Below are positions 1 through 64,000 of a stretch of 64,000 bases of DNA, piece after piece. The position numbers and the translations under genes were made by a program. Position 1 is the first letter of the stretch. The number at the start of each line of letters is the position of its first letter. The notes beneath the pieces are model-generated. The model worked only from the letters and a program-made list of their open reading frames with translations, had not been told where the DNA came from and made no database searches. The stretch covers positions 1 through 64,000 of the IMG/VR virus record IMGVR_UViG_3300027749_000095. One strand, given 5' to 3'. The stretch comes from a virus.

Positions 1-2
1 AG

Positions 3-410
3 TCTACAGGATTGCCAGGATACACAACAGATGTGTGGCAAGGTATGGGACCATCTGATGATATAAATCAAATTGAAGACCTAACTCAAATTATCAGTAT
101 TGCTAAGAAGCAAGGTATAGAGGAAGGGGATAGCGGCGCTAAGTATCGAGTAAAAAGTATAGGTCGGGATGCCAAAGGTGATTATTATATCAGTCCAAGC
201 ACAGAAAAGAAAGTCTACAAAAGCGGTGTAAACAAGGGTGATCATGAGAACCCTAACACTGGTGAAATTAAAAAGAAAGTAGCAGAGGCAGGTCGAGAAG
301 GTAAAGACCTTGACAAGATTAGAGACAAGTATAACAAATATGACGAAGCTGCCAATCCTGCACAACAGGCAGCTATAGCTATTGCAAAGAAAAAAGCAGG
401 TAAGAAATAA
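3..410 (+). CDS. Partial conserved phage protein, C-terminal part
   Basis: The reading frame is open to the left edge of the window, so this is the C-terminal part of a longer protein; the first usable internal start is a TTG at 12, which has no convincing ribosome binding site. About 135 residues are visible. They are hydrophilic, rich in Lys, Gly and Asp, and end in an Ala/Lys-rich tail (PAQQAAIAIAKKKAGKK) of a kind I recall at the C-termini of phage structural or scaffold-like proteins. There is no enzymatic motif, signal peptide or membrane segment. Its stop codon overlaps the Dps start (TAATG), so the two are probably co-translated. Function is not recognised. Confidence 0.6.
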   Translation, partial: STGLPGYTTDVWQGMGPSDDINQIEDLTQIISIAKKQGIEEGDSGAKYRVKSIGRDAKGDYYISPSTEKKVYKSGVNKGDHENPNTGEIKKKVAEAGREGKDLDKIRDKYNKYDEAANPAQQAAIAIAKKKAGKK

Positions 411-847
411 TGGACGAGCTTAAAAAAGCATTGAAAATTGCGTTTGCCAGTGAATATGCATTTGCTATTAAAGCACAAAACTTTCACTGGAACGTTGAAG
501 GACCATTGTTTCCGCAACTACACGCATTGTTTGATAGCATTTACAGTGAAGTGTATGATAGCATTGACGGATTTGCAGAAAACATTCGCAAGCTAGGATC
601 ATATACTCCTGCTAGCTTTGAACGTTTTTCAATGCTAACACAAATTGAAGATGAATTAAATATGCTTGAAGATAGAGCTATGATTGCAGAGCTACTGCAA
701 GATAGTGATAAAATGGTTAAATTATTAAAAATAGTGTATGATGCTGCAGAGGCAGCTGGCGAACACGGATTAAGTAACTTTTTAGCAGAACGCATGGATG
801 CACACCGCAAACATAGTTGGATGTTAAGGGCTACATCAAAACAATAA
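410..847 (+). CDS. dps: Dps-family ferritin-like protein
   Basis: Dps proteins form 12-subunit shells that oxidise Fe(II) with H2O2 and store iron, and some bind DNA. The 145-residue sequence has the family signature FHWNVEGPLF near the N-terminus. The ferroxidase ligands are complete: His26, His38, Asp53 and Glu57, with the same spacing (12, 15, 4) as His51, His63, Asp78 and Glu82 of E. coli Dps. It is slightly shorter than E. coli Dps (167 aa) and lacks the Lys-rich N-terminal DNA-binding tail, so it is more likely a peroxide/iron detoxifying cage than a nucleoid compactor (inference). It starts at ATG 410, overlapping the upstream stop by one base. A structured non-coding stretch follows it. 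Confidence 0.9.
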   Translation: MDELKKALKIAFASEYAFAIKAQNFHWNVEGPLFPQLHALFDSIYSEVYDSIDGFAENIRKLGSYTPASFERFSMLTQIEDELNMLEDRAMIAELLQDSDKMVKLLKIVYDAAEAAGEHGLSNFLAERMDAHRKHSWMLRATSKQ

Positions 848-850
848 GAA

Positions 851-930
851 CACACCTTAGGACCGGTAATTCGTTACCGTAAGTGTGGGGAGGCTGCTGC
901 CCTAGACGGCCCAATTCGCTACTGGGAATC
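851..930 (+). other. Structured intergenic RNA element (candidate)
   Basis: The gap between dps and the next gene can fold strongly. A first hairpin spans 851-887: CACA pairs with TGTG, CTTA with TAAG, and CGGTAA with TTACCG around a TTCG tetraloop (870-873), with a GGAC bulge on the 5' side. Two weaker stem-loops follow (GGC-TGCT-GCC near 892-901 and CCCA/TGGG at 910-925). No U-tract follows, so it is not a classic intrinsic terminator, and no tRNA cloverleaf can be drawn. It could stabilise the 3' end of the dps message or be a processing site or small RNA; the function is unknown. Confidence 0.35.
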
Positions 931-944
931 TTAAAGTGAGCACT

Positions 945-952
945 GATAAATA
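945..952 (+). promoter_or_regulatory. Putative T4-type late promoter GATAAATA
   Basis: GATAAATA lies 24 bases before the ATG at 977 and is followed by a good ribosome binding site (TTGGAGA). It resembles the T4 late consensus TATAAATA read by gp55-containing polymerase, and gp55 is encoded at 60281. The same TAAATA core precedes several virion genes on the minus strand at similar distances. Confidence 0.5.
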
Positions 953-976
953 CATTACAGAATTTGGAGAATAAAG

Positions 977-2128
977 ATGGACTTACGAGCACTAATGCAA
1001 AAGCTAGAAACAATTAATACTACACAACCTCTAACTGAGTCTGTAGAAAAACGTGTAGTTATTACTGAATCAGTAGCAACTCCTAATCGAAGGATCGAAG
1101 AACCTACTTTTAAGAGTTCAATTGCACGTGGTCTAGTTGAAGAATTTGGATATGAATTAGACGAAGAACAAGTTAGTGAAGTTGCATTTACTCCTGAACA
1201 ACAGGCAAAAATGGGGAAAGCTAATCCACAAGATCCGTACATTGTAGCTAGAGTACTGGGCAAAGATGCTGTACCATTAAGTCACTTTACTGATCCCGAA
1301 GATCAAAAAATTGCCAAACAGATGGGATTTAAGGATGGTCCGGCGGCGCCCGCTGTTGCACCTGCACCCGCTGTTGCACCTGCGGCGGCAGTGACACGCG
1401 GCGGATTAGCAAAACCAGCGGCGCCAGCGGCGCCAGCGGCAGGAAATACACAAAACATGGGCGATGGTAGTCAACTTACTACTGATCCTAAGACAGGCGC
1501 AGTGGCAGCAACTGATAGCGAAGGTAACCCATATATTCCAGGAAGTAATCCAAATCTACCTAAAAACAAAACTACTACACAAGACATGGGTGACGGTAGC
1601 AAACTTACTACAGGACCTGGAGGTGTTGCAGCAACCAATAGCGACGGTACTCCGTATGTGCCCGGTAGCAATCCTAACCTTCCTCAGAATAAACCTGCAG
1701 CAGCATTACCGACTGGAACTGTTGCCCAAAATGCTGGAGAACTTCCCGGCGGTGCGGCAGCGGCAGCTAGCCAAGGTGGAACACCTCCAGCAGCTAGTAC
1801 AACTGGAAAACCTCCAGCAGGTGGTGCAGGTGGTGATGCAGCAGTGGCAGCTACCCGTGCAAAATTTAAAGCGTTAATGGATAAGTTAGAGAAGACAGGC
1901 GGAGTTACTGGGGCAGCACCAGCAGCTGGAGCATCTACTAAACCGGCAGCACCAGTTAGCGGCGCACAATCAGCAGGTCAATCAGCAGGTGGTGCTGTTC
2001 GAGACGCTGGTGCCGGAATTGCTAATTTTGCCAAAGGTGCTTATCAAGGCGTTACAGGTAAAGCAAATGAATCTGTATCGTTCGAAGACGACAAAACACT
2101 GTTAGCCATTAAGAACATTAGATATTAA
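977..2128 (+). CDS. Ala/Pro/Gly-rich repeat protein, probable virion-associated
   Basis: 383 residues. The first ~115 residues look folded (MDLRALMQKLETINTT, then an acidic stretch). The rest is low-complexity Ala/Pro/Gly sequence containing two tandem ~41-residue repeats at about 157-198 and 199-239, each built on MGDGSxLTT, a GVAAT-like stretch and PGSNPNLPxNK. The C-terminal ~20 residues are charged again. No catalytic motif, signal peptide or membrane span is evident. It is read from a probable late promoter, and the next gene starts 2 bases downstream. Such long flexible linkers suit a structural, decoration or scaffold role, but that is inference and I do not recognise a named family. 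Confidence 0.65.
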   Translation: MDLRALMQKLETINTTQPLTESVEKRVVITESVATPNRRIEEPTFKSSIARGLVEEFGYELDEEQVSEVAFTPEQQAKMGKANPQDPYIVARVLGKDAVPLSHFTDPEDQKIAKQMGFKDGPAAPAVAPAPAVAPAAAVTRGGLAKPAAPAAPAAGNTQNMGDGSQLTTDPKTGAVAATDSEGNPYIPGSNPNLPKNKTTTQDMGDGSKLTTGPGGVAATNSDGTPYVPGSNPNLPQNKPAAALPTGTVAQNAGELPGGAAAAASQGGTPPAASTTGKPPAGGAGGDAAVAATRAKFKALMDKLEKTGGVTGAAPAAGASTKPAAPVSGAQSAGQSAGGAVRDAGAGIANFAKGAYQGVTGKANESVSFEDDKTLLAIKNIRY

Positions 2129-2129
2129 A

Positions 2130-3323
2130 ATGTACGATCCACTCGTAGAGTCACTTGCTAAAATTCGTTTGTTAGAATCTAAAGAGATTCTAAATGAACT
2201 CACGGCACCGCCGGCATTAAAAGCAGGTGGTAAATTTTTAGGCAAGGCATTACCTGGAGTCGGACTAGCATTGGCTGCACAAGATGCATACTCAAGACAG
2301 CAAGCTGGTGATACTACTGGTGCAGCTATATCTGCTGCAACAGGTGCAGCATCTAGTATTCCGGTAGTTGGTACTGCTGCAAGTTTAATTGGAACAGGCG
2401 TGCAGGCAATTCGTGATAAAATGCGTACAGGTAGTTGGATGCCTGATGAAAAAGAAATTGCAGCAGGTGTAGCAAAAGATGCTACAGCGCAACCTGCGGC
2501 TGCTCCTGCAACAGCAGTTGCACAAGCTAAGCCAGCGGCAACAGTACCGCCGGGCGGAGACCCTAAGGTATTTGCATTACAACAACAATTAATAGCCAAA
2601 GGTGCAAAAATTATACCAGATGGTAAGATGGGGACAAATACCCAGACAGCTATGAAACAATTTCCCGGCACAGCCGTGGCAGAACAATTTAAAGGAACAA
2701 CTATGTCAGAAGCACAAAAAATCGCAGAGTTAAGAGATCGTCTTGCTCAAATTGAATCACAAGCCCAAGTAACTGATGAAGCATGGGGCGCTGCTAAGAA
2801 GTTTGTTGGCGGAGCTGCCGACGCTGTTGGAAATGCATGGGGCGCTGCTAAGAATTTTGTTGGCGGAGTTGGTAAGGGGATTGCTAATCCAGCGGCTACT
2901 AATTTAAAAAATGTTGCGGCTGGTACAACTGCATCTACTAAAGGAATTAAAACAGGAGCAGCGGTTGCTCGTAATCCTGGTAAGGTTGCGGTAGGTGCTG
3001 CGGCAGCAGGTGCTGGTGGAATGGCAGCATTAGGTGGTGGGGCTGCTGCTAACAAGCCAACTGCTCCAAAACCGGCTGCTCCGGCTGCTCCGGCTGCGGC
3101 GCCTGCTCCAGTAGAAACGCCAAACGCTGCCGCTAATCCAGCAGAGGTAGCTGAGTTAAATGCTATGGCAGCTGAATTAGAAAATAGTCAAGACCCAGCT
3201 GATATTGAAATGCTAAAGCGTTATAATGGTCTAATCAATGCCATTAATAACGGTGCTGCCGGTGATAAGCGTACAATTGGCCAACAAGCCGCCAATGCAG
3301 ATTTAGCAGCCGCTGGCACTTAA
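2130..3323 (+). CDS. Ala-rich protein with peptidoglycan-binding-like motif
   Basis: 397 residues, beginning one base after the preceding stop. The N-terminal region has glycine/alanine-rich amphipathic segments (about 25-100) resembling membrane-active or glycine-zipper sequences. At about residues 147-175 a stretch (DPKVFALQQQLIAKGAKI, then PDGKMGTNTQTAMKQF) matches the repeat pattern of the PG_binding_1 fold: LQxxLxxxG, then DGxxGxxTxxA. A pair of WGAAKxFVGG repeats follows, 18 residues apart, and then an Ala/Pro linker. No lysozyme, amidase or peptidase residues are visible, so a lytic enzyme is not supported. A cell-wall-contacting virion protein is a reasonable guess. A strong terminator follows directly. 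Confidence 0.65.
   Translation: MYDPLVESLAKIRLLESKEILNELTAPPALKAGGKFLGKALPGVGLALAAQDAYSRQQAGDTTGAAISAATGAASSIPVVGTAASLIGTGVQAIRDKMRTGSWMPDEKEIAAGVAKDATAQPAAAPATAVAQAKPAATVPPGGDPKVFALQQQLIAKGAKIIPDGKMGTNTQTAMKQFPGTAVAEQFKGTTMSEAQKIAELRDRLAQIESQAQVTDEAWGAAKKFVGGAADAVGNAWGAAKNFVGGVGKGIANPAATNLKNVAAGTTASTKGIKTGAAVARNPGKVAVGAAAAGAGGMAALGGGAAANKPTAPKPAAPAAPAAAPAPVETPNAAANPAEVAELNAMAAELENSQDPADIEMLKRYNGLINAINNGAAGDKRTIGQQAANADLAAAGT
2781..2868 (+). repeat. 54-bp-period tandem duplication inside the Ala-rich gene
   Basis: A 34-base block starting at 2781 (GCATGGGGCGCTGCTAAGAA...) recurs at 2835 with one mismatch, exactly 54 bases (18 codons) later. Sequence after each block diverges. It encodes the duplicated WGAAKxFVGG motif and looks like a fairly recent in-frame duplication. 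Confidence 0.75.
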
Positions 3324-3340
3324 TAATAATTAAGTCAAAT

Positions 3341-3366
3341 AAAAAGCACCCTAGGGTGCTTTTTTT
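3341..3366. terminator. Bidirectional intrinsic terminator
   Basis: AAAAAGCACC-CTAG-GGTGCTTTTT forms a 10-bp stem with a tetraloop. Because the stem begins with As and ends with Ts, a U-tract follows the hairpin in both transcripts. It lies between convergent genes (stop at 3323 on plus; stop at 3368 on minus) and would end both. Confidence 0.9.
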
Positions 3367-3367
3367 A

Positions 3368-3694
3368 TCAGTGCCAATTACCTTGATAACAATGCCTAAT
3401 CTCATGGCCAATGTCGTGCATTGTGGGAGTCTTTCTTGTATAGATAGTACATGTTTTAGTAGCATTATTCCAAAAACTACAAGCATCTACTGCATAATTA
3501 AATGCGCCGAATCCACGCTTTTTATGTTCTTCCTTACATACGTTCTGTATGTTGTCTACAGTTTTCCATGTTATAAGCATTGTTTGATGTTCATTTTCTT
3601 TGGTGGAAAACGGGGTTGAAGGATCATCCCATTTGGGAGTTTGAGCAACTGCCAACTGAGACACTAAAATAAAGGGTAGGATTAGTTTCTTCAT
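3368..3694 (-). CDS. Small secreted HExxH-containing protein
   Basis: 108 residues. Residues 1-17 are a typical Sec signal peptide (MKK, hydrophobic core, cleavage after AVA-Q). The mature part has four cysteines and a conserved-looking C-terminus with His93, His97-Glu98-x-x-His101 and a terminal His108 (GHEIRHCYQGNWH). HExxH is the zinc-binding motif of many metallopeptidases; the spacing to the final His is not the standard metzincin HExxHxxGxxH. I recall similar small proteins in proteobacterial genomes but no assigned function. It would act in the periplasm. It is the only minus-strand gene in this part and has its own divergent promoter, suggesting an acquired cargo (moron) gene. Confidence 0.7.
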   Translation of the reverse strand: MKKLILPFILVSQLAVAQTPKWDDPSTPFSTKENEHQTMLITWKTVDNIQNVCKEEHKKRGFGAFNYAVDACSFWNNATKTCTIYTRKTPTMHDIGHEIRHCYQGNWH

Positions 3695-3700
3695 GCTAGT

Positions 3701-3729
3701 ATTATAGCAAACTTTGGCAATACAGTCAA
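3701..3729 (-). promoter_or_regulatory. Sigma-70 promoter for the secreted HExxH gene
   Basis: Read on the minus strand: TTGACT (3724-3729), 17-base spacer, TATAAT (3701-3706). Only six bases separate the -10 from the ATG at 3694, so transcription should start at or next to the start codon, giving a nearly leaderless message without a Shine-Dalgarno site. Confidence 0.75.
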
Positions 3730-3760
3730 CTGCATTTGGCTAAGTTTATTTTTGATGTTG

Positions 3761-3789
3761 TTGACTTACAACGATAACTAGTGTATAAT
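3761..3789 (+). promoter_or_regulatory. Sigma-70 promoter for the dsbA-like operon
   Basis: TTGACT (3761-3766), 17-base spacer, TATAAT (3784-3789), followed by a clear ribosome binding site (CTAGGAGAC) and ATG at 3811. It is divergent from the minus-strand promoter at 3701-3729. The -35 is overlapped by a weak GTTG/CAAC inverted repeat. Confidence 0.8.
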
Positions 3790-3810
3790 AACTTTTAACT
3801 AGGAGACATT

Positions 3811-4074
3811 ATGTCAACACGTATGTATGGGCCTGAAGAAAAGGCCAAGCTAGAACGACTTATTAACGAAGGCTCTACTGTTCTTCGTGAAATTGAAGAT
3901 CTTAAAGAAGGTCTCAAAGAAACCGTTAAAGCTGTTGCAGAAGAACTTGAAATCAAACCTAGCATTATCAATAAAGCCATTACTATTGCTCATAAGGACA
4001 ATTGGAAAGAACATGAACAAGCGTGGAATGATATTGAAATGATTTTAGGTGTTACCAATCGATTGCCTGAATGA
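3811..4074 (+). CDS. dsbA: DsbA-like double-stranded DNA-binding protein
   Basis: 87 residues, basic and acidic mixed helices with no Cys. The layout resembles T4 DsbA, a small dsDNA-binding protein that binds near late promoters: an N-terminal helical segment, then VKAVAEELEIKPSIINKAI and an HKDN motif. In T4 the corresponding region contains AKDELGV and a HKDN motif. T4 DsbA is 89 aa, matching in length. The name refers to double-strand binding, not the disulfide oxidoreductase. It has its own promoter and strong ribosome binding site. Its stop overlaps the next start (ATGAATGA), so the membrane protein is translationally coupled. Confidence 0.65.
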   Translation: MSTRMYGPEEKAKLERLINEGSTVLREIEDLKEGLKETVKAVAEELEIKPSIINKAITIAHKDNWKEHEQAWNDIEMILGVTNRLPE

Positions 4075-4361
4075 ATGATCTACTTAGACCTACATTAGAA
4101 TGGATAAAGGATGACTATAAAACTAACCCTCGCCGTTTTGTCGTGGAAGTTATGGCTTGGGCAATATCAATTGGCTGCTCGATCACTATGGCGCTCACTG
4201 TACCTAACCCGCCTCTTATTATCCTTTATCCTATTTGGATCGCTGGCTGTGCTATGTATGGTTGGGCTGCTTATACTAGGAAATCATTTGGTATGATTGC
4301 TAACTATGCACTACTAGTCACAATAGATAGTGTAGGGTTAGTTAGGATGATAAGTAATTAA
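4071..4361 (+). CDS. Small conserved phage membrane protein
   Basis: 96 residues with two or three hydrophobic segments (about 24-44, 48-68 and 75-93) and a basic stretch, NPRRF, before the first, predicting an inner-membrane protein with a cytoplasmic N-terminus. I recall related small membrane proteins next to the polymerase gene in marine T4-like phages, but no function is known. It overlaps the DsbA-like stop by 4 bases and ends 76 bases before the polymerase start. Candidate roles are membrane anchoring of replication or superinfection exclusion, neither shown by the sequence. Confidence 0.75.
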   Translation: MNDLLRPTLEWIKDDYKTNPRRFVVEVMAWAISIGCSITMALTVPNPPLIILYPIWIAGCAMYGWAAYTRKSFGMIANYALLVTIDSVGLVRMISN

Positions 4362-4404
4362 TAAGACACGGTGTTGATCAGCCATAAATGATCTTGATGG
4401 TATT

Positions 4405-4428
4405 TGTGAGCCTTAAATCACATAGGAG
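4405..4428 (+). promoter_or_regulatory. Candidate gp43 translational operator hairpin with ribosome binding site
   Basis: TGTGA (4405-4409) pairs with TCACA (4418-4422) around an 8-base loop (GCCTTAAA); the Shine-Dalgarno AGGAG (4424-4428) follows one base later, and the TTG start is at 4438. The gene 43 operator of T4 is also a 5-bp stem with an 8-base loop just 5' of the ribosome binding site, bound by the polymerase to repress its own translation. The loop sequence differs. Confidence 0.5.
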
Positions 4429-4437
4429 AAATTTAAT

Positions 4438-7101
4438 TTGTATGTAGATGCATTCTTTCAGCGCGATGCTGATATCGTTAAAATTGTAGAACGTGGTACT
4501 GATGGGAAACGAATATTCAAAGAGTTTCCAGTGCGCTACACATTCTATCACACTGACCCAAAAGGCAAGTTCCAGAGCATCTATGGAGAGCCATTAAGCA
4601 GGGTCGTCTGTAAAAACTCAAAAGACTTCCGTAAAGAACTATCCATTCATAATAACAAAAAGTTATATGAAGCCGATATTAATCCTATCTTTAGATGTCT
4701 CAGTGAAAACTATCTTAATCAAGAAGCCCCTAAACTTAATGTAGCGTTTTTCGACATTGAGGTGGACTTTGATCCAGAACGTGGATATGCAAGCCCAGAA
4801 GATGCTTTCATGCCCATTACTGCTATCTCAATCCACCTACAATGGTTAGACACATTAATTTGTTTAGCTGTACCCCCAAAGAAGATGAAGGTTGCAGAAG
4901 CCGAAGAGCTAGTTAAAGATTTGCCTAACACGCATATTTTTGATAATGAAGCAGACATGTTAGACACATTCCTAAACATTATTCAAGACGCAGATGTACT
5001 AAGCGGATGGAATAGCGAAGGCTTTGATATTCCGTATACTGTAAATCGTGTTACTAAAGTTCTAAGTAAAGATGATACACGTAGATTCTGCCTGTGGGAT
5101 CAATATCCTAAAAAGCGAGAGTACGAGAAATATGGAAAAGCGGCTGTTACTTATGATTTGGTTGGTCGTGTTCATCTGGACAGTCTCGAGTTGTACCGCA
5201 AGTACACCTATGAAGAACGTCACACCTACAGACTGGATGCAATTGGAGAGATGGAAGTAGGCGAAACTAAAACGCAGTATGAAGGTACGTTGGATCAACT
5301 ATACAACAATGACTTCCGTAAGTTTGTTATCTATAACAGACAGGATACTACCCTATTAGATAAGCTAGATAAGAAATTAAAGTTCATCGATCTATCCAAC
5401 ACACTAGCACATGAGTGTACTGTGTTGTTGCAAACCACTATGGGTGCTGTGGCTGTTACTGAACAGGCCATTATTAACGAAGCTCACAAACGTGGATTTC
5501 AAGTTCCTAATCGTCCAGTACGAGATGAAGAAGCCGATAACAGTGCCGCTGGTGCATATGTTGCTTATCCCAAAGAAGGAATTCATGACTGGATCGGTTC
5601 ATTGGACATTAACTCATTGTATCCGTCGGCTATTAGAGCTCTAAACATGGGTCCGGAAACTATTGTGGGTCAGTTGCGTCAAACAATGACACAGGAATAT
5701 ATCGATAACCTTGTGGCCAAGGGCAAATCATTTGCCTCTGCGTGGGAAGGTATGTTTGGATCACTTGAGTATACTGCGGTAATGGACAAAGAAGTTGGCA
5801 CTGAGATTACTATTGACTGGCAAGATGGAGCAGTTGATATCCTAAGTGCTGCCGAAGTATATCAACTTATATTTGACAGCAATCAACCGTTTATGTTAAG
5901 TGCCAATGGCACAATCTTTACATATCAAACAGAAGGTATTATTCCGGGACTGTTAAAGCGTTGGTATAGCGAACGTAAAGAGATGCAGGCCAAACTCAAA
6001 GATACAATTAAAGCTGGAAACAAGATCGAGGAAGAATACTGGGACAAACGTCAGTTAGTCAAGAAGATTAACCTTAACAGTTTGTATGGTGCTATCCTAA
6101 ATCCAGGTTGCAGATTCTTTGACAAGCGTATTGGACAGTCAACTACACTAACAGGTCGTGCAATTGCTCGTCATATGGCAGGTAAGGTTAATGAAATTAT
6201 TACCGGTGAAAACAGCCACACCGGAAAGGCAATTATTTATGGTGACACTGACTCTTGTTATTTTAGTGCTTTTCGCACTTTGCAGAAGGATATTGAAAAA
6301 GGATTAATTCCTTGGTCTAAAGAAAGTGTAGTACAACTATACGACCAAATTGGTGAAGAAGTTAACAAGACATTCCCACAGTTTATGTTAGACGCCTTTC
6401 ACTGTCCAACGACACGTGGGGAAGTTATTAAAGCTGGTCGTGAGTTAGTTGCAATTAAAGGCTTGTTTATTACTAAAAAACGTTATGCTGTTTTGTATTA
6501 TGACAAGGAAGGCAAGCGAAGTGATATTGATGGTAAGCCAGGTAAGATCAAGGCTATGGGCTTGGATCTGAAACGTAGTGATACGCCAGAATTTATTCAA
6601 AACTTCTTAAGTGATGTGTTGGAGAAAGTCTTAACTGGTACTACTGAACAAGAAGTATTGGACTTTATTACTGAATTCCGTACTAACTTTAAAATACGTC
6701 CAGGGTGGGAGAAAGGTAGCCCTAAACGTGCTAACAATATTTCGGCATATCGCGGCAAGGAAGAAAAAGCAGGCAAGACTAATATGCCCGGACATGTTCG
6801 AGCAAGTCTTAACTGGAATACACTAAAGCGTATGATGGACGACAAGTATTCAATGAGCGTCACTGACGGTGCCAAAGTAATCGTCTGCAAACTCAAAGAT
6901 AATCCACTGGGGTTTACTAGCGTAGCCTATCCAGTAGATGAGCTTAGACTGCCCCAGTGGTTTAAGGATTTGCCATTTAATCACGAAGAAATGGAACAGA
7001 CGATTATTGATAACAAATTAGATAACCTGATTGGTGTTCTAAATTGGGATATCAGATCAACCGAACAGACAAATACTTTCAATAAATTATTTGACTTCTG
7101 A
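4438..7101 (+). CDS. 43: Family B DNA polymerase, T4 gp43-like
   Basis: The replicative polymerase with 3'-5' proofreading exonuclease. It is 887 residues against 898 for T4 gp43. Exonuclease motifs: FFDIEVD (Asp106, Glu108), GWNSEGFDIPY and YNRQDTTLLDK. Polymerase motifs: A, DINSLYPS (Asp390); B, KKINLNSLYG (542-551); C, YGDTDS (Asp603, Asp605); then a KxY-type ITKKRYA. The start is TTG, chosen because it follows AGGAGA at good spacing and because the first residues align with the gp43 N-terminus; no in-frame ATG is available there. A hairpin over the ribosome binding site suggests autoregulated translation. The promoter for the clamp gene lies in its last codons. Confidence 0.97.
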   Translation: MYVDAFFQRDADIVKIVERGTDGKRIFKEFPVRYTFYHTDPKGKFQSIYGEPLSRVVCKNSKDFRKELSIHNNKKLYEADINPIFRCLSENYLNQEAPKLNVAFFDIEVDFDPERGYASPEDAFMPITAISIHLQWLDTLICLAVPPKKMKVAEAEELVKDLPNTHIFDNEADMLDTFLNIIQDADVLSGWNSEGFDIPYTVNRVTKVLSKDDTRRFCLWDQYPKKREYEKYGKAAVTYDLVGRVHLDSLELYRKYTYEERHTYRLDAIGEMEVGETKTQYEGTLDQLYNNDFRKFVIYNRQDTTLLDKLDKKLKFIDLSNTLAHECTVLLQTTMGAVAVTEQAIINEAHKRGFQVPNRPVRDEEADNSAAGAYVAYPKEGIHDWIGSLDINSLYPSAIRALNMGPETIVGQLRQTMTQEYIDNLVAKGKSFASAWEGMFGSLEYTAVMDKEVGTEITIDWQDGAVDILSAAEVYQLIFDSNQPFMLSANGTIFTYQTEGIIPGLLKRWYSERKEMQAKLKDTIKAGNKIEEEYWDKRQLVKKINLNSLYGAILNPGCRFFDKRIGQSTTLTGRAIARHMAGKVNEIITGENSHTGKAIIYGDTDSCYFSAFRTLQKDIEKGLIPWSKESVVQLYDQIGEEVNKTFPQFMLDAFHCPTTRGEVIKAGRELVAIKGLFITKKRYAVLYYDKEGKRSDIDGKPGKIKAMGLDLKRSDTPEFIQNFLSDVLEKVLTGTTEQEVLDFITEFRTNFKIRPGWEKGSPKRANNISAYRGKEEKAGKTNMPGHVRASLNWNTLKRMMDDKYSMSVTDGAKVIVCKLKDNPLGFTSVAYPVDELRLPQWFKDLPFNHEEMEQTIIDNKLDNLIGVLNWDIRSTEQTNTFNKLFDF

Positions 7102-7119
7102 TATAAAAACCTATATACT
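7091..7119 (+). promoter_or_regulatory. Sigma-70 promoter for the clamp-dpdA operon
   Basis: TTGACT (7091-7096), 17-base spacer, TATACT (7114-7119), then AAAGGAA and the ATG at 7140. The -35 lies inside the end of the polymerase gene. It would give the sliding clamp and the downstream dpdA an additional transcript independent of gene 43. Confidence 0.65.
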
Positions 7120-7139
7120 ATACAACAAAGGAAACAATC

Positions 7140-7868
7140 ATGCAAGATATTTTAAAAGACCTCGTAGGTCATACACACAACCTGGGCTTTTTGCCACTAG
7201 TTAAAATTACCGGTGATAAAGACACTGTGATTGAATCTATGGCTGAAGACCGTAGTGTTATTCTCACTGGCAAAACACACAAGGCGGTAGATGAGTTTGA
7301 CTTCGTATTTGGTATGCCTAACTTAGACAAGTTAGCATTACATTTAAAGAATCCGGAATACAAAGAAGGTGCAACTATTGGTGTTGTTAAAGCACAAAGA
7401 AATGGCGTTGAAGTTCCAGTTGGATTACATTTTGAAAATGCTGCTAAGGATTTCATAAACGATTACCGTTTTATGAATAGTGACATTATCAACGAAAAAC
7501 TTAAATCAGTCAAGTTTAAGGGTGCAACATGGGATGTTGAATTTGAGCCTAGTGTTATAAGTATTCAACGACTGCGTTTGCAATCGGCAGCGCATACTGA
7601 ACAATCAACATTCCAAGTTAAAACAGAAAATGGTAACTTAGTTGTTTTCTTTGGTGATGCAAGTACACACGCAGGTTCATTTGTGTTACATGCTAATGTA
7701 GACGGCAAATTGAAACAAACATGGGCATGGCCTGTAAATCAAGTAATGGCAATTCTTGCACTTGATGGTGACAAGACTATGCGTATTGCAGATGCAGGCG
7801 CTATGCAAATTACAGTTGATTCAGGCCTTGCTGAATACAACTATATTTTACCGGCACAATCTAAATAA
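7140..7868 (+). CDS. 45: Sliding clamp, T4 gp45-like
   Basis: A ring-forming processivity factor that tethers the polymerase to DNA and in T4 also activates late transcription with gp33/gp55. It is 242 residues against 228 in T4. Gene order directly after gp43, the overall length, the opening segment (residues 1-15) and the repeated beta-rich halves with a C-terminal LAEYNYILPA support the call. Unlike enzymes it has no catalytic residues to check. It has its own sigma-70 promoter and ribosome binding site (AAAGGAA). The stop overlaps the dpdA start by one base (TAATG), so the DNA-modifying transglycosylase is translationally coupled to the clamp. Confidence 0.88.
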   Translation: MQDILKDLVGHTHNLGFLPLVKITGDKDTVIESMAEDRSVILTGKTHKAVDEFDFVFGMPNLDKLALHLKNPEYKEGATIGVVKAQRNGVEVPVGLHFENAAKDFINDYRFMNSDIINEKLKSVKFKGATWDVEFEPSVISIQRLRLQSAAHTEQSTFQVKTENGNLVVFFGDASTHAGSFVLHANVDGKLKQTWAWPVNQVMAILALDGDKTMRIADAGAMQITVDSGLAEYNYILPAQSK

Positions 7869-9547
7869 TGAATAAAAACCTGACTGCCAAGCAAAGCGAT
7901 TACGCCTACTTCTTGCCGGCCACATCAGGTTTCTACTCAACGTTCATAGGCAAGCAACGCTATGGAAATTATGTAGATCCTGCACGTATACCAGCAAGTT
8001 TAGCAAACGGTGTAGAAAGTCTCAATTATCTAAATCCAGATAAAGGTGCGTTCTACTTTAATCATTGCCTATACTCTGCAGGACACGCTAACTTAGATCT
8101 TACCAAACTAGATGAAACTGAGGACATGTTTCGTAATAGAGACCGAACAACAAGTTGGGTATTAGGTGACTCTGGTGGATTCCAGATCGGTAAAGGTGTA
8201 TGGGAAGGCGAGTGGCGTGACCCTACTGGTCCAGAAGTTGCTGCCATGTGGGCAGAAGTCAATGCTCGAGGTATTGAACTTGTACCACAACTGCATCCTA
8301 CTGGCGATCCCAAGACTGACAAGAATGGTAATCCAAAGTTTACCAAAGTAGATCATCCTAAGTTATATCAAGCAAGACTAGATGCCGCACAAAAAAAGCG
8401 CGAACAAGTGTTGGCTTGGATGGACACGCTTATGGACTACGGCATGGTACTTGATATTCCAGCATGGGTAGAACGTAGCCCTGCAGGACGTAAGGCCACT
8501 GGGATCACTTCATATGAACAAGCAGTTGAAGCGACCAAATACAATAATGAATACTTTATTAAACATCGCACAGGTGCTTGTAAATTTTTGAATGTATTGC
8601 AAGGAGAAACACATAAACAAGCTGAAGATTGGTATCAATCAATGAAAGCGTTTTGTGATACTAAGATTTATGGCGACAAAGCATTTAATGGCTGGGGTAT
8701 GGGTGGCCAGAACATGTGTGATATTCACCTTGTGCTTCTACGTCTAGTGGCTCTGAGATTTGACGGATTGTTAGAACAGGGTCAACATGATTGGATGCAC
8801 TTCTTAGGCACATCAAAGTTAGAATGGGCTGTGTTGCTAACTGACATTCAACGTGCTGTTCGAAAGTATCATAATCCAAACTTTACTATTAGCTTTGACT
8901 GTGCAAGTCCGTTCTTGGCAACTGCCAATGGACAGATTTATATCAACACAGAAACTGAAGATCGTACTAAATGGGTTTATCGTATGCAGGCCAGTGCAGA
9001 TGATAAAAAGTATGCCACTGACAGCCGATTGTTTAAAGATGCAGTATTACAAGATAAGATATTTGAAAAGTTTGAATCAAGTCCCATTATTGATCAAATA
9101 CAGATGAAAGAAATTTGCATCTATGCTCCCGGCGACCTAAATAAAAATGGTAAAGAGGGTGCAACAAGTTGGGATTCATTTAGTTATGCACTAATGATGG
9201 GACACAATGTTTGGATGCACTTGAATGCAGTACAGGAAGCAAATCGGCAATATGATTCGGGTAAATTACCATCAATGTTAGTTGACGAACGCTTTGATAG
9301 AGTGTACTATAAAGATATTGTAGAAGCTATATTTTCATGTGATAACCGAGATGATGCTAATGCTATTATTGAACACTACAGCAGATATTGGATGACCATT
9401 ATCGGTACACGTGGTGCTACTGGAAAGAAAACTGTTAATGCGGCAACTATGGCAAATGAACATTTTGAAATAGAAGTTAACTTGACTGTGGACAAAGTAG
9501 TTAAAGAAGACCCTAAAGAAAATAACTTTATGGATTTGTTTGAATAA
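7868..9547 (+). CDS. dpdA: DpdA-like DNA guanine transglycosylase
   Basis: A TGT-superfamily enzyme expected to swap guanine in DNA for a 7-deazaguanine base, altering phage DNA so that host restriction enzymes cut it less well. 559 residues. TGT hallmarks are present: GDSGGFQ with the acid/base Asp101; NVLQGE (242-247), equivalent to the TGT xxVQGG loop; GWGMGGQ (275-281); LGTS (313-316); and SFDCASPF with the expected nucleophile Asp344, matching the FDC(V/L)xP motif. The CxCxxC zinc site of tRNA TGTs is not visible. FolE, QueE and a QueD-like protein encoded nearby provide the precursor pathway. It starts on the last base of the clamp stop codon. Confidence 0.88.
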   Translation: MNKNLTAKQSDYAYFLPATSGFYSTFIGKQRYGNYVDPARIPASLANGVESLNYLNPDKGAFYFNHCLYSAGHANLDLTKLDETEDMFRNRDRTTSWVLGDSGGFQIGKGVWEGEWRDPTGPEVAAMWAEVNARGIELVPQLHPTGDPKTDKNGNPKFTKVDHPKLYQARLDAAQKKREQVLAWMDTLMDYGMVLDIPAWVERSPAGRKATGITSYEQAVEATKYNNEYFIKHRTGACKFLNVLQGETHKQAEDWYQSMKAFCDTKIYGDKAFNGWGMGGQNMCDIHLVLLRLVALRFDGLLEQGQHDWMHFLGTSKLEWAVLLTDIQRAVRKYHNPNFTISFDCASPFLATANGQIYINTETEDRTKWVYRMQASADDKKYATDSRLFKDAVLQDKIFEKFESSPIIDQIQMKEICIYAPGDLNKNGKEGATSWDSFSYALMMGHNVWMHLNAVQEANRQYDSGKLPSMLVDERFDRVYYKDIVEAIFSCDNRDDANAIIEHYSRYWMTIIGTRGATGKKTVNAATMANEHFEIEVNLTVDKVVKEDPKENNFMDLFE

Positions 9548-9584
9548 TATTACACGTGAAAACTTTCATGAAAAGAGTTATAAA

Positions 9585-9830
9585 ATGACCATGCCCGACG
9601 AACGATTTCGTGCAGTAGTACAAACTGAGAAATTCCTAAGAGAAATTCTTACTACCCCGCGAGTTCCTAAGAATATTAAAGATGGTGCTCGTTGGTGCTT
9701 ACGCCATTATCCCAGTAATTGGGACATGAAGATGGCCGCGGAGGGTGCACCGGATCACTTCCAAGAAACAATGGAACCGGTGACTAGACTTTTTAAACAA
9801 TACGAAGAGAGTAAAAAGAATGAAGCGTAA
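9585..9830 (+). CDS. BPSL0761-family small protein
   Basis: 81 residues with the family pattern PDER, then (T)xxFLxEIL, PRVPKNIKDGARWCLRHYPS and a C-terminal helix. The family is known from Burkholderia and other beta/gammaproteobacteria, mainly as an uncharacterised small protein. An upstream in-frame TTG at 9540 would extend it into the dpdA stop region, but the ATG at 9585 matches the family start (MTMPDER) and has AAAAGAG upstream, so it is preferred. Its last codons overlap the start of the next gene. The BPSL0761 relationship is a mild pointer to the host group. Confidence 0.75.
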   Translation: MTMPDERFRAVVQTEKFLREILTTPRVPKNIKDGARWCLRHYPSNWDMKMAAEGAPDHFQETMEPVTRLFKQYEESKKNEA

Positions 9831-10338
9831 TTATACAGACGGTATATCAGAAGATGTAATTTACTTTATTGGCAAGGAAGTAGAGCATACTCCTGCATAT
9901 GGTATGAACACTTTATTTGTTACCGGGGTTCAACCAGTAGATGAAATTGCATCAAAGTTAAATGGATGTATACACATTTTCTTTGGCGCTAATCATAGCT
10001 TCAATCCAGCACGTAATGACTACAATGGTTGGAGGGCTTGGGAGGATATGATTCAATTCTTTCTCGATAAAGATTATCTATGTAGTTTAGATATTCCAAT
10101 CAGTGCTGTAGAAGAATTTAATGACGGTGGATTAAATGAGCATAACAACTTTATTCCACAGATAAGAGTTACAATTCCTTATTTAAAATTATGGAATTAT
10201 AATACAATGCTTAAAATTGATGACAAAGATTTTAATGCAACGAATCCTGGGGTGTGGTCAGTGCCAATGGGTGCCATAACTCAGCGAAAGTACTTTACAC
10301 CATGGCGCAATTATAACAACGATGAGATTATCAAATGA
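9820..10338 (+). CDS. Conserved phage protein of unknown function in the dpdA cluster
   Basis: 172 residues, overlapping the upstream gene by 11 bases. It has an orderly alpha/beta pattern: a beta-strand with TLFVTGVQPVDEI (35-47), HIFFGANHSF (52-61), a Trp-rich helix GWRAWEDMIQFFLDK, then LCSLDIPISAVEEF, KIDDKDFNATNPGVW and a charged tail. The repeating strand-helix pattern suggests a small Rossmann- or TIM-half-like domain, but no nucleotide-binding, radical-SAM or nuclease motif is evident. I recall similar proteins in other marine T4-like phages without function. Placement between dpdA and the QueD-like gene makes it a candidate for handling or tailoring the modified base. Confidence 0.7.
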   Translation: MKRNYTDGISEDVIYFIGKEVEHTPAYGMNTLFVTGVQPVDEIASKLNGCIHIFFGANHSFNPARNDYNGWRAWEDMIQFFLDKDYLCSLDIPISAVEEFNDGGLNEHNNFIPQIRVTIPYLKLWNYNTMLKIDDKDFNATNPGVWSVPMGAITQRKYFTPWRNYNNDEIIK

Positions 10339-10460
10339 ACGAAACACAAGCTCAACAACTAATAGATGCAGTAACTAGACAAAATCAATTACTTGAAGGT
10401 ATTGATTGGAAACTGTGGGAATTGTTTAAACACATAGTCCCACAGGAAGAAAAGAAATGA
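10335..10460 (+). CDS. Small 41-residue protein
   Basis: ATG at 10335 overlaps the preceding stop (ATGA), and its own stop overlaps the start of the next gene (ATGA), so it fits exactly between two genes. The product (MNETQAQQLIDAVTRQNQ...) is a short amphipathic helix with heptad-like Leu/Ile spacing and an acidic-basic tail ending EEKK. Similar small coiled-coil-forming ORFs are common in phages. No function is assigned. Confidence 0.65.
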   Translation: MNETQAQQLIDAVTRQNQLLEGIDWKLWELFKHIVPQEEKK

Positions 10461-10879
10461 TTATAGGAAATGTAGTACCACTACAAAAAGATACAATGCG
10501 CCAAGATTGGCGTCCAAACAAAATGATTTGGGTTACCTTTAACAAAGAAGGTATGCACAAATACCCAGCCGCACTTACAGATCCTAACTTAGCAACAGGC
10601 GATGAGTATGATGTAAGTTTCCTGGGCTATCCGCATCGTCACATCTTCCACTTTAAAGTTTGGATTGGTGTTACACATGACGACCGTGATATTGAGTTTA
10701 TTCAGTTTAAACGCTGGTTGCTAAACTTGTACAAAGATAGTATACTAGCGTTAGACTACAAAAGTTGTGAAATGATGTCTGGAGATTTATATCAACAGAT
10801 TTCACAAAAGTATCCCAACCGTGAGGTTTGGATTGAGGTCTCCGAAGACGGGGAAAATGGTTCATTTATTAAGTACTAA
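10457..10879 (+). CDS. QueD/PTPS-like T-fold protein with altered active site
   Basis: 140 residues, the size of QueD (6-carboxytetrahydropterin synthase), which converts dihydroneopterin triphosphate to the precursor used by QueE. The QueD-type zinc ligands appear to be present: His34 in FNKEGMHKYPAA (compare F-x-AAH-RLP) and His60/His62 in YPHRHIFHFKVWIG (compare HGHxFxVxVxxxG), followed by a DDRDIEFIQFKRWL segment like the GMVxDFxxLK strand-helix. However, the catalytic Cys expected four residues before the HxH is Leu56, and the Asp-His pair is Asp100-Tyr101. It may have shifted chemistry or be an inactive relative. FolE and QueE in the window support a pathway role. The assignment is by eye. 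Confidence 0.55.
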   Translation: MIIGNVVPLQKDTMRQDWRPNKMIWVTFNKEGMHKYPAALTDPNLATGDEYDVSFLGYPHRHIFHFKVWIGVTHDDRDIEFIQFKRWLLNLYKDSILALDYKSCEMMSGDLYQQISQKYPNREVWIEVSEDGENGSFIKY

Positions 10880-10891
10880 GGAAAAGCTACA

Positions 10892-11152
10892 ATGGCTAAG
10901 AATTATAAAGATGGCAATTACTTTGAAAATCGGCCCGACATTGTTCGGATCTTTGACGACCTAGAAAAGTTTTTAGATTTTTGCAGGTTTGAGTTGTTGC
11001 CATTTAACGAGGCAGATCTCTATAACAGAGACAGTCAAGTGTGGAATCAGTTCTACTATGCAAGTCGCCCTAAGAAGCCTTGGAACGGTGAAAAGAAACA
11101 ATGGACTGGCGAACGTAAGCCTTACCAAGGCACTAAACCACGCTACGCCTAA
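10892..11152 (+). CDS. Small conserved phage protein, basic C-terminus
   Basis: 86 residues with a folded-looking N-terminal half, IVRIFDDLEKFLDFCRFELLP, followed by YNRDSQVW and a repetitive basic, Trp-containing tail: KKPWNGEKK, QWTGERK and PYQGTKP. The tail looks disordered and could bind nucleic acid (inference). An AAGGAAAAG ribosome binding site precedes it, and its stop overlaps the glycosyltransferase start. I have seen similar small ORFs in T4-like phages but know of no function. Confidence 0.7.
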   Translation: MAKNYKDGNYFENRPDIVRIFDDLEKFLDFCRFELLPFNEADLYNRDSQVWNQFYYASRPKKPWNGEKKQWTGERKPYQGTKPRYA

Positions 11153-12243
11153 TGACTATCTTCTTAATCGATTTAGAATCGGTTGAGACAAGGTACACGG
11201 GGCAGTGGAAGTCCCATGTACCTAATCTCTTACGAAAGGCAGGACACAATGTCAACATTATATCAGGTCCTACGGATATTCCTAGTGCTACCACTCCTGG
11301 AGCATTTCTCAACTTCGGTGGCACTAATATATACAAAGCTAGTCAAGTGGAGCAGATGGGCCGTTTATTTTGCGACGGAGCCGTTCGCCCAGGTGATCAT
11401 TTTATATTTACTGATGCTTGGCACCCTGGTATCATCAATCTCAAGTACATGAGTGAACTGCTGGGCATTCCGGTAACCACACACGGTCTCTGGCATGCTG
11501 GATCATATGATCCGCAAGACTTTCTTGGACGCTTGGTCGGAAACAAGCCTTGGGTTAGAAACGCTGAGAGAAGTTTTTATTATGCGTTTGATCACAACTA
11601 CTTTGCCACTGAATTCCATGTTAAGCTGTTCTTTGATAATCTGTTACATGATTATCCAACAGAAAATCCTTGGTACGAAGAAGACTGGGCAGAACGTTAC
11701 GACAGTGGTAAAATTGTACTAACTGGTTGGCCCATGGATTATATGGAAGCTACGTTAACTATGTATAAAGGCATGCCCAAGCGTGACCTTATACTGTTCC
11801 CTCATCGCATAGCGCCAGAGAAACAAGTTGAAATCTTCCGGGACCTTAAGCATCATTTGCCTCAATATGAATTTATCGTGTGCCAAGACCAGGAACTAAC
11901 AAAGAACGAATATCATAACTTGCTGGGCGAAGCTAAGATGGTGTTTAGCTGTAGTTTGCAAGAAACCCTAGGCATTGGCTGCTATGAAGGTGCTATTGTA
12001 GATGCTATTCCAATGGTACCTGACCGGCTTAGTTATACTGAAATGTATTTAGATACATTTAAGTATGAAAGTAAATGGACCGAGAGTTATGATGCGTATA
12101 CTGTATATCGACCAGATCTTTGCCGTGCCATTATATCACATATGGATAATTATAAAACTAGATTACCTATGTTAAAAAAACAAACGGAGATATTAAATGA
12201 GCGATTCTTCTCAGCTGCCGAACTCATTAGACGATTTAACTAA
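11152..12243 (+). CDS. GT-B-type glycosyltransferase
   Basis: 363 residues. The C-terminal half has the GT-B/GT4 pattern: a strand leading to FPHRIAPEKQVEIFRDL (about 222-238), resembling the RxxxxKG sugar-phosphate loop, and a SLQETLGIGCYEGAI motif (about 272-286), equivalent to the ExxGxxxxEA donor-binding segment. The N-terminal half has alternating strands and helices suited to an acceptor domain. It could glucosylate DNA, as T4 alpha/beta-GTs do, or a cell-surface or virion glycan; sequence alone does not decide. Its location among base-modification genes favours DNA or precursor modification. The next ORF begins inside its last 47 bases. Confidence 0.75.
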   Translation: MTIFLIDLESVETRYTGQWKSHVPNLLRKAGHNVNIISGPTDIPSATTPGAFLNFGGTNIYKASQVEQMGRLFCDGAVRPGDHFIFTDAWHPGIINLKYMSELLGIPVTTHGLWHAGSYDPQDFLGRLVGNKPWVRNAERSFYYAFDHNYFATEFHVKLFFDNLLHDYPTENPWYEEDWAERYDSGKIVLTGWPMDYMEATLTMYKGMPKRDLILFPHRIAPEKQVEIFRDLKHHLPQYEFIVCQDQELTKNEYHNLLGEAKMVFSCSLQETLGIGCYEGAIVDAIPMVPDRLSYTEMYLDTFKYESKWTESYDAYTVYRPDLCRAIISHMDNYKTRLPMLKKQTEILNERFFSAAELIRRFN

Positions 12244-12595
12244 TACTATAACTATTTTAGGTAGTTCAGAGACTGCTACTATTACGGTCCCTGAATTATA
12301 TCGGTATGATGAAACTATGTTATCGTCTGATTTTTGTAGTATTTCAACTATTCATTCAGCGTCGGCATGCCCAACAACATTTACCATCGCCGCAAGCGAT
12401 ACTATCACTATTAGTAATATCAATTCGTCATTTGGTTGGACTGTTTCTAAAGAGTGGATTGATGCATTTCCAGAATGGGCACGAGTTGATGACATGTGTA
12501 AACAATATCCATCATTAGAAATTGCTCTAAGAAATTTCCAAACCATTTATCAGCTTGTAAAGGATGACTATGATAATCCAGCACCTAAAAAATAA
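12197..12595 (+). CDS. Conserved small phage protein
   Basis: 132 residues starting inside the glycosyltransferase gene, with a good ribosome binding site (CGGAGAT). The first ~75 residues are Ser/Thr-rich and beta-like. The last ~55 residues (WTVSKEWIDAFPEWARVDD, then CKQYPSLEIALRNF) resemble a C-terminal module I recall on several T4-like phage proteins, with a WxxVxxMCxxYPxLxxAxxxF-like pattern and an ending KDDYDNP. No enzymatic residues. The N-terminus may be an added structural segment. Function unknown. Confidence 0.7.
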   Translation: MSDSSQLPNSLDDLTNTITILGSSETATITVPELYRYDETMLSSDFCSISTIHSASACPTTFTIAASDTITISNINSSFGWTVSKEWIDAFPEWARVDDMCKQYPSLEIALRNFQTIYQLVKDDYDNPAPKK

Positions 12596-13046
12596 ATTCT
12601 TTTCTTTTTTAGAAGGACGTGATCGTAAACGTATTATTATGGATAGACTATACGATGAGCCGCTGTTAACTCGATATTATGTTTTCTTAAAGAACCGTAA
12701 ATGGTTTCCATTTAATGTGTTTATTCATAAGTTTCATAAATCGGATCCTGATGATGTACATGATCATCCATGGCCATATTTTACACTGATCTTAAAAGGT
12801 GGGTACTATGAATACGTCCCAATATTCAATAACAACGGAGAAAAAATTGGAGAAACCAAACATTGGCGGAAGCCTGGTCATTTTCGCACTTGCAGTGCTA
12901 ATAGTTATCATCGCATTGAACTAGACCCTAGTGTAACTGCATGGACTCTATTCATGCCCGGACCTCAGAAAAGAGAATGGGGTTTTCTTGTAAACAACAA
13001 ATGGATACACAATGACATCTATCTCGAGTCCCGTAAAAACACTTAA
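12570..13046 (+). CDS. Cupin-like protein
   Basis: 158 residues from the ATG at 12570; an ATG two codons earlier at 12564 is too close to the AAAGG site. The core FHKSDPDDVHDHPWPYFTL, then LKGGYYEYVP, contains the HxH and glycine-turn pattern of cupin motif 1, and KPGHFRTCSANSYHRIEL resembles motif 2 with a later His. Cupins bind a metal and are found as dioxygenases, isomerases and sugar epimerases. It begins inside the preceding gene and ends inside the next one. The substrate is unknown; with a sugar dehydrogenase and glycosyltransferase nearby, a sugar-nucleotide or base-tailoring role is possible (inference). Confidence 0.75.
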   Translation: MIIQHLKNKFFSFLEGRDRKRIIMDRLYDEPLLTRYYVFLKNRKWFPFNVFIHKFHKSDPDDVHDHPWPYFTLILKGGYYEYVPIFNNNGEKIGETKHWRKPGHFRTCSANSYHRIELDPSVTAWTLFMPGPQKREWGFLVNNKWIHNDIYLESRKNT

Positions 13047-13461
13047 TACTGTAGGTGCTACAGTAGGTGGCATTGTGACTACTAACGGATTTAATGGAAC
13101 TAGTCATCCTTCGTATGGTGCTATTCCCCCATTAACAATTGGAAAAGTTTACACTACTAACGGTACTACTGGACAGTTTTTAATAAGTGGAGCCAATGGA
13201 ACTAATTGGTCGCATAATAATATTCCCGATAATGTTATGGTTGTTAAACAATCACCGCCAGAATTAGAAGTCAAAGGTCGCTTAGTGTTAAACGGACAAG
13301 ACTTAGAAGAACGGTTAAACACAATTGAAAAAGTCTTGTGTATACCCGAAAGAGATGTTATACTTGAAAAGAAGCATCCAAAGCTAAAAAGACTGTATGA
13401 CGAGTACATTGCGGCATTGGGAAAGTATAGAACATTTGAAGCAATAAAGGAATCAAAATAA
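13012..13461 (+). CDS. Probable virion-associated small protein
   Basis: 149 residues. The N-terminal ~75 residues are Gly/Thr/Asn-rich with a fibre- or decoration-like composition. The C-terminal part has the pattern LEVKGRLVLNGQDLEERLNT, then I-E-K-V-L-x-I-P, followed by charged helices, a module I recall at the C-termini of several T4-like phage structural proteins. It overlaps the cupin gene by 35 bases and abuts the next gene (TAATG). A tail or capsid decoration role is plausible, but the sequence does not prove it. Confidence 0.65.
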   Translation: MTSISSPVKTLNTVGATVGGIVTTNGFNGTSHPSYGAIPPLTIGKVYTTNGTTGQFLISGANGTNWSHNNIPDNVMVVKQSPPELEVKGRLVLNGQDLEERLNTIEKVLCIPERDVILEKKHPKLKRLYDEYIAALGKYRTFEAIKESK

Positions 13462-13691
13462 TGTTACACGAATCAATTAAGTTAAATGAATTCATGGCTA
13501 AGGAAGAAGCTGGTTTTAGACTTAGAGTCAAACACTGGAAGTGTGCCGGGCCTGTCAATTTAAATAGCCTCGAATTTACACAAGAGTGCATTGATGTAAA
13601 TGGTGAGGTAAATTTTAGCTCTACTTATAACTTTTTCCTAACTAATGATGAAATAAAATCATTGTGTAACGGATTAATGGCAATCAAATAA
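13461..13691 (+). CDS. Small phage protein, unknown
   Basis: 76 residues, starting on the last base of the previous stop codon and preceded by AAGGAATC. Mixed alpha/beta composition with two Cys residues; no motif recognised. The ending (TNDEIKSLCNGLMAIK) looks like a helix. It lies in the tightly packed run between the cupin and HIT genes. Confidence 0.6.
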   Translation: MLHESIKLNEFMAKEEAGFRLRVKHWKCAGPVNLNSLEFTQECIDVNGEVNFSSTYNFFLTNDEIKSLCNGLMAIK

Positions 13692-13704
13692 TTACAATGG
13701 TTAT

Positions 13705-14079
13705 ATGGCAACTGACTTAGAAAAGGCATTAAATGAAAAACGAGCACCATGGACTGACATTGAGTACAGAACAAAAGACTTTTGGATCTTCAGAGATGCA
13801 TATCCAGTTACCCAGGGGCATTTGTTATTTGTGCCTACCCAAGAGTCGAGTAACAATCTCTGGGAGTGCTACAAAGCAGCCTACAAGTTTGGATACGACG
13901 GTGTTGCAGCAGAACGTTGGGACGCTTTTAACATTGGGCAAAACTGCGGTGAAGCAGCCGGTCAAACAGTAATGTATCCGCATGTACACATGATTCCACG
14001 GCGCACTGGTGACATGGAAAATCCACGTGGCGGTGTTAGACATGTTATTCCAGAAAAAGGAAACTATGTCTCCAAGTGA
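13705..14079 (+). CDS. HIT-family nucleotide hydrolase/transferase-like protein
   Basis: 124 residues. HIT proteins act on nucleotide phosphoramidates, dinucleotides or AMP-conjugates through a His triad. The conserved block is present: GHLLFVP near 38-44, a long helix, then GQTVMYPHVHMIPRR. Aligning on the IPR end, the catalytic central His is His93 and the third is His95, but the first triad position is Tyr91 instead of His. The GGVRHVIPEKGNY tail matches HIT C-termini, whose GG and hydrophobic residues line the nucleotide site. In this context it may hydrolyse a nucleotide or modified-nucleotide by-product (inference). Confidence 0.8.
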   Translation: MATDLEKALNEKRAPWTDIEYRTKDFWIFRDAYPVTQGHLLFVPTQESSNNLWECYKAAYKFGYDGVAAERWDAFNIGQNCGEAAGQTVMYPHVHMIPRRTGDMENPRGGVRHVIPEKGNYVSK

Positions 14080-14272
14080 TCATGAAGTTATTGTAGACTG
14101 GCATATGCAAGGTGCTAATTGGTGGAACGAAACTTGTGCTATGGTATTAGAAGTATTTGGGTTGCCGGGCCATCGATTTGTTTACACTCCAAGCGAAGAC
14201 TTTATGACATTTTGTTTTAAGTCAAAAAAAGATGCAGACTTGTGTCGTATACTGTTAAGCGAACGATTATGA
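14066..14272 (+). CDS. Small phage protein, unknown
   Basis: 68 residues from ATG 14066, chosen because AAAAAGGAAAC directly precedes it; the frame also opens at an earlier ATG (14009) inside the HIT gene, which lacks such a site. Content: HEVIVDWHMQ, a Trp-rich segment, then LEVFGLPGHRFVYTPSEDFM and KSKKDADLCRILLSERL, suggesting a small alpha/beta fold. It overlaps HIT by 14 bases and the next gene by 4. No function recognised. Confidence 0.65.
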   Translation: MSPSDHEVIVDWHMQGANWWNETCAMVLEVFGLPGHRFVYTPSEDFMTFCFKSKKDADLCRILLSERL

Positions 14273-15057
14273 AAATAGGTATTGTTGGATTGGGGTTTGT
14301 CGGCAATGCTATCCGGCGAGCATATGAAGACTTGTTTACCAATGTTATAGTAGTGGATGTAGATCCTACTAAATCCACAGGAACTTATACAGACCTACAA
14401 TGCTGCGATGCTGTGTTTGTGTGTGTTCCTAGTCCAGCTAAAGATACCGGAGAATGTGATACTAGCATACTAAATTCCGTATTGTACCTACTGCGAGATT
14501 ATAACAATGTTATTATCAGTAAGACTACTGCAACGCCGCAATTTTACGAAAAGATGCAGGCAGTTTATCCTAATTTAGTACACATACCAGAATTTCTAAA
14601 AGCTAGCAATGCTCGTGAAGATTATCTTAAAGAAGCTAATGCTATTATAGGCGGAAGTATTGCCGCCTATAGAAATGAAGCGGCTCGTATTATTAAACTA
14701 GCCCAACCAATAACACACGTAGAACATTGTTCAATAGGTGAAGCTGCCTTTATCAAATATACACTTAATACATACCTTGCTACTAAAGTTGTCTTTATGA
14801 ATGAAACTGCCGAACTAGCAGTAGCACACGGATACAACTGGGATACAATTAGAATGTATCTAGCTGAAGACAATCGAATTGGTTTGAGTCACATGCAAGT
14901 GCCCGGACCGGATGGATACTACGGATTTGGTGGTATGTGTTTTCCAAAAGATACAACTGCTTGGTTAAAATATGCAAATAAATTAGGTGTACAATTGAGC
15001 GTATTGAAAACAGCAATAAAGAAAAATATCCTATTAAGGTTGCAAAAACCTAAATAA
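14269..15057 (+). CDS. Short nucleotide-sugar 6-dehydrogenase
   Basis: UDP-glucose/GDP-mannose dehydrogenase family: NAD-dependent oxidation of a sugar C6 alcohol to an acid. 262 residues from ATG 14269, which gives MKIGIVGLGFVG with a GxGxxG NAD site; an upstream in-frame ATG lies inside the previous gene and is rejected. Also seen: VCVPSP, PEFLKASNAREDYL, the catalytic helix FIKYTLNTYLATK (Lys173, Asn177) and the nucleophile loop GFGGMCFPKD (Cys224). Typical enzymes have about 390-450 residues; the C-terminal UDP-binding domain is essentially missing. Other phages also encode short versions, so it may act on a different substrate or rely on dimer partners. Confidence 0.82.
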   Translation: MKIGIVGLGFVGNAIRRAYEDLFTNVIVVDVDPTKSTGTYTDLQCCDAVFVCVPSPAKDTGECDTSILNSVLYLLRDYNNVIISKTTATPQFYEKMQAVYPNLVHIPEFLKASNAREDYLKEANAIIGGSIAAYRNEAARIIKLAQPITHVEHCSIGEAAFIKYTLNTYLATKVVFMNETAELAVAHGYNWDTIRMYLAEDNRIGLSHMQVPGPDGYYGFGGMCFPKDTTAWLKYANKLGVQLSVLKTAIKKNILLRLQKPK

Positions 15058-15068
15058 TACTGTATAAT
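15040..15068 (+). promoter_or_regulatory. Sigma-70 promoter for the folE-queE operon
   Basis: TTGCAA (15040-15045), 17-base spacer, TATAAT (15063-15068) preceded by TG. The -35 is flanked by a short inverted repeat (AGGTT/AACCT) within the last codons of the dehydrogenase gene. The folE TTG start at 15110 follows with CGGAGAAT as ribosome binding site. Confidence 0.7.
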
Positions 15069-15109
15069 AATACGAAAGACATCCACGTCATTAACTCGGA
15101 GAATAAAAA

Positions 15110-15928
15110 TTGACACAAACATTTACCCCAGATCCTGCACTTAAACCCACACCAGAATTTAAATCAGACGAATATGTACCTTTAAAGAAAGAAGTCTTTA
15201 TTAAAGCGGGCGAAGACATGTCCGATAAAGGATATCAAGAAGGGACGTTAGCAGGAGCAATCCGCATGAGGATGAGACGTGATAACAAACGTTTCTGGGC
15301 TGGAGACAATATTAGCGACTATCTGCATGACTCAGATAAAGAGCATCTAATTAATGAAGCCACAGTAGCATTTGAACAAGTATTAGATACCTTGCTTATT
15401 GATCGTGAAAATGATCCAAACAGTAAAGGCACAGCCAAGCGACTGGCTAAAATGTACTTTAATGAAATTATGGAAGGTAGATATGAACCGGCACCAGATG
15501 CAACAGCTTTTCCAAATGACAGCGCCGACCGTTACGAAGGTATGCTTGTGGTACGTAGTGAGCTTCGAAGTATGTGTTCTCATCATCACCAGCCTGTCTC
15601 TGGGGTTGCCTACATCGGTATCATTGCCGCTAATAAACTTATTGGTCTCAGCAAGTATACCAGAATAGCACAGTGGTGTGCTCGTCGTGGCACACTACAA
15701 GAAGAATTATGTAATGACATTGCTAGAGAAATTGCTAAAGCAACAGAATCTGAAAATGTAGCAGTGTACATCCAGGCCATTCATGGATGTTGCGAGAATC
15801 GTGGCATCATGGCGCATAGTTCATTAACGCAGACTACAGTACTTAAAGGGTCGTTTAAAGACGATCCCCATACAAAAAAAGAGTTCTTTGATAACATTAA
15901 ACTGCAACAAGAGTTTGCACCACGCTAA
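15110..15928 (+). CDS. folE: GTP cyclohydrolase I
   Basis: Converts GTP to 7,8-dihydroneopterin triphosphate, first step of 7-deazaguanine (and folate) synthesis. 272 residues, longer than the ~220 of E. coli FolE because of an N-terminal extension of about 60 residues containing GAIRMRMRRDNKRFWAGDNI. Catalytic/zinc residues: Cys156-Ser-His-His159 (usual CEHH), GxAYIGI, LIGLSKYTRIAQ, then His225-x-Cys227. The TTG start is chosen for its spacing to CGGAGAAT. It is preceded by a sigma-70 promoter and heads a unit with a 2OG oxygenase and QueE. In a phage with DpdA, feeding the deazaguanine pathway is the likely role. Confidence 0.93.
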   Translation: MTQTFTPDPALKPTPEFKSDEYVPLKKEVFIKAGEDMSDKGYQEGTLAGAIRMRMRRDNKRFWAGDNISDYLHDSDKEHLINEATVAFEQVLDTLLIDRENDPNSKGTAKRLAKMYFNEIMEGRYEPAPDATAFPNDSADRYEGMLVVRSELRSMCSHHHQPVSGVAYIGIIAANKLIGLSKYTRIAQWCARRGTLQEELCNDIAREIAKATESENVAVYIQAIHGCCENRGIMAHSSLTQTTVLKGSFKDDPHTKKEFFDNIKLQQEFAPR

Positions 15929-15936
15929 GGAATATT

Positions 15937-16233
15937 ATGAATTGGTTAAAATTAAAATTACGCAACTGGGTATTAAGTGCCCATGATGAATGTGAACGTG
16001 ACAGCAATATTGTTAATTCAAAAAGAAGTATATCTGTATCAACAAAAGATATGAATAGTGATCCAACTCTAAACTTTAAGGTATACTCAGCAGTAGGTGG
16101 CAAGGTGGTAGAATTTTCACGCTATGATAGACGGTCTGATCGAAATGATCATACTACATATATCATTACTAATGAACAAGACTTCGGCGAGCGGATTGCA
16201 AAGATTGCAACTATGGAAAATTTAAAGTCTTAA
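15937..16233 (+). CDS. Small phage protein, unknown
   Basis: 98 residues with an AAGGAAT ribosome binding site just after folE. A hydrophobic-basic N-terminus (MNWLKLKLRNW) suggests an amphipathic helix, followed by a beta-rich stretch (LNFKVYSAVGGKVVEFSRYD) and YIITNEQDFGERIAKI. I recall related short proteins in T4-like marine phages with no function assigned. It sits between folE and the 2OG oxygenase. Confidence 0.65.
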   Translation: MNWLKLKLRNWVLSAHDECERDSNIVNSKRSISVSTKDMNSDPTLNFKVYSAVGGKVVEFSRYDRRSDRNDHTTYIITNEQDFGERIAKIATMENLKS

Positions 16234-16235
16234 TT

Positions 16236-16817
16236 ATGCAAATTCACGGATGGTTTCCTCGCCCTATTTGTGTTGTAGACAACGTATTATTGCACGAGTT
16301 AGGAACATTTGAAAATAGAACTAAAGAGCTTGTAAATCAAAGTTTCTATAGAAATATAGTATTAAGTGTAAATTCTACACACCCTACTAATAATACTCTA
16401 CATCTTGATCCTATTTTTAAACCGCTAGTAAGTATGATATATTCAACAGCTAGAGAATTTATGCAAGAAATAGGATATTATCAATTTTTAAATTCTCTTA
16501 AAATAAATTCAATGTGGACTAATGTTAGCCAGGAAGGTGATTTCCTTTATCCACACATTCATGGTTCAAGTTTACTTTCAGGTGTATATTATATTAAAGC
16601 GCCCATTGACAGTAAAATTAAGTTTTTCAACAACATAACAGATATGGTTCACCCTGCAAGTAACCCAACCCCGTTTACACAATCATATTGTGAGTACGAA
16701 TGTGACCCAGGTAGACTTATCATGTTTAGAAGTGATTTCCTCCACGGCACAGGAAAACAATCTGCCGGAGAGAAAATTGTAATTTCATTTAATATGGGTA
16801 CAGGAATATATGAGTAA
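16236..16817 (+). CDS. 2OG-Fe(II) oxygenase-like protein
   Basis: 193 residues. It follows the phage/TIGR02466-like oxygenase pattern: WTNVSQEGDFLYPHIHG with iron ligands His107 and His109, SLLSGVYYI, and a distal FRSDFLHGTGKQ with His170, then EKIVISFN whose Lys180 sits where the 2-oxoglutarate-binding basic residue is expected. Such enzymes hydroxylate proteins, nucleobases or small molecules. T4-like phages often carry them with unknown substrate. It overlaps the queE start by 8 bases, so it is translationally linked to the deazaguanine pathway; hydroxylation of the modified base is an attractive but unproven idea. Confidence 0.8.
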   Translation: MQIHGWFPRPICVVDNVLLHELGTFENRTKELVNQSFYRNIVLSVNSTHPTNNTLHLDPIFKPLVSMIYSTAREFMQEIGYYQFLNSLKINSMWTNVSQEGDFLYPHIHGSSLLSGVYYIKAPIDSKIKFFNNITDMVHPASNPTPFTQSYCEYECDPGRLIMFRSDFLHGTGKQSAGEKIVISFNMGTGIYE

Positions 16818-17661
16818 AATTAAAATTGCAGAGCTGTTTTACAGCATTCAAGGCGAAGGACGCTATATGGGTGTTCCGAGTGTGTTTCTACGCACATTCG
16901 GATGTAACTTTAAATGTGCAGGATTTGGCATGCCACGAGGAGAACTAAGTACAGAAGTTGAAACTATTTCTTTTGCTCATGACAATACTCCTTACAAGGA
17001 CTATAAAGATTTGCCGCTTGTTAGCACAGGGTGTGATAGTTATGCTAGTTGGGATCCACGTTTCAAAGACCTAAGCCCAATGCTTACAAGTGAAGCAATT
17101 GTAGATCGCATCATGGAAATTATTCCACATAGCGAATGGCATGACGAACATCTAGTAATTACGGGTGGTGAGCCATTGCTAGGTTGGCAACGTGCTTATC
17201 CTGACTTGCTAAACAATCCTAAAATGAAGGCGTTAAAAGAGATTACGTTTGAAACAAACGGTACTCAAAAACTTACACCGGAGTTTAAAGAATATCTGAG
17301 GAAGTGGAATAGTGTAGTAGGCAAGGAACTTACATTTTCAGTAAGTGCTAAACTTCCGGCAAGTGGTGAGAAGTGGAAAGAAGCCATTTGTCCAGAAGTA
17401 GTGTGTGAATACGAACAAGTGGGCACAGCATATTTAAAATTTGTAGTGGCAACAGAGCAGGATATTGCAGATGCCGAATGTGCTGTGGGTGCATTTTGTT
17501 CTGCAGGATTTAAAGGCCATGTGTACTTGATGCCGGTGGGTGGTGTGGAAAGTGTTTATACACTCAACGCAAAGAATGTGGCACTAGCAGCCATGAAGCG
17601 CGGATGGCGTTATAGTGACCGTTTACAAGTGCCGTTATTTAAAAATGAGTGGGGAACTTAA
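16810..17661 (+). CDS. queE: QueE-like 7-carboxy-7-deazaguanine synthase (radical SAM)
   Basis: Radical SAM enzyme making 7-carboxy-7-deazaguanine from 6-carboxytetrahydropterin. 283 residues. QueE hallmarks: ELFYSIQGEGRYMGVPSVF at the N-terminus, LVITGGEPLL (the GGEP SAM motif), FETNGT and a C-terminal domain with SVSAKL. Unusually, the cluster motif is split: Cys32 and Cys36 keep the CxxxC spacing, but the position of the third Cys is Phe39, and the third Cys with the CDxYASW context occurs at Cys75, after a 38-residue insert (CX3CX38C). An expanded cluster loop is known in Burkholderia QueE (CX14CX2C). It ends on the next start (TAATG). Confidence 0.9.
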   Translation: MSKIKIAELFYSIQGEGRYMGVPSVFLRTFGCNFKCAGFGMPRGELSTEVETISFAHDNTPYKDYKDLPLVSTGCDSYASWDPRFKDLSPMLTSEAIVDRIMEIIPHSEWHDEHLVITGGEPLLGWQRAYPDLLNNPKMKALKEITFETNGTQKLTPEFKEYLRKWNSVVGKELTFSVSAKLPASGEKWKEAICPEVVCEYEQVGTAYLKFVVATEQDIADAECAVGAFCSAGFKGHVYLMPVGGVESVYTLNAKNVALAAMKRGWRYSDRLQVPLFKNEWGT

Positions 17662-18104
17662 TGATTAAGAATTTTTTCAAACGTATTACTGGAATTACAG
17701 CAATCGAAGAAGCCACTGCCAAAGCTATAGCTGTTTCTGAAGCAGCCCAATTAGAAGCAAGTAAAAAAGCGGCTGCGGCAATTAAGGCAGCAGAGGAAGC
17801 AATGTATAGTCCAAAAGAACGTGCAACTGCCAAGGGCGAACCTTGGGTGGCAGTTTTGGACACACACGTCAATAAAGAAAATGTACGTAATGGTTTTTTT
17901 GAGCTTGACTGGAACGACCTATTTGTGTTACAATTGAAACAAGCCGGATATGGTTACGATGGTGACCCGGATGAGGAAATTGTAGATCGTTGGTTTAGAG
18001 ACCTAGCCAAAAATATGCTAGGAGAAGAAGGACAAGATACTACAAGAGGTGCAGGTTACATTAACGTGGTTCCGATCACAAAAGATAAATCAGAGGTTTC
18101 ATGA
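17661..18104 (+). CDS. Conserved T4-like phage protein, unknown
   Basis: 147 residues from ATG 17661, which overlaps the queE stop (TAATG); a GTG at 17649 in frame is rejected for lack of a ribosome binding site. The N-terminus has a basic helix and a long Ala-rich helix (17-50), then a folded block: PKERATAKGEPWVAVLDTHV, RNGFFELDWNDLFV, DEEIVDRWFRDLAKN and GYINVVPI. I recall the central block from other T4-like marine phages as a conserved hypothetical. It overlaps the RNase H start by 4 bases. Function unknown. Confidence 0.72.
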   Translation: MIKNFFKRITGITAIEEATAKAIAVSEAAQLEASKKAAAAIKAAEEAMYSPKERATAKGEPWVAVLDTHVNKENVRNGFFELDWNDLFVLQLKQAGYGYDGDPDEEIVDRWFRDLAKNMLGEEGQDTTRGAGYINVVPITKDKSEVS

Positions 18105-19084
18105 CATATATCATAGTCGACACTGCTAATACATTTTTTCGTGCTCGTCATGTAGTGCAGGGCAATGCCGATATCAAACTAGGTATGGCATTTCACATTA
18201 CTTTCAACAGCATTAAAAAAGCATGGCAGGATTTTGACGGCAGTCATGTAGTATTCTGCCTCGAAGGTCGGTCGTGGCGTAAGGACTTTTACAAGCCTTA
18301 CAAGGCGAACAGGCAAGAAACTCGTAGTGCTATGACTGTTAAAGAACAAGAAGAAGATAAGTTATTCTGGGAAGCGTTTGATGAGTTTAAAAACTTCATA
18401 ACAGAAAAGACTAACTGCACAGTATTGCAACATAAACAACTAGAAGCAGATGATTTGATTGCTGGATTCATTCAGATGCATCCAGAAGCAAAACATGTTA
18501 TTATCAGCACTGACGGAGACTTTGCACAATTAGTAAGTCCCACTGTTAGTCAATATAATGGTGTAGGTGATTTACATATTACACACGAAGGCATCTTTGA
18601 TGCTAAGGGCAAACCTGTTAAAGATAAAAAGACCGGTGAAGCAAAGCCCGCACAAGATCCAGAATGGATGCTATTTGAAAAATGTATGCGTGGCGATACT
18701 AGCGACAATGTCTTCTCGGCCTATCCCGGAGTTCGTACTAAGGGTACTAAGAATAAAGTTGGTTTACAAGAAGCGTTTGAAGATCGTAAATCCAAAGGCT
18801 ATGCGTGGAACAATCTCATGTTGCAACGTTGGTCTGACCATAACGGACAAGAACATCGTGTGCTAGAAGATTATCAACGTAATGTACAGCTCTGCGATTT
18901 AACTGCACAACCTGCAGACATTCGTAATTTTATTACTGAAACTATCAAAATTAATGCAGTACCTAAGACTGTTGATCAAGTTGGTATTCGTATGTTAAAA
19001 TTTTGTAACACATGGGACATGAAAAAGATTGCTGACAACATTCAGCAATATGCTGTTCCATTCCAGGCAAGATATAATAAATGA
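18101..19084 (+). CDS. rnh: RNase H / 5'-3' exonuclease, T4 Rnh-like
   Basis: FEN/PIN-fold 5'-nuclease that removes RNA primers from lagging-strand fragments. 327 residues (T4 RNase H 305). Metal-binding acidic residues: Asp7 in IIVDTANTFFRARH; the Glu115-x-Asp117-Asp118 cluster in LEADDLIAGF; Asp138 and Asp140 in STDGDFAQL; and Asp199/Asp202 in RGDTSDN. A helix-hairpin-helix-like segment follows. The length, motif order and replication neighbours support T4 Rnh rather than a Pol I 5'-nuclease domain. Last gene of the folE-queE run. Confidence 0.93.
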   Translation: MTYIIVDTANTFFRARHVVQGNADIKLGMAFHITFNSIKKAWQDFDGSHVVFCLEGRSWRKDFYKPYKANRQETRSAMTVKEQEEDKLFWEAFDEFKNFITEKTNCTVLQHKQLEADDLIAGFIQMHPEAKHVIISTDGDFAQLVSPTVSQYNGVGDLHITHEGIFDAKGKPVKDKKTGEAKPAQDPEWMLFEKCMRGDTSDNVFSAYPGVRTKGTKNKVGLQEAFEDRKSKGYAWNNLMLQRWSDHNGQEHRVLEDYQRNVQLCDLTAQPADIRNFITETIKINAVPKTVDQVGIRMLKFCNTWDMKKIADNIQQYAVPFQARYNK

Positions 19085-19121
19085 ATGAATGTCCTGTACT
19101 ACCTATTAAAAGGAAATAAAA

Positions 19122-19598
19122 ATGAATTTAAAAGCAAAACCCATTGTTGATGGAAAATTTTGGATTGTAGAAGAAGATGGTGAGAAGGTTGCTATCTTAC
19201 ATAAAAAAGAAAATAATAAGTTTATGTTAAGCTCTAAAGAAGGTGAGGTTTACTTTAATAGAAAAGACGATTTAACTAAAAAATTTGGCAAGGACTTTTT
19301 TCTAGTTAGCGATAAGGTAAAAATTACATACGAAGAAGTGCGTGACGTGTATGAGTATCCGACTAGTTGTAGGCCATATAATCCCCTGTTTAATGTACAA
19401 CGTAAGTTACCATTGTTTACCAAGAGCCAGGCCAGCAAGAGTCTGTATTGTGCTGGATATTACACAATTAAGTTTGATAAAGGCTGGGTTAAATCATTCT
19501 GTCCCAAGTTAATTACAGTTGAGCGGTATCCAACTAAAGGTCCGTTTAAAAGTGAACTTGAAATGAAACAGGTACTATCGAATGCCAAATCCGATTAA
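19122..19598 (+). CDS. Conserved phage protein, unknown
   Basis: 158 residues with an AAAAGGAAAT ribosome binding site. Beta-rich start (KPIVDGKFWIVEEDGEKVAI), then VYEYPTSCRPYNPLFNV, KLPLFTKSQASKSLYCAGYY and KFDKGWVKSFCPKLITVERY with several Cys (84, 109, 127) that could bind a metal. I recall the CxPYNPL and GWVKSFCPKL blocks from other T4-like marine phages as a hypothetical protein. It overlaps the next gene by 17 bases. Confidence 0.72.
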   Translation: MNLKAKPIVDGKFWIVEEDGEKVAILHKKENNKFMLSSKEGEVYFNRKDDLTKKFGKDFFLVSDKVKITYEEVRDVYEYPTSCRPYNPLFNVQRKLPLFTKSQASKSLYCAGYYTIKFDKGWVKSFCPKLITVERYPTKGPFKSELEMKQVLSNAKSD

Positions 19599-19824
19599 TA
19601 CTGCGCCTATCCAACAGTTTATACAACAGGTAAAGGCTGCTGATATTACTCAGCAACGAGAAATTAAGTTAGACATTAAAACTGCCAAAGCACTTGCGTA
19701 TTGTTTAGGTGAAGTTAGTGCTAAATTGCTTGAAGATTACGATACAATATTCAGACGATTAGAATCAAGCTCCGGTGGAGCAGTCACAGTACAGATGGAC
19801 GGGGGCGGGTTTTCCACCAATTGA
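19582..19824 (+). CDS. Small phage protein, unknown
   Basis: 80 residues; starts inside the preceding gene. Two helices (about 6-25 and 31-62, including DIKTAKALAYCLGEVSAKLLED) and a Gly/Ser tail. A helical adaptor-like protein; no catalytic residues. I cannot place it in a family. Confidence 0.6.
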   Translation: MPNPINTAPIQQFIQQVKAADITQQREIKLDIKTAKALAYCLGEVSAKLLEDYDTIFRRLESSSGGAVTVQMDGGGFSTN

Positions 19825-19826
19825 AT

Positions 19827-19860
19827 GATAAATATATGCGTACATAATATAGGACGCATA
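19827..19860 (+). promoter_or_regulatory. Putative late promoter and inverted repeat before a small gene
   Basis: GATAAATA at 19827-19834 resembles the late-promoter motif found elsewhere in the window. Directly downstream TATGCGT (19835-19841) and ACGCATA (19854-19860) form a 7-base inverted repeat enclosing the AGGA ribosome binding site of the gene at 19865. The hairpin could mask the ribosome binding site in the message. Confidence 0.4.
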
Positions 19861-19864
19861 CTTC

Positions 19865-20149
19865 ATGTCAAGACCCAAACCCACTGTTCTGTTAGAATAC
19901 ATTAATAAAAAGAACTATAAAAGCGAGCAAGTTCTTAGCGCAGAGGCTATCTGGGCAGTATTCTATAAACAAGAACCGTTTAATTTAAAATCAGCAAGTA
20001 GCATTACTAGCTATCCTGGACCTAAGTACAAGAAGGTCTCGTTTAGTAATCCAGGTCATGCACACAATCTTGCAAAGAAACTCAATCAAATGTTTAACTG
20101 TGATGACTTTGAAGTAGTCAAGTTAACCAGCGGCGAAATTATCAAATGA
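19865..20149 (+). CDS. Conserved T4-like phage protein, unknown
   Basis: 94 residues: SRPKPTVLLEYINKKNYKSE, then VLSAEAIWAVFY, SYPGPKYKKVSFSNPGHA and AHNLAKKLNQMF. A basic alpha/beta protein whose KPTVLLEY and GPKYKKVSFSNPGHAxNLA blocks I recall in other T4-like marine phages. Size and basic charge would suit a nucleic-acid-binding role, but this is a guess. The ribosome binding site lies within a hairpin loop. The stop overlaps the next start (ATGA). Confidence 0.72.
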   Translation: MSRPKPTVLLEYINKKNYKSEQVLSAEAIWAVFYKQEPFNLKSASSITSYPGPKYKKVSFSNPGHAHNLAKKLNQMFNCDDFEVVKLTSGEIIK

Positions 20150-20553
20150 TTTCAAAAGAGACCTACACCAAAATATTCCTGCAACAAAAGGAAAAAAGTA
20201 TAGATAGTGCCAATGTCAAGCATCATATGTACAAATGGTGGCAAAGTCACCGATCAAAAGAAATTGGCGGACTACGATTAAGTGACGAGGGTTTTGAATT
20301 TCTAACTGACGAATTGGGTTTGAAAAGTTATGAGATTCCATTTACTGAGCCAATTGAACTAAGTCCCCAAACTATCATATTTTTTGATAGATCAATGGAC
20401 GGCCCGTATTTTCTCACAAACCAAAGTATTACTGTATTTTCCGAAAAGAAATCTTTTGAGCTGTACATGTTTTCGGACGACATTCGAAAATACGGACTTG
20501 TTAAGGCAATGAACGCCCAAAATAAAGATAGCCAAACGGACGAAAACTCCTAA
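20146..20553 (+). CDS. Conserved phage protein, unknown
   Basis: 135 residues, overlapping the upstream stop by 4 bases. N-terminal basic helices (KWWQSHRSKEIGGLRL), SDEGFEFLTDELGLKSYEI and a beta-rich second half (TIIFFDRSMDGPYFLTN, then ITVFSEKKSFELYMF). The GLRLSDEGFEFL segment looks like a winged-helix recognition region, and I recall similar proteins in T4-like phages, but I would not name a function. A consensus sigma-70 promoter begins 8 bases after its stop. Confidence 0.7.
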   Translation: MISKETYTKIFLQQKEKSIDSANVKHHMYKWWQSHRSKEIGGLRLSDEGFEFLTDELGLKSYEIPFTEPIELSPQTIIFFDRSMDGPYFLTNQSITVFSEKKSFELYMFSDDIRKYGLVKAMNAQNKDSQTDENS

Positions 20554-20560
20554 AAAGAAG

Positions 20561-20589
20561 TTGACAGGGACGCTGTTACGCTGTATAAT
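20561..20589 (+). promoter_or_regulatory. Perfect-consensus sigma-70 promoter for the MoxR gene
   Basis: TTGACA (20561-20566), 17-base spacer, TATAAT (20584-20589). Both hexamers and the spacing match the consensus exactly. ACGCTGT occurs twice in direct repeat at the spacer/-10 junction (20570-20576 and 20578-20584). The ATG at 20639 follows with CCAGGAGTA as ribosome binding site. Confidence 0.85.
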
Positions 20590-20638
20590 AGCTACATAGA
20601 CAGTAAGATAACAACGCTTTTTTAACCCAGGAGTATAT

Positions 20639-21736
20639 ATGAGCGAGATCCTTTCACGTACCGTTGGCCCTAAGGCTGCTAAAAAATCTCTTCGCCGTGC
20701 TTTTAAAGCCAATCGTCCGCTGTTCCTTTGGGGACCTCCTGGAATTGGTAAAAGCGATATCGTAAAGCAAATGGGCGTTGAGCTCGAAGCTCACGTTATT
20801 GATATCCGTTTGAGCCTATGGGATCCCACTGATATTAAAGGTATTCCATTTTTTAACAGCACCGTTAATAAAATGGAATGGGCTCCCCCTACTGAATTGC
20901 CCGACGAAGTTATGGCAGCTAAGTACAAGAAAATCATCTTGTTCTTGGACGAAATGAACTCTGCGGCTCCTGCTGTTCAGGCAGCGGCTTACCAATTGGT
21001 GCTGAACCGTAAGGTTGGTACTTACCGCTTGCCTGACAACGTTTTGATTGTTGCCGCTGGCAACCGTGAAACGGACAGAGGTGTTACTTTCCGTATGCCT
21101 GCTCCGTTGGCTAATCGTTTCGTTCACTTGGAGATGCGTGTTGATTGGGACGACTACTTTGGCTGGGCTACTGAAAACAAAATCCACAAGGACGTGGTTG
21201 GCTTTTTGACTTTCTCCAAGAAAGACCTGTACGACTTTGATCCAAAGTCAGCATCACGTGCCTTTGCTACTCCTCGTAGTTGGGCGTTTGTTAGCGAACT
21301 GTTGTTTGATGACGACGAAGATGACAGCACAATGACTGACTTGATTTCGGGTGCGGTCGGTGAAGGTCTTGCAGTTAAGTTTATGGCTCATCGTAAGATT
21401 AGCTCAAAATTGCCTGACCCTACAGATATTTTAGCGGGCAAAGTTAAGAAAATGGACACCAAGGAAATTAGTGCCATGTACTCGCTGACAGTGTCATTGT
21501 GCTATGAATTGAAAGATGCCAGCGACAAAAACGACAAGAAGTTTAACGATAAAGTTAACTACTTCTTCCAATTTATGATGGACAATTTTGAAACTGAATT
21601 GGTTGTAATGGGTACCAAACTTGCATTGACTCAATACCAATTGCCGTTGGATCCAGATGAGATCAAATGTTTTGATGACTTCCATGCCAAATATGGTAAG
21701 TACATTGCGGCCGCTACAGATAAACATTCACGCTAA
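20639..21736 (+). CDS. MoxR-type AAA+ ATPase
   Basis: 365 residues. Walker A WGPPGIGKSD (31-40), Walker B IILFLDEMNSA (Asp104-Glu105), sensor 1 VAAGNRETD (Asn142), arginine-finger region MPAPLANRFVHLEM. This is the MoxR/RavA class, ATP-driven remodellers that usually partner with a von Willebrand A protein encoded next door, as here. It has a perfect-consensus promoter and strong ribosome binding site, suggesting high expression. The C-terminal part is helical with a conserved KFMAHRKI segment. Base composition is a little richer in GC than its neighbours. The target complex is unknown. Confidence 0.88.
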   Translation: MSEILSRTVGPKAAKKSLRRAFKANRPLFLWGPPGIGKSDIVKQMGVELEAHVIDIRLSLWDPTDIKGIPFFNSTVNKMEWAPPTELPDEVMAAKYKKIILFLDEMNSAAPAVQAAAYQLVLNRKVGTYRLPDNVLIVAAGNRETDRGVTFRMPAPLANRFVHLEMRVDWDDYFGWATENKIHKDVVGFLTFSKKDLYDFDPKSASRAFATPRSWAFVSELLFDDDEDDSTMTDLISGAVGEGLAVKFMAHRKISSKLPDPTDILAGKVKKMDTKEISAMYSLTVSLCYELKDASDKNDKKFNDKVNYFFQFMMDNFETELVVMGTKLALTQYQLPLDPDEIKCFDDFHAKYGKYIAAATDKHSR

Positions 21737-21753
21737 TTTGTAGCCAAAGTCAA

Positions 21754-21782
21754 TTGACAGGACCTGCGGGTCCTGTTATAAT
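21754..21782 (+). promoter_or_regulatory. Perfect-consensus sigma-70 promoter with palindromic spacer
   Basis: TTGACA (21754-21759), 17-base spacer, TATAAT (21777-21782). ACAGGACC-TGCG-GGTCCTGT (21757-21776) is a perfect 8-bp inverted repeat filling the space between the -35 and -10, so it can be a repressor operator, or a hairpin ending the moxR transcript. It precedes the VWA gene (ATG 21814, TTAGGAGCA). Confidence 0.85.
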
Positions 21783-21813
21783 ATATACATACAGTAAATA
21801 TTTAGGAGCAGAA

Positions 21814-22989
21814 ATGACAAGTTATTTAGACCCAATTGTTGACAAGATTGTTGTTGCACGAGTTGGATTGCTGTTACGCCATCCGTTCTTTGGCAACATG
21901 GCTACCCGGCTTAGAATTGAAGATGCTACCGCTTGGTGTGCTACCGCTGCCACCGACGGACGTCACTTGTATTACAATCGAGACTTCTTCGAAGATCTAA
22001 CTGTTAAGCAGGTTGAGTTTGTTGTTGCACACGAAATCCTGCATAATGTGTTTGAGCATATGCTTCGTGTAGAAGGCCGTGATCGCAAAGTTTGGAACAT
22101 TGCCGCTGACTACACTGTTAATGGCACATTGGTACGTGATCGTATTGGTGAAGTTCCTCCAAAGATTAAAATCTTCCATGACCCAAAACACTACGGCAAA
22201 AGTTCAGAACAAGTGTACGATGAAATTTTTGGTGAGATGGATGACCAAGAATTAGATGCACTTGGAGAATTACTCGACGAGCACATTGATTGGGAGAAGG
22301 AAGGCAAAGGTCGTCCTGCATACTCAAAAGAAGAGCTCAAGCAAATCCGTGATGAGATCAAAGAAGCTATGATGACTGCGGCGCAGGCTGCGGGTGCGGG
22401 AAATGTGCCGGCAGAGATCGGGCGTATGATTAAAGAGCTTACTGAGCCTAAGATGAACTGGCGTGAAATTCTGCGTCAACAAATTCAAAGCACTATTAAA
22501 AGTGACTATACCTTTATGCGTCCAAATCGTAAGGGCTGGCATATGAGTGCTATTCTTCCGGGCACTAACTATGCCGAAACAATTGATATTTGTATTGCTA
22601 TCGATATGTCAGGGTCAATTGGAGATGATCAAGCTAAAGACTTTATTAGCGAGATCAAAGGCATTATGGAAGAATACAAAGACTACAAAATTAAAGTGTG
22701 GTGCTTTGATACCAGAGTCTATAATGAACAAGACTTTGACGGGTATAACGATGACATTATGGAATACCAAGTTAAAGGTGGTGGTGGTACTGACTTTGAC
22801 GCTAACTGGACTTACATGAAAGAACACGACATTACCCCTAAGAAGTTTATCATGTTCACAGATGGGTATCCCTGGAGCTCATGGGGTGATGAAAACTACT
22901 GTGATACAGTATTCATCATCCACGGTAATACTAGTATTGTACCACCCTTTGGAGCTCACGCTTACTATGAGTTTAGTGATAAAACTTGA
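21814..22989 (+). CDS. VWA domain / DUF2201-type metallopeptidase-like protein
   Basis: 391 residues from ATG 21814; an in-frame TTG at 21754 is the -35 element and is rejected. The N-terminal half holds VVAHEILHNVFEH (His73-Glu74-x-x-His77), a zinc-site motif typical of the DUF2201 N-terminal domain, followed by WNIAADYTVN. A charged linker (about 137-210) leads to a C-terminal VWA domain with a complete MIDAS: Asp264-x-Ser266-x-Ser268, Thr326 and Asp350 in FTDG. It pairs with the MoxR ATPase immediately upstream but has its own promoter. Such pairs usually act as chaperones or metal-dependent assembly factors; here the target is unknown. Confidence 0.87.
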   Translation: MTSYLDPIVDKIVVARVGLLLRHPFFGNMATRLRIEDATAWCATAATDGRHLYYNRDFFEDLTVKQVEFVVAHEILHNVFEHMLRVEGRDRKVWNIAADYTVNGTLVRDRIGEVPPKIKIFHDPKHYGKSSEQVYDEIFGEMDDQELDALGELLDEHIDWEKEGKGRPAYSKEELKQIRDEIKEAMMTAAQAAGAGNVPAEIGRMIKELTEPKMNWREILRQQIQSTIKSDYTFMRPNRKGWHMSAILPGTNYAETIDICIAIDMSGSIGDDQAKDFISEIKGIMEEYKDYKIKVWCFDTRVYNEQDFDGYNDDIMEYQVKGGGGTDFDANWTYMKEHDITPKKFIMFTDGYPWSSWGDENYCDTVFIIHGNTSIVPPFGAHAYYEFSDKT

Positions 22990-23539
22990 TCCTGATGCAT
23001 TCAGCGCAGGGCAAATTCAAAGTAAGATCTGGGCGGCACGTGAATTAGAACCAGTAGTGGCTCAACTAAAAATTGAGCCACTACGCATTGCCATCCTCGG
23101 TGGATGGTATGCTTTGTTGCATTTTATTTTGCAATCAAGAGAACGTGTGGCTATTGAGTATTGTAGATCATATGATATCGATGCAAGTGTGTGCATGGAT
23201 GCAAATTTGATTAATAACTCATGGGAAATAAATGATTGGCAGTTTAGATCATTCCCCCGAGATGCTAATAAAGCTACATATGACGATAACATTAATTTAG
23301 TAGTTAATACATCAACTGAGCACTTCGATAGTCAAGATTGGTTTGATCGTATTCCCAGCGGCACGCTATGTCTATTCCAAGGTAATGATCTGGACATTAA
23401 AGATCACACTCGACGTCCAACAGAGTTAGATCACTTTAAGGCGTTATGGCCATTACAGAAAGAGCTATTTTCAGGATCAATGTATTTTGATTTTAAAGAA
23501 GATTCATATACAAGATACATGACAATTGGATTAAAATAA
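22967..23539 (+). CDS. Class I methyltransferase-like (Rossmann) protein
   Basis: 190 residues from ATG 22967, which overlaps the VWA stop; the frame opens earlier inside that gene without a ribosome binding site. Pattern: LRIAILGGWYALLHFIL (motif I-like, GGWYG-type loop), EYCRSYDIDASVC (acidic end of strand 2), NLVVNTSTEHFDSQDW (motif IV-like), then TLCLFQGNDLDIKDH and a final strand YMTIGLK. The topology resembles a SAM-dependent methyltransferase, though the glycine loop is GGWY rather than GxGxG. I recall relatives in other T4-like marine phages. The substrate is unknown; base or DNA tailoring is possible. Confidence 0.65.
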   Translation: MSLVIKLDPDAFSAGQIQSKIWAARELEPVVAQLKIEPLRIAILGGWYALLHFILQSRERVAIEYCRSYDIDASVCMDANLINNSWEINDWQFRSFPRDANKATYDDNINLVVNTSTEHFDSQDWFDRIPSGTLCLFQGNDLDIKDHTRRPTELDHFKALWPLQKELFSGSMYFDFKEDSYTRYMTIGLK

Positions 23540-23817
23540 TGGCATTGAAGAACGGCAAGGTTAACATCCTTAATACATTAGATTTGAGAAAAGTTAATTT
23601 TCCCTCACCGCATTTTCATTATGCACTATTATCAAAGTATACGCCTACCTATCATAAAACAATAGATACATGGATTTATCAACATCTTAATAGTCGTTAC
23701 TATGTAGGTCAAGCTGTTGATCTAGTGGACAATACTATTGTATTTGTCACTAAGATTGGGTTTGAACAAGAGAAAGAACTTAGCTTTTTCAAACTTGCTT
23801 GCCCACATTTAATCTAA
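23539..23817 (+). CDS. Small phage protein, unknown
   Basis: 92 residues, starting on the last base of the preceding stop codon. Beta-rich with a run of aromatic residues (FHYALLSKYTPTYHKTIDTW) and a C-terminal strand-helix containing VDLVDNTIVFVTKIGF. Similar short proteins occur in T4-like phages; no function known. Confidence 0.65.
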   Translation: MALKNGKVNILNTLDLRKVNFPSPHFHYALLSKYTPTYHKTIDTWIYQHLNSRYYVGQAVDLVDNTIVFVTKIGFEQEKELSFFKLACPHLI

Positions 23818-23860
23818 CTGCTAATTAATAAGCATATATAATTTATACAAGGAGGTCATT

Positions 23861-24082
23861 ATGACTGAAGAAACAAACCAAGCAGTTGCTCCAGAAGCAG
23901 CCCCACCGCAAGAAGGGGCAGAATTAACTATTACTGATTTGAACAACATGAAATCAATCATCGATGTTGCAAGTCAACGTGGCGCATTTAAACCAAACGA
24001 AATGGTATTAATTGGACAAACTTATAATAAGTTATCTGCCTTCTTAGATACCGTAGCAAAAACAGCTAAGCCAGGAGTTTAA
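23861..24082 (+). CDS. Small conserved phage protein with strong ribosome binding site
   Basis: 73 residues: a disordered Ala/Pro/Glu-rich N-terminus, then a helical domain, LTITDLNNMKSIIDVASQRG, AFKPNEMVLIGQTYNKLSAF and LDTV. I recall this domain in many marine phages as a hypothetical of 70-100 residues. The ribosome binding site AAGGAGGT (23849-23856) is a perfect complement to the 16S tail, suggesting high expression. TATAAT at 23837-23842 could be a -10 but has no convincing -35. Confidence 0.75.
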   Translation: MTEETNQAVAPEAAPPQEGAELTITDLNNMKSIIDVASQRGAFKPNEMVLIGQTYNKLSAFLDTVAKTAKPGV

Positions 24083-24083
24083 T

Positions 24084-24737
24084 ATGCAAACCTTAAAACA
24101 TGTAGGTCGCATTAAGTCAACAGGGCGTAGATGCTTAGTAGTGTTTAGGACACTTCCCGGAGATGCATTTAGTTGTTTAATCATCCAAACAGAAAGCCTT
24201 GATCCAAGCCAACACGATTCACTTATTAATTTAGTTGAGTCGAATGCTGCGCAATCGGCAAACGAGTTTAGCGAAGTACTAGCTCGCGCATTGTTTGGAG
24301 ACGGTAGTACCATGTTGCCAAGTCTACATGCAAGAGGATTGTTAGCTAAGTTTCCAACTGATGCTATTGAGATGGTTCCAAACATGCAAGCTACAATTTT
24401 GCTGTCAGAATTGAATCAGGTTATTGCCCAACAGGCTGGGGTTAGTGTGCAAGATCTTGCTATTCGTCCTTCAGGCAAGGAAAATCTCGACGTGCAAGAA
24501 TTAGCCAAGGTAAAAGACATTAGTCCAAAGACAGGAAATACTGAGCCGCTAATGGAGCAGTATGATGCAGGTAAAACTACATCGGCAACAGTAAATGAAG
24601 ATGGTATTTTAACCGATGACTTGTTAGCTAAAAAGTATCGCAGTGATGCGGATCGTCTAAGCAAGGAAGCTGCTCAACTCCGTCGTATGGCTGAAGAATT
24701 AGTGCCTACTAAGAAAAAAACTGCTATTGAAGAGTGA
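24084..24737 (+). CDS. Conserved T4-like phage protein, unknown
   Basis: 217 residues. Compact N-terminal domain: MQTLKHVGRIKSTGRRCLVV, FRTLPGDAFSCLII, SLDPSQHDSLINLVES and a long helix; then LPSLHARGLLAKFPTDAIEM. The C-terminal ~70 residues are charged and partly coiled. I recall the MKTLKHVGRxxxTGxxxxVVFRTLPG block from T4-like cyanophages and pelagiphages as a conserved hypothetical. Its stop overlaps the GTG start of the next gene (GTGA). No catalytic residues seen. It begins one base after the preceding gene. Confidence 0.72.
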   Translation: MQTLKHVGRIKSTGRRCLVVFRTLPGDAFSCLIIQTESLDPSQHDSLINLVESNAAQSANEFSEVLARALFGDGSTMLPSLHARGLLAKFPTDAIEMVPNMQATILLSELNQVIAQQAGVSVQDLAIRPSGKENLDVQELAKVKDISPKTGNTEPLMEQYDAGKTTSATVNEDGILTDDLLAKKYRSDADRLSKEAAQLRRMAEELVPTKKKTAIEE

Positions 24738-25054
24738 CAAACGGAAAACCATTTCCTAAAGATGTCATCGAACATTGGCCCGAGGTATTTGGAGAGATTA
24801 CATTAAATGTTGTACCTCTAAAATACCTCGACTCAATTACGGTTACATTTAAAAATACAAAAGTATGGGAAATTCAAATAACTGCTAAACAGGCACAAGA
24901 AGATTGGGATTCGTTTGAAACAAATCTTAAAGAAATGCTTGCCTCGTATGAAAGTGACATAGAAAATGTAGATTTTAAACTCGATACTGAGAGGGTTAAA
25001 AAAGACATGATCAAGAATACAAACAAATTTTTAAAGAAAAGAAAATTGAGATGA
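24734..25054 (+). CDS. Conserved small phage protein, unknown
   Basis: 106 residues, GTG start overlapping the previous stop (GTGA). Segments: FPKDVIEHWPEVFGEITLNV, then PLKYLDSITVTFKNTKVWEI and a Lys-rich C-terminal helix (KKDMIKNTNKFLKKRKLR). The basic tail could bind nucleic acid. I recall similar sequences next to the preceding family in T4-like phages. The stop overlaps the thyX start by 4 bases. Confidence 0.7.
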   Translation: MTNGKPFPKDVIEHWPEVFGEITLNVVPLKYLDSITVTFKNTKVWEIQITAKQAQEDWDSFETNLKEMLASYESDIENVDFKLDTERVKKDMIKNTNKFLKKRKLR

Positions 25055-25734
25055 ATGTTAAATTAATTAGTTACAGTCAACCTACACAAGAATTTGCCGA
25101 AATGGGCGTTGACAATGCCCAGGAACTAATTGCATATTGTGCCCGTGTTAGCAATCCTGCTAATCAACTTAACACAGAAACAAGCGAAAAACTTATTAAG
25201 TATTTGGTCAAGCACCAACATTGGTCACCACTTGAAATGGTTAGTGCTTGTATTGAAATTACAACCACACGTGACATTGCTCGACAAATTTTACGTCATC
25301 GCAGTTTTAGTTTCCAAGAATTTAGCCAGAGGTATGCTGATCCAACTAAAGACTTAGATTTTGTAACTCGAGAAGCAAGACTACAAGATCCTAAAAATAG
25401 ACAAAATAGTGTTGCCACTGAAGATGAGCAACTTCAAGCAGAGTGGGAATTAATCCAACAGGCTGTCATTGGTGCTGCTAAAGAAGCCTACGAATGGGCT
25501 ATTGAAAACGGTATTGCTAAAGAACAAGCTCGTGCTGTACTGCCCGAAGGCCTTACAGAAAGTCGTTTATACATGAATGGCACACTGCGTAGTTGGATTC
25601 ACTTTATTGAATTACGCAGTGCAAACGGTACGCAAAAAGAACACCAAGAAGTAGCTGTTGCTTGTGCAAAAGCAATTGCTGCTATTTTTCCAATGGCAGC
25701 TAGTTTAGTTACTCAGGGCGTAGCGGCAATTTAA
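25051..25734 (+). CDS. thyX: FAD-dependent thymidylate synthase ThyX
   Basis: Makes dTMP from dUMP using methylenetetrahydrofolate, FAD and NADPH, replacing ThyA-type synthases. 227 residues. Signature RHRx7S: Arg82-His83-Arg84 ... Ser92 in LRHRSFSFQEFSQRYAD. Other family features: STNIGH-like KHQHWSPLEM near 54-63 and LRSWIHFIELR near 184-194, whose Arg binds the substrate phosphate. Starts by a 4-base overlap with the preceding gene. The last 26 bases overlap the 3' end of the opposing glycosyltransferase gene, and a strong terminator for this plus-strand transcript lies just downstream within that gene. Confidence 0.95.
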   Translation: MNVKLISYSQPTQEFAEMGVDNAQELIAYCARVSNPANQLNTETSEKLIKYLVKHQHWSPLEMVSACIEITTTRDIARQILRHRSFSFQEFSQRYADPTKDLDFVTREARLQDPKNRQNSVATEDEQLQAEWELIQQAVIGAAKEAYEWAIENGIAKEQARAVLPEGLTESRLYMNGTLRSWIHFIELRSANGTQKEHQEVAVACAKAIAAIFPMAASLVTQGVAAI

Positions 25735-26779
25735 CATTAAGTTTAAACTGCTCATATAACCAGGACCAGTCATTAATTTTAATTAATGCGTCCTGGTTTT
25801 CTTTATTTTCTATACCGTATTGCATACCTAACACAGCGCCTGGAATAACATATTCCCCAAATGGTCTGTCTAATCCTTTAGTAGTCCATATTGCTAATCT
25901 TTTAGCAGTTTCATCTTGATCTGATCTTGCAATAACATTGCTGACTAACTTGGCTGCTTCTCTAAATCCACTGCGCCAGGCATTCCAAGGACTAGATGCA
26001 AATCTATTAACACTTGCCACAATAGGCATAATCTTAAGTTTATTACTAAGACTAGTACTAATGTCAACTCCGTCTTTTGTTACGTCAAATAACATTTTAG
26101 GTAGCAGTTTGATAGCACCATTACCATACTCGAGATCATTTATTTCGTTGCGACTGTGCCATATATGTACTAGGTCAAAGTCATAATCTTCTACATGATA
26201 GTCAAAGTTAAATGTGTCCAGCACTTCATTGTCAGCATCAACTACCCAAAAATAATCTGTTGTAGATTGTTCTGCACAGGCCTTATGACTAAGGTAGATA
26301 TTCTTTTCACCGTATACACGTTTAGCTTGCGGAAATCTATTGCTTAATATTTGCCAGTTATCCCAACTATTGGGTTCGTTGTAGGATAGAAAAAATATAT
26401 CATAAGTTATATCTTGTTGCACTACATAATTGTTTATATATTTTAAATTTGTAAAAAACTCTTGACTTGTATCTATCTGATGAGTTTTAGGAATTAGATA
26501 ACATTGAAATTTATCAGCGTATTTTTGAAATAATTTAAACACATGTACAAATTCGCCATCCCATTTTTTAGGCTCAAACTCTATCATTGTATCTAAGGAG
26601 TCATAGCTTGAATCTATAAACCAAAAGAATTTAGTAAGAACATTTTTCTTAGCCAGATTAGCAGTGTTAGTTAATGTGCTATCAAACTCTATAAATTTAG
26701 CAAACGGATATTTTTCTATTAAGAGATTTTTACGCTCATTAAGAAGAGGTTTAGAATTATAAAATACTATATCGTACAT
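25709..26779 (-). CDS. Phage glycosyltransferase-like protein (GT-A type), two-part
   Basis: 356 residues. Residues from about 126 onward repeat the layout of the next gene upstream: YDIFFLSYNEPNSWDNW, then RFPQAKRVYGEKNI, HKACAEQSTTDYFWVVDADNEV (DADN as the DxD-type metal site), GNGAIKLLPK and WRSGFREAAKL. The first ~120 residues form another alpha/beta unit with FWFIDSSYD that looks like a decayed copy. I recall the family from T4-like marine phages as glycosyltransferase-like, presumably for modifying virion or cell-surface glycans or DNA; the substrate is unknown. Start overlaps the preceding gene's stop by one base. The 3' end overlaps thyX tail to tail. Confidence 0.7.
   Translation of the reverse strand: MYDIVFYNSKPLLNERKNLLIEKYPFAKFIEFDSTLTNTANLAKKNVLTKFFWFIDSSYDSLDTMIEFEPKKWDGEFVHVFKLFQKYADKFQCYLIPKTHQIDTSQEFFTNLKYINNYVVQQDITYDIFFLSYNEPNSWDNWQILSNRFPQAKRVYGEKNIYLSHKACAEQSTTDYFWVVDADNEVLDTFNFDYHVEDYDFDLVHIWHSRNEINDLEYGNGAIKLLPKMLFDVTKDGVDISTSLSNKLKIMPIVASVNRFASSPWNAWRSGFREAAKLVSNVIARSDQDETAKRLAIWTTKGLDRPFGEYVIPGAVLGMQYGIENKENQDALIKINDWSWLYEQFKLNVKLPLRPE
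25758..25812 (+). terminator. Intrinsic terminator inside the opposing coding sequence
   Basis: AACCAGGAC (25758-25766) pairs with GTCCTGGTT (25790-25798), and CATTAATT (25771-25778) with AATTAATG (25781-25788), a long stem with a small internal loop. On the plus strand it is followed by TTCTTTATTTTC. It would stop transcription from thyX while lying fully within the C-terminal codons of the minus-strand gene. Confidence 0.8.
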
Positions 26780-27690
26780 TATTCTTTGTCCAAAAATCCA
26801 TGACCTTTACGATACTGATTAAGGTGCACTGATTTAAAAAATTTACTAGCATCGGCATTTAAATCTGCTATCTCGAGATCGAGTGCGTTTTTCAAGCTGA
26901 CGCCATAGGTTTTGATAGAGTCTTCAAGATCTATATGTTCTACATCACTGTGCCATAGGCCGGTAAGATAATCAAAATCTCTAACCTGTATATAGTCCCA
27001 GTTAGTGCAGTTGGTCATATAACACCCGTGACGAGCACCAAGAATTGCCCAAAGCCCATTGGTTGCATCGGCGCCGACATTAAGCCAGACTCGCAAACGA
27101 TCTAAATTTTTCCAATGAATTTCTTTTTTAAATTCTTTGTTAGCAGTTTTAACGCCGCGCTCAAGTGACATCTTTACGCCTTCACGGAAGCCAGCTCTCC
27201 ATGATTGAAACGGACTTGCATTATTATATACGTCCGAAAAGCAACTATTCATTTGAATATACTCAGCATCCCAACAAAAGTCTACTTGTGCATTAGGGTC
27301 GTCTGCAGGTGCATTTTCGTGTGTTTTCATGTCTAAAACATACTGTTTAGGCCACAATTTTAGACCTCCATTGCCGTACATTAGACCGTTTACTACGTTG
27401 TACCCTGCCCAGCTAATAACACACTTAGATAAGTCTTTATGCTCATCAAAATCAATTTCTTGATTTAAGAAATCTTCCCGTACAGTATTGTCGCCGTCTA
27501 CCGTAACAAATCGATCTGTATCACTTAAACGAGCGCAGGCTTTGTGGGCGGCATCACTACCTTTAACGCCATGCACACGCTTTGCCCAAGGTACCTTCTT
27601 TAACAAATCTGCATAATTTTTTTCTGCATTTGGTTCGTCGTAACTAAGATAGATAATATCGTAATCTAAAATTTTAACTGTTTGTGTCAT
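26779..27690 (-). CDS. Phage glycosyltransferase-like protein (GT-A type)
   Basis: 303 residues. Key blocks: YDIIYLSYDEPNAEKNYADL (9-28), PWAKRVHGVKG, HKACARLSDTDRFVTVDGDNT with the putative DxD Asp-Gly-Asp, MYGNGGLKLWPK, and WRAGFREGVKM. It is paralogous to the neighbouring 356-residue protein, with no signal peptide or membrane span. The stop and start codons of the two genes overlap, so they form one unit. Metal-dependent sugar transfer is inferred from the DGD and strand order only. Length is typical for this phage family. Confidence 0.72.
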   Translation of the reverse strand: MTQTVKILDYDIIYLSYDEPNAEKNYADLLKKVPWAKRVHGVKGSDAAHKACARLSDTDRFVTVDGDNTVREDFLNQEIDFDEHKDLSKCVISWAGYNVVNGLMYGNGGLKLWPKQYVLDMKTHENAPADDPNAQVDFCWDAEYIQMNSCFSDVYNNASPFQSWRAGFREGVKMSLERGVKTANKEFKKEIHWKNLDRLRVWLNVGADATNGLWAILGARHGCYMTNCTNWDYIQVRDFDYLTGLWHSDVEHIDLEDSIKTYGVSLKNALDLEIADLNADASKFFKSVHLNQYRKGHGFLDKE

Positions 27691-28304
27691 GATATGATAT
27701 AATGTCCAACTGAGGAAAAGAATTGTTTGACAAAGACAACGGTATTCTCAACATCGCCTTCTTTGTCTGAATGATAGTATACAATTTCTCTGTCTTTCTT
27801 AATTAATTCATTTATTGAAACTTTAATAGTTCTGTAGATAAAATTCATGTTACGTTTGTCAATTATATAAATCTCAAGGGTAGTATTAAGATTATATTTT
27901 TTTAATATTTCTTTTTGATCTGTGCGTATTTGAAATCCCCATTTTTTAAATGTAGGATAATTTTCAATAGTAAACATACTGTCCCAATTAGTAACTAACG
28001 GAGCACGGGTCAGGAATACTGCTGCAATATCATCTTCATATTTAGAAATAATTCTTGGAGTATTTTGGTCAATAAATGTGATCTGAAAATCTTTAAACTG
28101 ACTTATTCCATTTAAAAAGTCTTTAATAACATCAAATTCAAACTCCACAAAGCAGTCATACACCGTACTTTCTTCATTAGTAATACTTACAATGTTGCCG
28201 GAGTCTTTATCAAAATATACTCGATAAGGTAATACTACAGTACTCAATGCTAATGACTGAGCTAACAATTCATAAGGGATAATGTCTTCTTCTGGATTAT
28301 ACAT
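27687..28304 (-). CDS. Phage protein of unknown function in glycosyltransferase operon
   Basis: 205 residues, AT-rich coding with many Ile, Asp and Lys. Starts with MYNPEEDIIPYELLAQSL, followed by a beta-rich domain (TVVLPYRVYFDKDSGNIV) and FVEFEFDVIKDFLNGI. No catalytic motif or membrane span found. It overlaps the glycosyltransferase-like genes at both ends (4-8 bases). May be an accessory to the glycosylation unit. Confidence 0.65.
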   Translation of the reverse strand: MYNPEEDIIPYELLAQSLALSTVVLPYRVYFDKDSGNIVSITNEESTVYDCFVEFEFDVIKDFLNGISQFKDFQITFIDQNTPRIISKYEDDIAAVFLTRAPLVTNWDSMFTIENYPTFKKWGFQIRTDQKEILKKYNLNTTLEIYIIDKRNMNFIYRTIKVSINELIKKDREIVYYHSDKEGDVENTVVFVKQFFSSVGHYIIS

Positions 28305-29121
28305 TTAATTTCTCAATGATCGTATCTGTAAGGAATGCATCTTCCACATAATGGAATACACCATGTTGTCTAAAATTATTTAGATACAACTCTCTAGCGT
28401 CTGTAAAATTAATTAATAATTGACTTAGACAAGAATGTGGAATAGGATCCCACCCTTGTAATGCTGGCTTTAAATGCGTAAATGTAAATGGGCTGTTTTT
28501 ATTTGTAATGATATCATCAATTCCCATTAACTTAGCAGCAATGGCTACTGATACATCAAAACTATAGAAGTTCTGCATGTTCTTAGGAGCAACTTCATAA
28601 AATATTTTATTCCAATTATTAGTAATAAATTCTAATAATTTAAAAAAATCTTCTGCAAGTTGCGATTTTTTAAAATAACACATTCCAGAGTATAAATTTG
28701 GTAAATCATTAGCTACAAACATTTTTCTATATGTGTTATCAACAACTGTACGTGATTTATAATCTACAACCGACGATGTAAAAAATAAATCTCGTTCACT
28801 AGCAAATTTCCAAACATGTTCTATATTATCTAAAACTAGCATGTCTGCATCAAGTACAATGGTTTCATCATAGGGGCTTGACCTGTAAAGTTTCCATCTA
28901 TTTTCTACTTTCCATGTGCTATTTGCAGCTGAGTCTCCAAAATAAATTGGGATAACTTTATCAAATACTTTAGAAAAACCTAGCGGTAACGAATCATTAG
29001 TAACAATACTAATATTATTAATAGTAGGCTGTGTTGCTTTAATACTCAGGGCCAGAGCATATGCTTGTCTAATATAGTCAACATCACTATTCTGAGCAAG
29101 TACTAAAAAGCCCTTACTCAT
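28297..29121 (-). CDS. GT8-like glycosyltransferase
   Basis: 274 residues. The GT-A/GT8 pattern is visible: FLVLAQNSDVDYIRQAYALA at the start (nucleotide-sugar strand-helix), ISIVTND, then PYDETIVLDADMLVLDN with Asp-Ala-Asp at about 92-94 (the DxD metal site), LYSGMCYFKKS (typical NxGxxxF-like acceptor strand) and a conserved His late in the sequence. Paralogous to the next gene upstream. The sugar and acceptor are not known. Overlaps both neighbours by 8 bases. Confidence 0.75.
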   Translation of the reverse strand: MSKGFLVLAQNSDVDYIRQAYALALSIKATQPTINNISIVTNDSLPLGFSKVFDKVIPIYFGDSAANSTWKVENRWKLYRSSPYDETIVLDADMLVLDNIEHVWKFASERDLFFTSSVVDYKSRTVVDNTYRKMFVANDLPNLYSGMCYFKKSQLAEDFFKLLEFITNNWNKIFYEVAPKNMQNFYSFDVSVAIAAKLMGIDDIITNKNSPFTFTHLKPALQGWDPIPHSCLSQLLINFTDARELYLNNFRQHGVFHYVEDAFLTDTIIEKLNV

Positions 29122-29953
29122 GTACTACTCCATCAATGCAACGAGTAAGACTAAATTTGTTCATAACATGTACATCTAGATTGCTAGTTTTAACAGCAGT
29201 ATATTCACCATTATAGTTTTTCTTTTCCACTAGAAATTTTAATTTTGACTTATCTATTTCTAATAATATATCTCTATCTAAAATATAGTTCATCTTTCCC
29301 GGCAGCGGAGCTGCAAAATCTTCGCCCATCATATGTATTGCAATGCTAAATGCAAAGTCATTTCTAAATACTGTGGAGTCTACGTTATATAACAAACGAT
29401 AGTAATTCCAATTTAATTTAATGTTTTTAATTAGATCAAAGAATGCCCATGTTACTGTGGTCTTTTTAAAATAAAATGCAGTGGCCCAATAGAACGGAAT
29501 TGAGTGTTGATTTAAATATCGAAAACTACGGTCATCACGCCAGTTGGCTAAATCAAAGCTGTCTTTATATATTAGGAAATCTTGTTGATTGTTCCATATA
29601 TTTTTTAGTGTAGGACTGCTAATGATAAAATCACTGTCAATAACCAATGTCTCATCGTAGGGAGACAAATCGCAACAATCGCTCCTTGATAAGTTTTTCC
29701 ATGTTAAAGTTTTTGCAGCCAAGGACCCGTCATAGAATTTTTTAGTCTGATGTGTCTCTGTCCATATTTCTATAATTTGATCAAACACTGATTCGGCATC
29801 AGGTTGGCTTTGGTTAATCCATCCTGCACTGTCAGTTACTAGACTCACAGGAACATCTAGATATTCTTTTACTCGTTTGGCGGCAAACACAGATATCTTT
29901 GCATAATCAATTTCTGCATTGTTTTGTGCAAATATTAAAACGCCACGTGTCAT
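29114..29953 (-). CDS. GT8-like glycosyltransferase, paralogue
   Basis: 279 residues. Parallel layout to the preceding protein: GVLIFAQNNAEIDYAKISVF, VSLVTDSAGW, then SPYDETLVIDSDFIISSPTL with Asp-Ser-Asp as the DxD site, PFYWATAFYFKKT, and a C-terminal HVMNKFSL. No membrane segment. With three other glycosyltransferase-like genes it forms a compact minus-strand operon, likely from the promoter at 30317-30345. The start overlaps the gene at 29950 by 4 bases. Confidence 0.72.
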   Translation of the reverse strand: MTRGVLIFAQNNAEIDYAKISVFAAKRVKEYLDVPVSLVTDSAGWINQSQPDAESVFDQIIEIWTETHQTKKFYDGSLAAKTLTWKNLSRSDCCDLSPYDETLVIDSDFIISSPTLKNIWNNQQDFLIYKDSFDLANWRDDRSFRYLNQHSIPFYWATAFYFKKTTVTWAFFDLIKNIKLNWNYYRLLYNVDSTVFRNDFAFSIAIHMMGEDFAAPLPGKMNYILDRDILLEIDKSKLKFLVEKKNYNGEYTAVKTSNLDVHVMNKFSLTRCIDGVVHE

Positions 29954-30297
29954 AGGGCTATTAAATCGCCAACACGGCGTTTAGATCTAATTTGATTGTA
30001 TTTTACCAAATATTCATTAGTTGCACTAAAATAGATAGAAATGATCTCGTCTAAAAACAATTTTAAATCGGGTATTTCTACTGGGATATTGTTGTCGTCA
30101 AGTACTACTGCAACGGTAGTATTGCGGGCAACTAGGGTGCTGATAAAAGTAATTAAATTTCTTTCAATAGTGAAACTTGCACCTTGAAAATAATAGATAA
30201 GACTTTGTTGAAATTCTTCAAGAATAACCTTGCGTTGATTACTCAACGTGGTCATATAATTGGCTGTTTGAAATGCTTTTTCTAATCGTTCGTCCAC
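29950..30297 (-). CDS. Conserved T4-like phage protein, unknown
   Basis: 115 residues, mostly helical: RLEKAFQTANYMTTLSNQRK, FQQSLIYYFQGASFTI, and a long C-terminal helix YFSATNEYLVKYNQIRSKR. The pattern (NYMxTLxNQxxxLxxxFxxxLIYYxxG) is one I recall in T4-like marine phages as a conserved hypothetical. Preceded by GGAGGTT as ribosome binding site and a sigma-70-like promoter with a palindrome. It is the first gene of the glycosyltransferase unit. Confidence 0.72.
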   Translation of the reverse strand: MDERLEKAFQTANYMTTLSNQRKVILEEFQQSLIYYFQGASFTIERNLITFISTLVARNTTVAVVLDDNNIPVEIPDLKLFLDEIISIYFSATNEYLVKYNQIRSKRRVGDLIAL

Positions 30298-30314
30298 AGT
30301 AACCTCCAGAGCTT

Positions 30315-30345
30315 TTACTATACAGTATAGTAATTAGCTTGTTAA
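30315..30345 (-). promoter_or_regulatory. Sigma-70 promoter with palindromic operator for the glycosyltransferase operon
   Basis: Read on the minus strand: TTAACA (30340-30345), 17-base spacer, TATAGT (30317-30322). TTACTATAC-A-GTATAGTAA (30315-30333), a perfect 9-bp inverted repeat with one central base, covers the -10 and half the spacer, where a repressor would block polymerase. A GGAGG ribosome binding site and ATG at 30297 follow. Confidence 0.6.
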
Positions 30346-30356
30346 GAAGTTTAGGG

Positions 30357-31250
30357 TTACATTCCTGACTGACTAGCAGAAGGTCCGGTGACTGATACGT
30401 TTGCGCCGGACGGACGATATTGACTAACTACGCTATTTAATGTACCGTCTGCGTTTTCGTCAACGTTTGGATCTCCAACGTCGTTGTCTTGGAATTCAAT
30501 AGTTAAAATTAATTGTGTTGACCCTGCATCTTTACGGGCATATACATAGTATCTATTTTCTGCATATGATCCCGATGGGGCACTTTTTTGACCAATTAAT
30601 TGATTAGATGTTGTAAGATCAAACCATCCAACTGCCGAGCCAGTTGCACTTGATCCAGTAACCGTTGTTTGAGTGTAATCCATAACGAACTCGCCCATTT
30701 GAGTAAACATGGTATCCCAAGTTGTATTCTTGCTGCTTGATGTGCCGCCGGATCTATTAGCGGATACACGAATCTTGCCGCCTGCATTAAAAAAATATCG
30801 CATATTATCAGCAGTACTTGACACTGTTACAGTGTGCGTAAGAGTTCCGTTCCATGCTGTTGAACGAGTTCCTGTAATTAGTCCTTCACTTGAATATTGT
30901 GAAGCACCAATTAGGAATTTATCCGAAGTTATAGTGTTTGAAAATAAATTAAATTGATTACGCAATGCTTCTGTAATGGAGTTGCCGCTGGCTGGTACTA
31001 ATAAATTTGCACCGTCGGTTGCGCTGCCGTTGCTTACTGTTATACCTTGATGCTGACGGCATTTTACCATATCATTGCGCAAAGCAAGCCAACTAGCTGC
31101 ATAAATTACAGATCCTGCAGATACTGTTGGTGAGGTTATAGACTGACCATAGCCTGTTTGTCCCGATCCTGTACCAAAAACTAAATCTACTTTAGCTTTA
31201 ATTGTATCGTAATCGGCTTTTTCAATTGTTGACCCAACACCTGCTGACAT
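30357..31250 (-). CDS. Virion structural protein, tail-fibre associated
   Basis: 297 residues, Ser/Thr/Gly-rich and beta-type. Opening: SAGVGSTIEKADYDTIKAKV, then VFGTGSGQTGYGQSI; later FFNAGGKIRVSANRSGG (a motif common in phage fibre-type proteins, FxAGGxIR), WDTMFTQMGEFVMDY and YYVYARKDAGSTQLIL, followed by FQDNDVGDP. I recall this family as a conserved structural protein in T4-like cyanophages. It is last in the virion block, eleven bases after the fibre-type gene. Probably part of the tail fibre or baseplate periphery. Confidence 0.75.
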   Translation of the reverse strand: MSAGVGSTIEKADYDTIKAKVDLVFGTGSGQTGYGQSITSPTVSAGSVIYAASWLALRNDMVKCRQHQGITVSNGSATDGANLLVPASGNSITEALRNQFNLFSNTITSDKFLIGASQYSSEGLITGTRSTAWNGTLTHTVTVSSTADNMRYFFNAGGKIRVSANRSGGTSSSKNTTWDTMFTQMGEFVMDYTQTTVTGSSATGSAVGWFDLTTSNQLIGQKSAPSGSYAENRYYVYARKDAGSTQLILTIEFQDNDVGDPNVDENADGTLNSVVSQYRPSGANVSVTGPSASQSGM

Positions 31251-31260
31251 GTTTTATCCC

Positions 31261-32754
31261 TTATAATACAATTGCTTCGACCAGTTTAACACCAGTATCG
31301 TTACTACTTTCCAATGCAATGGCAAAAACATCATTTGAATGATGTACTCCTACACTTGCACAACCGTCATTTGCTGCAATTAAACTGTCGCCTTTGCGAA
31401 CAGCACCACTTACTTTTATAGGAACACGGCCTTTTAACGCAATGTATGTTCCGCCTTCTAACTCACTATTCATCATGTAAGCTGGGTTAGCAGATACTGC
31501 TCCTATTGCACGTTTACCCCACGAGCTAGCAGTGACTTCTTTTTCACCACCTACTACAACTACTGTGCCAATTTCATATTCTTGATCTGCAAGGTATTTT
31601 TCTGCCAAGTCAGCATATTGTGCGGAAGTAGCTATACCACGGAATACATTAGCTGTTAAATCGCCAAGGTTGTCTCGAGCTGCTACAGTGTGTACTACCG
31701 CATTTGCGGTTGCTGATCGATATATTCCACCAACATTAAGCGTGTCAGCTTGAGTTGCTGGACCATTGAATGATGTTGCATAAATTGTTGCATATTTAAA
31801 ACTAGCAGATCCAATATTAGATACGCTATCTGCACCTGGTAAAATATTATTATCAGATAAAGTTAATGGGGTTCTAACACTTCCTGATGTTGTCTGGAAG
31901 GACAACAGTGAAGTTGCAGACTTAATTAACGGATTACTACTAGTAATATTAACTGTTAAAGTAGCAACACCTGCTCCGCTTGTGCCGCCTACAGTAAATC
32001 CGCCATTATTAAATAACGCAGGGGTAATAGCAGGGGTAAAATCAAAGTCAAGAATACTAAGGAAATCGTCAGCAGTAACTCCGCCCAGTGCAAGCGCATT
32101 TGTAGCAGTTCCGTGAAACACTTCAGTTGCAGTTGTTGTTATGCCTTCTGCATTGTTAGTATCTTTTAATGTAATACCAGCTTTAATAATTCCAAACCCT
32201 GAAATACTGTTGCCCAGTACTGCATCATCAATTACAAACGATTCTTTAGAAATAATATAGATTGTAGTGTCATCAACTACCGCTTGGATAACTGGTACTA
32301 GTGCTCCGCCTGTTCCAGAGGTAGCCCTAACACTACGAGATTTCATCTGCGTAGTGCCGCTACCTGAGACTCCTTGAGGTCCAACTAGGATAAATTCTGT
32401 TCCGCTCCATGAATATAACTGATCGTTAGCAGTATCCCACCAAAAATCACCTTGAGTTAATCCTGTAGGTGCAGTTGGACCAATCTCGGCGCCACCTGTT
32501 GTGCGCCACTTAGTGCTATCATAAAATTTTAATTTCTTAACGCTGCTATCGTACCAAATTTGACCAGAAATTCTTCGTGGTGGCTCTGTTGGGCTGGAAA
32601 AGTGTTCCAACAAGTGTAAGAAATTTTCGTTTTGGACTTCACCGTATCCAGCGTAATTTTTGCCGATAAGTTTAATATCGAGCGTATTGTCGATGGTGCC
32701 GTCTTCAACGACGGTTAGTGTTGTCCCATTATATCTGTCAATGCTATACGCCAT
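31261..32754 (-). CDS. Tail-fibre-type protein, paralogue 1
   Basis: 497 residues. The N-terminal ~130 residues are shared with the two neighbouring genes: LIGKNYAGYGEVQNENFLHL, then RRISGQIWYDSSVKKLKFYD, GDFWWDTANDQLYSW and ILVGP. The middle is Gly/Ala/Thr-rich beta repeat, typical of trimeric fibres. The C-terminal ~110 residues (from about YADLAEKYLADQEYEIGTVV; RAIGAVSANPAYMMN; GRVPIKVSGAVRKGDSL) form a distinct compact domain I recall in other phage fibre-type proteins. A TAAATA late-promoter motif and AAGGGG ribosome binding site precede the start. The differing C-termini suggest different binding or attachment roles. Confidence 0.78.
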   Translation of the reverse strand: MAYSIDRYNGTTLTVVEDGTIDNTLDIKLIGKNYAGYGEVQNENFLHLLEHFSSPTEPPRRISGQIWYDSSVKKLKFYDSTKWRTTGGAEIGPTAPTGLTQGDFWWDTANDQLYSWSGTEFILVGPQGVSGSGTTQMKSRSVRATSGTGGALVPVIQAVVDDTTIYIISKESFVIDDAVLGNSISGFGIIKAGITLKDTNNAEGITTTATEVFHGTATNALALGGVTADDFLSILDFDFTPAITPALFNNGGFTVGGTSGAGVATLTVNITSSNPLIKSATSLLSFQTTSGSVRTPLTLSDNNILPGADSVSNIGSASFKYATIYATSFNGPATQADTLNVGGIYRSATANAVVHTVAARDNLGDLTANVFRGIATSAQYADLAEKYLADQEYEIGTVVVVGGEKEVTASSWGKRAIGAVSANPAYMMNSELEGGTYIALKGRVPIKVSGAVRKGDSLIAANDGCASVGVHHSNDVFAIALESSNDTGVKLVEAIVL

Positions 32755-32777
32755 TCGATCTACCCCTTAACTGTTAG

Positions 32778-32785
32778 TATTTAGC
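32778..32785 (-). promoter_or_regulatory. Putative late promoter GCTAAATA
   Basis: On the minus strand GCTAAATA lies 23 bases before the ATG at 32754. It matches the TAAATA core and spacing of the motifs at 37356, 54119 and 60226. Confidence 0.5.
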
Positions 32786-32786
32786 T

Positions 32787-34640
32787 TTATGGACCCGTGA
32801 TGTCTGTCCATAGGCTAGACTGTATTTCAAAGATCTTTAATGATCTAGTTACTGTTACGGTTGCTGAGCCTAAATTTAAAGAATTTATATCAAAATCTTC
32901 TAATACAGGCTGATTTTGGTTCCCACCGTTTTTATCAACTGCAATATAATGTTTTACAAAATCACCAGTAGTAACTGGGCTAGTAGAATTAGTTAACACT
33001 ACAGCAGGATATGTAATTACTTGAGCTGTACAATGTATCCTAGCCCGAGTACCTTCTTCATAATATGATGTAGGAGCAATATCATCTAAAACTGCGGCAA
33101 TTCCTGCACTGTTTAATCCAGTAATATCTAAACTTAACGGAATAGTGCGGGCTCTAGTATATGTTTCGGTCCATATTTTTGTAGTTGCATCTTGATCACT
33201 AGTGGGATCAGCAAGTCCCGTAATTTTAGGGCTACCGATTAACACAACATTGCCAGTGCCATCAGGTGCAAGCTCTATATTGCCATCGGTATCTAATGAA
33301 CTTAATCTATTATTATTTAAGTACAAATTGTCAACTGTTACTTCAATCTGCGGACCAAAACTTATAATACCCGGAGCACTTGTAATTGCTGCGCTAAGAC
33401 CTGTTGAGTTTAAAATTTCTGTGCCGTTAATATATAAAGATTTACCTGCTGCTAAGTTAATATTTTCAGAGATATCAAAACTAGTATATGAAGTGTGGTC
33501 ATTCCATGCAATAGTCTTATTGGTCGTGCCTCTAATAGTAATGCCAGCGCCTGCTGCGGTAATATTAGTTGGTGATCCTACATTTGCAATAATAATATTT
33601 TTATCTTCAACTGTAAGTTCAGTAGTTGAAATCGTAGTAGTTGCACCGTTTACTGTCAAATTTCCGCTAATCAAGACATCACCATTAACATCAAGGGTCA
33701 CTGTTGGGGCATTATTAAAAATACCCACACGTTCATTTAAACTATTAACTGTGACTGCATCAACTAATCCACTGGAATTTTTAACTTTTAATAAAAAGTC
33801 TTGCCCTGAATTATTACTAACTATTTGGAATGCATTGTTATCTACTCGGATTTCACTATTAGCACTTGGTCCTAGAATCAACGGAGTACCATTTTGAATT
33901 ACTAATGTGCCGAAGCCGTTAATATCAGTTGCAATTGTAGATGTTCCACTTGTTGTTATAAAATTCTCAACTGTTTTGCTGTTACCGTATGCATCAAGTA
34001 GTGCGTTGGCAGTAGTAGCAGTAACATGAAATTTCATCCCAGATAATGTTCCTTGATTAAAACCTGGAGAAATTGTGCCGGTAAATCCACTAAGTCCAGA
34101 GGTGCCATCTCTAGGAGTAAAAGGAGTTGAATATTTACTAAAAATACCTAATAGTGTTGTTGCAACCCATAATTTAAGAATTACTCGAGGAGCATTATTT
34201 GTATCATAAATAGTATCAACTTCAAACCCGGATATTCCTTGACTATCTTTCCATATCTTACTAGCAGGATGTCTACTAGAAGCACCAGTATAAAAATACA
34301 ACTGATTTTCAGCACTGTCGATCCAAAAATCTCCCTGTATAGCTGTAATTGGGGCGGTTCCAGAAACTATAGGACCGCTGCCATTTTTAAATCCAAAACC
34401 GTCATATACTTTTAATCTGTTTTCACTAGTGTCAAACCATAGCTGGCCAGCTAATGGATTATTAGGTTGGCTAGTGTTGGCAAAGTTTTCCAGGACCTTT
34501 ACAAAATTTTCATTAATAAACTCCCCATACCCTGATACATTTTTACCAATGAGTGTAATATCGGTAGTTGTTTGATCGATCGCACTGTCGATAACTTCAG
34601 CAATTAGCGACCCATCAGTTTTGTTAATCTTATAAGTCAT
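32787..34640 (-). CDS. Tail-fibre-type protein, paralogue 2
   Basis: 617 residues. N-terminal module homologous to paralogues 1 and 3: LIGKNVSGYGEFINENFVKV, LAGQLWFDTSENRLKVYDGF, GDFWIDSAENQLYFYTG. The middle carries repeated beta segments such as VTLDVNGDVLISGNLTVNGA and VEDKNIIIANVGSPTN, a pattern common in phage fibre shafts (DVNGDVxxSGNLTVxG). The C-terminal ~90 residues differ from both paralogues. The start overlaps the preceding gene's stop by one base. Structural role in the tail fibre is inferred from composition and neighbours. Confidence 0.77.
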   Translation of the reverse strand: MTYKINKTDGSLIAEVIDSAIDQTTTDITLIGKNVSGYGEFINENFVKVLENFANTSQPNNPLAGQLWFDTSENRLKVYDGFGFKNGSGPIVSGTAPITAIQGDFWIDSAENQLYFYTGASSRHPASKIWKDSQGISGFEVDTIYDTNNAPRVILKLWVATTLLGIFSKYSTPFTPRDGTSGLSGFTGTISPGFNQGTLSGMKFHVTATTANALLDAYGNSKTVENFITTSGTSTIATDINGFGTLVIQNGTPLILGPSANSEIRVDNNAFQIVSNNSGQDFLLKVKNSSGLVDAVTVNSLNERVGIFNNAPTVTLDVNGDVLISGNLTVNGATTTISTTELTVEDKNIIIANVGSPTNITAAGAGITIRGTTNKTIAWNDHTSYTSFDISENINLAAGKSLYINGTEILNSTGLSAAITSAPGIISFGPQIEVTVDNLYLNNNRLSSLDTDGNIELAPDGTGNVVLIGSPKITGLADPTSDQDATTKIWTETYTRARTIPLSLDITGLNSAGIAAVLDDIAPTSYYEEGTRARIHCTAQVITYPAVVLTNSTSPVTTGDFVKHYIAVDKNGGNQNQPVLEDFDINSLNLGSATVTVTRSLKIFEIQSSLWTDITGP

Positions 34641-36724
34641 TATATAATCCTACCAGTAAAGATAATGTAGTTAATTGTCAAGTACGGATTCATTGTACTA
34701 AATGGAACTCCTATTGAGCCGGTAGTTTGTATGGGTCCGCTATTAGTCAAGTACTGTCCAGCGGCAGTGGCAGTGGCTCCTAATCCGCTCGAAGCATCTG
34801 TATCATCAGGTGCGCCCGAAGTATTCCTAAATGCATAATACTGCCCTCCTAAATTTCCTTGCAAGTTGTGCCTGTGTTGAGGAAGATTGCCCACAGATAA
34901 TGTTGTATCTTCTGTACCTTCAGACATACCAACAGTATCAGCAGTAACGGAAGTTACCCTATCTGCAGCTGGATTAATAGTGGCACCTGTGGCGGCACCA
35001 GTTGGTAATAACGGAACAAGTGTTTCGTTATTCATACTATCTTTACCTAGGGGAAATCTTCCTCTTAAATCAGGTAATCCAAATGTTGATACTCCTAATA
35101 TATCAATTAACGGTTTATATGTGTAACTGATTGCTGCAAATAATTCTGGATACAACGAAATTAACTGCTCACTACCATCACATAACAAATATCCATTAGG
35201 CACAGTTATACCGGCAAAGGGCAGTATTGCACCTGCGGGAACTGTTGCTACATTTGATAAAAATGTTTGTTTATTAGTTTTTCTTAATCCTGTACCAATC
35301 CTATGAATAATTAATTCATCAGAAATTACAGAATCAAGAACTGATGTTTTAGTATTAATAAAGTCTGAGCTAAGAACTGTGGTAAACGTAGCAATACCGC
35401 CGACTTGTTGTCCGGTAAAGCTAACAGAATTACTGGTCATATCTCCCGTTAAACTGAACACCGTTGGGCTAGTTAATCTAGATGCTGTTCCTGTTACCGA
35501 ACCCGATAGTTGTCCAACAAACGTTCCGTTAAATGTAGTAGCGGTCATTGTAGGTGCGGTTATTGCGCCAGATGCAGCAATTGCGCCGGTTACTGTTAGT
35601 GCGCCAGTTGCCGCAGTACCAGTTATAACAAGATTTTGTCCCACATGCAAGTTTTTTGTAATAGATGCGCCGCCAGCAGTTTTTAAGCTGCCGGTAGTTA
35701 AGTTAGTTGCATTAGTAGTACCTGCAATTAATAAACTGTCACTTGTTTTAATTATACCAGTTACGTCTAACGCTTCTGTAGGATTAGTTTTATTAATACC
35801 AACATTTGTTCCAGACACGGTAACAACATCCTTATCAGAGCCGCTTTGTCTAATTCTAATAAAGACACTCGAACCTTCAGTTTTATTATATAAAACTGAT
35901 TCACCAACTTGAGTAGTTGTTAATGAGGTTGAAAGATCTGTCCCTATTGTAAGGCCCGAATTATTTCTAATTCCAAGACTGTAATTAGTAATACTAGCAA
36001 CGTCGCTTCTTAAGAAGTTTATAGCTGCTACTGAATTATTTCCCACTAATAAGCTGTTTGCAGTCTCAGCAGTTCCCCATAATTTATTAAGCACAGTGCC
36101 GTTGCCGTTAAAATCTTTAGTAGAGATAGTAATCCCTTGCTTAATTGTTGCAAATCCAGAAATTGTAGTCTTTGGAGTAAATGCATCTTTGCTAATAATC
36201 GCTACAATCTCATCGGCTACTACTAGACTAATTACTGTATGGCCAATACCAATAGGTGCTGTTGTATCAATAATAGTTTCAATGCGAGGGCCAGTCTGTG
36301 TTCCTTCACTAAATTGTGGTCCAACAAGAATCCAACTAGACCCTGACCATAAAGATAGCTGTTGATTAGCAGTGTCTACCCACAAGTCTCCAAGGGTTGC
36401 TGTGGCAGCAAGTGGTGCGCTGATTGATTTTCTAACGTTACCAGCGGCTATCCAGTTAGTGCTATCCCATACTTTTAATTGTGGCTGGGCTGGATTAGAT
36501 AACAATCCAGTGTCATACCATAATTGTCCTATTTGTGGATTTGATGGTGGAGACGCCTTGGCAAAATTCTCTAATAAATGCAAGAAATTTTCTGCAATAT
36601 ACTGTGAATATCCAGTATAATTCTTCCCCACAAATGTCAAACTTGTTTCTTGATTAATCGTTTGATCGGCAACCGTAATACTACCGTAGTTTGGGGCATC
36701 AGAGTGATCAATATTATATGACAT
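34640..36724 (-). CDS. Tail-fibre protein with phage collar domain, paralogue 3
   Basis: 694 residues. Shared N-terminal module (FVGKNYTGYSQYIAENFLHL; NPQIGQLWYDTG; GDLWVDTANQQLSLWSG). Shaft with repeated VTGAIAASGAITAPT-type strands. The C-terminal third has a phage tail-collar domain: GAILPFAGITVPNGYLLCDG, TFGLPDLRGRFPLGKD, then NLPQHRHNL and PYLTINYIIF. These segments, with the GLPDLRGR core and a His-rich turn, match the collar domain in T4 gp12-like and lambdoid fibres, often next to the receptor-binding tip. The product is a candidate receptor-contacting protein. Confidence 0.87.
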   Translation of the reverse strand: MSYNIDHSDAPNYGSITVADQTINQETSLTFVGKNYTGYSQYIAENFLHLLENFAKASPPSNPQIGQLWYDTGLLSNPAQPQLKVWDSTNWIAAGNVRKSISAPLAATATLGDLWVDTANQQLSLWSGSSWILVGPQFSEGTQTGPRIETIIDTTAPIGIGHTVISLVVADEIVAIISKDAFTPKTTISGFATIKQGITISTKDFNGNGTVLNKLWGTAETANSLLVGNNSVAAINFLRSDVASITNYSLGIRNNSGLTIGTDLSTSLTTTQVGESVLYNKTEGSSVFIRIRQSGSDKDVVTVSGTNVGINKTNPTEALDVTGIIKTSDSLLIAGTTNATNLTTGSLKTAGGASITKNLHVGQNLVITGTAATGALTVTGAIAASGAITAPTMTATTFNGTFVGQLSGSVTGTASRLTSPTVFSLTGDMTSNSVSFTGQQVGGIATFTTVLSSDFINTKTSVLDSVISDELIIHRIGTGLRKTNKQTFLSNVATVPAGAILPFAGITVPNGYLLCDGSEQLISLYPELFAAISYTYKPLIDILGVSTFGLPDLRGRFPLGKDSMNNETLVPLLPTGAATGATINPAADRVTSVTADTVGMSEGTEDTTLSVGNLPQHRHNLQGNLGGQYYAFRNTSGAPDDTDASSGLGATATAAGQYLTNSGPIQTTGSIGVPFSTMNPYLTINYIIFTGRII

Positions 36725-37335
36725 TATGCAACCTCACTTAGTCCAGTCAAACTCTGTATACGTACAGTGTAGTCAACTTGGATTAATCGATTTAAACTCT
36801 TCTGAACAGGGTGGAAAATTACATGAGTTAATAGTTTGCTATTCCCAGTAGTACTATAAGACTTTAACCCCAATTCGTCAAACACAAAGTCTGAATTATT
36901 GTTAGTAGTGTTGTCAAATGCATCTTGTCCTTGAGGCTCACCGTAGTCTAACAAGCAAGTAACAAATACGTCAGTATAGTTAGTACCTGTTACGTGACGA
37001 GTTTCAATTTTATTTCTAACTGGATCTAAATTAGTTACTGAACGATCATCTACAACCTTACTATACGTTTCGCTGTATAATGTAGCACTTGTTCCTGTCG
37101 AATTTGGCGTTAGATACGTGATAATACCTGTAGGATCCACAGTAGTGCCACCGTTGCCAAACGCAATTTCATAGATAAATCCTTGCCCAGAGTTGGCAAT
37201 ACTTTCTGCCAACGCAACGCTCATATTTTCGTAGTGTATAGCATTACGTTTATTAATGAAAACCTCTTGGGTTTTAGGGTCATAAATTTTAATATGACCT
37301 TCTATATGAATTCCTGATAAGTCTTTACCTTGCAT
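36724..37335 (-). CDS. Conserved virion structural protein
   Basis: 203 residues. Features: GIHIEGHIKIYDPKTQEVFI, then NAIHYENMSVALAESIANSG and FIYEIAFGNGGTTVD, with a C-terminal RLIQVDYTVRIQSL. I recall this family in T4-like cyanophages, with proteins detected in virions, adjacent to fibre-type genes. Preceded by a GATAAATA late motif (37356-37363) and AGAGA as ribosome binding site. It starts 23 bases after the giant gene's stop codon. Probable baseplate-to-fibre connector, by position only. Confidence 0.75.
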   Translation of the reverse strand: MQGKDLSGIHIEGHIKIYDPKTQEVFINKRNAIHYENMSVALAESIANSGQGFIYEIAFGNGGTTVDPTGIITYLTPNSTGTSATLYSETYSKVVDDRSVTNLDPVRNKIETRHVTGTNYTDVFVTCLLDYGEPQGQDAFDNTTNNNSDFVFDELGLKSYSTTGNSKLLTHVIFHPVQKSLNRLIQVDYTVRIQSLTGLSEVA

Positions 37336-37355
37336 ATTGATCTCTCATTGTTTAT

Positions 37356-37363
37356 TATTTATC
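37356..37363 (-). promoter_or_regulatory. Putative late promoter GATAAATA
   Basis: On the minus strand GATAAATA overlaps the stop codon of the giant gene and lies 20 bases before the ATG at 37335. It is identical in sequence to the plus-strand motif at 945-952. Confidence 0.55.
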
Positions 37364-40300
37364 GTGGCCAAACAGTTGTGTTTTCCTTCAAGAAATTCGC
37401 GATCTTATTATCGGAATTTGCCAAACTCTTACCTGCATCGCCCCATTCTTTGCCTATTTTCTTAACAATAACCACTTTAGTATTGTCGGCGGCAGCAGTA
37501 GTTAACGTGACGCTATTATCTATTCCACCTATACTAAATTCTGCAGGGAAAGTACTGTCCCCTTCTAAACTGTATGGCTGATCATTTAGTTCTTCAAACA
37601 GACTATATGCAACTTTCTTTAGCTTATATCCGCCCACGAACACATCAACTTCGTTTGTATTTTCTGGAATGTATGTTAAGTTGCCCACCTCTGTAGTAAC
37701 TCCATCACTAACTACTGTATCAACAATAATTTGGTCAGTGTACGGTATTGTTTCAGTTGGGCCGATGTCCTGGACTACTTCTCCTACAATATGTACTGTA
37801 GGGGTTCCTGTTCCTAATGTGCCTCGTCTCAATTGACCTAAAACATTTCCAACTTTAGTAAAGTATTCAATACGTTCACCGTTAATTTCAATAATACCGG
37901 GCAAGTTTAATACAGGATTAGGTACAGAAAATATTGATCCGTCTACTACAGTAATTTCAATATCAGATTGTATTAATTCAACAGCTAGTATTGATGCTTT
38001 GTCTGCACGTAAACGCTTGTAGTGTACTCGATTTAACATGTCTTTAAACTGCATAAATCCAAATGTCGTCCGTATAACGTTGTCAGTAAACAACATTACT
38101 TGAACTACATCTGTATCTTCTAGTGAATCTTTTAATTTAACAGTTATTCGATCATTTTCTACAACATAATCAACACTATGTGTTAGTAACGTGCCGTTTT
38201 TAATAATCCATACAAAATCATCTGATACAGCAGGGCGGCGTAGAGTAAAATATCCGCCTAGCTTGTTGGTAAATTCATAATAATCAGTTGTGCCTGGAGT
38301 TAATGTAGCTGATGGAACAAATATATCAGTAGTCCTATCTATATCTAATAGCATATGATTATAGAATGTAACTATTTCTAACTCAGTAGATACAGGATAG
38401 ATATCAGTAAACTCAATTGTTCCTGCATCCGTTATTGTATAATCTGAAGATAAGTCAACTACTACTGCAAGTTTATCTCCTGCAACATACGATGCTTGAG
38501 AAATGTTAATTGTAATTCCAAACAAATCAACAACATATCCCATACCCTGTTCTAACTTATTTGAAGCAGAATATACTCTAATATCAGTAGCGTTAATTGT
38601 GTATGTTGCAAATTTATGTGAAGGAATTGCATACGACAATACATTGTCTGCCATTGTGAAATATATTACTGTCGGTGGACGTAATATTTCTTGTCCTTTA
38701 CGCACAATTACATTTGTTTCGTATGGCTGTAACCCGCTGCCTGGTAATAAGTTAGGGCTTAAATTATCTAAATCATAAATTGTAGTAGAGCCGTCTGTTG
38801 TAATAGTCTGACTCTTTACTACGCTAGCCGTCTGTATAGTTGTGCTAGTATCTATCATATAGTTAATAAGTGCGTTTAATGTCACCGGAGCGCCAAATCG
38901 AATTCCTGTCCTATTAGGGCTACTGTATGTAGAATCAGTTCTAAATAGTTCGTAGCTAATTACTAATCCATTAACTAATACTGTAGAACTTAGTCCCGAA
39001 TCAATCCACGGAGCACGGGTAACGTATTCAGTAGTAGTGCCGTCGGCGATAAAATAATCTAAATCTAAAATATTATCACTATTGAATCCGACACTTATTA
39101 TACTTACTATTGAATTATCTATTGGTGCAAGATCAAATATCACAGAATTAGACGGCCAGTCAATAGTATAAGCTGTCTGTTCAATTACAATATTTCCAAC
39201 TTTAACAATTACTGCCCTTTCAGTTGCAAAGTTTTGTCCCACAACAAAAGTGGTGTTTATGCCGTTGCCTACATAGTTCTTAAACAAAATATTAGGAGCA
39301 CCACTTGCTGGTCTATGGAACACTTTAATTGCTAACGCATCTGTTACATGCCCTGGCACAATCTCCTCCGGAGCGTGGCTTGTTGTTGCTGTGACAAAAT
39401 CGTCGCCATCAATATTAATATCTGCAGGGGCATATCCAGTAGCAGTTGTTAAGACCGATCCGTTAAATGCACCGCCTTGCAGTTGCGTGTCGTATTCATT
39501 TGGTTGCGGAAGAACACTTCCGTCACTTGTGCTTCTACGGAATACAACTTTATCACCGGCAGCAATAGTCAAATATGTGTTGGGTATAGTAAATATTTCG
39601 GTTGATCCGTTGCCCTCAATTGGCAACATTACTACATTCGGCTTACCTGCCATTGGATATGTTATAAAATCAGGATCGTCAATGCGATTACCGTTAACAT
39701 ATATGTTAACTATTTCAGCAACTGCCGGAGCATATTGTAAATCATATGTGTAAACTCCGGCGCCTGCTGTAAAGATTCTATCATCAAATGCAGAGTCAAA
39801 TCCATCCCAACTATCGCTAAACCACGGAAGCGCATCCCATCCGCCAGTTGCGCCAAATCCCATTCCTTGTAATTGAACTCCGTCGTAATCAATTCCGCGC
39901 ATTAACTGCGCAAGATCTTTTCCTAGCATACCACTTGATGGCTCATAGAAGAAATTAATTCTGTCAGCTGCTGACATATGTTCAAAATTCTTTTCGTAGG
40001 TGATCCTAATAGTTTCACCCACATTAGGTGCTGTGTCTAATTTTAACAAGCCCGAATAGCTAGTGTATCCTCTGCTTGTAGATTTTTTAGTGGTTAATGC
40101 ATATTCGCCGCGTAAAATATCAATGCCGGTTACCCCCGGTGCATCAGGATCAATGCCCACTGGATATAACTTAATAGATGCTGATCCAATTTCTATTCTA
40201 GGACTCCACTTTAACGCAAACTGTACACGAGATCCAGTACCAGTAAATGTTTCAGTTTCAGTTTTTTCGCTAATATAATACGCACGAGTTATTCTATCAA

Positions 40301-43300
40301 ACTTGATAGTAATTTTATTAGATCTAACCACTTCACTTTCAATTATTGCCACTACAGTTGCAGGAGTGCCACCTTCTGATAATCCGCCATCAATTGTAAT
40401 TATTGGGGCTTTAAGATACCCTGTGCCTCCAGAAACTATATTAATACGGTTAACTTTACCATTGGAAATATATGCCTTGGCCATTGCGCCTGTACCAAAT
40501 CCTCCGTCTATCCTAACTACAGGTTGATTAATATATCCACTGCCGCCGTCAAATATTTCTATTGACTGAATAGTGAATCCCACATGGTCATACCAATGTT
40601 TCCACGGGTACGCAAGAATGTCACTCGAAGTTGCATTAATACTTCCATCGTTACTAACTGTTACACTCATCGGAGTAATTGTTAACTTATTAGTAACTAG
40701 TGGAATTAAGTCAAAGTCAGTAGTTGACTGTCTAGCATAATCTGTTTTATTGTATAAGCTAACATACTCTCTAATTTTTGTTCTATAAGGTTTTACTTCA
40801 TTTATATAATCTTCAAAATTAGACAAATTATCGTTATTATACGTAACTTTTTCTTTTAGTTCACCAACATTGTGAGTTGCTTTTACAAAGCTAGTTTTAA
40901 ATGCCCAGTCAATAAAAATTTGTTCGTGCAATACATAACGTAAACTAGAGAAGAACAATTTTAAATATTCTACTCGTAGATCATCTACAAAGATTTTATC
41001 TTTAATAGCAGTAATAATGATTCGCAATTCTGCTGCTGCAAAATTATCATATAATGATGCATCAAATAGTTGATTATCAAATCCTATCGACGAGTTAACA
41101 AACGTATATATACTGCTTGAGAGTTGAATGGTTCCATTTTGTCTACCGACTACTTTGTAGTTTTGTGTGTAATCGATAGTTGTTAAATCATTATATTTTT
41201 CCAATAGTAGCCAACCGCCGGTGCCAATATTTTTTACCTTTACTATATTTCCAATATTTGCAGATAAAGTTACAAGATAATATGTGTTATCAACTAAGTG
41301 ATCAATTTTTGTAAACTGTGTATATCCGGTAGCATACCAATCAGTATAATTCCAAAATTTTGTTACATCATACGACTGACTTCTTGATCTGTCCCACACC
41401 TTATCTTTACTATTCCATGCATATATACTCCACTTGTTAAAAGAATTAGTGTCGCTTAATACTAATACAGAATACGGTCTAATTGACAAGATAGTATCGT
41501 CAAAGTATCCGCGACCTTGATTTTGTATTTTAACAGAAACAATTCTACCGACAGCATCTAATACTGCTGTTAATATTGCACCAACGCCCGAACTGCTAAT
41601 TTTAATCAAAGGAGGATTGTTATATCCGTATCCGGGATTATCTATTAATACATCAGTTATAATTCCATTTTCAGTAACAGCAGTTAATCTTGCTTGAACT
41701 AATGTTGCTGTACCGATAAATTTTAACTCAGTCTCAAAATCTATTGTAGTATCCCATAATCCAGAAACTGTAGATGGTAAGGGGTCAGATAGCAGTAGAT
41801 CACTTAGGTCAAACTCGTCAACAATTAAATTTTCCAGTAGTACATAATTTACATGTTCTATGTATTGCTTTAGAGCTTCAACTCGATTGATAAACATTCC
41901 TTGACGTGGTCTAAATTCAGTCCCGTATCTATTTTTTACTGGCAGGTTAGTATCAGGTACTACTCGATCGTTACTATCTTTTCCAATCAAACTATCTATC
42001 CATTTATTTTCAATATTCTTAGGAATAGTAGTATTACCGTGCTCGCTTATAATTTTCCACTGACTGTGTAGATTAATTTCGTGATTGTCAATCAACCATG
42101 TTTGGAAATTCAATACTACATCAGTTCCCTGAACAGTTTTGTTAACATTAACTAAGCTAAAGCTATTTACGCCTGTTGGTGCAACACATGTGTACCCGTA
42201 TCCGATAGGGTCAGCAATTAATTTAGAAACATTGTCAGCTGACAATGTTCTTCCTGCAACATTAGGTGTTACTGTTTTATTCTTAACCCAGAAATAATAT
42301 GTCGGAATTAATTTTTGCCCCACAGTATCATACTTGTTCTTAACACTATAACTTGCGTCTCCGTACCGGCTTGTGCCACTGATGCCAGTGACTAACCCCT
42401 TAACAGTGTCGGCTAATTTGTCCCATTCACTTGGCAAATATTTTGTTTCAACCCATTCGTAAATGTCAATACTGGCAGTTTTATATAACTTATTCCATGT
42501 TGTTGATCTGTATACAACTTCACCGCCTTGATTATCTAAAAACTTAGCACGAGTCAAATCCCACCACAACATACCTATTTGATTTTTAGTCCAGTTTAGT
42601 CCGCTATCGACATTAACGGAAGCAGATCCTATAGAATATGTTGCGGGGTCAAAGTATGTTTTATATCTAATTTCTTGATCGGCTGGTCCAGGGATCTTTC
42701 CTTGTATTGGGTCAACTACATCAAGATATGTTACTATACTGTTAGTTACTCTGTTATATAGATACGCTTTTTTAACATTAGAAATATTTGGTCTTGGTTG
42801 TTCTTGATAGTATAGTTCCCAGGAAGTAGACGTAGCAGCCTTTGAGTAAGAATATACTGCTCCCACTAATAAATTGTCTCTAGGTGCGCCAACTAAGATA
42901 GTGTCCTTACCTGCTGCAATTGATGCCCCGTAGCCGTTGCCGTTTACTGCAACAATATCAGCATCAAGACTTTCACCATACAAGAATTTAGAACCATACA
43001 TATCATACACGTCAATTCGACCAGTATCTACTTGTTTATTAACTATTCTAAGAGTGTTGTTATCAAATGTAGTTGGAGAATTTCGAAGCGGCGATGCAGG
43101 ATCATTAATATATCTACTACCATGAACTGCTTCGGCGCCTTCTAATAACCTTGTATAAACGTCCACAGTCCCTATTCTGTTTAAGTCGCCACGTTTTGCA
43201 AGTACTACTAATGTAGTATCATTGTTAGTAAAGTATACTGCGGCTCCAAACTGCTCTCCTCGTTCTTTTGCGGGACTCACAATACTTTGATATAAAGTGT

Positions 43301-46300
43301 ACTGTGTAGGATCAAGCGTATAAATGTACACTGCTCCTTGGTCAACTTCTGTTACATCAACTAATGAACTGCCAATTGCAATATAATCAGCAGACTGAGA
43401 TATTGCTATACTTTCGCCGAATCTGTTACCTATAGCACCTGATAAGGTATCAAACAAATCATATCCAGTTTCACCTATTTGATATACATATACATCACCT
43501 GCACTATCATTTGCAATTGGTGCGGCTGCAACAAACATGTTTCCGGTAGCAGATATTGCAATATTATATACATCAATTATCGGCAATGCAGTTACATAAT
43601 TAGCCCATGTTCCTGTTGTTACTTGATAAAAATATACTTTATCAAGAGCCGATATTGCTAAAATATAAGTGTTGCCATTTTTAGCAAATGCTAATTTAGA
43701 TCCAAACAGCTCGTCGTCATCCGGAGTTTGACTAATAATATACTCAACAAAAACATACCCTGTGCCGGGAGTATTATAATAAAGAGAAACATATCCTTGA
43801 TTGTCTAATCCGCTACTATCAACATTAGATGCATACGGAGCAGCAATAGCTAACCATTTGCCATCGGCAGATAGTGCAGATTCAGAGCCAAACTCTTGGG
43901 CTGCTATATCAGCAATTGAGGTATCTATTACTATTGATTGATTTTGAATCCAGTTATATGTGGTAGAGGTAGAATAATATTTTTCAAAGATAATTACTTG
44001 ATCTGCATCGGTAACTATTGCCGTTATTCCCGATTGTGATAATGTTACTTTCTTTCCAAAATTTAAACCAGTAATATCTGGAACTGTGGCAAGGTCAATT
44101 TTAGAAACACCATACACTTTAGTATTTTCATACACTCCCCAATTACCGTTACCGGAATCTTTTGCCCACAGTAATTCACCAGGTTTGATAACTGTCGGTA
44201 AGTTGTCGTTTGCATTTTCAATATTATCAAACAAGCACGGTAGGAACTGATACAGTGAGATTTGTGTGCTATCAACCGGTGCTTCCCATCCTGCAACTGT
44301 CACTTTAATATTAATAGTACGCAATTCTACCGAATACACCGAATGGAACCCTTTGACTAACTCATTGTTTTCAATGCCCAGTATGTCGCCGGGTGTGATG
44401 TTGGGAATCCTATCACATGTAATAGACAAAACGCCAGCTGCATACGTTACGTCTTCTACATTAAACACACTATTAGTAAATCGATATACATTCCATTTTT
44501 CATTAAAGCTGTTTAACTTGTTTTCAAACGCACACCAAACATAATCGCCCTCGATAAACGTGCTAATGTCATATTGTACTGCATCACTTAACTCATCAAC
44601 ACTTAATTTTACATCGTCGTATCTAACAAATCCGGGAGTACGCAGATACTGTTTAGTGCCAGTCACAGTCCATATGTTGTTATTATAATCTAATGGTTTA
44701 ATATATACATCTGACGGACGTTGTCTATACACAAAATCTATCACTGTAGGATCAATGGCCGATACTAGCTCAACTGGCTGAGGATTAACTTTAAACTTTG
44801 ATTCGTCTAGCATAAATTCTGTTTCGGCAAATGCGGTAACTGCTCCGTAATCGCCAACACGTACTGCCCATTCTTCATTAAATGTTAAACTTTCCATGCC
44901 GTCAGCACTTAGTACATCAAATAATTTATTAAGCACATTTTGTGTGCCTTTCTCAATAATCATTCCTTGATAAAATTTATATTGACTTACATCGTCTTTA
45001 ATAATATTTTCAAGATACTGACGTTTCTGATATCCGATTAAATGTTGAGCAAATTTTTGTTGTTCAGCATCAAAGTTATCAGTGTCTAAATCATAGAAGT
45101 CGGTGAATTGTTCTGTTCTGTAATCCCAGTTAGCTACCATCTTTGATGTCGGCTTTTCTGCCAATATTGCCCAATCTGCCGCAGCAAATTGTTGTGCTCC
45201 TGGAAGAGTTGACAACGCTGAATAATAAAACTCTTTATATTTTACGATGTCGCCTAACTTATAATCAACCCACGGAGTCCAATCATTAATTTTAGCTTGG
45301 TCAAATATAAATCCGGGAATATTAAATCCGCCTTTCCAATTTTGACTAACATATCCAATAACTTTAATGCGCTCTTGTCGATATCCAGGCTCAAGGTCAT
45401 ATATTACATCATTAAACAATGTTGTATTATCTAAAATTAATGCATGTTCTTTCTGTATCATAAAAAATACAGCGCCATATATGCCGTGAGTTGTGTTAGA
45501 CGGGGTTATTGAAAACTCATTAGCTTCGGAATTTCTATATGTGTTAGTAAATTCGGGTTCTAATTTTTGACCGTCTACTCTAAATATTTTATATCCAAAG
45601 AAAGGATCTAGCAGATCGTTAACTACGCTGTTAGTAGTTACTATTGATAGTCTGTTTGCCGACGGACTTAAAGAAAGTACTGCGCCGGCTCCCCAGTTCT
45701 GAGTTGTCCAAAACATAAATTCTTTTACAGCAGTTTCCCAATTAGTAATAGATTTTAATTCTGTGTTAAAGTCGTTAAACACAAATCCCTGATCTGTTAA
45801 GTATGCTCCGTACCCTTGTAGGAAATCAACTACATCTTGTACCGTGGATAATTTTGTGCCGTATCCCAGAGTTAGTTTTGTTGTAATATCCCACGCTTTT
45901 CGAATATTTGCGTCACGACCTCCCGACACTGGGAGCCTTGCAAGTTTTGAAAACAGCGTACTATCAAATGTATCAGTAGCCGTATGAGTAATGTTTACCC
46001 TATAAAATTGATTATTATAATTTACAATGATTCCGGAGGCATATTGTTTTCCTGCCGACCATATAATATAACTGTCAGAAATACCCCCAACATTAATAGT
46101 TCTTCCCGAATCCATCCATGGATGGTAGTTAAAATACGGCTGTTCGTTGTAATACCCGGTAATTTCAAATCCGTCAGGATGTTTTGTAATAACCACGGCG
46201 CTATATACAACTTTTTTAACTGCTGAAGATGTGTTTAGAAAAACAGTGTAATTTTCTTCTGGAACAAACACCCCGCCTGTACTTGTAGGACTCTTGCTGT

Positions 46301-49300
46301 CTAATAATAATTTAAATTTACTCTTTGCAGTAAATCCGCCTAACTTGACTCCGAGATTATTAGTTAATGAATCTAAATCTGTTTGGTATTGGTTGATCAA
46401 TACACTTGTATCATTAGTCATAAAATCAATTATATAATTAATTAGACCAGATGTTAGTACCCTTGTTGAACTTAATGTTGTAGATGGCAGTACAATATCA
46501 GCAAGTCGAATGCGTAATCCTGTATCGGCATATACAAATTGTCCACTAAGGTTACGGACTATACGGCTTCGATCTAAACATGTTCCTAAAACTTTATTAG
46601 GTTGTAATAATAGGGCTGCTTGAATAACTGCAAACGGATAATGCCCCGAACGACGCCATGCTGATTCAACTGGGCCCACATCTCCGAATGTATAATATCC
46701 TTCAGCCGTAGGTTTAATTGTGCCGTTAACAAAATTAGCATCAACTGGGTTTTGCAAGTTGCCAGCATTGTCTACCGGAACTCCCTTTGCTAATATTGAT
46801 TTTGCAAATTTTTCCAAACGTCTAATAGGTCGGCCTGGTTCTTTAACTATGCCTTGACGAATATCATCCCACATGATTAAATTGTCGCTTGTATATGGAA
46901 TTGGTCCATATACTTCTTTCCACCATTTTGGTTGTATACTAAATCCTAAACATTCCCACGGATGAGTGTGTGGGCGATCGGTATCTAATACCCAACGGTA
47001 AATACCCCTCCAAAATGCAGGCACAGATACCCCGTCAGGGGTATAATTTCCACGATAATTAAATGTGAATGGATTTAGTCTGTCCCACCATTCGGCATTT
47101 TGTTTAGCATAATCCGTTCCAACATTAGTAGTCCACTGATAGAAAAATGTTCCCAATATGTCTTCAAACTCTTCTTTTGAATACGTAGTTACTCTATCAT
47201 ATCCAGGAATATGATCATATATATTAAAAATAGTTGAATCGTACTGTACTTTAATATTATTAAAGATACGTTTTTCTAATTCTAATATTAAATCGTCGCG
47301 ATAGTCGCCGAACGCAATTGTTATACTACCGTCATGTCCTTGTATAACTTCTGTTGGTTCTGCATATGTTGTATCAATGAACTTTGAAGGGACAAACTTA
47401 GGATATAATCCTAATTTAGTAGGAGTTGCGGGACAGAATGATCCGTCAGTGCTTTCGTATTCTACAGCAACAATTGTATCGCCGTCGACTAAGTCTGTTA
47501 ATATTTCAAAAAATACGTCAGTGCCAAAAACATAATCAATGCCTTCAATAAGCTGCACTTCATTAAGATAAATGTTAACAGACTTATTAGATAATACTGT
47601 TAAATTAAATGCAGTTGTTAATGGATACACTTTCGTACGAGCATCAAGGACTGTATATTCAAGTAATGTAGATGCTGAGTAGCCATACATATCCGATAGA
47701 TAGTATGGTCGTGAAGTAGATTTATCTTTTGCTAATTCTGCTAATACAAAATCAACATGGCGTTGAGGATCAGTGTCAATCCCCAAACTTGACGCTGTTA
47801 CAATAAATGCTCTTTTAAATTTACTGTAATCATCTCTTGCTTGCTCAAGCGCCTTGAAAACGTTTGCGGTCGACGATCCAAGATGATATAAACTTAAATT
47901 CACTGGGCCGCTGTGCTGAATAAATCTTGTGCCGGACGGTGTAATATTTCCAATGTCCCGTAAATTACCGGTACCTGGGTATGTGCCGACAAATGTAGTA
48001 ATGTTATCTATTATTGAGTCCACGTGATCAATTACTTGACCCAATGTAAATTCAGATAGATTGTCATTCAGCGGATTATTTTGTAAATTAACTGGAATTT
48101 CATAATATCCGTTATCATTTTTTTGCTGTGCTGCTAAACATTTTAATGTTATAACGTCTGTAGTTGCAACGGCGGTTGTTAATAATACATATTTTCTAAT
48201 ATTACCAGTAGCAATAGTATACGCAGATCTAGCTAGTCGTTTTCCGTTAATATATACTCTAACTTCTAAATCATCTAAATCATCTACGTTAGAATAAACA
48301 TCAATAGGAAAATTATTAACTAGCCCACTTTCTTTAAAAATTCTAATAATAGGTTGTAAATGTGTTATTTCTGTAGTCTTCCAACCGTTAACATAATCAA
48401 AAACTGTTAAACTTGTTACAGACTTTAAAAACCCAACATCAGTTTTTTTAGTAATAATGTCAACTACGCTTTTGTAATTAAAGCTGTCTGATAGCAAAGT
48501 AAATTCAAACGCAATGTCACCAATGTTGTTTATATTCTGATAAGCTAAGGGAAATCCTAGTTCACTGTCGTTAGTGCCAGTTCCTAACTTATATGAAAAT
48601 ATTTTATTTCCGGTAAAGGTTGTTCCGTCATATACTAATGCATTTCCGTAGCTAGTGCCATCAGAATCAAATACGTCAAATAATGGCGATTGATTAACTA
48701 GTGTTTTCTTTTGCCCTAATTTCCATGCTGTGCCTGTGTACCAGTACATTAGTCCTTGATTGACTAACCCTTGCTCTACTAGTACAGTTTCATTTTCTAA
48801 AGGAATACTGTCAGCAGCTTCTACCAAGTTGATCTGACGGCGAGCGCCTGCAAACACTTCTAATTTGTGAACGTCGGAGCCTGTGGCAAAAATGTCTGCG
48901 GTTACTGTTAAGTTTTTGTCGACATATAATTTAATTTGTGTTGAATTAACTACCGATACGTAATATGCTTTTCTGTTAGTTAACCCAGAGATACTAGTGT
49001 TGCCATTGTTAAGATACAGTACCTGATTACCAGTTGTTAGCCCGTGGCCGATCTCACCAGTTAGCGTATTAATTTCAATAGTGATAATATCGGTTATAGG
49101 ATCAATTCCCAATAATGCATAAAATCCTATTTGTCTTCCGGGAACTGTAACATTAACAAAATTAATATCAAAAATTCTATCTTTTACTAATGAATCAGTA
49201 TCGGCAGCAAATAAAACCCTCATACCGCTAGCTAGATCTACTCCGTCAATATTGTATCCTAACTTGCCTTCAATTGAGGAAAATGCATCTGTTGTAAATG

Positions 49301-50642
49301 TATCAATTAGCGTAACATTAGTTTTTGCTTGGTGTCCAAAATTAAATAATTTTAGTCCGGCATCAAATTCAATGATAGGGCGGATTGCACGGGCGGATTG
49401 GTCAAGAGTGGGTACTTGTCCTAATGCTATCGATGCGGCCGTAATTACATCTTGATGGAACCATCTATTGTATCGGCTCCACTGATTTCTATCCGGACTA
49501 CCGCGAGCAACTAAGATATAATCTTTATTCTGTGGAAAGGAGGTTGCTGTACTAAATGGACTTTGGTCGAAAGCATCGTCGTCAAATAATAATGCTTTTT
49601 CTTGCGAGTAGCTGCTGATAATTTCTACGTCAGCTTCAGAAACCAATCGAATTGCAGTACCCACTCCTTCTACATACCAATAACCTGATGCATAATTTAT
49701 AGGATAAATGTTGCCTGTAAATTTTAACTTCATTCCGTTTGATAGCGGCATTCCACTGCTCATAGTATACGTCTTCTTACCTAATACGTCAGCATCAATA
49801 TTCAAGTAAGTATTATCATCAATGTCTAATACATGGAATACTCCCCCAGTATCTACACTATTCTCACTAACATAATATAATACGTCGGGCGCATTGACTC
49901 CGACTGTGAATGTTATTGTTCCAGACTCTACTGCACTACCAGATACCCCGATTGTATATCTTTCAAGATTTCCAGAAACTCTAGTAGTTTTAATACTAAA
50001 GGGATTGCCCGGCGAATTAATAACAAACGTGTATGTTTGTCCTCTATATAATGTCAATGTAGGATTGCGAGTTAGTCCGTCAGGAGAGAATAGAAATGCA
50101 TAATTATCCGACTCGTCAACTGCGTCAACTGTATATGTACTTTCTATGGCTAGCTGTTGTCCGGCAACTTCAATGGGCAGTGGACCGTAAGGTAACCAGT
50201 AGTATTGTTGATAATTGACAAACTTATCCCAATTCATATGCGGATTCCACGAGTATGATTCTTGGCTGTTTAGCCGCTCGTGGTTTGACACATTGCCACC
50301 AAATACGTCAACATGATTTATATGATCAATGTAATCTTTATAAAAATTAGTATTTCCAAGATAATCTTGAATAACTGCAACTGGTTCTAGTTGATAATTT
50401 TGACGAGCAGTGTCAGTGGCTGTTACAAAAATATCAGCAGATGTTACTGCTTTTGCATTTTGACGTCCAATATATCCATTAACTTTTTTAACAGTACCCG
50501 GTTGAGTAAGCTGATCTAATGTTGCCTGTAAAAACTTTTTGTTACTATCTGTTCTAAAAATTCGTGGCAGTAAACTAGCAGAATCTCTGTTATCTTTACC
50601 CGATAATGGAAGACCTGATTCGTTTTGATCGTTATTTGCCAT
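37359..50642 (-). CDS. Giant virion structural protein, 4427 residues
   Basis: One uninterrupted 13.3-kb frame, 21% of the window. N-terminal helices, then a beta module near 195-275 (TLTLYRGQTYTFVI; VLYYVSENSVDTGG). A Trp/Tyr-rich middle contains many W-D-R-L-N-P-F-type segments. About 2245-2580 shows beta-propeller or FG-GAP-like repeats (FGESIAISQSADYIAIGS; GYGASIAAGKDTILVGAP; SALSADGKWLAIAAPY). Around 2975-3050 and 3350-3440 are GxGYxxPPxIxIxG repeats (NPGYGYNNPPLIKI; GGSGYINQPVVRID; GGTGYLKAPIITID). The last third repeats adhesin-like segments such as VYVNGNRIDDPDF. I recall similarly large structural ORFs in T4-like cyanophages. It lies between gp6 and the fibre genes, so it is likely a baseplate or long-fibre component. 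Confidence 0.85.
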   Translation of the reverse strand: MANNDQNESGLPLSGKDNRDSASLLPRIFRTDSNKKFLQATLDQLTQPGTVKKVNGYIGRQNAKAVTSADIFVTATDTARQNYQLEPVAVIQDYLGNTNFYKDYIDHINHVDVFGGNVSNHERLNSQESYSWNPHMNWDKFVNYQQYYWLPYGPLPIEVAGQQLAIESTYTVDAVDESDNYAFLFSPDGLTRNPTLTLYRGQTYTFVINSPGNPFSIKTTRVSGNLERYTIGVSGSAVESGTITFTVGVNAPDVLYYVSENSVDTGGVFHVLDIDDNTYLNIDADVLGKKTYTMSSGMPLSNGMKLKFTGNIYPINYASGYWYVEGVGTAIRLVSEADVEIISSYSQEKALLFDDDAFDQSPFSTATSFPQNKDYILVARGSPDRNQWSRYNRWFHQDVITAASIALGQVPTLDQSARAIRPIIEFDAGLKLFNFGHQAKTNVTLIDTFTTDAFSSIEGKLGYNIDGVDLASGMRVLFAADTDSLVKDRIFDINFVNVTVPGRQIGFYALLGIDPITDIITIEINTLTGEIGHGLTTGNQVLYLNNGNTSISGLTNRKAYYVSVVNSTQIKLYVDKNLTVTADIFATGSDVHKLEVFAGARRQINLVEAADSIPLENETVLVEQGLVNQGLMYWYTGTAWKLGQKKTLVNQSPLFDVFDSDGTSYGNALVYDGTTFTGNKIFSYKLGTGTNDSELGFPLAYQNINNIGDIAFEFTLLSDSFNYKSVVDIITKKTDVGFLKSVTSLTVFDYVNGWKTTEITHLQPIIRIFKESGLVNNFPIDVYSNVDDLDDLEVRVYINGKRLARSAYTIATGNIRKYVLLTTAVATTDVITLKCLAAQQKNDNGYYEIPVNLQNNPLNDNLSEFTLGQVIDHVDSIIDNITTFVGTYPGTGNLRDIGNITPSGTRFIQHSGPVNLSLYHLGSSTANVFKALEQARDDYSKFKRAFIVTASSLGIDTDPQRHVDFVLAELAKDKSTSRPYYLSDMYGYSASTLLEYTVLDARTKVYPLTTAFNLTVLSNKSVNIYLNEVQLIEGIDYVFGTDVFFEILTDLVDGDTIVAVEYESTDGSFCPATPTKLGLYPKFVPSKFIDTTYAEPTEVIQGHDGSITIAFGDYRDDLILELEKRIFNNIKVQYDSTIFNIYDHIPGYDRVTTYSKEEFEDILGTFFYQWTTNVGTDYAKQNAEWWDRLNPFTFNYRGNYTPDGVSVPAFWRGIYRWVLDTDRPHTHPWECLGFSIQPKWWKEVYGPIPYTSDNLIMWDDIRQGIVKEPGRPIRRLEKFAKSILAKGVPVDNAGNLQNPVDANFVNGTIKPTAEGYYTFGDVGPVESAWRRSGHYPFAVIQAALLLQPNKVLGTCLDRSRIVRNLSGQFVYADTGLRIRLADIVLPSTTLSSTRVLTSGLINYIIDFMTNDTSVLINQYQTDLDSLTNNLGVKLGGFTAKSKFKLLLDSKSPTSTGGVFVPEENYTVFLNTSSAVKKVVYSAVVITKHPDGFEITGYYNEQPYFNYHPWMDSGRTINVGGISDSYIIWSAGKQYASGIIVNYNNQFYRVNITHTATDTFDSTLFSKLARLPVSGGRDANIRKAWDITTKLTLGYGTKLSTVQDVVDFLQGYGAYLTDQGFVFNDFNTELKSITNWETAVKEFMFWTTQNWGAGAVLSLSPSANRLSIVTTNSVVNDLLDPFFGYKIFRVDGQKLEPEFTNTYRNSEANEFSITPSNTTHGIYGAVFFMIQKEHALILDNTTLFNDVIYDLEPGYRQERIKVIGYVSQNWKGGFNIPGFIFDQAKINDWTPWVDYKLGDIVKYKEFYYSALSTLPGAQQFAAADWAILAEKPTSKMVANWDYRTEQFTDFYDLDTDNFDAEQQKFAQHLIGYQKRQYLENIIKDDVSQYKFYQGMIIEKGTQNVLNKLFDVLSADGMESLTFNEEWAVRVGDYGAVTAFAETEFMLDESKFKVNPQPVELVSAIDPTVIDFVYRQRPSDVYIKPLDYNNNIWTVTGTKQYLRTPGFVRYDDVKLSVDELSDAVQYDISTFIEGDYVWCAFENKLNSFNEKWNVYRFTNSVFNVEDVTYAAGVLSITCDRIPNITPGDILGIENNELVKGFHSVYSVELRTINIKVTVAGWEAPVDSTQISLYQFLPCLFDNIENANDNLPTVIKPGELLWAKDSGNGNWGVYENTKVYGVSKIDLATVPDITGLNFGKKVTLSQSGITAIVTDADQVIIFEKYYSTSTTYNWIQNQSIVIDTSIADIAAQEFGSESALSADGKWLAIAAPYASNVDSSGLDNQGYVSLYYNTPGTGYVFVEYIISQTPDDDELFGSKLAFAKNGNTYILAISALDKVYFYQVTTGTWANYVTALPIIDVYNIAISATGNMFVAAAPIANDSAGDVYVYQIGETGYDLFDTLSGAIGNRFGESIAISQSADYIAIGSSLVDVTEVDQGAVYIYTLDPTQYTLYQSIVSPAKERGEQFGAAVYFTNNDTTLVVLAKRGDLNRIGTVDVYTRLLEGAEAVHGSRYINDPASPLRNSPTTFDNNTLRIVNKQVDTGRIDVYDMYGSKFLYGESLDADIVAVNGNGYGASIAAGKDTILVGAPRDNLLVGAVYSYSKAATSTSWELYYQEQPRPNISNVKKAYLYNRVTNSIVTYLDVVDPIQGKIPGPADQEIRYKTYFDPATYSIGSASVNVDSGLNWTKNQIGMLWWDLTRAKFLDNQGGEVVYRSTTWNKLYKTASIDIYEWVETKYLPSEWDKLADTVKGLVTGISGTSRYGDASYSVKNKYDTVGQKLIPTYYFWVKNKTVTPNVAGRTLSADNVSKLIADPIGYGYTCVAPTGVNSFSLVNVNKTVQGTDVVLNFQTWLIDNHEINLHSQWKIISEHGNTTIPKNIENKWIDSLIGKDSNDRVVPDTNLPVKNRYGTEFRPRQGMFINRVEALKQYIEHVNYVLLENLIVDEFDLSDLLLSDPLPSTVSGLWDTTIDFETELKFIGTATLVQARLTAVTENGIITDVLIDNPGYGYNNPPLIKISSSGVGAILTAVLDAVGRIVSVKIQNQGRGYFDDTILSIRPYSVLVLSDTNSFNKWSIYAWNSKDKVWDRSRSQSYDVTKFWNYTDWYATGYTQFTKIDHLVDNTYYLVTLSANIGNIVKVKNIGTGGWLLLEKYNDLTTIDYTQNYKVVGRQNGTIQLSSSIYTFVNSSIGFDNQLFDASLYDNFAAAELRIIITAIKDKIFVDDLRVEYLKLFFSSLRYVLHEQIFIDWAFKTSFVKATHNVGELKEKVTYNNDNLSNFEDYINEVKPYRTKIREYVSLYNKTDYARQSTTDFDLIPLVTNKLTITPMSVTVSNDGSINATSSDILAYPWKHWYDHVGFTIQSIEIFDGGSGYINQPVVRIDGGFGTGAMAKAYISNGKVNRINIVSGGTGYLKAPIITIDGGLSEGGTPATVVAIIESEVVRSNKITIKFDRITRAYYISEKTETETFTGTGSRVQFALKWSPRIEIGSASIKLYPVGIDPDAPGVTGIDILRGEYALTTKKSTSRGYTSYSGLLKLDTAPNVGETIRITYEKNFEHMSAADRINFFYEPSSGMLGKDLAQLMRGIDYDGVQLQGMGFGATGGWDALPWFSDSWDGFDSAFDDRIFTAGAGVYTYDLQYAPAVAEIVNIYVNGNRIDDPDFITYPMAGKPNVVMLPIEGNGSTEIFTIPNTYLTIAAGDKVVFRRSTSDGSVLPQPNEYDTQLQGGAFNGSVLTTATGYAPADINIDGDDFVTATTSHAPEEIVPGHVTDALAIKVFHRPASGAPNILFKNYVGNGINTTFVVGQNFATERAVIVKVGNIVIEQTAYTIDWPSNSVIFDLAPIDNSIVSIISVGFNSDNILDLDYFIADGTTTEYVTRAPWIDSGLSSTVLVNGLVISYELFRTDSTYSSPNRTGIRFGAPVTLNALINYMIDTSTTIQTASVVKSQTITTDGSTTIYDLDNLSPNLLPGSGLQPYETNVIVRKGQEILRPPTVIYFTMADNVLSYAIPSHKFATYTINATDIRVYSASNKLEQGMGYVVDLFGITINISQASYVAGDKLAVVVDLSSDYTITDAGTIEFTDIYPVSTELEIVTFYNHMLLDIDRTTDIFVPSATLTPGTTDYYEFTNKLGGYFTLRRPAVSDDFVWIIKNGTLLTHSVDYVVENDRITVKLKDSLEDTDVVQVMLFTDNVIRTTFGFMQFKDMLNRVHYKRLRADKASILAVELIQSDIEITVVDGSIFSVPNPVLNLPGIIEINGERIEYFTKVGNVLGQLRRGTLGTGTPTVHIVGEVVQDIGPTETIPYTDQIIVDTVVSDGVTTEVGNLTYIPENTNEVDVFVGGYKLKKVAYSLFEELNDQPYSLEGDSTFPAEFSIGGIDNSVTLTTAAADNTKVVIVKKIGKEWGDAGKSLANSDNKIANFLKENTTVWPR

Positions 50643-53600
50643 TAATAACTCCCACTAGTAATAGACTGTGTACTCAATGTAGATGTTGTCATAGTTATTG
50701 TTCCGCTGCTATTAATTTTACTAGCAGTCACTGCTGATATAATTTCAATATTGTCTATAGTTGCACCGTTAATAAAAATTTGATCTTTTTCAGATCGTAT
50801 TTCATATAAGCTACCAAATGTTAGTGTAGTATCTTTAGGTACTATTAAGAAGTTTACAATATTAGGAGTTAGGCGATTCATTACATACGACGACAATTCA
50901 CTAAAGTAAAAACTATCTCCAAAGTCCCAATTTTCAAGAGCAAAGAATTCATTAATTGCTGCCAATACTCTTGACTTGATATCGTTATCACTGATAACAA
51001 CTTCTGAATTTTTTACAATTTTAAAAGTTGCTTGTACATCCAATGAAGCTTTCTCACCGAATAATACTTTGTATTTTACTGGATGATAAATTAATTCATC
51101 ACTAATAGATTTAATTTTATTAAGATCTGTGGATAGTAATGTATACAAATAATCAGTACTCGGTGCTAGGGGTTCAGTTGTTCGTGATCCTGACAACCAC
51201 TGTCGGTATGTTTTATCGTATTGTTTAGTTAATACAAAAGTATCAATAATGTTTGTTAATCCAGGATCTATGCGAGATTCATAATCTGCATTATGAATAT
51301 ATTGAAACTTAATATCTCTTCGGCCATTGTATACCTTGTAATTTAATGATAATGTAAATGTAGATGTACTAGCATTAAGTCTTTTAACAACCATTGCATC
51401 TTTAAAGTAAAAATATTGGCCGTCTGTATAACTTGATGTTAGTGTTGGCTGAGTGCCTAAAATAATAATTGTATTGCCACTGTTGTCAAAAAGTTTGTAA
51501 TCTTCTTGGCCTTGCGCAATTACATACCTTTCAAGTATTACATATTTTTTATTATCTGTAACTGGGTTAAGCGGGTCTTCTTGATCTATAATTTCTTCAA
51601 ACAATTCTGGATTATCAACTACACTGTCATCGTCGGTATCGCTAAAAGTAACTTGAATTTTCTTTGTATCAACATATCCATCTAACCCAGTATACTCTTC
51701 GGTAATTTCCCAATCACGATCATAAGTGAATGAATTAATAAAACCTGGAGGTGCTGTATTAATTCCCAGTACTTTGATTTTGTCTTTTACAATAGTGTTT
51801 GTTCTAGTATCATAAATTTTATCACTTGCGTCAAAGAAGAATCGAATCTGCTTATCGCTTTCAAAGATATATCGTAGTTGTCGAGAAGCAACTGTGTAAA
51901 ATTCAGTATCAGTAGTAAACAATATTAACCAGCTTGAATCTAGTTGCTGGTTGGAATTATCTCCTTGCTTACCAAGGTTAAAATTATCTAGAGAATTTAA
52001 ATTTACTTCAAATATAATCTTCCAAGTAGCAGTTTCTATATCGTATCGTAATCCAAACGGCTTATTAGAAAATACTAAATCTACCATGGTAGAGATTACA
52101 GTTGTACTAATTGTAGCTTTCCATGCAGGAATAATTTCAGACAATACTGCACCTTCAGGAACAATATCATTTAATATAATTGTGCCAGATCCGTCATCTA
52201 GGGCGCCTTTGCCGCCGTTGGTTCCGTCGCCCAATACTGATATTACTTTTACCCATAACGTAGTAGTCGAGTTGGCAACCGATGCTGAGCCAAAAGTTTT
52301 TGCATTGTCGTTGGTTCTATCAAAATAGTATCCGGCAGGTGCTGTGAATTTTAATAACGCACCTGCGGCAACAAATCGTAAATTAGTGCTGGTATATGTT
52401 CCAAGTTTATATGGTAATTCAAATTCTCCAATGTACCCTGTTGACTGATTTGTGTCTGTTGTCTTACTATACCAATTAACACTTAATGAGTCGGTGGCAA
52501 TTCTAAAAAACTTAGAGTAATAAAAATCTCGCAATTGATTTGTTTTTAAAGTTTCGTTCAGTTGATTATAAATCATTGCTTCAATATCGGTACGACTAGT
52601 ATAGTTAAATCTAAAACTAGATGTAAATTCTTCTTTATAAAGTGCGCCGTCGTCGCCAAACAAATTTGTCTTACTGTACTTTCCAGTGGGATCAATTAAA
52701 TCAAAGTATCGGCTAATGCCGCTGGCACTTCTGTTAACTGCTTTAACTTTAACAACTTCTTGATTAACCCCTAACGGACTTACATTATAATCTTCAGCAG
52801 TAATCATCCTATTTTGTGTGTAATAGGTTGCTGGTGCATTATTTTTAATACTAGTATTTGTTTCAGCTTCTGCAGAATTACTTACGGATGATTGCAAACT
52901 TAGAGTTAGTGTTAGTGTTTCTGCTTGCCCTACATTAGACACGTAAGGAACCGATATTAATACGTTTTTTACATCGCGAGGATTAATTGTATAGCTAATG
53001 CTGTTACTTGCGCGATAGTAAACTCTAAATGTACCTCTTGGTAGATTGCCAAAAGTTCCATCACTGAATATTAGACTAATACGATCATTTGATCTAGTAA
53101 TAACATTATAAATATTTTTAATAGACTTGGTTAGACTATTATAGATAATGTTATTACCTTCAAGATTAGGAACTTTGGCCCAATATTCTGATTCAAGACT
53201 ATTTTGATCTAAACGATATAGCCACACATCAGTGTTATTAACATTGACCGCATCAAGGTCAACTGTTTCATTTGTTGCTGGCTGATCAATAGTAAATGTG
53301 CCTTGATTTAATAATCCTTGTCTGAAATGAAGGAAAAATCCGCTGCTAGTACTGCCGGCGCCTCTTCCGTCATTTCTATAAACAAACGCTAATCTATTGC
53401 CAATGGCAGGTGGTTCTTCGTATATTTCTTCTGCGCCTTTAAACGTAGTAGATACTACTTCAAAGGTCATATTTCTTCCGTCAATTGCTTTGGCAAAACT
53501 GTACACAGGTACATTAATGTTAGACCCTTGGAAGCGATATTGCTCTGTGGAAATGCCGTATATGTCTGCCTTATCGTCGGCATTTCCAAACTGTCGACTT

Positions 53601-54097
53601 GCGGGAAGTGCTGCATTTATAACTTTAATAAACTGATCATACCAGTTAGCGTTAGCTGGATCGTTCCATCCAATTACTTGATTTGTTAAATTTCTGCCGT
53701 TAGAATCAATCACAGTTTGCGTGGTTTGTACTGCTGTAAATTTTAATAGACCAGCTCCTGCAATATTACGTTTTGGGTTATAACTGAGTAATCTTGCTAG
53801 GCGCAATACGCTGTCACGACGTTCTGCTAGTTCTAAAAAGTTCTCGCGAGCATTTAAATCTGTGCGGAAACTGATGCTTTGGCCAAGGAATGCAATTAGG
53901 TCAATTAGGGCCAAATACTCTGAGCTTTCAATGTAATCGTTAAAATCTTCCGGGTAGTTTTCACGGATATAATTAATCATTACTCTTCGAAGATTTTCAA
54001 AGTCGTAGCTTTGGAAATCTGCACTACGAAACGTCTGGTATATACGTTTCCAATCTTCTGCTACCAGTAATCTATTTTGTCGATCAGTTGCTGACAT
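50642..54097 (-). CDS. 6: Baseplate wedge protein, T4 gp6-like
   Basis: gp6 links baseplate wedges into a ring. 1151 residues, far longer than T4 gp6 (660) but similar to the enlarged forms I recall in marine T4-like phages. The N-terminal part is conserved: DFQSYDFENLRRVMINYIRE, YPEDFNDYIESSEYLALIDL, LGQSISFRTDLNARENFLEL and RRDSVLRLARLLSYNPKR. The middle contains TAEDYNVSPLG; the C-terminal part has VLAAINEFFALENWDFGDSF, typical of baseplate J-like proteins. A late motif GCTAAATA and a GGGAAGGG ribosome binding site precede the start. Its stop overlaps the giant gene's start by one base. Confidence 0.92.
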   Translation of the reverse strand: MSATDRQNRLLVAEDWKRIYQTFRSADFQSYDFENLRRVMINYIRENYPEDFNDYIESSEYLALIDLIAFLGQSISFRTDLNARENFLELAERRDSVLRLARLLSYNPKRNIAGAGLLKFTAVQTTQTVIDSNGRNLTNQVIGWNDPANANWYDQFIKVINAALPASRQFGNADDKADIYGISTEQYRFQGSNINVPVYSFAKAIDGRNMTFEVVSTTFKGAEEIYEEPPAIGNRLAFVYRNDGRGAGSTSSGFFLHFRQGLLNQGTFTIDQPATNETVDLDAVNVNNTDVWLYRLDQNSLESEYWAKVPNLEGNNIIYNSLTKSIKNIYNVITRSNDRISLIFSDGTFGNLPRGTFRVYYRASNSISYTINPRDVKNVLISVPYVSNVGQAETLTLTLSLQSSVSNSAEAETNTSIKNNAPATYYTQNRMITAEDYNVSPLGVNQEVVKVKAVNRSASGISRYFDLIDPTGKYSKTNLFGDDGALYKEEFTSSFRFNYTSRTDIEAMIYNQLNETLKTNQLRDFYYSKFFRIATDSLSVNWYSKTTDTNQSTGYIGEFELPYKLGTYTSTNLRFVAAGALLKFTAPAGYYFDRTNDNAKTFGSASVANSTTTLWVKVISVLGDGTNGGKGALDDGSGTIILNDIVPEGAVLSEIIPAWKATISTTVISTMVDLVFSNKPFGLRYDIETATWKIIFEVNLNSLDNFNLGKQGDNSNQQLDSSWLILFTTDTEFYTVASRQLRYIFESDKQIRFFFDASDKIYDTRTNTIVKDKIKVLGINTAPPGFINSFTYDRDWEITEEYTGLDGYVDTKKIQVTFSDTDDDSVVDNPELFEEIIDQEDPLNPVTDNKKYVILERYVIAQGQEDYKLFDNSGNTIIILGTQPTLTSSYTDGQYFYFKDAMVVKRLNASTSTFTLSLNYKVYNGRRDIKFQYIHNADYESRIDPGLTNIIDTFVLTKQYDKTYRQWLSGSRTTEPLAPSTDYLYTLLSTDLNKIKSISDELIYHPVKYKVLFGEKASLDVQATFKIVKNSEVVISDNDIKSRVLAAINEFFALENWDFGDSFYFSELSSYVMNRLTPNIVNFLIVPKDTTLTFGSLYEIRSEKDQIFINGATIDNIEIISAVTASKINSSGTITMTTSTLSTQSITSGSY

Positions 54098-54118
54098 ACG
54101 CCCTTCCCAATTATTGAG

Positions 54119-54126
54119 TATTTAGC
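54119..54126 (-). promoter_or_regulatory. Putative late promoter GCTAAATA
   Basis: On the minus strand GCTAAATA followed by CTC, 21 bases before the gp6 ATG at 54097, with a GGGAAGGG ribosome binding site between. The same octamer occurs at 32778-32785. Confidence 0.55.
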
Positions 54127-54146
54127 GTAGTTTATTATGTGTGTGG

Positions 54147-54590
54147 TTAATTCATAAGTCCATTAGCTTGGTCAAATTTCAGCTGTAAGGACTCTTGTAT
54201 GTAGTATGGAAGATAGGTTAATCTGCATTCAATCTGAAGACCACTTTCATACTGTGTAACAATAACTTGATCGGCTTGGACTCGAGGGTCATAGTTAATA
54301 ATGTCTTCAACATTTTTAGCAACTAACTGTTTGAGATCTTCAGTCAATGGTTCAAATATCACATCCCATATTACTGTACCAAATGTTGGATCATTCAATC
54401 TCTCACCCTGACGTATATGAAAGTGGTTGAGAATATCCTGCTTAATCAGCGCAAGATCGTATAATGCAAAGCTAGTTGCATCAGGTGATATCGTGCTAAA
54501 TCCTTTGTACGTTTTTGTACCAGGTACATTTTGTTGAGTTTTATTGCCCGTTAAGACAATTTTATCATATAGTTTAGGATTAGCTGACAT
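54147..54590 (-). CDS. 25: Baseplate wedge protein, T4 gp25-like
   Basis: gp25 is the small conserved wedge protein that starts sheath assembly. 147 residues (T4 gp25 132). Pattern: YKGFSTI, then LYDLALIKQDILNHFHIRQG, ERLNDPTFGTVIWDVIFEPL (the GPW_gp25 signature RLxxPxFGxxIWxxxFEP), and DPRVQADQVIV. There are no lysozyme catalytic residues, as is normal for the family. CTTAAATA (54596-54603, minus) precedes the ATG by only 5 bases, too close to be a conventional late promoter with a ribosome binding site. Sits between gp5 and gp6. Confidence 0.95.
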   Translation of the reverse strand: MSANPKLYDKIVLTGNKTQQNVPGTKTYKGFSTISPDATSFALYDLALIKQDILNHFHIRQGERLNDPTFGTVIWDVIFEPLTEDLKQLVAKNVEDIINYDPRVQADQVIVTQYESGLQIECRLTYLPYYIQESLQLKFDQANGLMN

Positions 54591-54607
54591 AATAGTATTT
54601 AAGCTCG

Positions 54608-56377
54608 TTATTCTTCTTCTTCTTCGTCGGGACTAAATCTAACAAATGTATCTTCAATCGTAGAGTATTGCTTCCACGCATCTGCAGGACTAATCATTGT
54701 CTCTGAAAAATCTGACTGGTCCGATGTTTGCTCTGCATCAGTATCTTCATATCTATCATCTAGGTCTCTGTCAGTTTCTTCTGGCTTAACTTTTAACGGA
54801 TCTAAGTTTTCATGGTACGGATACGGCTCAAATGTTGGTATGCGTCGCATAATGCTTGGAGGTATGACGTCTTCTACAAACTCACCGGATTCATCTGATA
54901 GATTATGTAATTTTAAACGTTGAGGCAATTCTGCTTCACTTGCGACACTTGCTTCAGAGGCTGTTGACGCAGTTGGGCCGTTAAAATTTATGTTGCCGCC
55001 AGATACGGTAGTATTGGCTGCTTTGATTTCCGTATTCCCGCCAGAAGTTTGAAAATTGTGCCCGCCAATATTAAAGTCAAAACTTCCGCCCACTTTGTGT
55101 TGATATGCACCGTCAAATACTTTATCTACATCTTCTAATACATGCTGTAAGTAGTTTTGATCGTATAGTTTGTTAACATCTTGTTTAACATGATGTGTAT
55201 AATTTTGTTCATAAGTTTTGTCAACATCTAACTTAACATGAATTTTTTGATTACCGTCAACAATTAAAATCTGGTCTTCAATTACATGGGTATGTTTTTC
55301 GCCACGAACTTTAGTATTAAAATTGCGACCACATTCAATATTGATATCACGATCTGCATAAAAATTTAAATCGTTTTTACTATGTACACTAACACTGTCC
55401 TGTGCAAATATATCTATCTTGCCGTCACTGGTCATTTCAATCCAAGTAGTGCCACGTGCATTACCAATGTAGATCAAATCTTCAGTGTTATGCATTAGGA
55501 TTTGATGCCCTGTGCGAGTTCTAAATCGCATTAACTCATTATGTAATAACGTGGGGTCTCCATCATCTTCTTGATTTTCTACTCTTGCATAGTCCGGAGG
55601 GCCTTCGCTTGCTGTTGTTTTGCGTAAAAATTTATCGTCACCGTCATCCATGACAAAACTACTGCCGCCAAGTCTTGATACAAATGCATTTTGATTTCTA
55701 TATTCGCGTTTACCAACAGCACCAGTTTTTGCGCCGTTTTGTTTATCAAGTGGACCCGGTGTCGAAATTCCAAAGACCATTGACGGCGTTTCTCTTCGAG
55801 CACTGCTTGAAGTAATTCCGCGAGTGTCGTCTTCTAATAATCCTTGATCGTCTAACACAACTTCTTGCGGTGTTGCTGGTTTAGTAATATTAGTTGAGTC
55901 AAGAGTTTCAGCGCCGATAACTTTATTATATTCTGCAACTGGTACTCGTTCTTTATCAGTGGTCCTGGAGTCTTCTACATTGAAAAATGTAGACGCATAG
56001 CCCGGTGTCATAAAATTCATTTTATCATCAAGCACACACCCCATCCAAAACCAGCCCTGTCCTTCAACATAGATAATCATTACAGTAGATCCTACATCCG
56101 GAGGAATCATCCACATACCGTAACTTTTTTGTGTGTTATCGTAAGTGTCTTCGGCATCACTAACATAATCAACGCTAGTAACTCCGTAGAATGGGCTTAG
56201 ATATCTTGCTTGTAGTAATTGCCCTTCTGCTGCATCGTCGTTACCAACTTCTCTATATACTTGGACTTCAAGAATGCCCATGTAATTTTTATCGTGGTGG
56301 CTTATAACTTTGGCCAAGAATGGTCCTGGGTCTGTTTTTCTTCCTTCGGATGCAAGTTCTCTTGTATCTTCTGCCAT
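54608..56377 (-). CDS. 5: Baseplate spike protein, T4 gp5-like without lysozyme domain
   Basis: The central puncturing spike. 589 residues. N-terminal OB-fold: FLAKVISHHDKNYMGILEVQ, GMWMIPPDVGSTVMIIYVEG, GWFWMGCVLDD. Then a linker with TRTGHQILMHNTED and RGTTWIEMTSDGKIDI, followed by a triple-stranded beta-helix with VHSKNDLNFYADRDINIECG and repeating H-V-x-x-D-V-D-K units, as in gp5/VgrG needles. The T4 gp5 lysozyme domain between the OB-fold and helix is absent, as in cyanophage gp5. The last ~90 residues are acidic and probably disordered, ending EEEEE. It starts 3 bases after the hub gene stop. Confidence 0.88.
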   Translation of the reverse strand: MAEDTRELASEGRKTDPGPFLAKVISHHDKNYMGILEVQVYREVGNDDAAEGQLLQARYLSPFYGVTSVDYVSDAEDTYDNTQKSYGMWMIPPDVGSTVMIIYVEGQGWFWMGCVLDDKMNFMTPGYASTFFNVEDSRTTDKERVPVAEYNKVIGAETLDSTNITKPATPQEVVLDDQGLLEDDTRGITSSSARRETPSMVFGISTPGPLDKQNGAKTGAVGKREYRNQNAFVSRLGGSSFVMDDGDDKFLRKTTASEGPPDYARVENQEDDGDPTLLHNELMRFRTRTGHQILMHNTEDLIYIGNARGTTWIEMTSDGKIDIFAQDSVSVHSKNDLNFYADRDINIECGRNFNTKVRGEKHTHVIEDQILIVDGNQKIHVKLDVDKTYEQNYTHHVKQDVNKLYDQNYLQHVLEDVDKVFDGAYQHKVGGSFDFNIGGHNFQTSGGNTEIKAANTTVSGGNINFNGPTASTASEASVASEAELPQRLKLHNLSDESGEFVEDVIPPSIMRRIPTFEPYPYHENLDPLKVKPEETDRDLDDRYEDTDAEQTSDQSDFSETMISPADAWKQYSTIEDTFVRFSPDEEEEE

Positions 56378-56380
56378 AGT

Positions 56381-58837
56381 TTATCCTTCAAATCCTGCAA
56401 GATCAGTGCTTTGTTGTATTTCTGCCGGCGTTCTAAGTTCGCCAGTACCGGTTGCACCGTCTGCTACTGCTGGTTTTACATTTTGATTATCTTGTAGTAA
56501 TTTAACTTCAGCGCCTTCGGCTGCTGAAGGATTTGAAGATTGTCCGGCACGTCTAACCACTGTTAGGTTCTGTATAAATCTACCACGATTGAACGTGCTT
56601 TCGATCGAAAGCACTTGGTATAACCCACTAAACTGATTTATTAATTTTGTGGGGCCAAATTTATATGCACCTTTACTTACATCAATATCAATTGGTGTTC
56701 TAAAATCCACAGTAATATCAACTTCACCAGTTTGATAATCAATGCTATAATCTGCTGTCATGTTCTCGTATTGAGATTTAGCGGCTGTATAATTCCCCAT
56801 ACCACTATCCCCTAAGAAATAAGGATCACCTAAAATAGTTAGGTTAGCTTGTATCATGTCAAACGGGCTATTTAAAATATTATTTTGAAAATTTCGAGCT
56901 GCTGCTGTTTCTGGAGTGTCGCGGCCGCTGGTGCCGGTGCCGGTGTTTGTTTTAGTTTGATCATACCGTACTTCTTTTGTTGCTTCTCCCTCTAATGGCG
57001 TGTTAGATCCTGCTGCAGGATCGGCTGGCTGAGCGTCTTGGGCAGCATTTGCGCCGGACGACTCTTTTGCACGTTGCTGTCCTGAGTTATTTTTTGTATT
57101 GTCTGCCGACATTGCAGAATAGAAAGATGCATTAAACTTAATATCAAAATTTAGAACATCTAAATTTTTAGCTGTATAGATATAATTGTACGCCTTGACT
57201 GCTTGTGCTTTTGCCTTTTTAACTTTAGGATTGGCAGTATTTGGGGGCATAAAACTTGATGCATCAATGCCAAATGGCACCACTCGATACACAATAAGTT
57301 TTGGCTGTACACCGGTTTTGTCTATGTTAGCATTTGATGGTATTACATATACCTGAACTTCTATTCTCCACCATGGGATTTTTCCGGTGTCAGACAATTG
57401 TGTACTTGTCAATGCTTGTCGACCATAATCGCTCATTAACATAACTTGATTTATAGCATTGGGAATATCGGTACCTTGTGAGAATTTAAATGTACCTTCT
57501 GTTGGGTCGATTGAAATTTTTCCTCGGGTATATACTTTAGCTTTTTCATCGTATACTAATCCTTCCTTAGCAAACGATGGGTCGCCAATTCTCTCAGGCG
57601 TAAATCCCATACTTGATCTACCTAGCGCATTCATGTCTACTTCGTCTTGTAGTAACGTTCCGTTACCACCTTGGTCTTCAAGTTTAAGAGAAATCTTTAA
57701 TTTTGCATTTAAATCGTTGCCACTAACTGAACCAGTATTAGGAGCAGCAGTTGCACCAGCGTCTTCTGAAGATTCAGTTGGCCGGCCTGAACTTAAATCG
57801 TTTGGGAACATAATTAGTATTTGATCTGGAACCTTTATGATTTTTTTATCGGTTGCAGCAGCTTGCAATCTTTCATTTAATACAACTTGTAAACTACGTT
57901 CTCCGGTTTGTAACATTTGCCCAACTGTTTTACCCCTAATTGTAATATCAGTTTTAAGTTGTAAGTAGCTGCTGCTAAAACCTTTTTCATTCCACGGAAT
58001 TGCTGATACATCATATTCTGCACCACGGCCAGTTACTCGCATATCAATAGTGCTTAATTTTAAAGGAAAATGTTTTGTTGTTCTCTCAATAGACAATGAA
58101 TCTGCCGCAATGCCCTGCTGTGCAGAATTTAAATGGCCTTTAAACTCAACTGTTAATAGTAGCGGAACTGATTGCCAACTTTTGTACCCAGCATTTGTGG
58201 CGGCAAGTTGTAGAGATTCAAATAATAATCCCATGCTATACATTTCAGTAACTTTAAATTTTATTGAGGTAGCATTTGTGTTGCCAGTAGACTTGTCAAG
58301 GTTAATAACACTCCCTACACTTAAATTATCCATGAAGAAATCAAACTTACCATAGGCAGTGTTTACTCTATTCTCAGGAGATCCACTACCACTTTTAAAA
58401 ATAATTTGGCCCAATTGTCCTTTCTTGTATGTTTCATTTGGAAAATTTATAGCAACTGGGTCAAGCACACTTAATGTAAAGATATAATTATAACTGGCGT
58501 AGTTGTGTAGAATATTTGACATGGGCAATGTAGTTCTTAAGTCTACCGCAGTTGCCGATGCGTTCATTGATTTGCTAATATTACCTAAGTCAACAATATT
58601 TGATATTTGTGTTTGTATTGCACCCAGAGCTCCTGGGATTCCTGCAAGTTGTCCTGGAATTGCTGAGGATAATGCTGTGCCAAGGTTAGATATTCCGTTG
58701 GCTGCGGCTCGCTGTATGCCACTAATTGCACCGTTGACCGTGCCTAATGCACTAGCTAGAGTTGTATTTGATACAACTCTAGCTGCTTGGCTGACCGCTG
58801 ATGTTGCAGAATTAATTGCAGAGTCAAATAATCCCAT
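56381..58837 (-). CDS. Large baseplate hub-associated structural protein
   Basis: 818 residues. The N-terminal 100 residues are Ala/Ser/Gly-rich helix. Folded parts: ILHNYASYNYIFTLSVLDPV, FDFFMDNLSVGSVIN, KFKVTEMYSMGLLFESLQLA, LLLTVEFKGHLN and, near the C-terminus, GSSMG-like and SPFDMIQANLTILGDPYFLG, then YQTGEVDITVDFRTPIDID. The last segments recall gp27/gpD-like hub proteins. I recall it as a conserved virion protein in T4-like cyanophages encoded next to gp5 and gp53. Its place between gp5 and gp53 supports a hub role, but the precise T4 counterpart is not certain. Confidence 0.75.
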   Translation of the reverse strand: MGLFDSAINSATSAVSQAARVVSNTTLASALGTVNGAISGIQRAAANGISNLGTALSSAIPGQLAGIPGALGAIQTQISNIVDLGNISKSMNASATAVDLRTTLPMSNILHNYASYNYIFTLSVLDPVAINFPNETYKKGQLGQIIFKSGSGSPENRVNTAYGKFDFFMDNLSVGSVINLDKSTGNTNATSIKFKVTEMYSMGLLFESLQLAATNAGYKSWQSVPLLLTVEFKGHLNSAQQGIAADSLSIERTTKHFPLKLSTIDMRVTGRGAEYDVSAIPWNEKGFSSSYLQLKTDITIRGKTVGQMLQTGERSLQVVLNERLQAAATDKKIIKVPDQILIMFPNDLSSGRPTESSEDAGATAAPNTGSVSGNDLNAKLKISLKLEDQGGNGTLLQDEVDMNALGRSSMGFTPERIGDPSFAKEGLVYDEKAKVYTRGKISIDPTEGTFKFSQGTDIPNAINQVMLMSDYGRQALTSTQLSDTGKIPWWRIEVQVYVIPSNANIDKTGVQPKLIVYRVVPFGIDASSFMPPNTANPKVKKAKAQAVKAYNYIYTAKNLDVLNFDIKFNASFYSAMSADNTKNNSGQQRAKESSGANAAQDAQPADPAAGSNTPLEGEATKEVRYDQTKTNTGTGTSGRDTPETAAARNFQNNILNSPFDMIQANLTILGDPYFLGDSGMGNYTAAKSQYENMTADYSIDYQTGEVDITVDFRTPIDIDVSKGAYKFGPTKLINQFSGLYQVLSIESTFNRGRFIQNLTVVRRAGQSSNPSAAEGAEVKLLQDNQNVKPAVADGATGTGELRTPAEIQQSTDLAGFEG

Positions 58838-58838
58838 G

Positions 58839-59138
58839 TTATAATCCTAATATATCTGTCAAACTTGATTTTTTAGGTAAGTGAATTTGAGTACCTGCAA
58901 TAAAATCGTATATAGGATCTTGCAGAATATCTAAGTTTCTTTGAATAAACACCCACCATAACTTATTAGTGCCGTAAAGGTCATATGCCAATAAATCTGG
59001 ACGATGACTGTACTGTGGTTCTATTGTATAAATTGGGTCGTCTGCTTCAGAGCTTACTGGGCGAATTTTTAAAATTCCCAGGTAATTGTTTTCGATTGTG
59101 GTGTTTGCCCACGGGCTTGTATTAGAATAAGTTGCCAT
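58839..59138 (-). CDS. 53: Baseplate wedge protein, T4 gp53-like
   Basis: 99 residues, shorter than T4 gp53 (196). Family hallmark: YDLYGTNKLWWVFIQRNLDI, then DPIYDFIAGTQIHLPKKSSL, a LysM-like ending shared by gp53 and other small tail connectors (YGxxxLWWVIxxxN, D-P-I-x-D-F-x-x-G). It is encoded between the hub-associated protein and the gp48/54-like gene, with its ATG overlapping the upstream stop by one base. Acts as a wedge piece in the baseplate. Confidence 0.85.
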   Translation of the reverse strand: MATYSNTSPWANTTIENNYLGILKIRPVSSEADDPIYTIEPQYSHRPDLLAYDLYGTNKLWWVFIQRNLDILQDPIYDFIAGTQIHLPKKSSLTDILGL

Positions 59139-60205
59139 TAGATATATCCACCTGATCCATTAACATACCCACCTGTTACAAATTTTTGCAAGCTAAATTG
59201 TCTAACTGCTTCTCTGCTATACACTGGCTGTAGGGTAACCGTTAATGTGCTTTTGTTTGGTACATGCGTATTGCCAGTGGCTGTTGGAAATACTCCGCCG
59301 ACTCCTTGGCCGGCGCCACTTACCGCACTGACAACTCCTCCAATTTGTCCGAGGGCAGTTGCTGCCGTACCTATTGCATTTGCTAGTTTACCGGCACCAA
59401 GATTTCCTGCTATACCGGCGATGCCTGCTCCTAATGCTGCAATACCCGATACTGTAGACGCGGTGCCGCCTGATGCTGCTCCAAACCCACTAAATCCTTC
59501 TGTACCCATCGTTGTGGCAATATAATTTGCATCCGCTGGGAGATCAATGCTAAAACTAGTAATCACTACAGGCACATTTTTAAAAACAAAATCGCCATAT
59601 CCATTTAAAGATAAAATTGGTGGCGGGCTTCCTGCTGACTCACCGTCACCCGAATACATCTTAGTAGCAGATCTTAAAAAATGCACCGCAGCAATCCAAT
59701 ACTGTGCTTGGACAGCATCTTCAACGTTAAACGGACCAGAAATAGAAATAGCATTTGCTTTGCTATTTTGATATGCCATGAATTGATAATTCTGATGTGT
59801 AATTGCAACATCATCATAACTTGCACTATGAGAAATACTTATTGTGGGTGTGTATGGGAATACTAATCCACCTGCGTTTTTCAACGGGGCAAGTACACTA
59901 CTTGATGCAAAAAAGTTTGGAGGTATCGATAGTCGAACCCGCCAATCGTCGGAATTACCAGGTCCGGTAAATGATACTCTAGCGGCTGCGGCTGCGGCGC
60001 CCATGCCTCCGGTTCCCGGTAAGTTGATGCTTCGTAATGCAGAGATTAGTCCGGCAGGGTTTGATAAATTATTGAGTGCGCCGGCTAATTTGCTAGCAGT
60101 GCCTAATGCCCCCTGTAACCCGCCCACTGCGCCGCTGATCGACGAACCAATAGATTGTGCTTGACCCACTACCGAACTGATCGACGAACCTATATCAAAT
60201 GCCAT
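59138..60205 (-). CDS. Probable baseplate tail-tube cap protein (gp48/gp54-like)
   Basis: 355 residues. The N-terminal 85 residues are a Gly/Ala/Ser helix, then a beta domain: DDWRVRLSIPPNFFASSSVL, FPYTPTISISHSASYDDVAI, NAISISGPFNVEDAVQAQYW, IAAVHFLRSATKMYSG and VPVVITSFSIDLPADANYIA. I recall this as a conserved virion protein of T4-like cyanophages, and the tube-like domain suits a tail-tube-initiating cap (gp48/gp54). A CTAAATA late motif 20 bases upstream and an AAAGGAG ribosome binding site make it the first gene of the baseplate unit. Confidence 0.65.
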   Translation of the reverse strand: MAFDIGSSISSVVGQAQSIGSSISGAVGGLQGALGTASKLAGALNNLSNPAGLISALRSINLPGTGGMGAAAAAARVSFTGPGNSDDWRVRLSIPPNFFASSSVLAPLKNAGGLVFPYTPTISISHSASYDDVAITHQNYQFMAYQNSKANAISISGPFNVEDAVQAQYWIAAVHFLRSATKMYSGDGESAGSPPPILSLNGYGDFVFKNVPVVITSFSIDLPADANYIATTMGTEGFSGFGAASGGTASTVSGIAALGAGIAGIAGNLGAGKLANAIGTAATALGQIGGVVSAVSGAGQGVGGVFPTATGNTHVPNKSTLTVTLQPVYSREAVRQFSLQKFVTGGYVNGSGGYI

Positions 60206-60225
60206 TATGGACTCCTTTGTTACTC

Positions 60226-60232
60226 TATTTAG
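60226..60232 (-). promoter_or_regulatory. Putative late promoter CTAAATA for the baseplate unit
   Basis: On the minus strand CTAAATA is 20 bases before the ATG at 60205, with AAAGGAG between. It sits back to back with the -35 of the gp55 promoter (60233-60261), so expression of the late sigma factor and its target would be divergent. Confidence 0.5.
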
Positions 60233-60261
60233 TTGACAAAATTAAGTGCATAGTTTATAAT
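60233..60261 (+). promoter_or_regulatory. Perfect-consensus sigma-70 promoter for gp55
   Basis: TTGACA (60233-60238), 17-base spacer, TATAAT (60256-60261), then TAGGAC and the ATG at 60281. Both hexamers match the consensus, indicating early or middle expression of the late sigma factor by host polymerase. Confidence 0.85.
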
Positions 60262-60280
60262 ATTATAAAATAGGACTACA

Positions 60281-61102
60281 ATGAAAATAAATTATTTGAA
60301 CAATAAAGATCTACTAGAAGAAATACATAAAAGCAAGAATACGTTTTGTAGTTTTATTGATCCATCATTTCATCGATACGATCTTATTTTACCAAGTATT
60401 GATAAAATCAATATAAGAACTATTGCCGAGGCTAAAAGAGCGCAGGCAAAACGGCAAGGTAGCGAAGAATACCAGCGCCGTAAAGCACTTGGCGAAAAGG
60501 TCAAGCAAGCAGATACAGATGTTGATTATAAGAAAATTGCTAAGACTGATGTAGTTTTTCGAATTATGACATTTGACCATATTCCATTAAACGGTACACG
60601 CAAGAAAAATCCAAAAAGTTTAGCAGATCACAGAGACAAAGTAAACTTCCCTCCATTCCAACATTGGAAATTTGATGATAAAGACATTCTAGTATGTGTT
60701 GGTAAATCGCACTGGAAAGGTGATCTAGAAAAAGGCAAGTTTAATAAAGATCACGGGCAAATTACCAATACGTTAGCTCGTATGTACATTAAATTATGTG
60801 AAAGATATGCTACTCGCGGCAATGTGCGTGGCTACACGTACAACGATGAAATGCGGGGACAAGCTATCCTACAGCTAACGCAAATTGGTTTACAGTTTGA
60901 CGAATCAAAAAGCGATAATCCGTTTGCATACTTTACTGCTGCGGTTACAAATAGTTTTGTTCGAATTATTAACTTAGAAAAACGCAATCAAAACATCCGT
61001 GATGACTTATTAGAGATCAACGGCATGAATCCAAGTTACTCAAGAACTGGGGCTGGAGAACATGCAGCGGCTGTTAAACGAAATGAAGAAAATATCGATT
61101 GA
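60281..61102 (+). CDS. 55: Late transcription sigma factor, T4 gp55-like
   Basis: A diverged sigma-70-family subunit that directs polymerase to TATAAATA-type late promoters. 273 residues (T4 gp55 185). The C-terminal half carries the family core: NTLARMYIKLCERYATRGNV, RGYTYNDEMRGQAILQLTQI, NPFAYFTAAVTNSFVRIINL and EKRNQNIRDDLL, matching sigma region 2. An N-terminal extension of ~80 residues has EAKRAQAKRQGSEEYQRR. It has its own perfect sigma-70 promoter. It is followed 46 bases later by gp47 with a separate promoter. TAAATA motifs ahead of virion genes in the window are its likely targets. Confidence 0.9.
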   Translation: MKINYLNNKDLLEEIHKSKNTFCSFIDPSFHRYDLILPSIDKINIRTIAEAKRAQAKRQGSEEYQRRKALGEKVKQADTDVDYKKIAKTDVVFRIMTFDHIPLNGTRKKNPKSLADHRDKVNFPPFQHWKFDDKDILVCVGKSHWKGDLEKGKFNKDHGQITNTLARMYIKLCERYATRGNVRGYTYNDEMRGQAILQLTQIGLQFDESKSDNPFAYFTAAVTNSFVRIINLEKRNQNIRDDLLEINGMNPSYSRTGAGEHAAAVKRNEENID

Positions 61103-61127
61103 CCTGTTGTTCTAAAACAACTATAAT
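61099..61127 (+). promoter_or_regulatory. Sigma-70 promoter with inverted repeat for gp47-gp46
   Basis: TTGACC (61099-61104), 17-base spacer, TATAAT (61122-61127). GTTGTT-CTAA-AACAAC (61106-61121) is a perfect 6-bp inverted repeat that fills nearly the whole spacer. A GGAG ribosome binding site and the TTG start at 61148 follow. Confidence 0.75.
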
Positions 61128-61147
61128 GTAATGATGGAGAATGCATA

Positions 61148-62161
61148 TTGAGTAATCTTTTTAAAAAAGTAGCCTGTTTTACTGATCTACATTTTGGACT
61201 TAAAAGTAACAGTTCAGTACACAACCAAGACTGCGAAGATTTTGTAGACTGGTACATTGCAAAGGCAAAGGAGGAAGGCTGTGACACTGGAATTTTTATG
61301 GGCGATTGGCATCACAATCGAAATAGTCTTAATATCACTACTATGGACTATAGCCTTAGGGCCTTGGAAAAGCTCGGTAAGGCGTTTGATCAGTTTTTCT
61401 TCTTTCCTGGCAATCACGATCTTTATTACAAAGACAAGCGGGATATTCACTCAGTTGAGTTTGGAAAATACATACCAGGCATTACTGTGGTACACAAGCC
61501 TACTACCATTGGCGATGTTACACTTTGCCCGTGGCTCGTCGGGGACGAGTGGAAAACTGTAGGCAATAAAGGCGGCAAGTATATCTTTGGTCACTTTGAA
61601 TTGCCCAGCTTCTTCATGAACGCCATGATTCAAATGCCCGATCATGGGGAAATCAATCTTGACAACTTTAAAAATTACGAAATGGGGTTTAGTGGGCATT
61701 TCCACAAGCGTCAACAACAACGCAATATGATTTATATTGGTAATGCGTTCCCTCATAACTATGCAGACAACTGGGATGACGATCGAGGTATGATGATTTT
61801 AGAATGGGGTGGGGTTCCAGAATATCATTCCTGGCCTTTGCAACCCACATTCCGAACAGTGAAACTAAGTCAACTTATTGATGATGCCGATAAAATCATA
61901 TTGCCACGACAACATCTGCGTGTTAGTTTAGATATTGACATTAGTTACGAAGAAGCTAGCTTTATTAAAGAGAAATTTATAAGCGATTACAATATTAGAG
62001 AATTAACATTAATTCCGGAAAAGAAAGATATTGAAATTAACACAAATATTGATATTCAAGCATTTGAAAGTGTTGATCAAATCGTTAGCAATCAATTAAT
62101 CAGTATTGAAAGTGATACATTCGATCCTAAAATTTTACTGAGTATCTATAATAGCCTATGA
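61148..62161 (+). CDS. 47: Recombination endonuclease subunit, T4 gp47-like (SbcD/Mre11)
   Basis: The nuclease half of the gp46/47 complex that resects DNA ends and degrades host DNA. 337 residues (T4 gp47 339). Metallophosphoesterase motifs in order: FTDLHFG (Asp13, His15), FMGDWHHN, FFPGNHD, IFGHFELP, FSGHFHK. TTG is chosen as start because GGAG precedes it at 9 bases and no ATG in frame is near. An ATG at 61141 lies out of frame and encodes only four codons ending in TAA across the true start, an arrangement that may tune initiation. Overlaps gp46 by 4 bases. Confidence 0.95.
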   Translation: MSNLFKKVACFTDLHFGLKSNSSVHNQDCEDFVDWYIAKAKEEGCDTGIFMGDWHHNRNSLNITTMDYSLRALEKLGKAFDQFFFFPGNHDLYYKDKRDIHSVEFGKYIPGITVVHKPTTIGDVTLCPWLVGDEWKTVGNKGGKYIFGHFELPSFFMNAMIQMPDHGEINLDNFKNYEMGFSGHFHKRQQQRNMIYIGNAFPHNYADNWDDDRGMMILEWGGVPEYHSWPLQPTFRTVKLSQLIDDADKIILPRQHLRVSLDIDISYEEASFIKEKFISDYNIRELTLIPEKKDIEINTNIDIQAFESVDQIVSNQLISIESDTFDPKILLSIYNSL

Positions 62162-63936
62162 TAAAAATAAAGGAATTAACCGTACGTAATTTTATGAGCG
62201 TGGGTAATCAAACCCAAGCTGTAAACTTTGGTCGTGAACAACTAACCTTAGTACTAGGTGAGAATCTAGATCAAGGTGGAGATGATAACGGAAGTCGAAA
62301 TGGTACAGGTAAAACTACTATCGTTAATGCATTAAGTTTTGCATTGTACGGAGTTGCATTAACTAACATCAAGAAAGACAACTTAATTAACAAGATCAAC
62401 TCTAAAGGAATGCTAGTTACTTTAACATTTTCTAAAGATGATGTAGAATATCGTATTGAACGCGGTCGTAAGCCCACTGTAATGCGATTTTACATTAATA
62501 ATCAAGAACAGAGTACAGAAACTACTGATGAAAGTCAAGGTGATATGCGGGAAACGCAAAAGGACCTTGATGAATTGTTGGGCATGAGTCACGATATGTT
62601 TAGACATATTGTTGCGCTCAACACTTATACTGAACCGTTCCTTAGTTTAAAGGCTAACGAGCAACGAGAAATCATTGAACAACTTCTAGGCATTACATTA
62701 CTGTCAGAAAAGGCAGATGCTCTCAAAGAACAAATTAGAATTAGCAAAGAATCAATCTATCAAGAGACTGCTGATATCGAAGCTGCTAAAAAATCTAATG
62801 AAAAAATACAAATTAGTATCACAGGGCTAGAGACTAGACAGAACGCATGGTATAGTCAACAAAAAACAGACTGTGAAAAGATTACAAAAAGCATTAATGA
62901 ACTTAAAAGTGTACATATCGAAGCTGAATTAGAGCAACATTCTAAACTAAAAGTGTATAATGAACATGCCGCTAAGATAAAGAGTCTTAATAAAGAACGT
63001 GCTACACTTGAAACTGCTGTTATTCAAGCAGATCGATCAGTGATCAAATATACTAAAGAAGTAGAACAGTTAAAAAATAAGACATGTCCAGCATGTGAGC
63101 AACAGTTGCATAGTCACAAGCATGAAGAAATGTCTGCTGATGCTGAAAAGAACCTTACAGACTCTGAGTTGTATCTAAAAGGTCTTGCAGATAGCTATGC
63201 TACTGTACTTCAAGAGTTAGAAACTATTGGGGATATTAACGGCCGACCGGAAACTTACTACGATACTGTAGAAGAAGCACTCAAACATCAAAACAATCTT
63301 ACAAGTTTTGAAACAGCATTGGATAATAGACAACAAGAGAAAGATCCTTATCAAGAACAGATTGATGATCTTAAGCATACTGCTATTCAAGAAATATCTT
63401 GGGATAACATTAATGCTGTAACTTCTTTAAAAGACCATCAAGAGTTCTTGTTAAAGTTGTTGACTAACAAAGATAGTTTTATTCGTAAGAAGATTATTGA
63501 TCAAAACTTAGCATATCTAAACAATAGACTTACATATTATCTTGACAAGATGGGACTACCACATACTGTTGTATTCCAGAATGACTTAAATGTAGAAATT
63601 ACACAGTTAGGTCAAGATCTTGACTTTGATAACTTATCACGCGGTGAACGTAATAGATTAATCCTTGGATTGTCGTGGTCGTTTCGTGATGTGTGGGAAA
63701 GTTTGTATCAAAACATTAACTTACTGTTCATCGATGAACTCGTTGACAACGGATTAGATGCCGCTGGAGTTGAAAACGCACTGGGCGTACTTAAAAAGAT
63801 GGCACGTGAGCGTAAAAAGAATATTTTCTTAATCTCTCACAAAGATGAATTGATTGGGCGTGTTAATAATGTACTTAAAGTTATTAAAGAAAACGGATTC
63901 ACATCATATAGCAATGATATTGAGATTGTAGAATGA
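62158..63936 (+). CDS. 46: Recombination endonuclease subunit, T4 gp46-like (SbcC/Rad50)
   Basis: The ATPase half of the end-resection complex, an SMC-like coiled-coil protein. 592 residues (T4 gp46 560). Walker A region GSRNGTGKTT (45-54), a coiled coil of about 170-470 with a zinc-hook CPACEQQL in its middle, the ABC signature LSRGERNRLILGLSWSF near 496-512, and Walker B NLLFIDELVDNGLD. The start overlaps the gp47 stop (ATGA). Together with gp47 it supports replication-coupled recombination. The stop overlaps the next start. Confidence 0.96.
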   Translation: MIKIKELTVRNFMSVGNQTQAVNFGREQLTLVLGENLDQGGDDNGSRNGTGKTTIVNALSFALYGVALTNIKKDNLINKINSKGMLVTLTFSKDDVEYRIERGRKPTVMRFYINNQEQSTETTDESQGDMRETQKDLDELLGMSHDMFRHIVALNTYTEPFLSLKANEQREIIEQLLGITLLSEKADALKEQIRISKESIYQETADIEAAKKSNEKIQISITGLETRQNAWYSQQKTDCEKITKSINELKSVHIEAELEQHSKLKVYNEHAAKIKSLNKERATLETAVIQADRSVIKYTKEVEQLKNKTCPACEQQLHSHKHEEMSADAEKNLTDSELYLKGLADSYATVLQELETIGDINGRPETYYDTVEEALKHQNNLTSFETALDNRQQEKDPYQEQIDDLKHTAIQEISWDNINAVTSLKDHQEFLLKLLTNKDSFIRKKIIDQNLAYLNNRLTYYLDKMGLPHTVVFQNDLNVEITQLGQDLDFDNLSRGERNRLILGLSWSFRDVWESLYQNINLLFIDELVDNGLDAAGVENALGVLKKMARERKKNIFLISHKDELIGRVNNVLKVIKENGFTSYSNDIEIVE

Positions 63937-64000
63937 ACTATGAAGAGTTGCACGATAAGTTAATGGCAGAACTCAGAGAATACTTTGAGGACTATCAAAA
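63933..64000 (+). CDS. Start of an unidentified gene, cut by window end
   Basis: ATG 63933 overlaps the gp46 stop (ATGA) and the frame stays open to the window end. Only 22 complete codons are visible: an acidic helix beginning MNYEELHDKLMAELREYF. Too short to assign. Confidence 0.55.
   Translation, partial: MNYEELHDKLMAELREYFEDYQ

What the first reader, a model, noticed from the sequence alone, without database searches (positions are those of the whole stretch)
410..847. Phage-encoded Dps with complete ferroxidase centre
His26, His38, Asp53, Glu57 match the spacing of the E. coli Dps ferroxidase ligands exactly. The DNA-binding tail is missing. It sits among late or structural-type genes, so it could protect the phage genome from iron and peroxide during late infection or be packaged.
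Basis: partly seen in the sequence, partly recalled or inferred. Interest (0 to 1): 0.6.

Follow-up and report, generated by a model that had tools for sequence, protein, structure and literature searches.

The report
Late phage mini-ferritin (Dps)
A lake-type virus of bacteria carries an intact-looking gene for Dps, a small iron-storing cage that disarms iron and peroxide; this is a widespread and partly known phage gene, apparently switched on late in infection in several relatives, and next to it lies a well-conserved structured RNA that the Rfam catalogue does not list.

Summary
ORF 410-847 (145 aa) is a genuine Dps mini-ferritin (Pfam Ferritin 7e-21; best solved relative P. aeruginosa Dps PA0962, 7e-25; AlphaFold model pLDDT 92, TM 0.91). 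His26/His38/Asp53/Glu57 have the PA0962 ligand spacing and are kept in all of about 350 viral relatives examined. Neither DNA-binding tail is present; net charge is -7. dN/dS is 0.05-0.11. Late expression is supported: the T4-type late-promoter core ATAAATA is the commonest 7-mer upstream of dps (56 of 139 sequences), and in about 20 loci of a T4-like lineage dps lies between the small and large terminase genes. Packaging in the virion is not shown. Best reading: a late-made, peroxide-dependent ferroxidase cage that removes Fe2+ and H2O2 while phage DNA is made and packaged. Ferritin/Dps genes in freshwater and gut phages were already reported, so this is a new member of a known kind. More novel is the adjacent ~90-nt RNA (849-942): strong covariation, usually one copy per phage record, absent from Rfam 15.

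The parts
410..847 (+). dps gene: 145-aa tail-less Dps (mini-ferritin) with ferroxidase ligands H26, H38, D53, E57 and conserved W27
3..410 (+). 3' part of the preceding gene (family 8 in relatives, function unknown); its stop overlaps the dps start (TAATG), suggesting co-translation in one operon
849..942 (+). conserved structured RNA element in the 3' untranslated region of dps: P1 around invariant CUUAGGACC, P2 hairpin with loop GGCUGCU, P3/P4 hairpin with loop AUUCGCUAC, tail AAAGUGAGCA pairing with the P2 loop; model match 844-942
945..953 (+). T4-type late-promoter core GATAAATAC for the next gene (starts 977)
977..2128 (+). next gene, Ala/Pro-rich protein of unknown function (family 28 in relatives, late promoter in 13/13)
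3811..4074 (+). DsbA-like transcription regulator (PF11126), conserved downstream neighbour
4438..7101 (+). T4-family DNA polymerase, a few genes downstream of dps in most relatives

Best explanation
The gene makes a Dps-type 12-subunit cage that is produced late in infection. The four ligands, two from each of two neighbouring subunits, form di-iron sites that oxidise Fe2+ (by analogy with PA0962, preferably with H2O2) and store the ferric product inside. This removes free iron and peroxide together, so less hydroxyl radical forms while phage DNA is being replicated and packed and the infected cell is failing. It does not coat DNA through a tail, because both tails are missing. Shown here: family, fold, ligand conservation, purifying selection, late-type promoters and packaging-operon positions in relatives. 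Inferred: dodecamer, peroxide-dependent iron oxidation, and the benefit to the phage.
For: Family and fold. Ligands invariant in several diverged phage sets. dN/dS 0.05-0.11. Closest solved relative PA0962 oxidises Fe2+ with H2O2, not O2, protects cells from H2O2, and also lacks basic tails (PMC10002758). Late expression: ATAAATA upstream of dps in 74 of 191 loci, commonest 7-mer there, 56/139 distinct sequences, against about 0.01 expected per 60-nt window; the motif is strongly avoided inside this window, 6 seen vs 32.6 expected, the lowest of 21 same-composition 7-mers. In another T4-like lineage the order is gp14-gp15-gp16-dps-gp17.
Against: No expression, assembly or iron-oxidation data. 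The record starts 409 bases upstream of dps, so its own promoter is not seen. Other phage Dps genes sit among nucleotide-metabolism genes (Aeromonas, Salmonella, Proteus phages), so late timing is not general. PA0962 also cuts DNA in vitro (PMC10002758), which does not fit simple protection.
Confidence: 0.7

Rival explanations
1. Dps is carried in the virion: it is packaged in the head and protects the encapsidated genome or enters the next host with the DNA.
For: Late promoters; dps between the terminase genes in one lineage; viral structure-database hits where Dps-like folds occur in longer proteins, some named 'prohead protease'.
Against: No head-targeting-like N-terminal motif in any of 80 Dps, while neighbouring families carry one. 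No fusion to a head protein found in the loci examined. The database names are unverified.
Confidence: 0.12
2. Dps is an iron-supply store for phage or host iron proteins made in infection (for example iron-bearing tail tips or Fe-dependent enzymes), not mainly a protector.
For: Mini-ferritins store iron (established knowledge of the family); late timing would fit tail assembly.
Against: PA0962, the closest solved relative, uses H2O2, the hallmark of detoxification; nothing in the neighbourhood links it to an iron enzyme.
Confidence: 0.1
3. Host-support reading: the phage Dps keeps the infected cell alive under environmental oxidative stress (light-made peroxide, grazers), as proposed for freshwater phages with ROS-defence genes.
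For: PMC6802176 reports ROS-defence genes including ferritin in over 10% of freshwater phages; PMC8008677 for gut phages.
Against: Late-type expression in this lineage points to virion production rather than early host support. The two readings can overlap.
Confidence: 0.25
4. Dps acts on DNA as a nuclease or condenser (host DNA breakdown, genome handling).
For: PA0962 cleaves plasmid DNA in vitro without tails; the gene lies in packaging operons in one lineage.
Against: Acidic protein (net -7), no tails, no known nuclease motif; the PA0962 activity has no known in vivo role that I found.
Confidence: 0.06

Closest known systems
Pseudomonas aeruginosa Dps (PA0962, PDB 8ff9)
   Same: Fold (TM 0.91, rmsd 1.2), same four ligands with the same spacing, no basic DNA-binding tails
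   Different: 30% identity in the structural alignment; chromosomal stress protein, not a late phage gene
PHROG 3636 phage Dps-like proteins (e.g. Synechococcus phage S-SRM01; Aeromonas, Proteus, Salmonella and Cronobacter phages)
   Same: Phage-encoded Dps; the S-SRM01 protein is full length and annotated as a DNA starvation protein
   Different: At most about 31% identity over the full length in isolates; several lie among nucleotide-metabolism genes
Dps of 'Gratiaviridae' and other gut phages (PMC8008677) and of Lactobacillus phages (PMC6669764)
   Same: Phage-borne ferritin-like enzymes proposed to fight oxidative damage
   Different: Other phage families and hosts; in the Lactobacillus phages placed near replication and repair genes
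Freshwater phage ferritin/ROS-defence genes (PMC6802176)
   Same: Aquatic phages and the same proposed benefit
   Different: That work, in the part read, lists ferritin only in general; no promoter, operon or RNA context seen
E. coli Dps
   Same: Ferroxidase ligand spacing (from memory)
   Different: E. coli Dps has a lysine-rich N-terminal tail that binds DNA; absent here

Membership tests
Dps (12-mer mini-ferritin) | Ferritin-like sequence family | tested here: met
   PF00210 7e-21, above cut-off; PHROG 3636; 53 PDB sequences matched, nearly all Dps. NCBIfam Dps models hit but below their equivalog cut-offs
Dps (12-mer mini-ferritin) | Four-helix bundle with a short helix in the BC loop and no fifth helix | tested here: met
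   Model: helices 2-28, 34-61 (broken at 51), short 70-73, 88-115, 119-143; pLDDT 92; Foldseek top hits are Dps
Dps (12-mer mini-ferritin) | Inter-subunit ferroxidase ligands H, H, D, E | tested here: met
   By sequence only: H26/H38/D53/E57, 193/193 viral relatives
Dps (12-mer mini-ferritin) | Dodecamer assembly | not testable with these tools
   Monomer model only
Dps (12-mer mini-ferritin) | Fe2+ oxidation with H2O2 | not testable with these tools
   Needs purified protein
DNA-binding Dps (E. coli type) | Lysine/arginine-rich N- or C-terminal tail | tested here: not met
   No tail at either end, net charge -7; the viral relatives examined lack one too
T4-type late gene | TATAAATA-like promoter upstream | tested here: inconclusive
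   Met in many relatives; not visible for this copy because the record starts 409 bases upstream. In close relatives the nearest motif is about 1.8-2.8 kb upstream
Known Rfam RNA (for element 849-942) | Match to any Rfam 15 family | tested here: not met
   No match at gathering threshold, only chance-level matches at relaxed threshold

The most novel reading that the evidence does not exclude
The dps transcript of this phage ends in a member of an undescribed family of structured phage RNAs (about 80-100 nt, three helices plus a probable pseudoknot), usually single-copy in large T4-like phages and lying between the dps operon and the DNA-polymerase operon, where it could act as a 3'-end or operon-boundary element or be released as a small RNA.
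Probability: 0.7. Interest if true: 0.6.

Novelty: new member of a known kind. Interest (0 to 1): 0.45.

Why it matters
Hundreds of aquatic phages keep a tail-less Dps with an intact ferroxidase centre. In several lineages it is tied to late promoters or to the DNA-packaging operon. That makes a clear, testable claim: iron and peroxide limit phage genome quality at the time of packaging. The neighbouring RNA would be a new class with strong covariation and a fixed place in the genomes of many large phages.

Tried and rejected
Near-DNA relatives of the first 25 kb of the window among sequenced phages: none. Dps fused to a head protein: the structure database lists such names, but none of the fetched viral loci showed a fusion; apparent N-terminal extensions in cyanophage loci are upstream open frames that look like translated tRNA genes (by eye). 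Six apparent losses of ligands were an artefact of one inserted residue. Single-sequence folding of the intergenic RNA gave no signal (z=0.08); covariation did. The RNA as an ordinary terminator: a T-run follows only some copies. Depletion of ATAAATA as a mere stop-codon effect: other A/T 7-mers containing TAA are not depleted to that degree, apart from the overlapping TAAATAA. Link of the RNA strictly to dps: not exclusive; 29 of 84 RNA-bearing stretches contain dps, though the stretches are short.

Full report
WHAT IS THERE. ORF 410-847 on the + strand encodes 145 residues. Its start overlaps the stop of the preceding gene (TAATG). It matches Pfam Ferritin (7e-21), PHROG 3636 (5e-27) and 53 PDB sequences, best P. 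aeruginosa Dps PA0962 (7e-25). The AlphaFold model built on 22 viral sequences has mean pLDDT 92 and superposes on PA0962 Dps with TM 0.91 and rmsd 1.2. H26, H38, D53 and E57 have the same spacing as PA0962 H37, H49, D64, E68.

CONSERVATION. All 193 window-like genes (144 distinct sequences) keep H, H, D, E; so do 80 cyanophage-type and 80 further genes, six of these with one extra residue between the ligands. The loci overlap between scans, so these are not all separate phages. dN/dS against close relatives is 0.05-0.11. In a tree with 80 bacterial relatives the window-type viral sequences form one group (SH-aLRT 99); the best bacterial identity is 43%. The placement of the isolate-phage sequences in that tree is unreliable (long branches). 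The viral relatives examined have no N- or C-terminal tail, and net charge is negative, so tail-based DNA binding is unlikely.

WHEN IT IS MADE. The window belongs to a T4-like phage (T4-family DNA polymerase; baseplate proteins). ATAAATA, the core of the T4 late promoter (from established knowledge), occurs 6 times in the window against 32.6 expected and is the most depleted of 21 same-composition 7-mers. Three of the six remaining copies lie about 20-40 bases upstream of ORF starts, including 946-952 before the gene at 977. Upstream of viral dps genes it is the commonest 7-mer (56 of 139 distinct sequences) and lies within 60 bases in 74 of 191 loci; about 1% would be expected from its overall density. 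Loci are related, so these are not independent counts. In the first set of 80 loci, 24% of dps genes have it against 9.4% of other + strand genes, and DNA polymerase genes rarely do (4 of 65). For the window's own copy the promoter is outside the record; in the closest relatives the nearest motif is about 1.8-2.8 kb upstream, before genes that precede dps.

WHERE IT LIES. In relatives of this phage dps is preceded by unknown, variable proteins, an endolysin, a cytidyltransferase-like protein and a Clp-type ATPase, and followed by unknown genes, a DsbA-like regulator and DNA polymerase. No structural gene is recognisable next to it in this window. In a separate T4-like lineage (L287, L288, L290-292, L308, L310, L317, L319-323, L330, L354-360) the order is neck protein gp14, tail-sheath stabiliser gp15, small terminase gp16, dps, large terminase gp17, often with overlapping or adjoining reading frames. 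Not every gene of the order is visible in every locus, because some loci are cut.

HOW IT MOST LIKELY WORKS. By analogy with PA0962, whose di-iron sites use H2O2 and not O2 and whose loss sensitises cells to peroxide (PMC10002758), the phage protein most likely forms a 12-mer that removes Fe2+ and H2O2 together, late in infection. That would limit damage to replicating and packaging phage DNA. The activity and the benefit are inferred. Packaging in the virion is possible but unsupported. Several neighbouring protein families share a short N-terminal motif resembling a T4 head-targeting sequence (resemblance from memory, function untested); no Dps has it.

WHAT IS KNOWN. Ferritin and Dps genes have been reported in freshwater phages (PMC6802176), gut phages (PMC8008677), Lactobacillus phages (PMC6669764) and a Campylobacter phage (PMC2853527). 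The Dps is thus a new member of a known kind. I found no report of the late-promoter link or of the gp16-dps-gp17 order, but the paper library is partial.

AN RNA NEXT DOOR. Just after the dps stop, 849-942, lies a conserved element. Forty-eight diverse copies align. For 15 base pairs, including a pseudoknot between the P2 loop and the 3' tail, the covariation score is 0.412 against at most 0.120 for slid controls, and 0 of 500 shuffles reach it. In 93 distinct copies the second pair of P2 is C-G 54 times and G-C 39 times, paired in 93 of 93. The pseudoknot itself hardly varies (one compensated change), so covariation supports it only weakly. A covariance model finds exactly one copy in 18 of 19 positive phage records and two in one, a copy in 39 of 50 sources searched (the window and 49 dps loci), always on the dps strand, and none in 12 bacterial genomes or five isolate phages. 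Many of the virus records may be fragments. In the dps loci it lies between genes or in their short overlaps, often starting within a few bases of the preceding stop codon (dps itself in 12 cases), and mostly upstream of the DNA-polymerase gene. Copies are followed by a late promoter, a TTGACA box or a T-run. It has no Rfam 15 match. A 3'-end or operon-boundary role is the simplest reading; a released small RNA is the alternative.

Noticed in passing
window 849-942 (+), and 93 distinct copies in other loci: Strongly covarying RNA element of about 80-100 nt with a probable pseudoknot, not in Rfam 15, usually single copy per phage record, lying between the dps operon and the DNA-polymerase region.
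   Followed up: partly
L287:652-5046 and about 19 similar loci: T4-like lineage with gene order gp14-gp15-gp16-dps-gp17: dps lies inside the DNA-packaging operon.
   Followed up: partly
neighbour proteins in relatives, e.g. L004:5021-6214, L006:4014-4379, L039:8576-8935: Several unrelated neighbouring proteins start with a common short motif (such as MKIFELFN, MILRELFE, MFIYELFE), resembling a head-targeting peptide; could mark injected or internal head proteins.
   Followed up: partly
window 7868-9547 and 16810-17661: Protein with a DSGGFQ motif, as in tRNA-guanine transglycosylases (no family match), and a QueE-like radical SAM protein; the phage may carry 7-deazaguanine-modified DNA.
   Followed up: no
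window 37359-50642 (-): One open frame of 4427 residues next to baseplate genes.
   Followed up: no
Foldseek BFVD hits A0A6J7XDU5, A0A6J7WIS1, A0A6J7WPK9: Uncultured phage proteins of 333-763 aa named 'prohead protease' that contain a Dps-like fold; possible Dps-head protein fusions, not recovered in the loci fetched.
   Followed up: partly
L006:179-1039 and L006:1057-3333 (also L004, L008, L009): A DnaJ-like protein (by eye) and a Clp-type ATPase lie together several genes upstream of dps in relatives.
   Followed up: no
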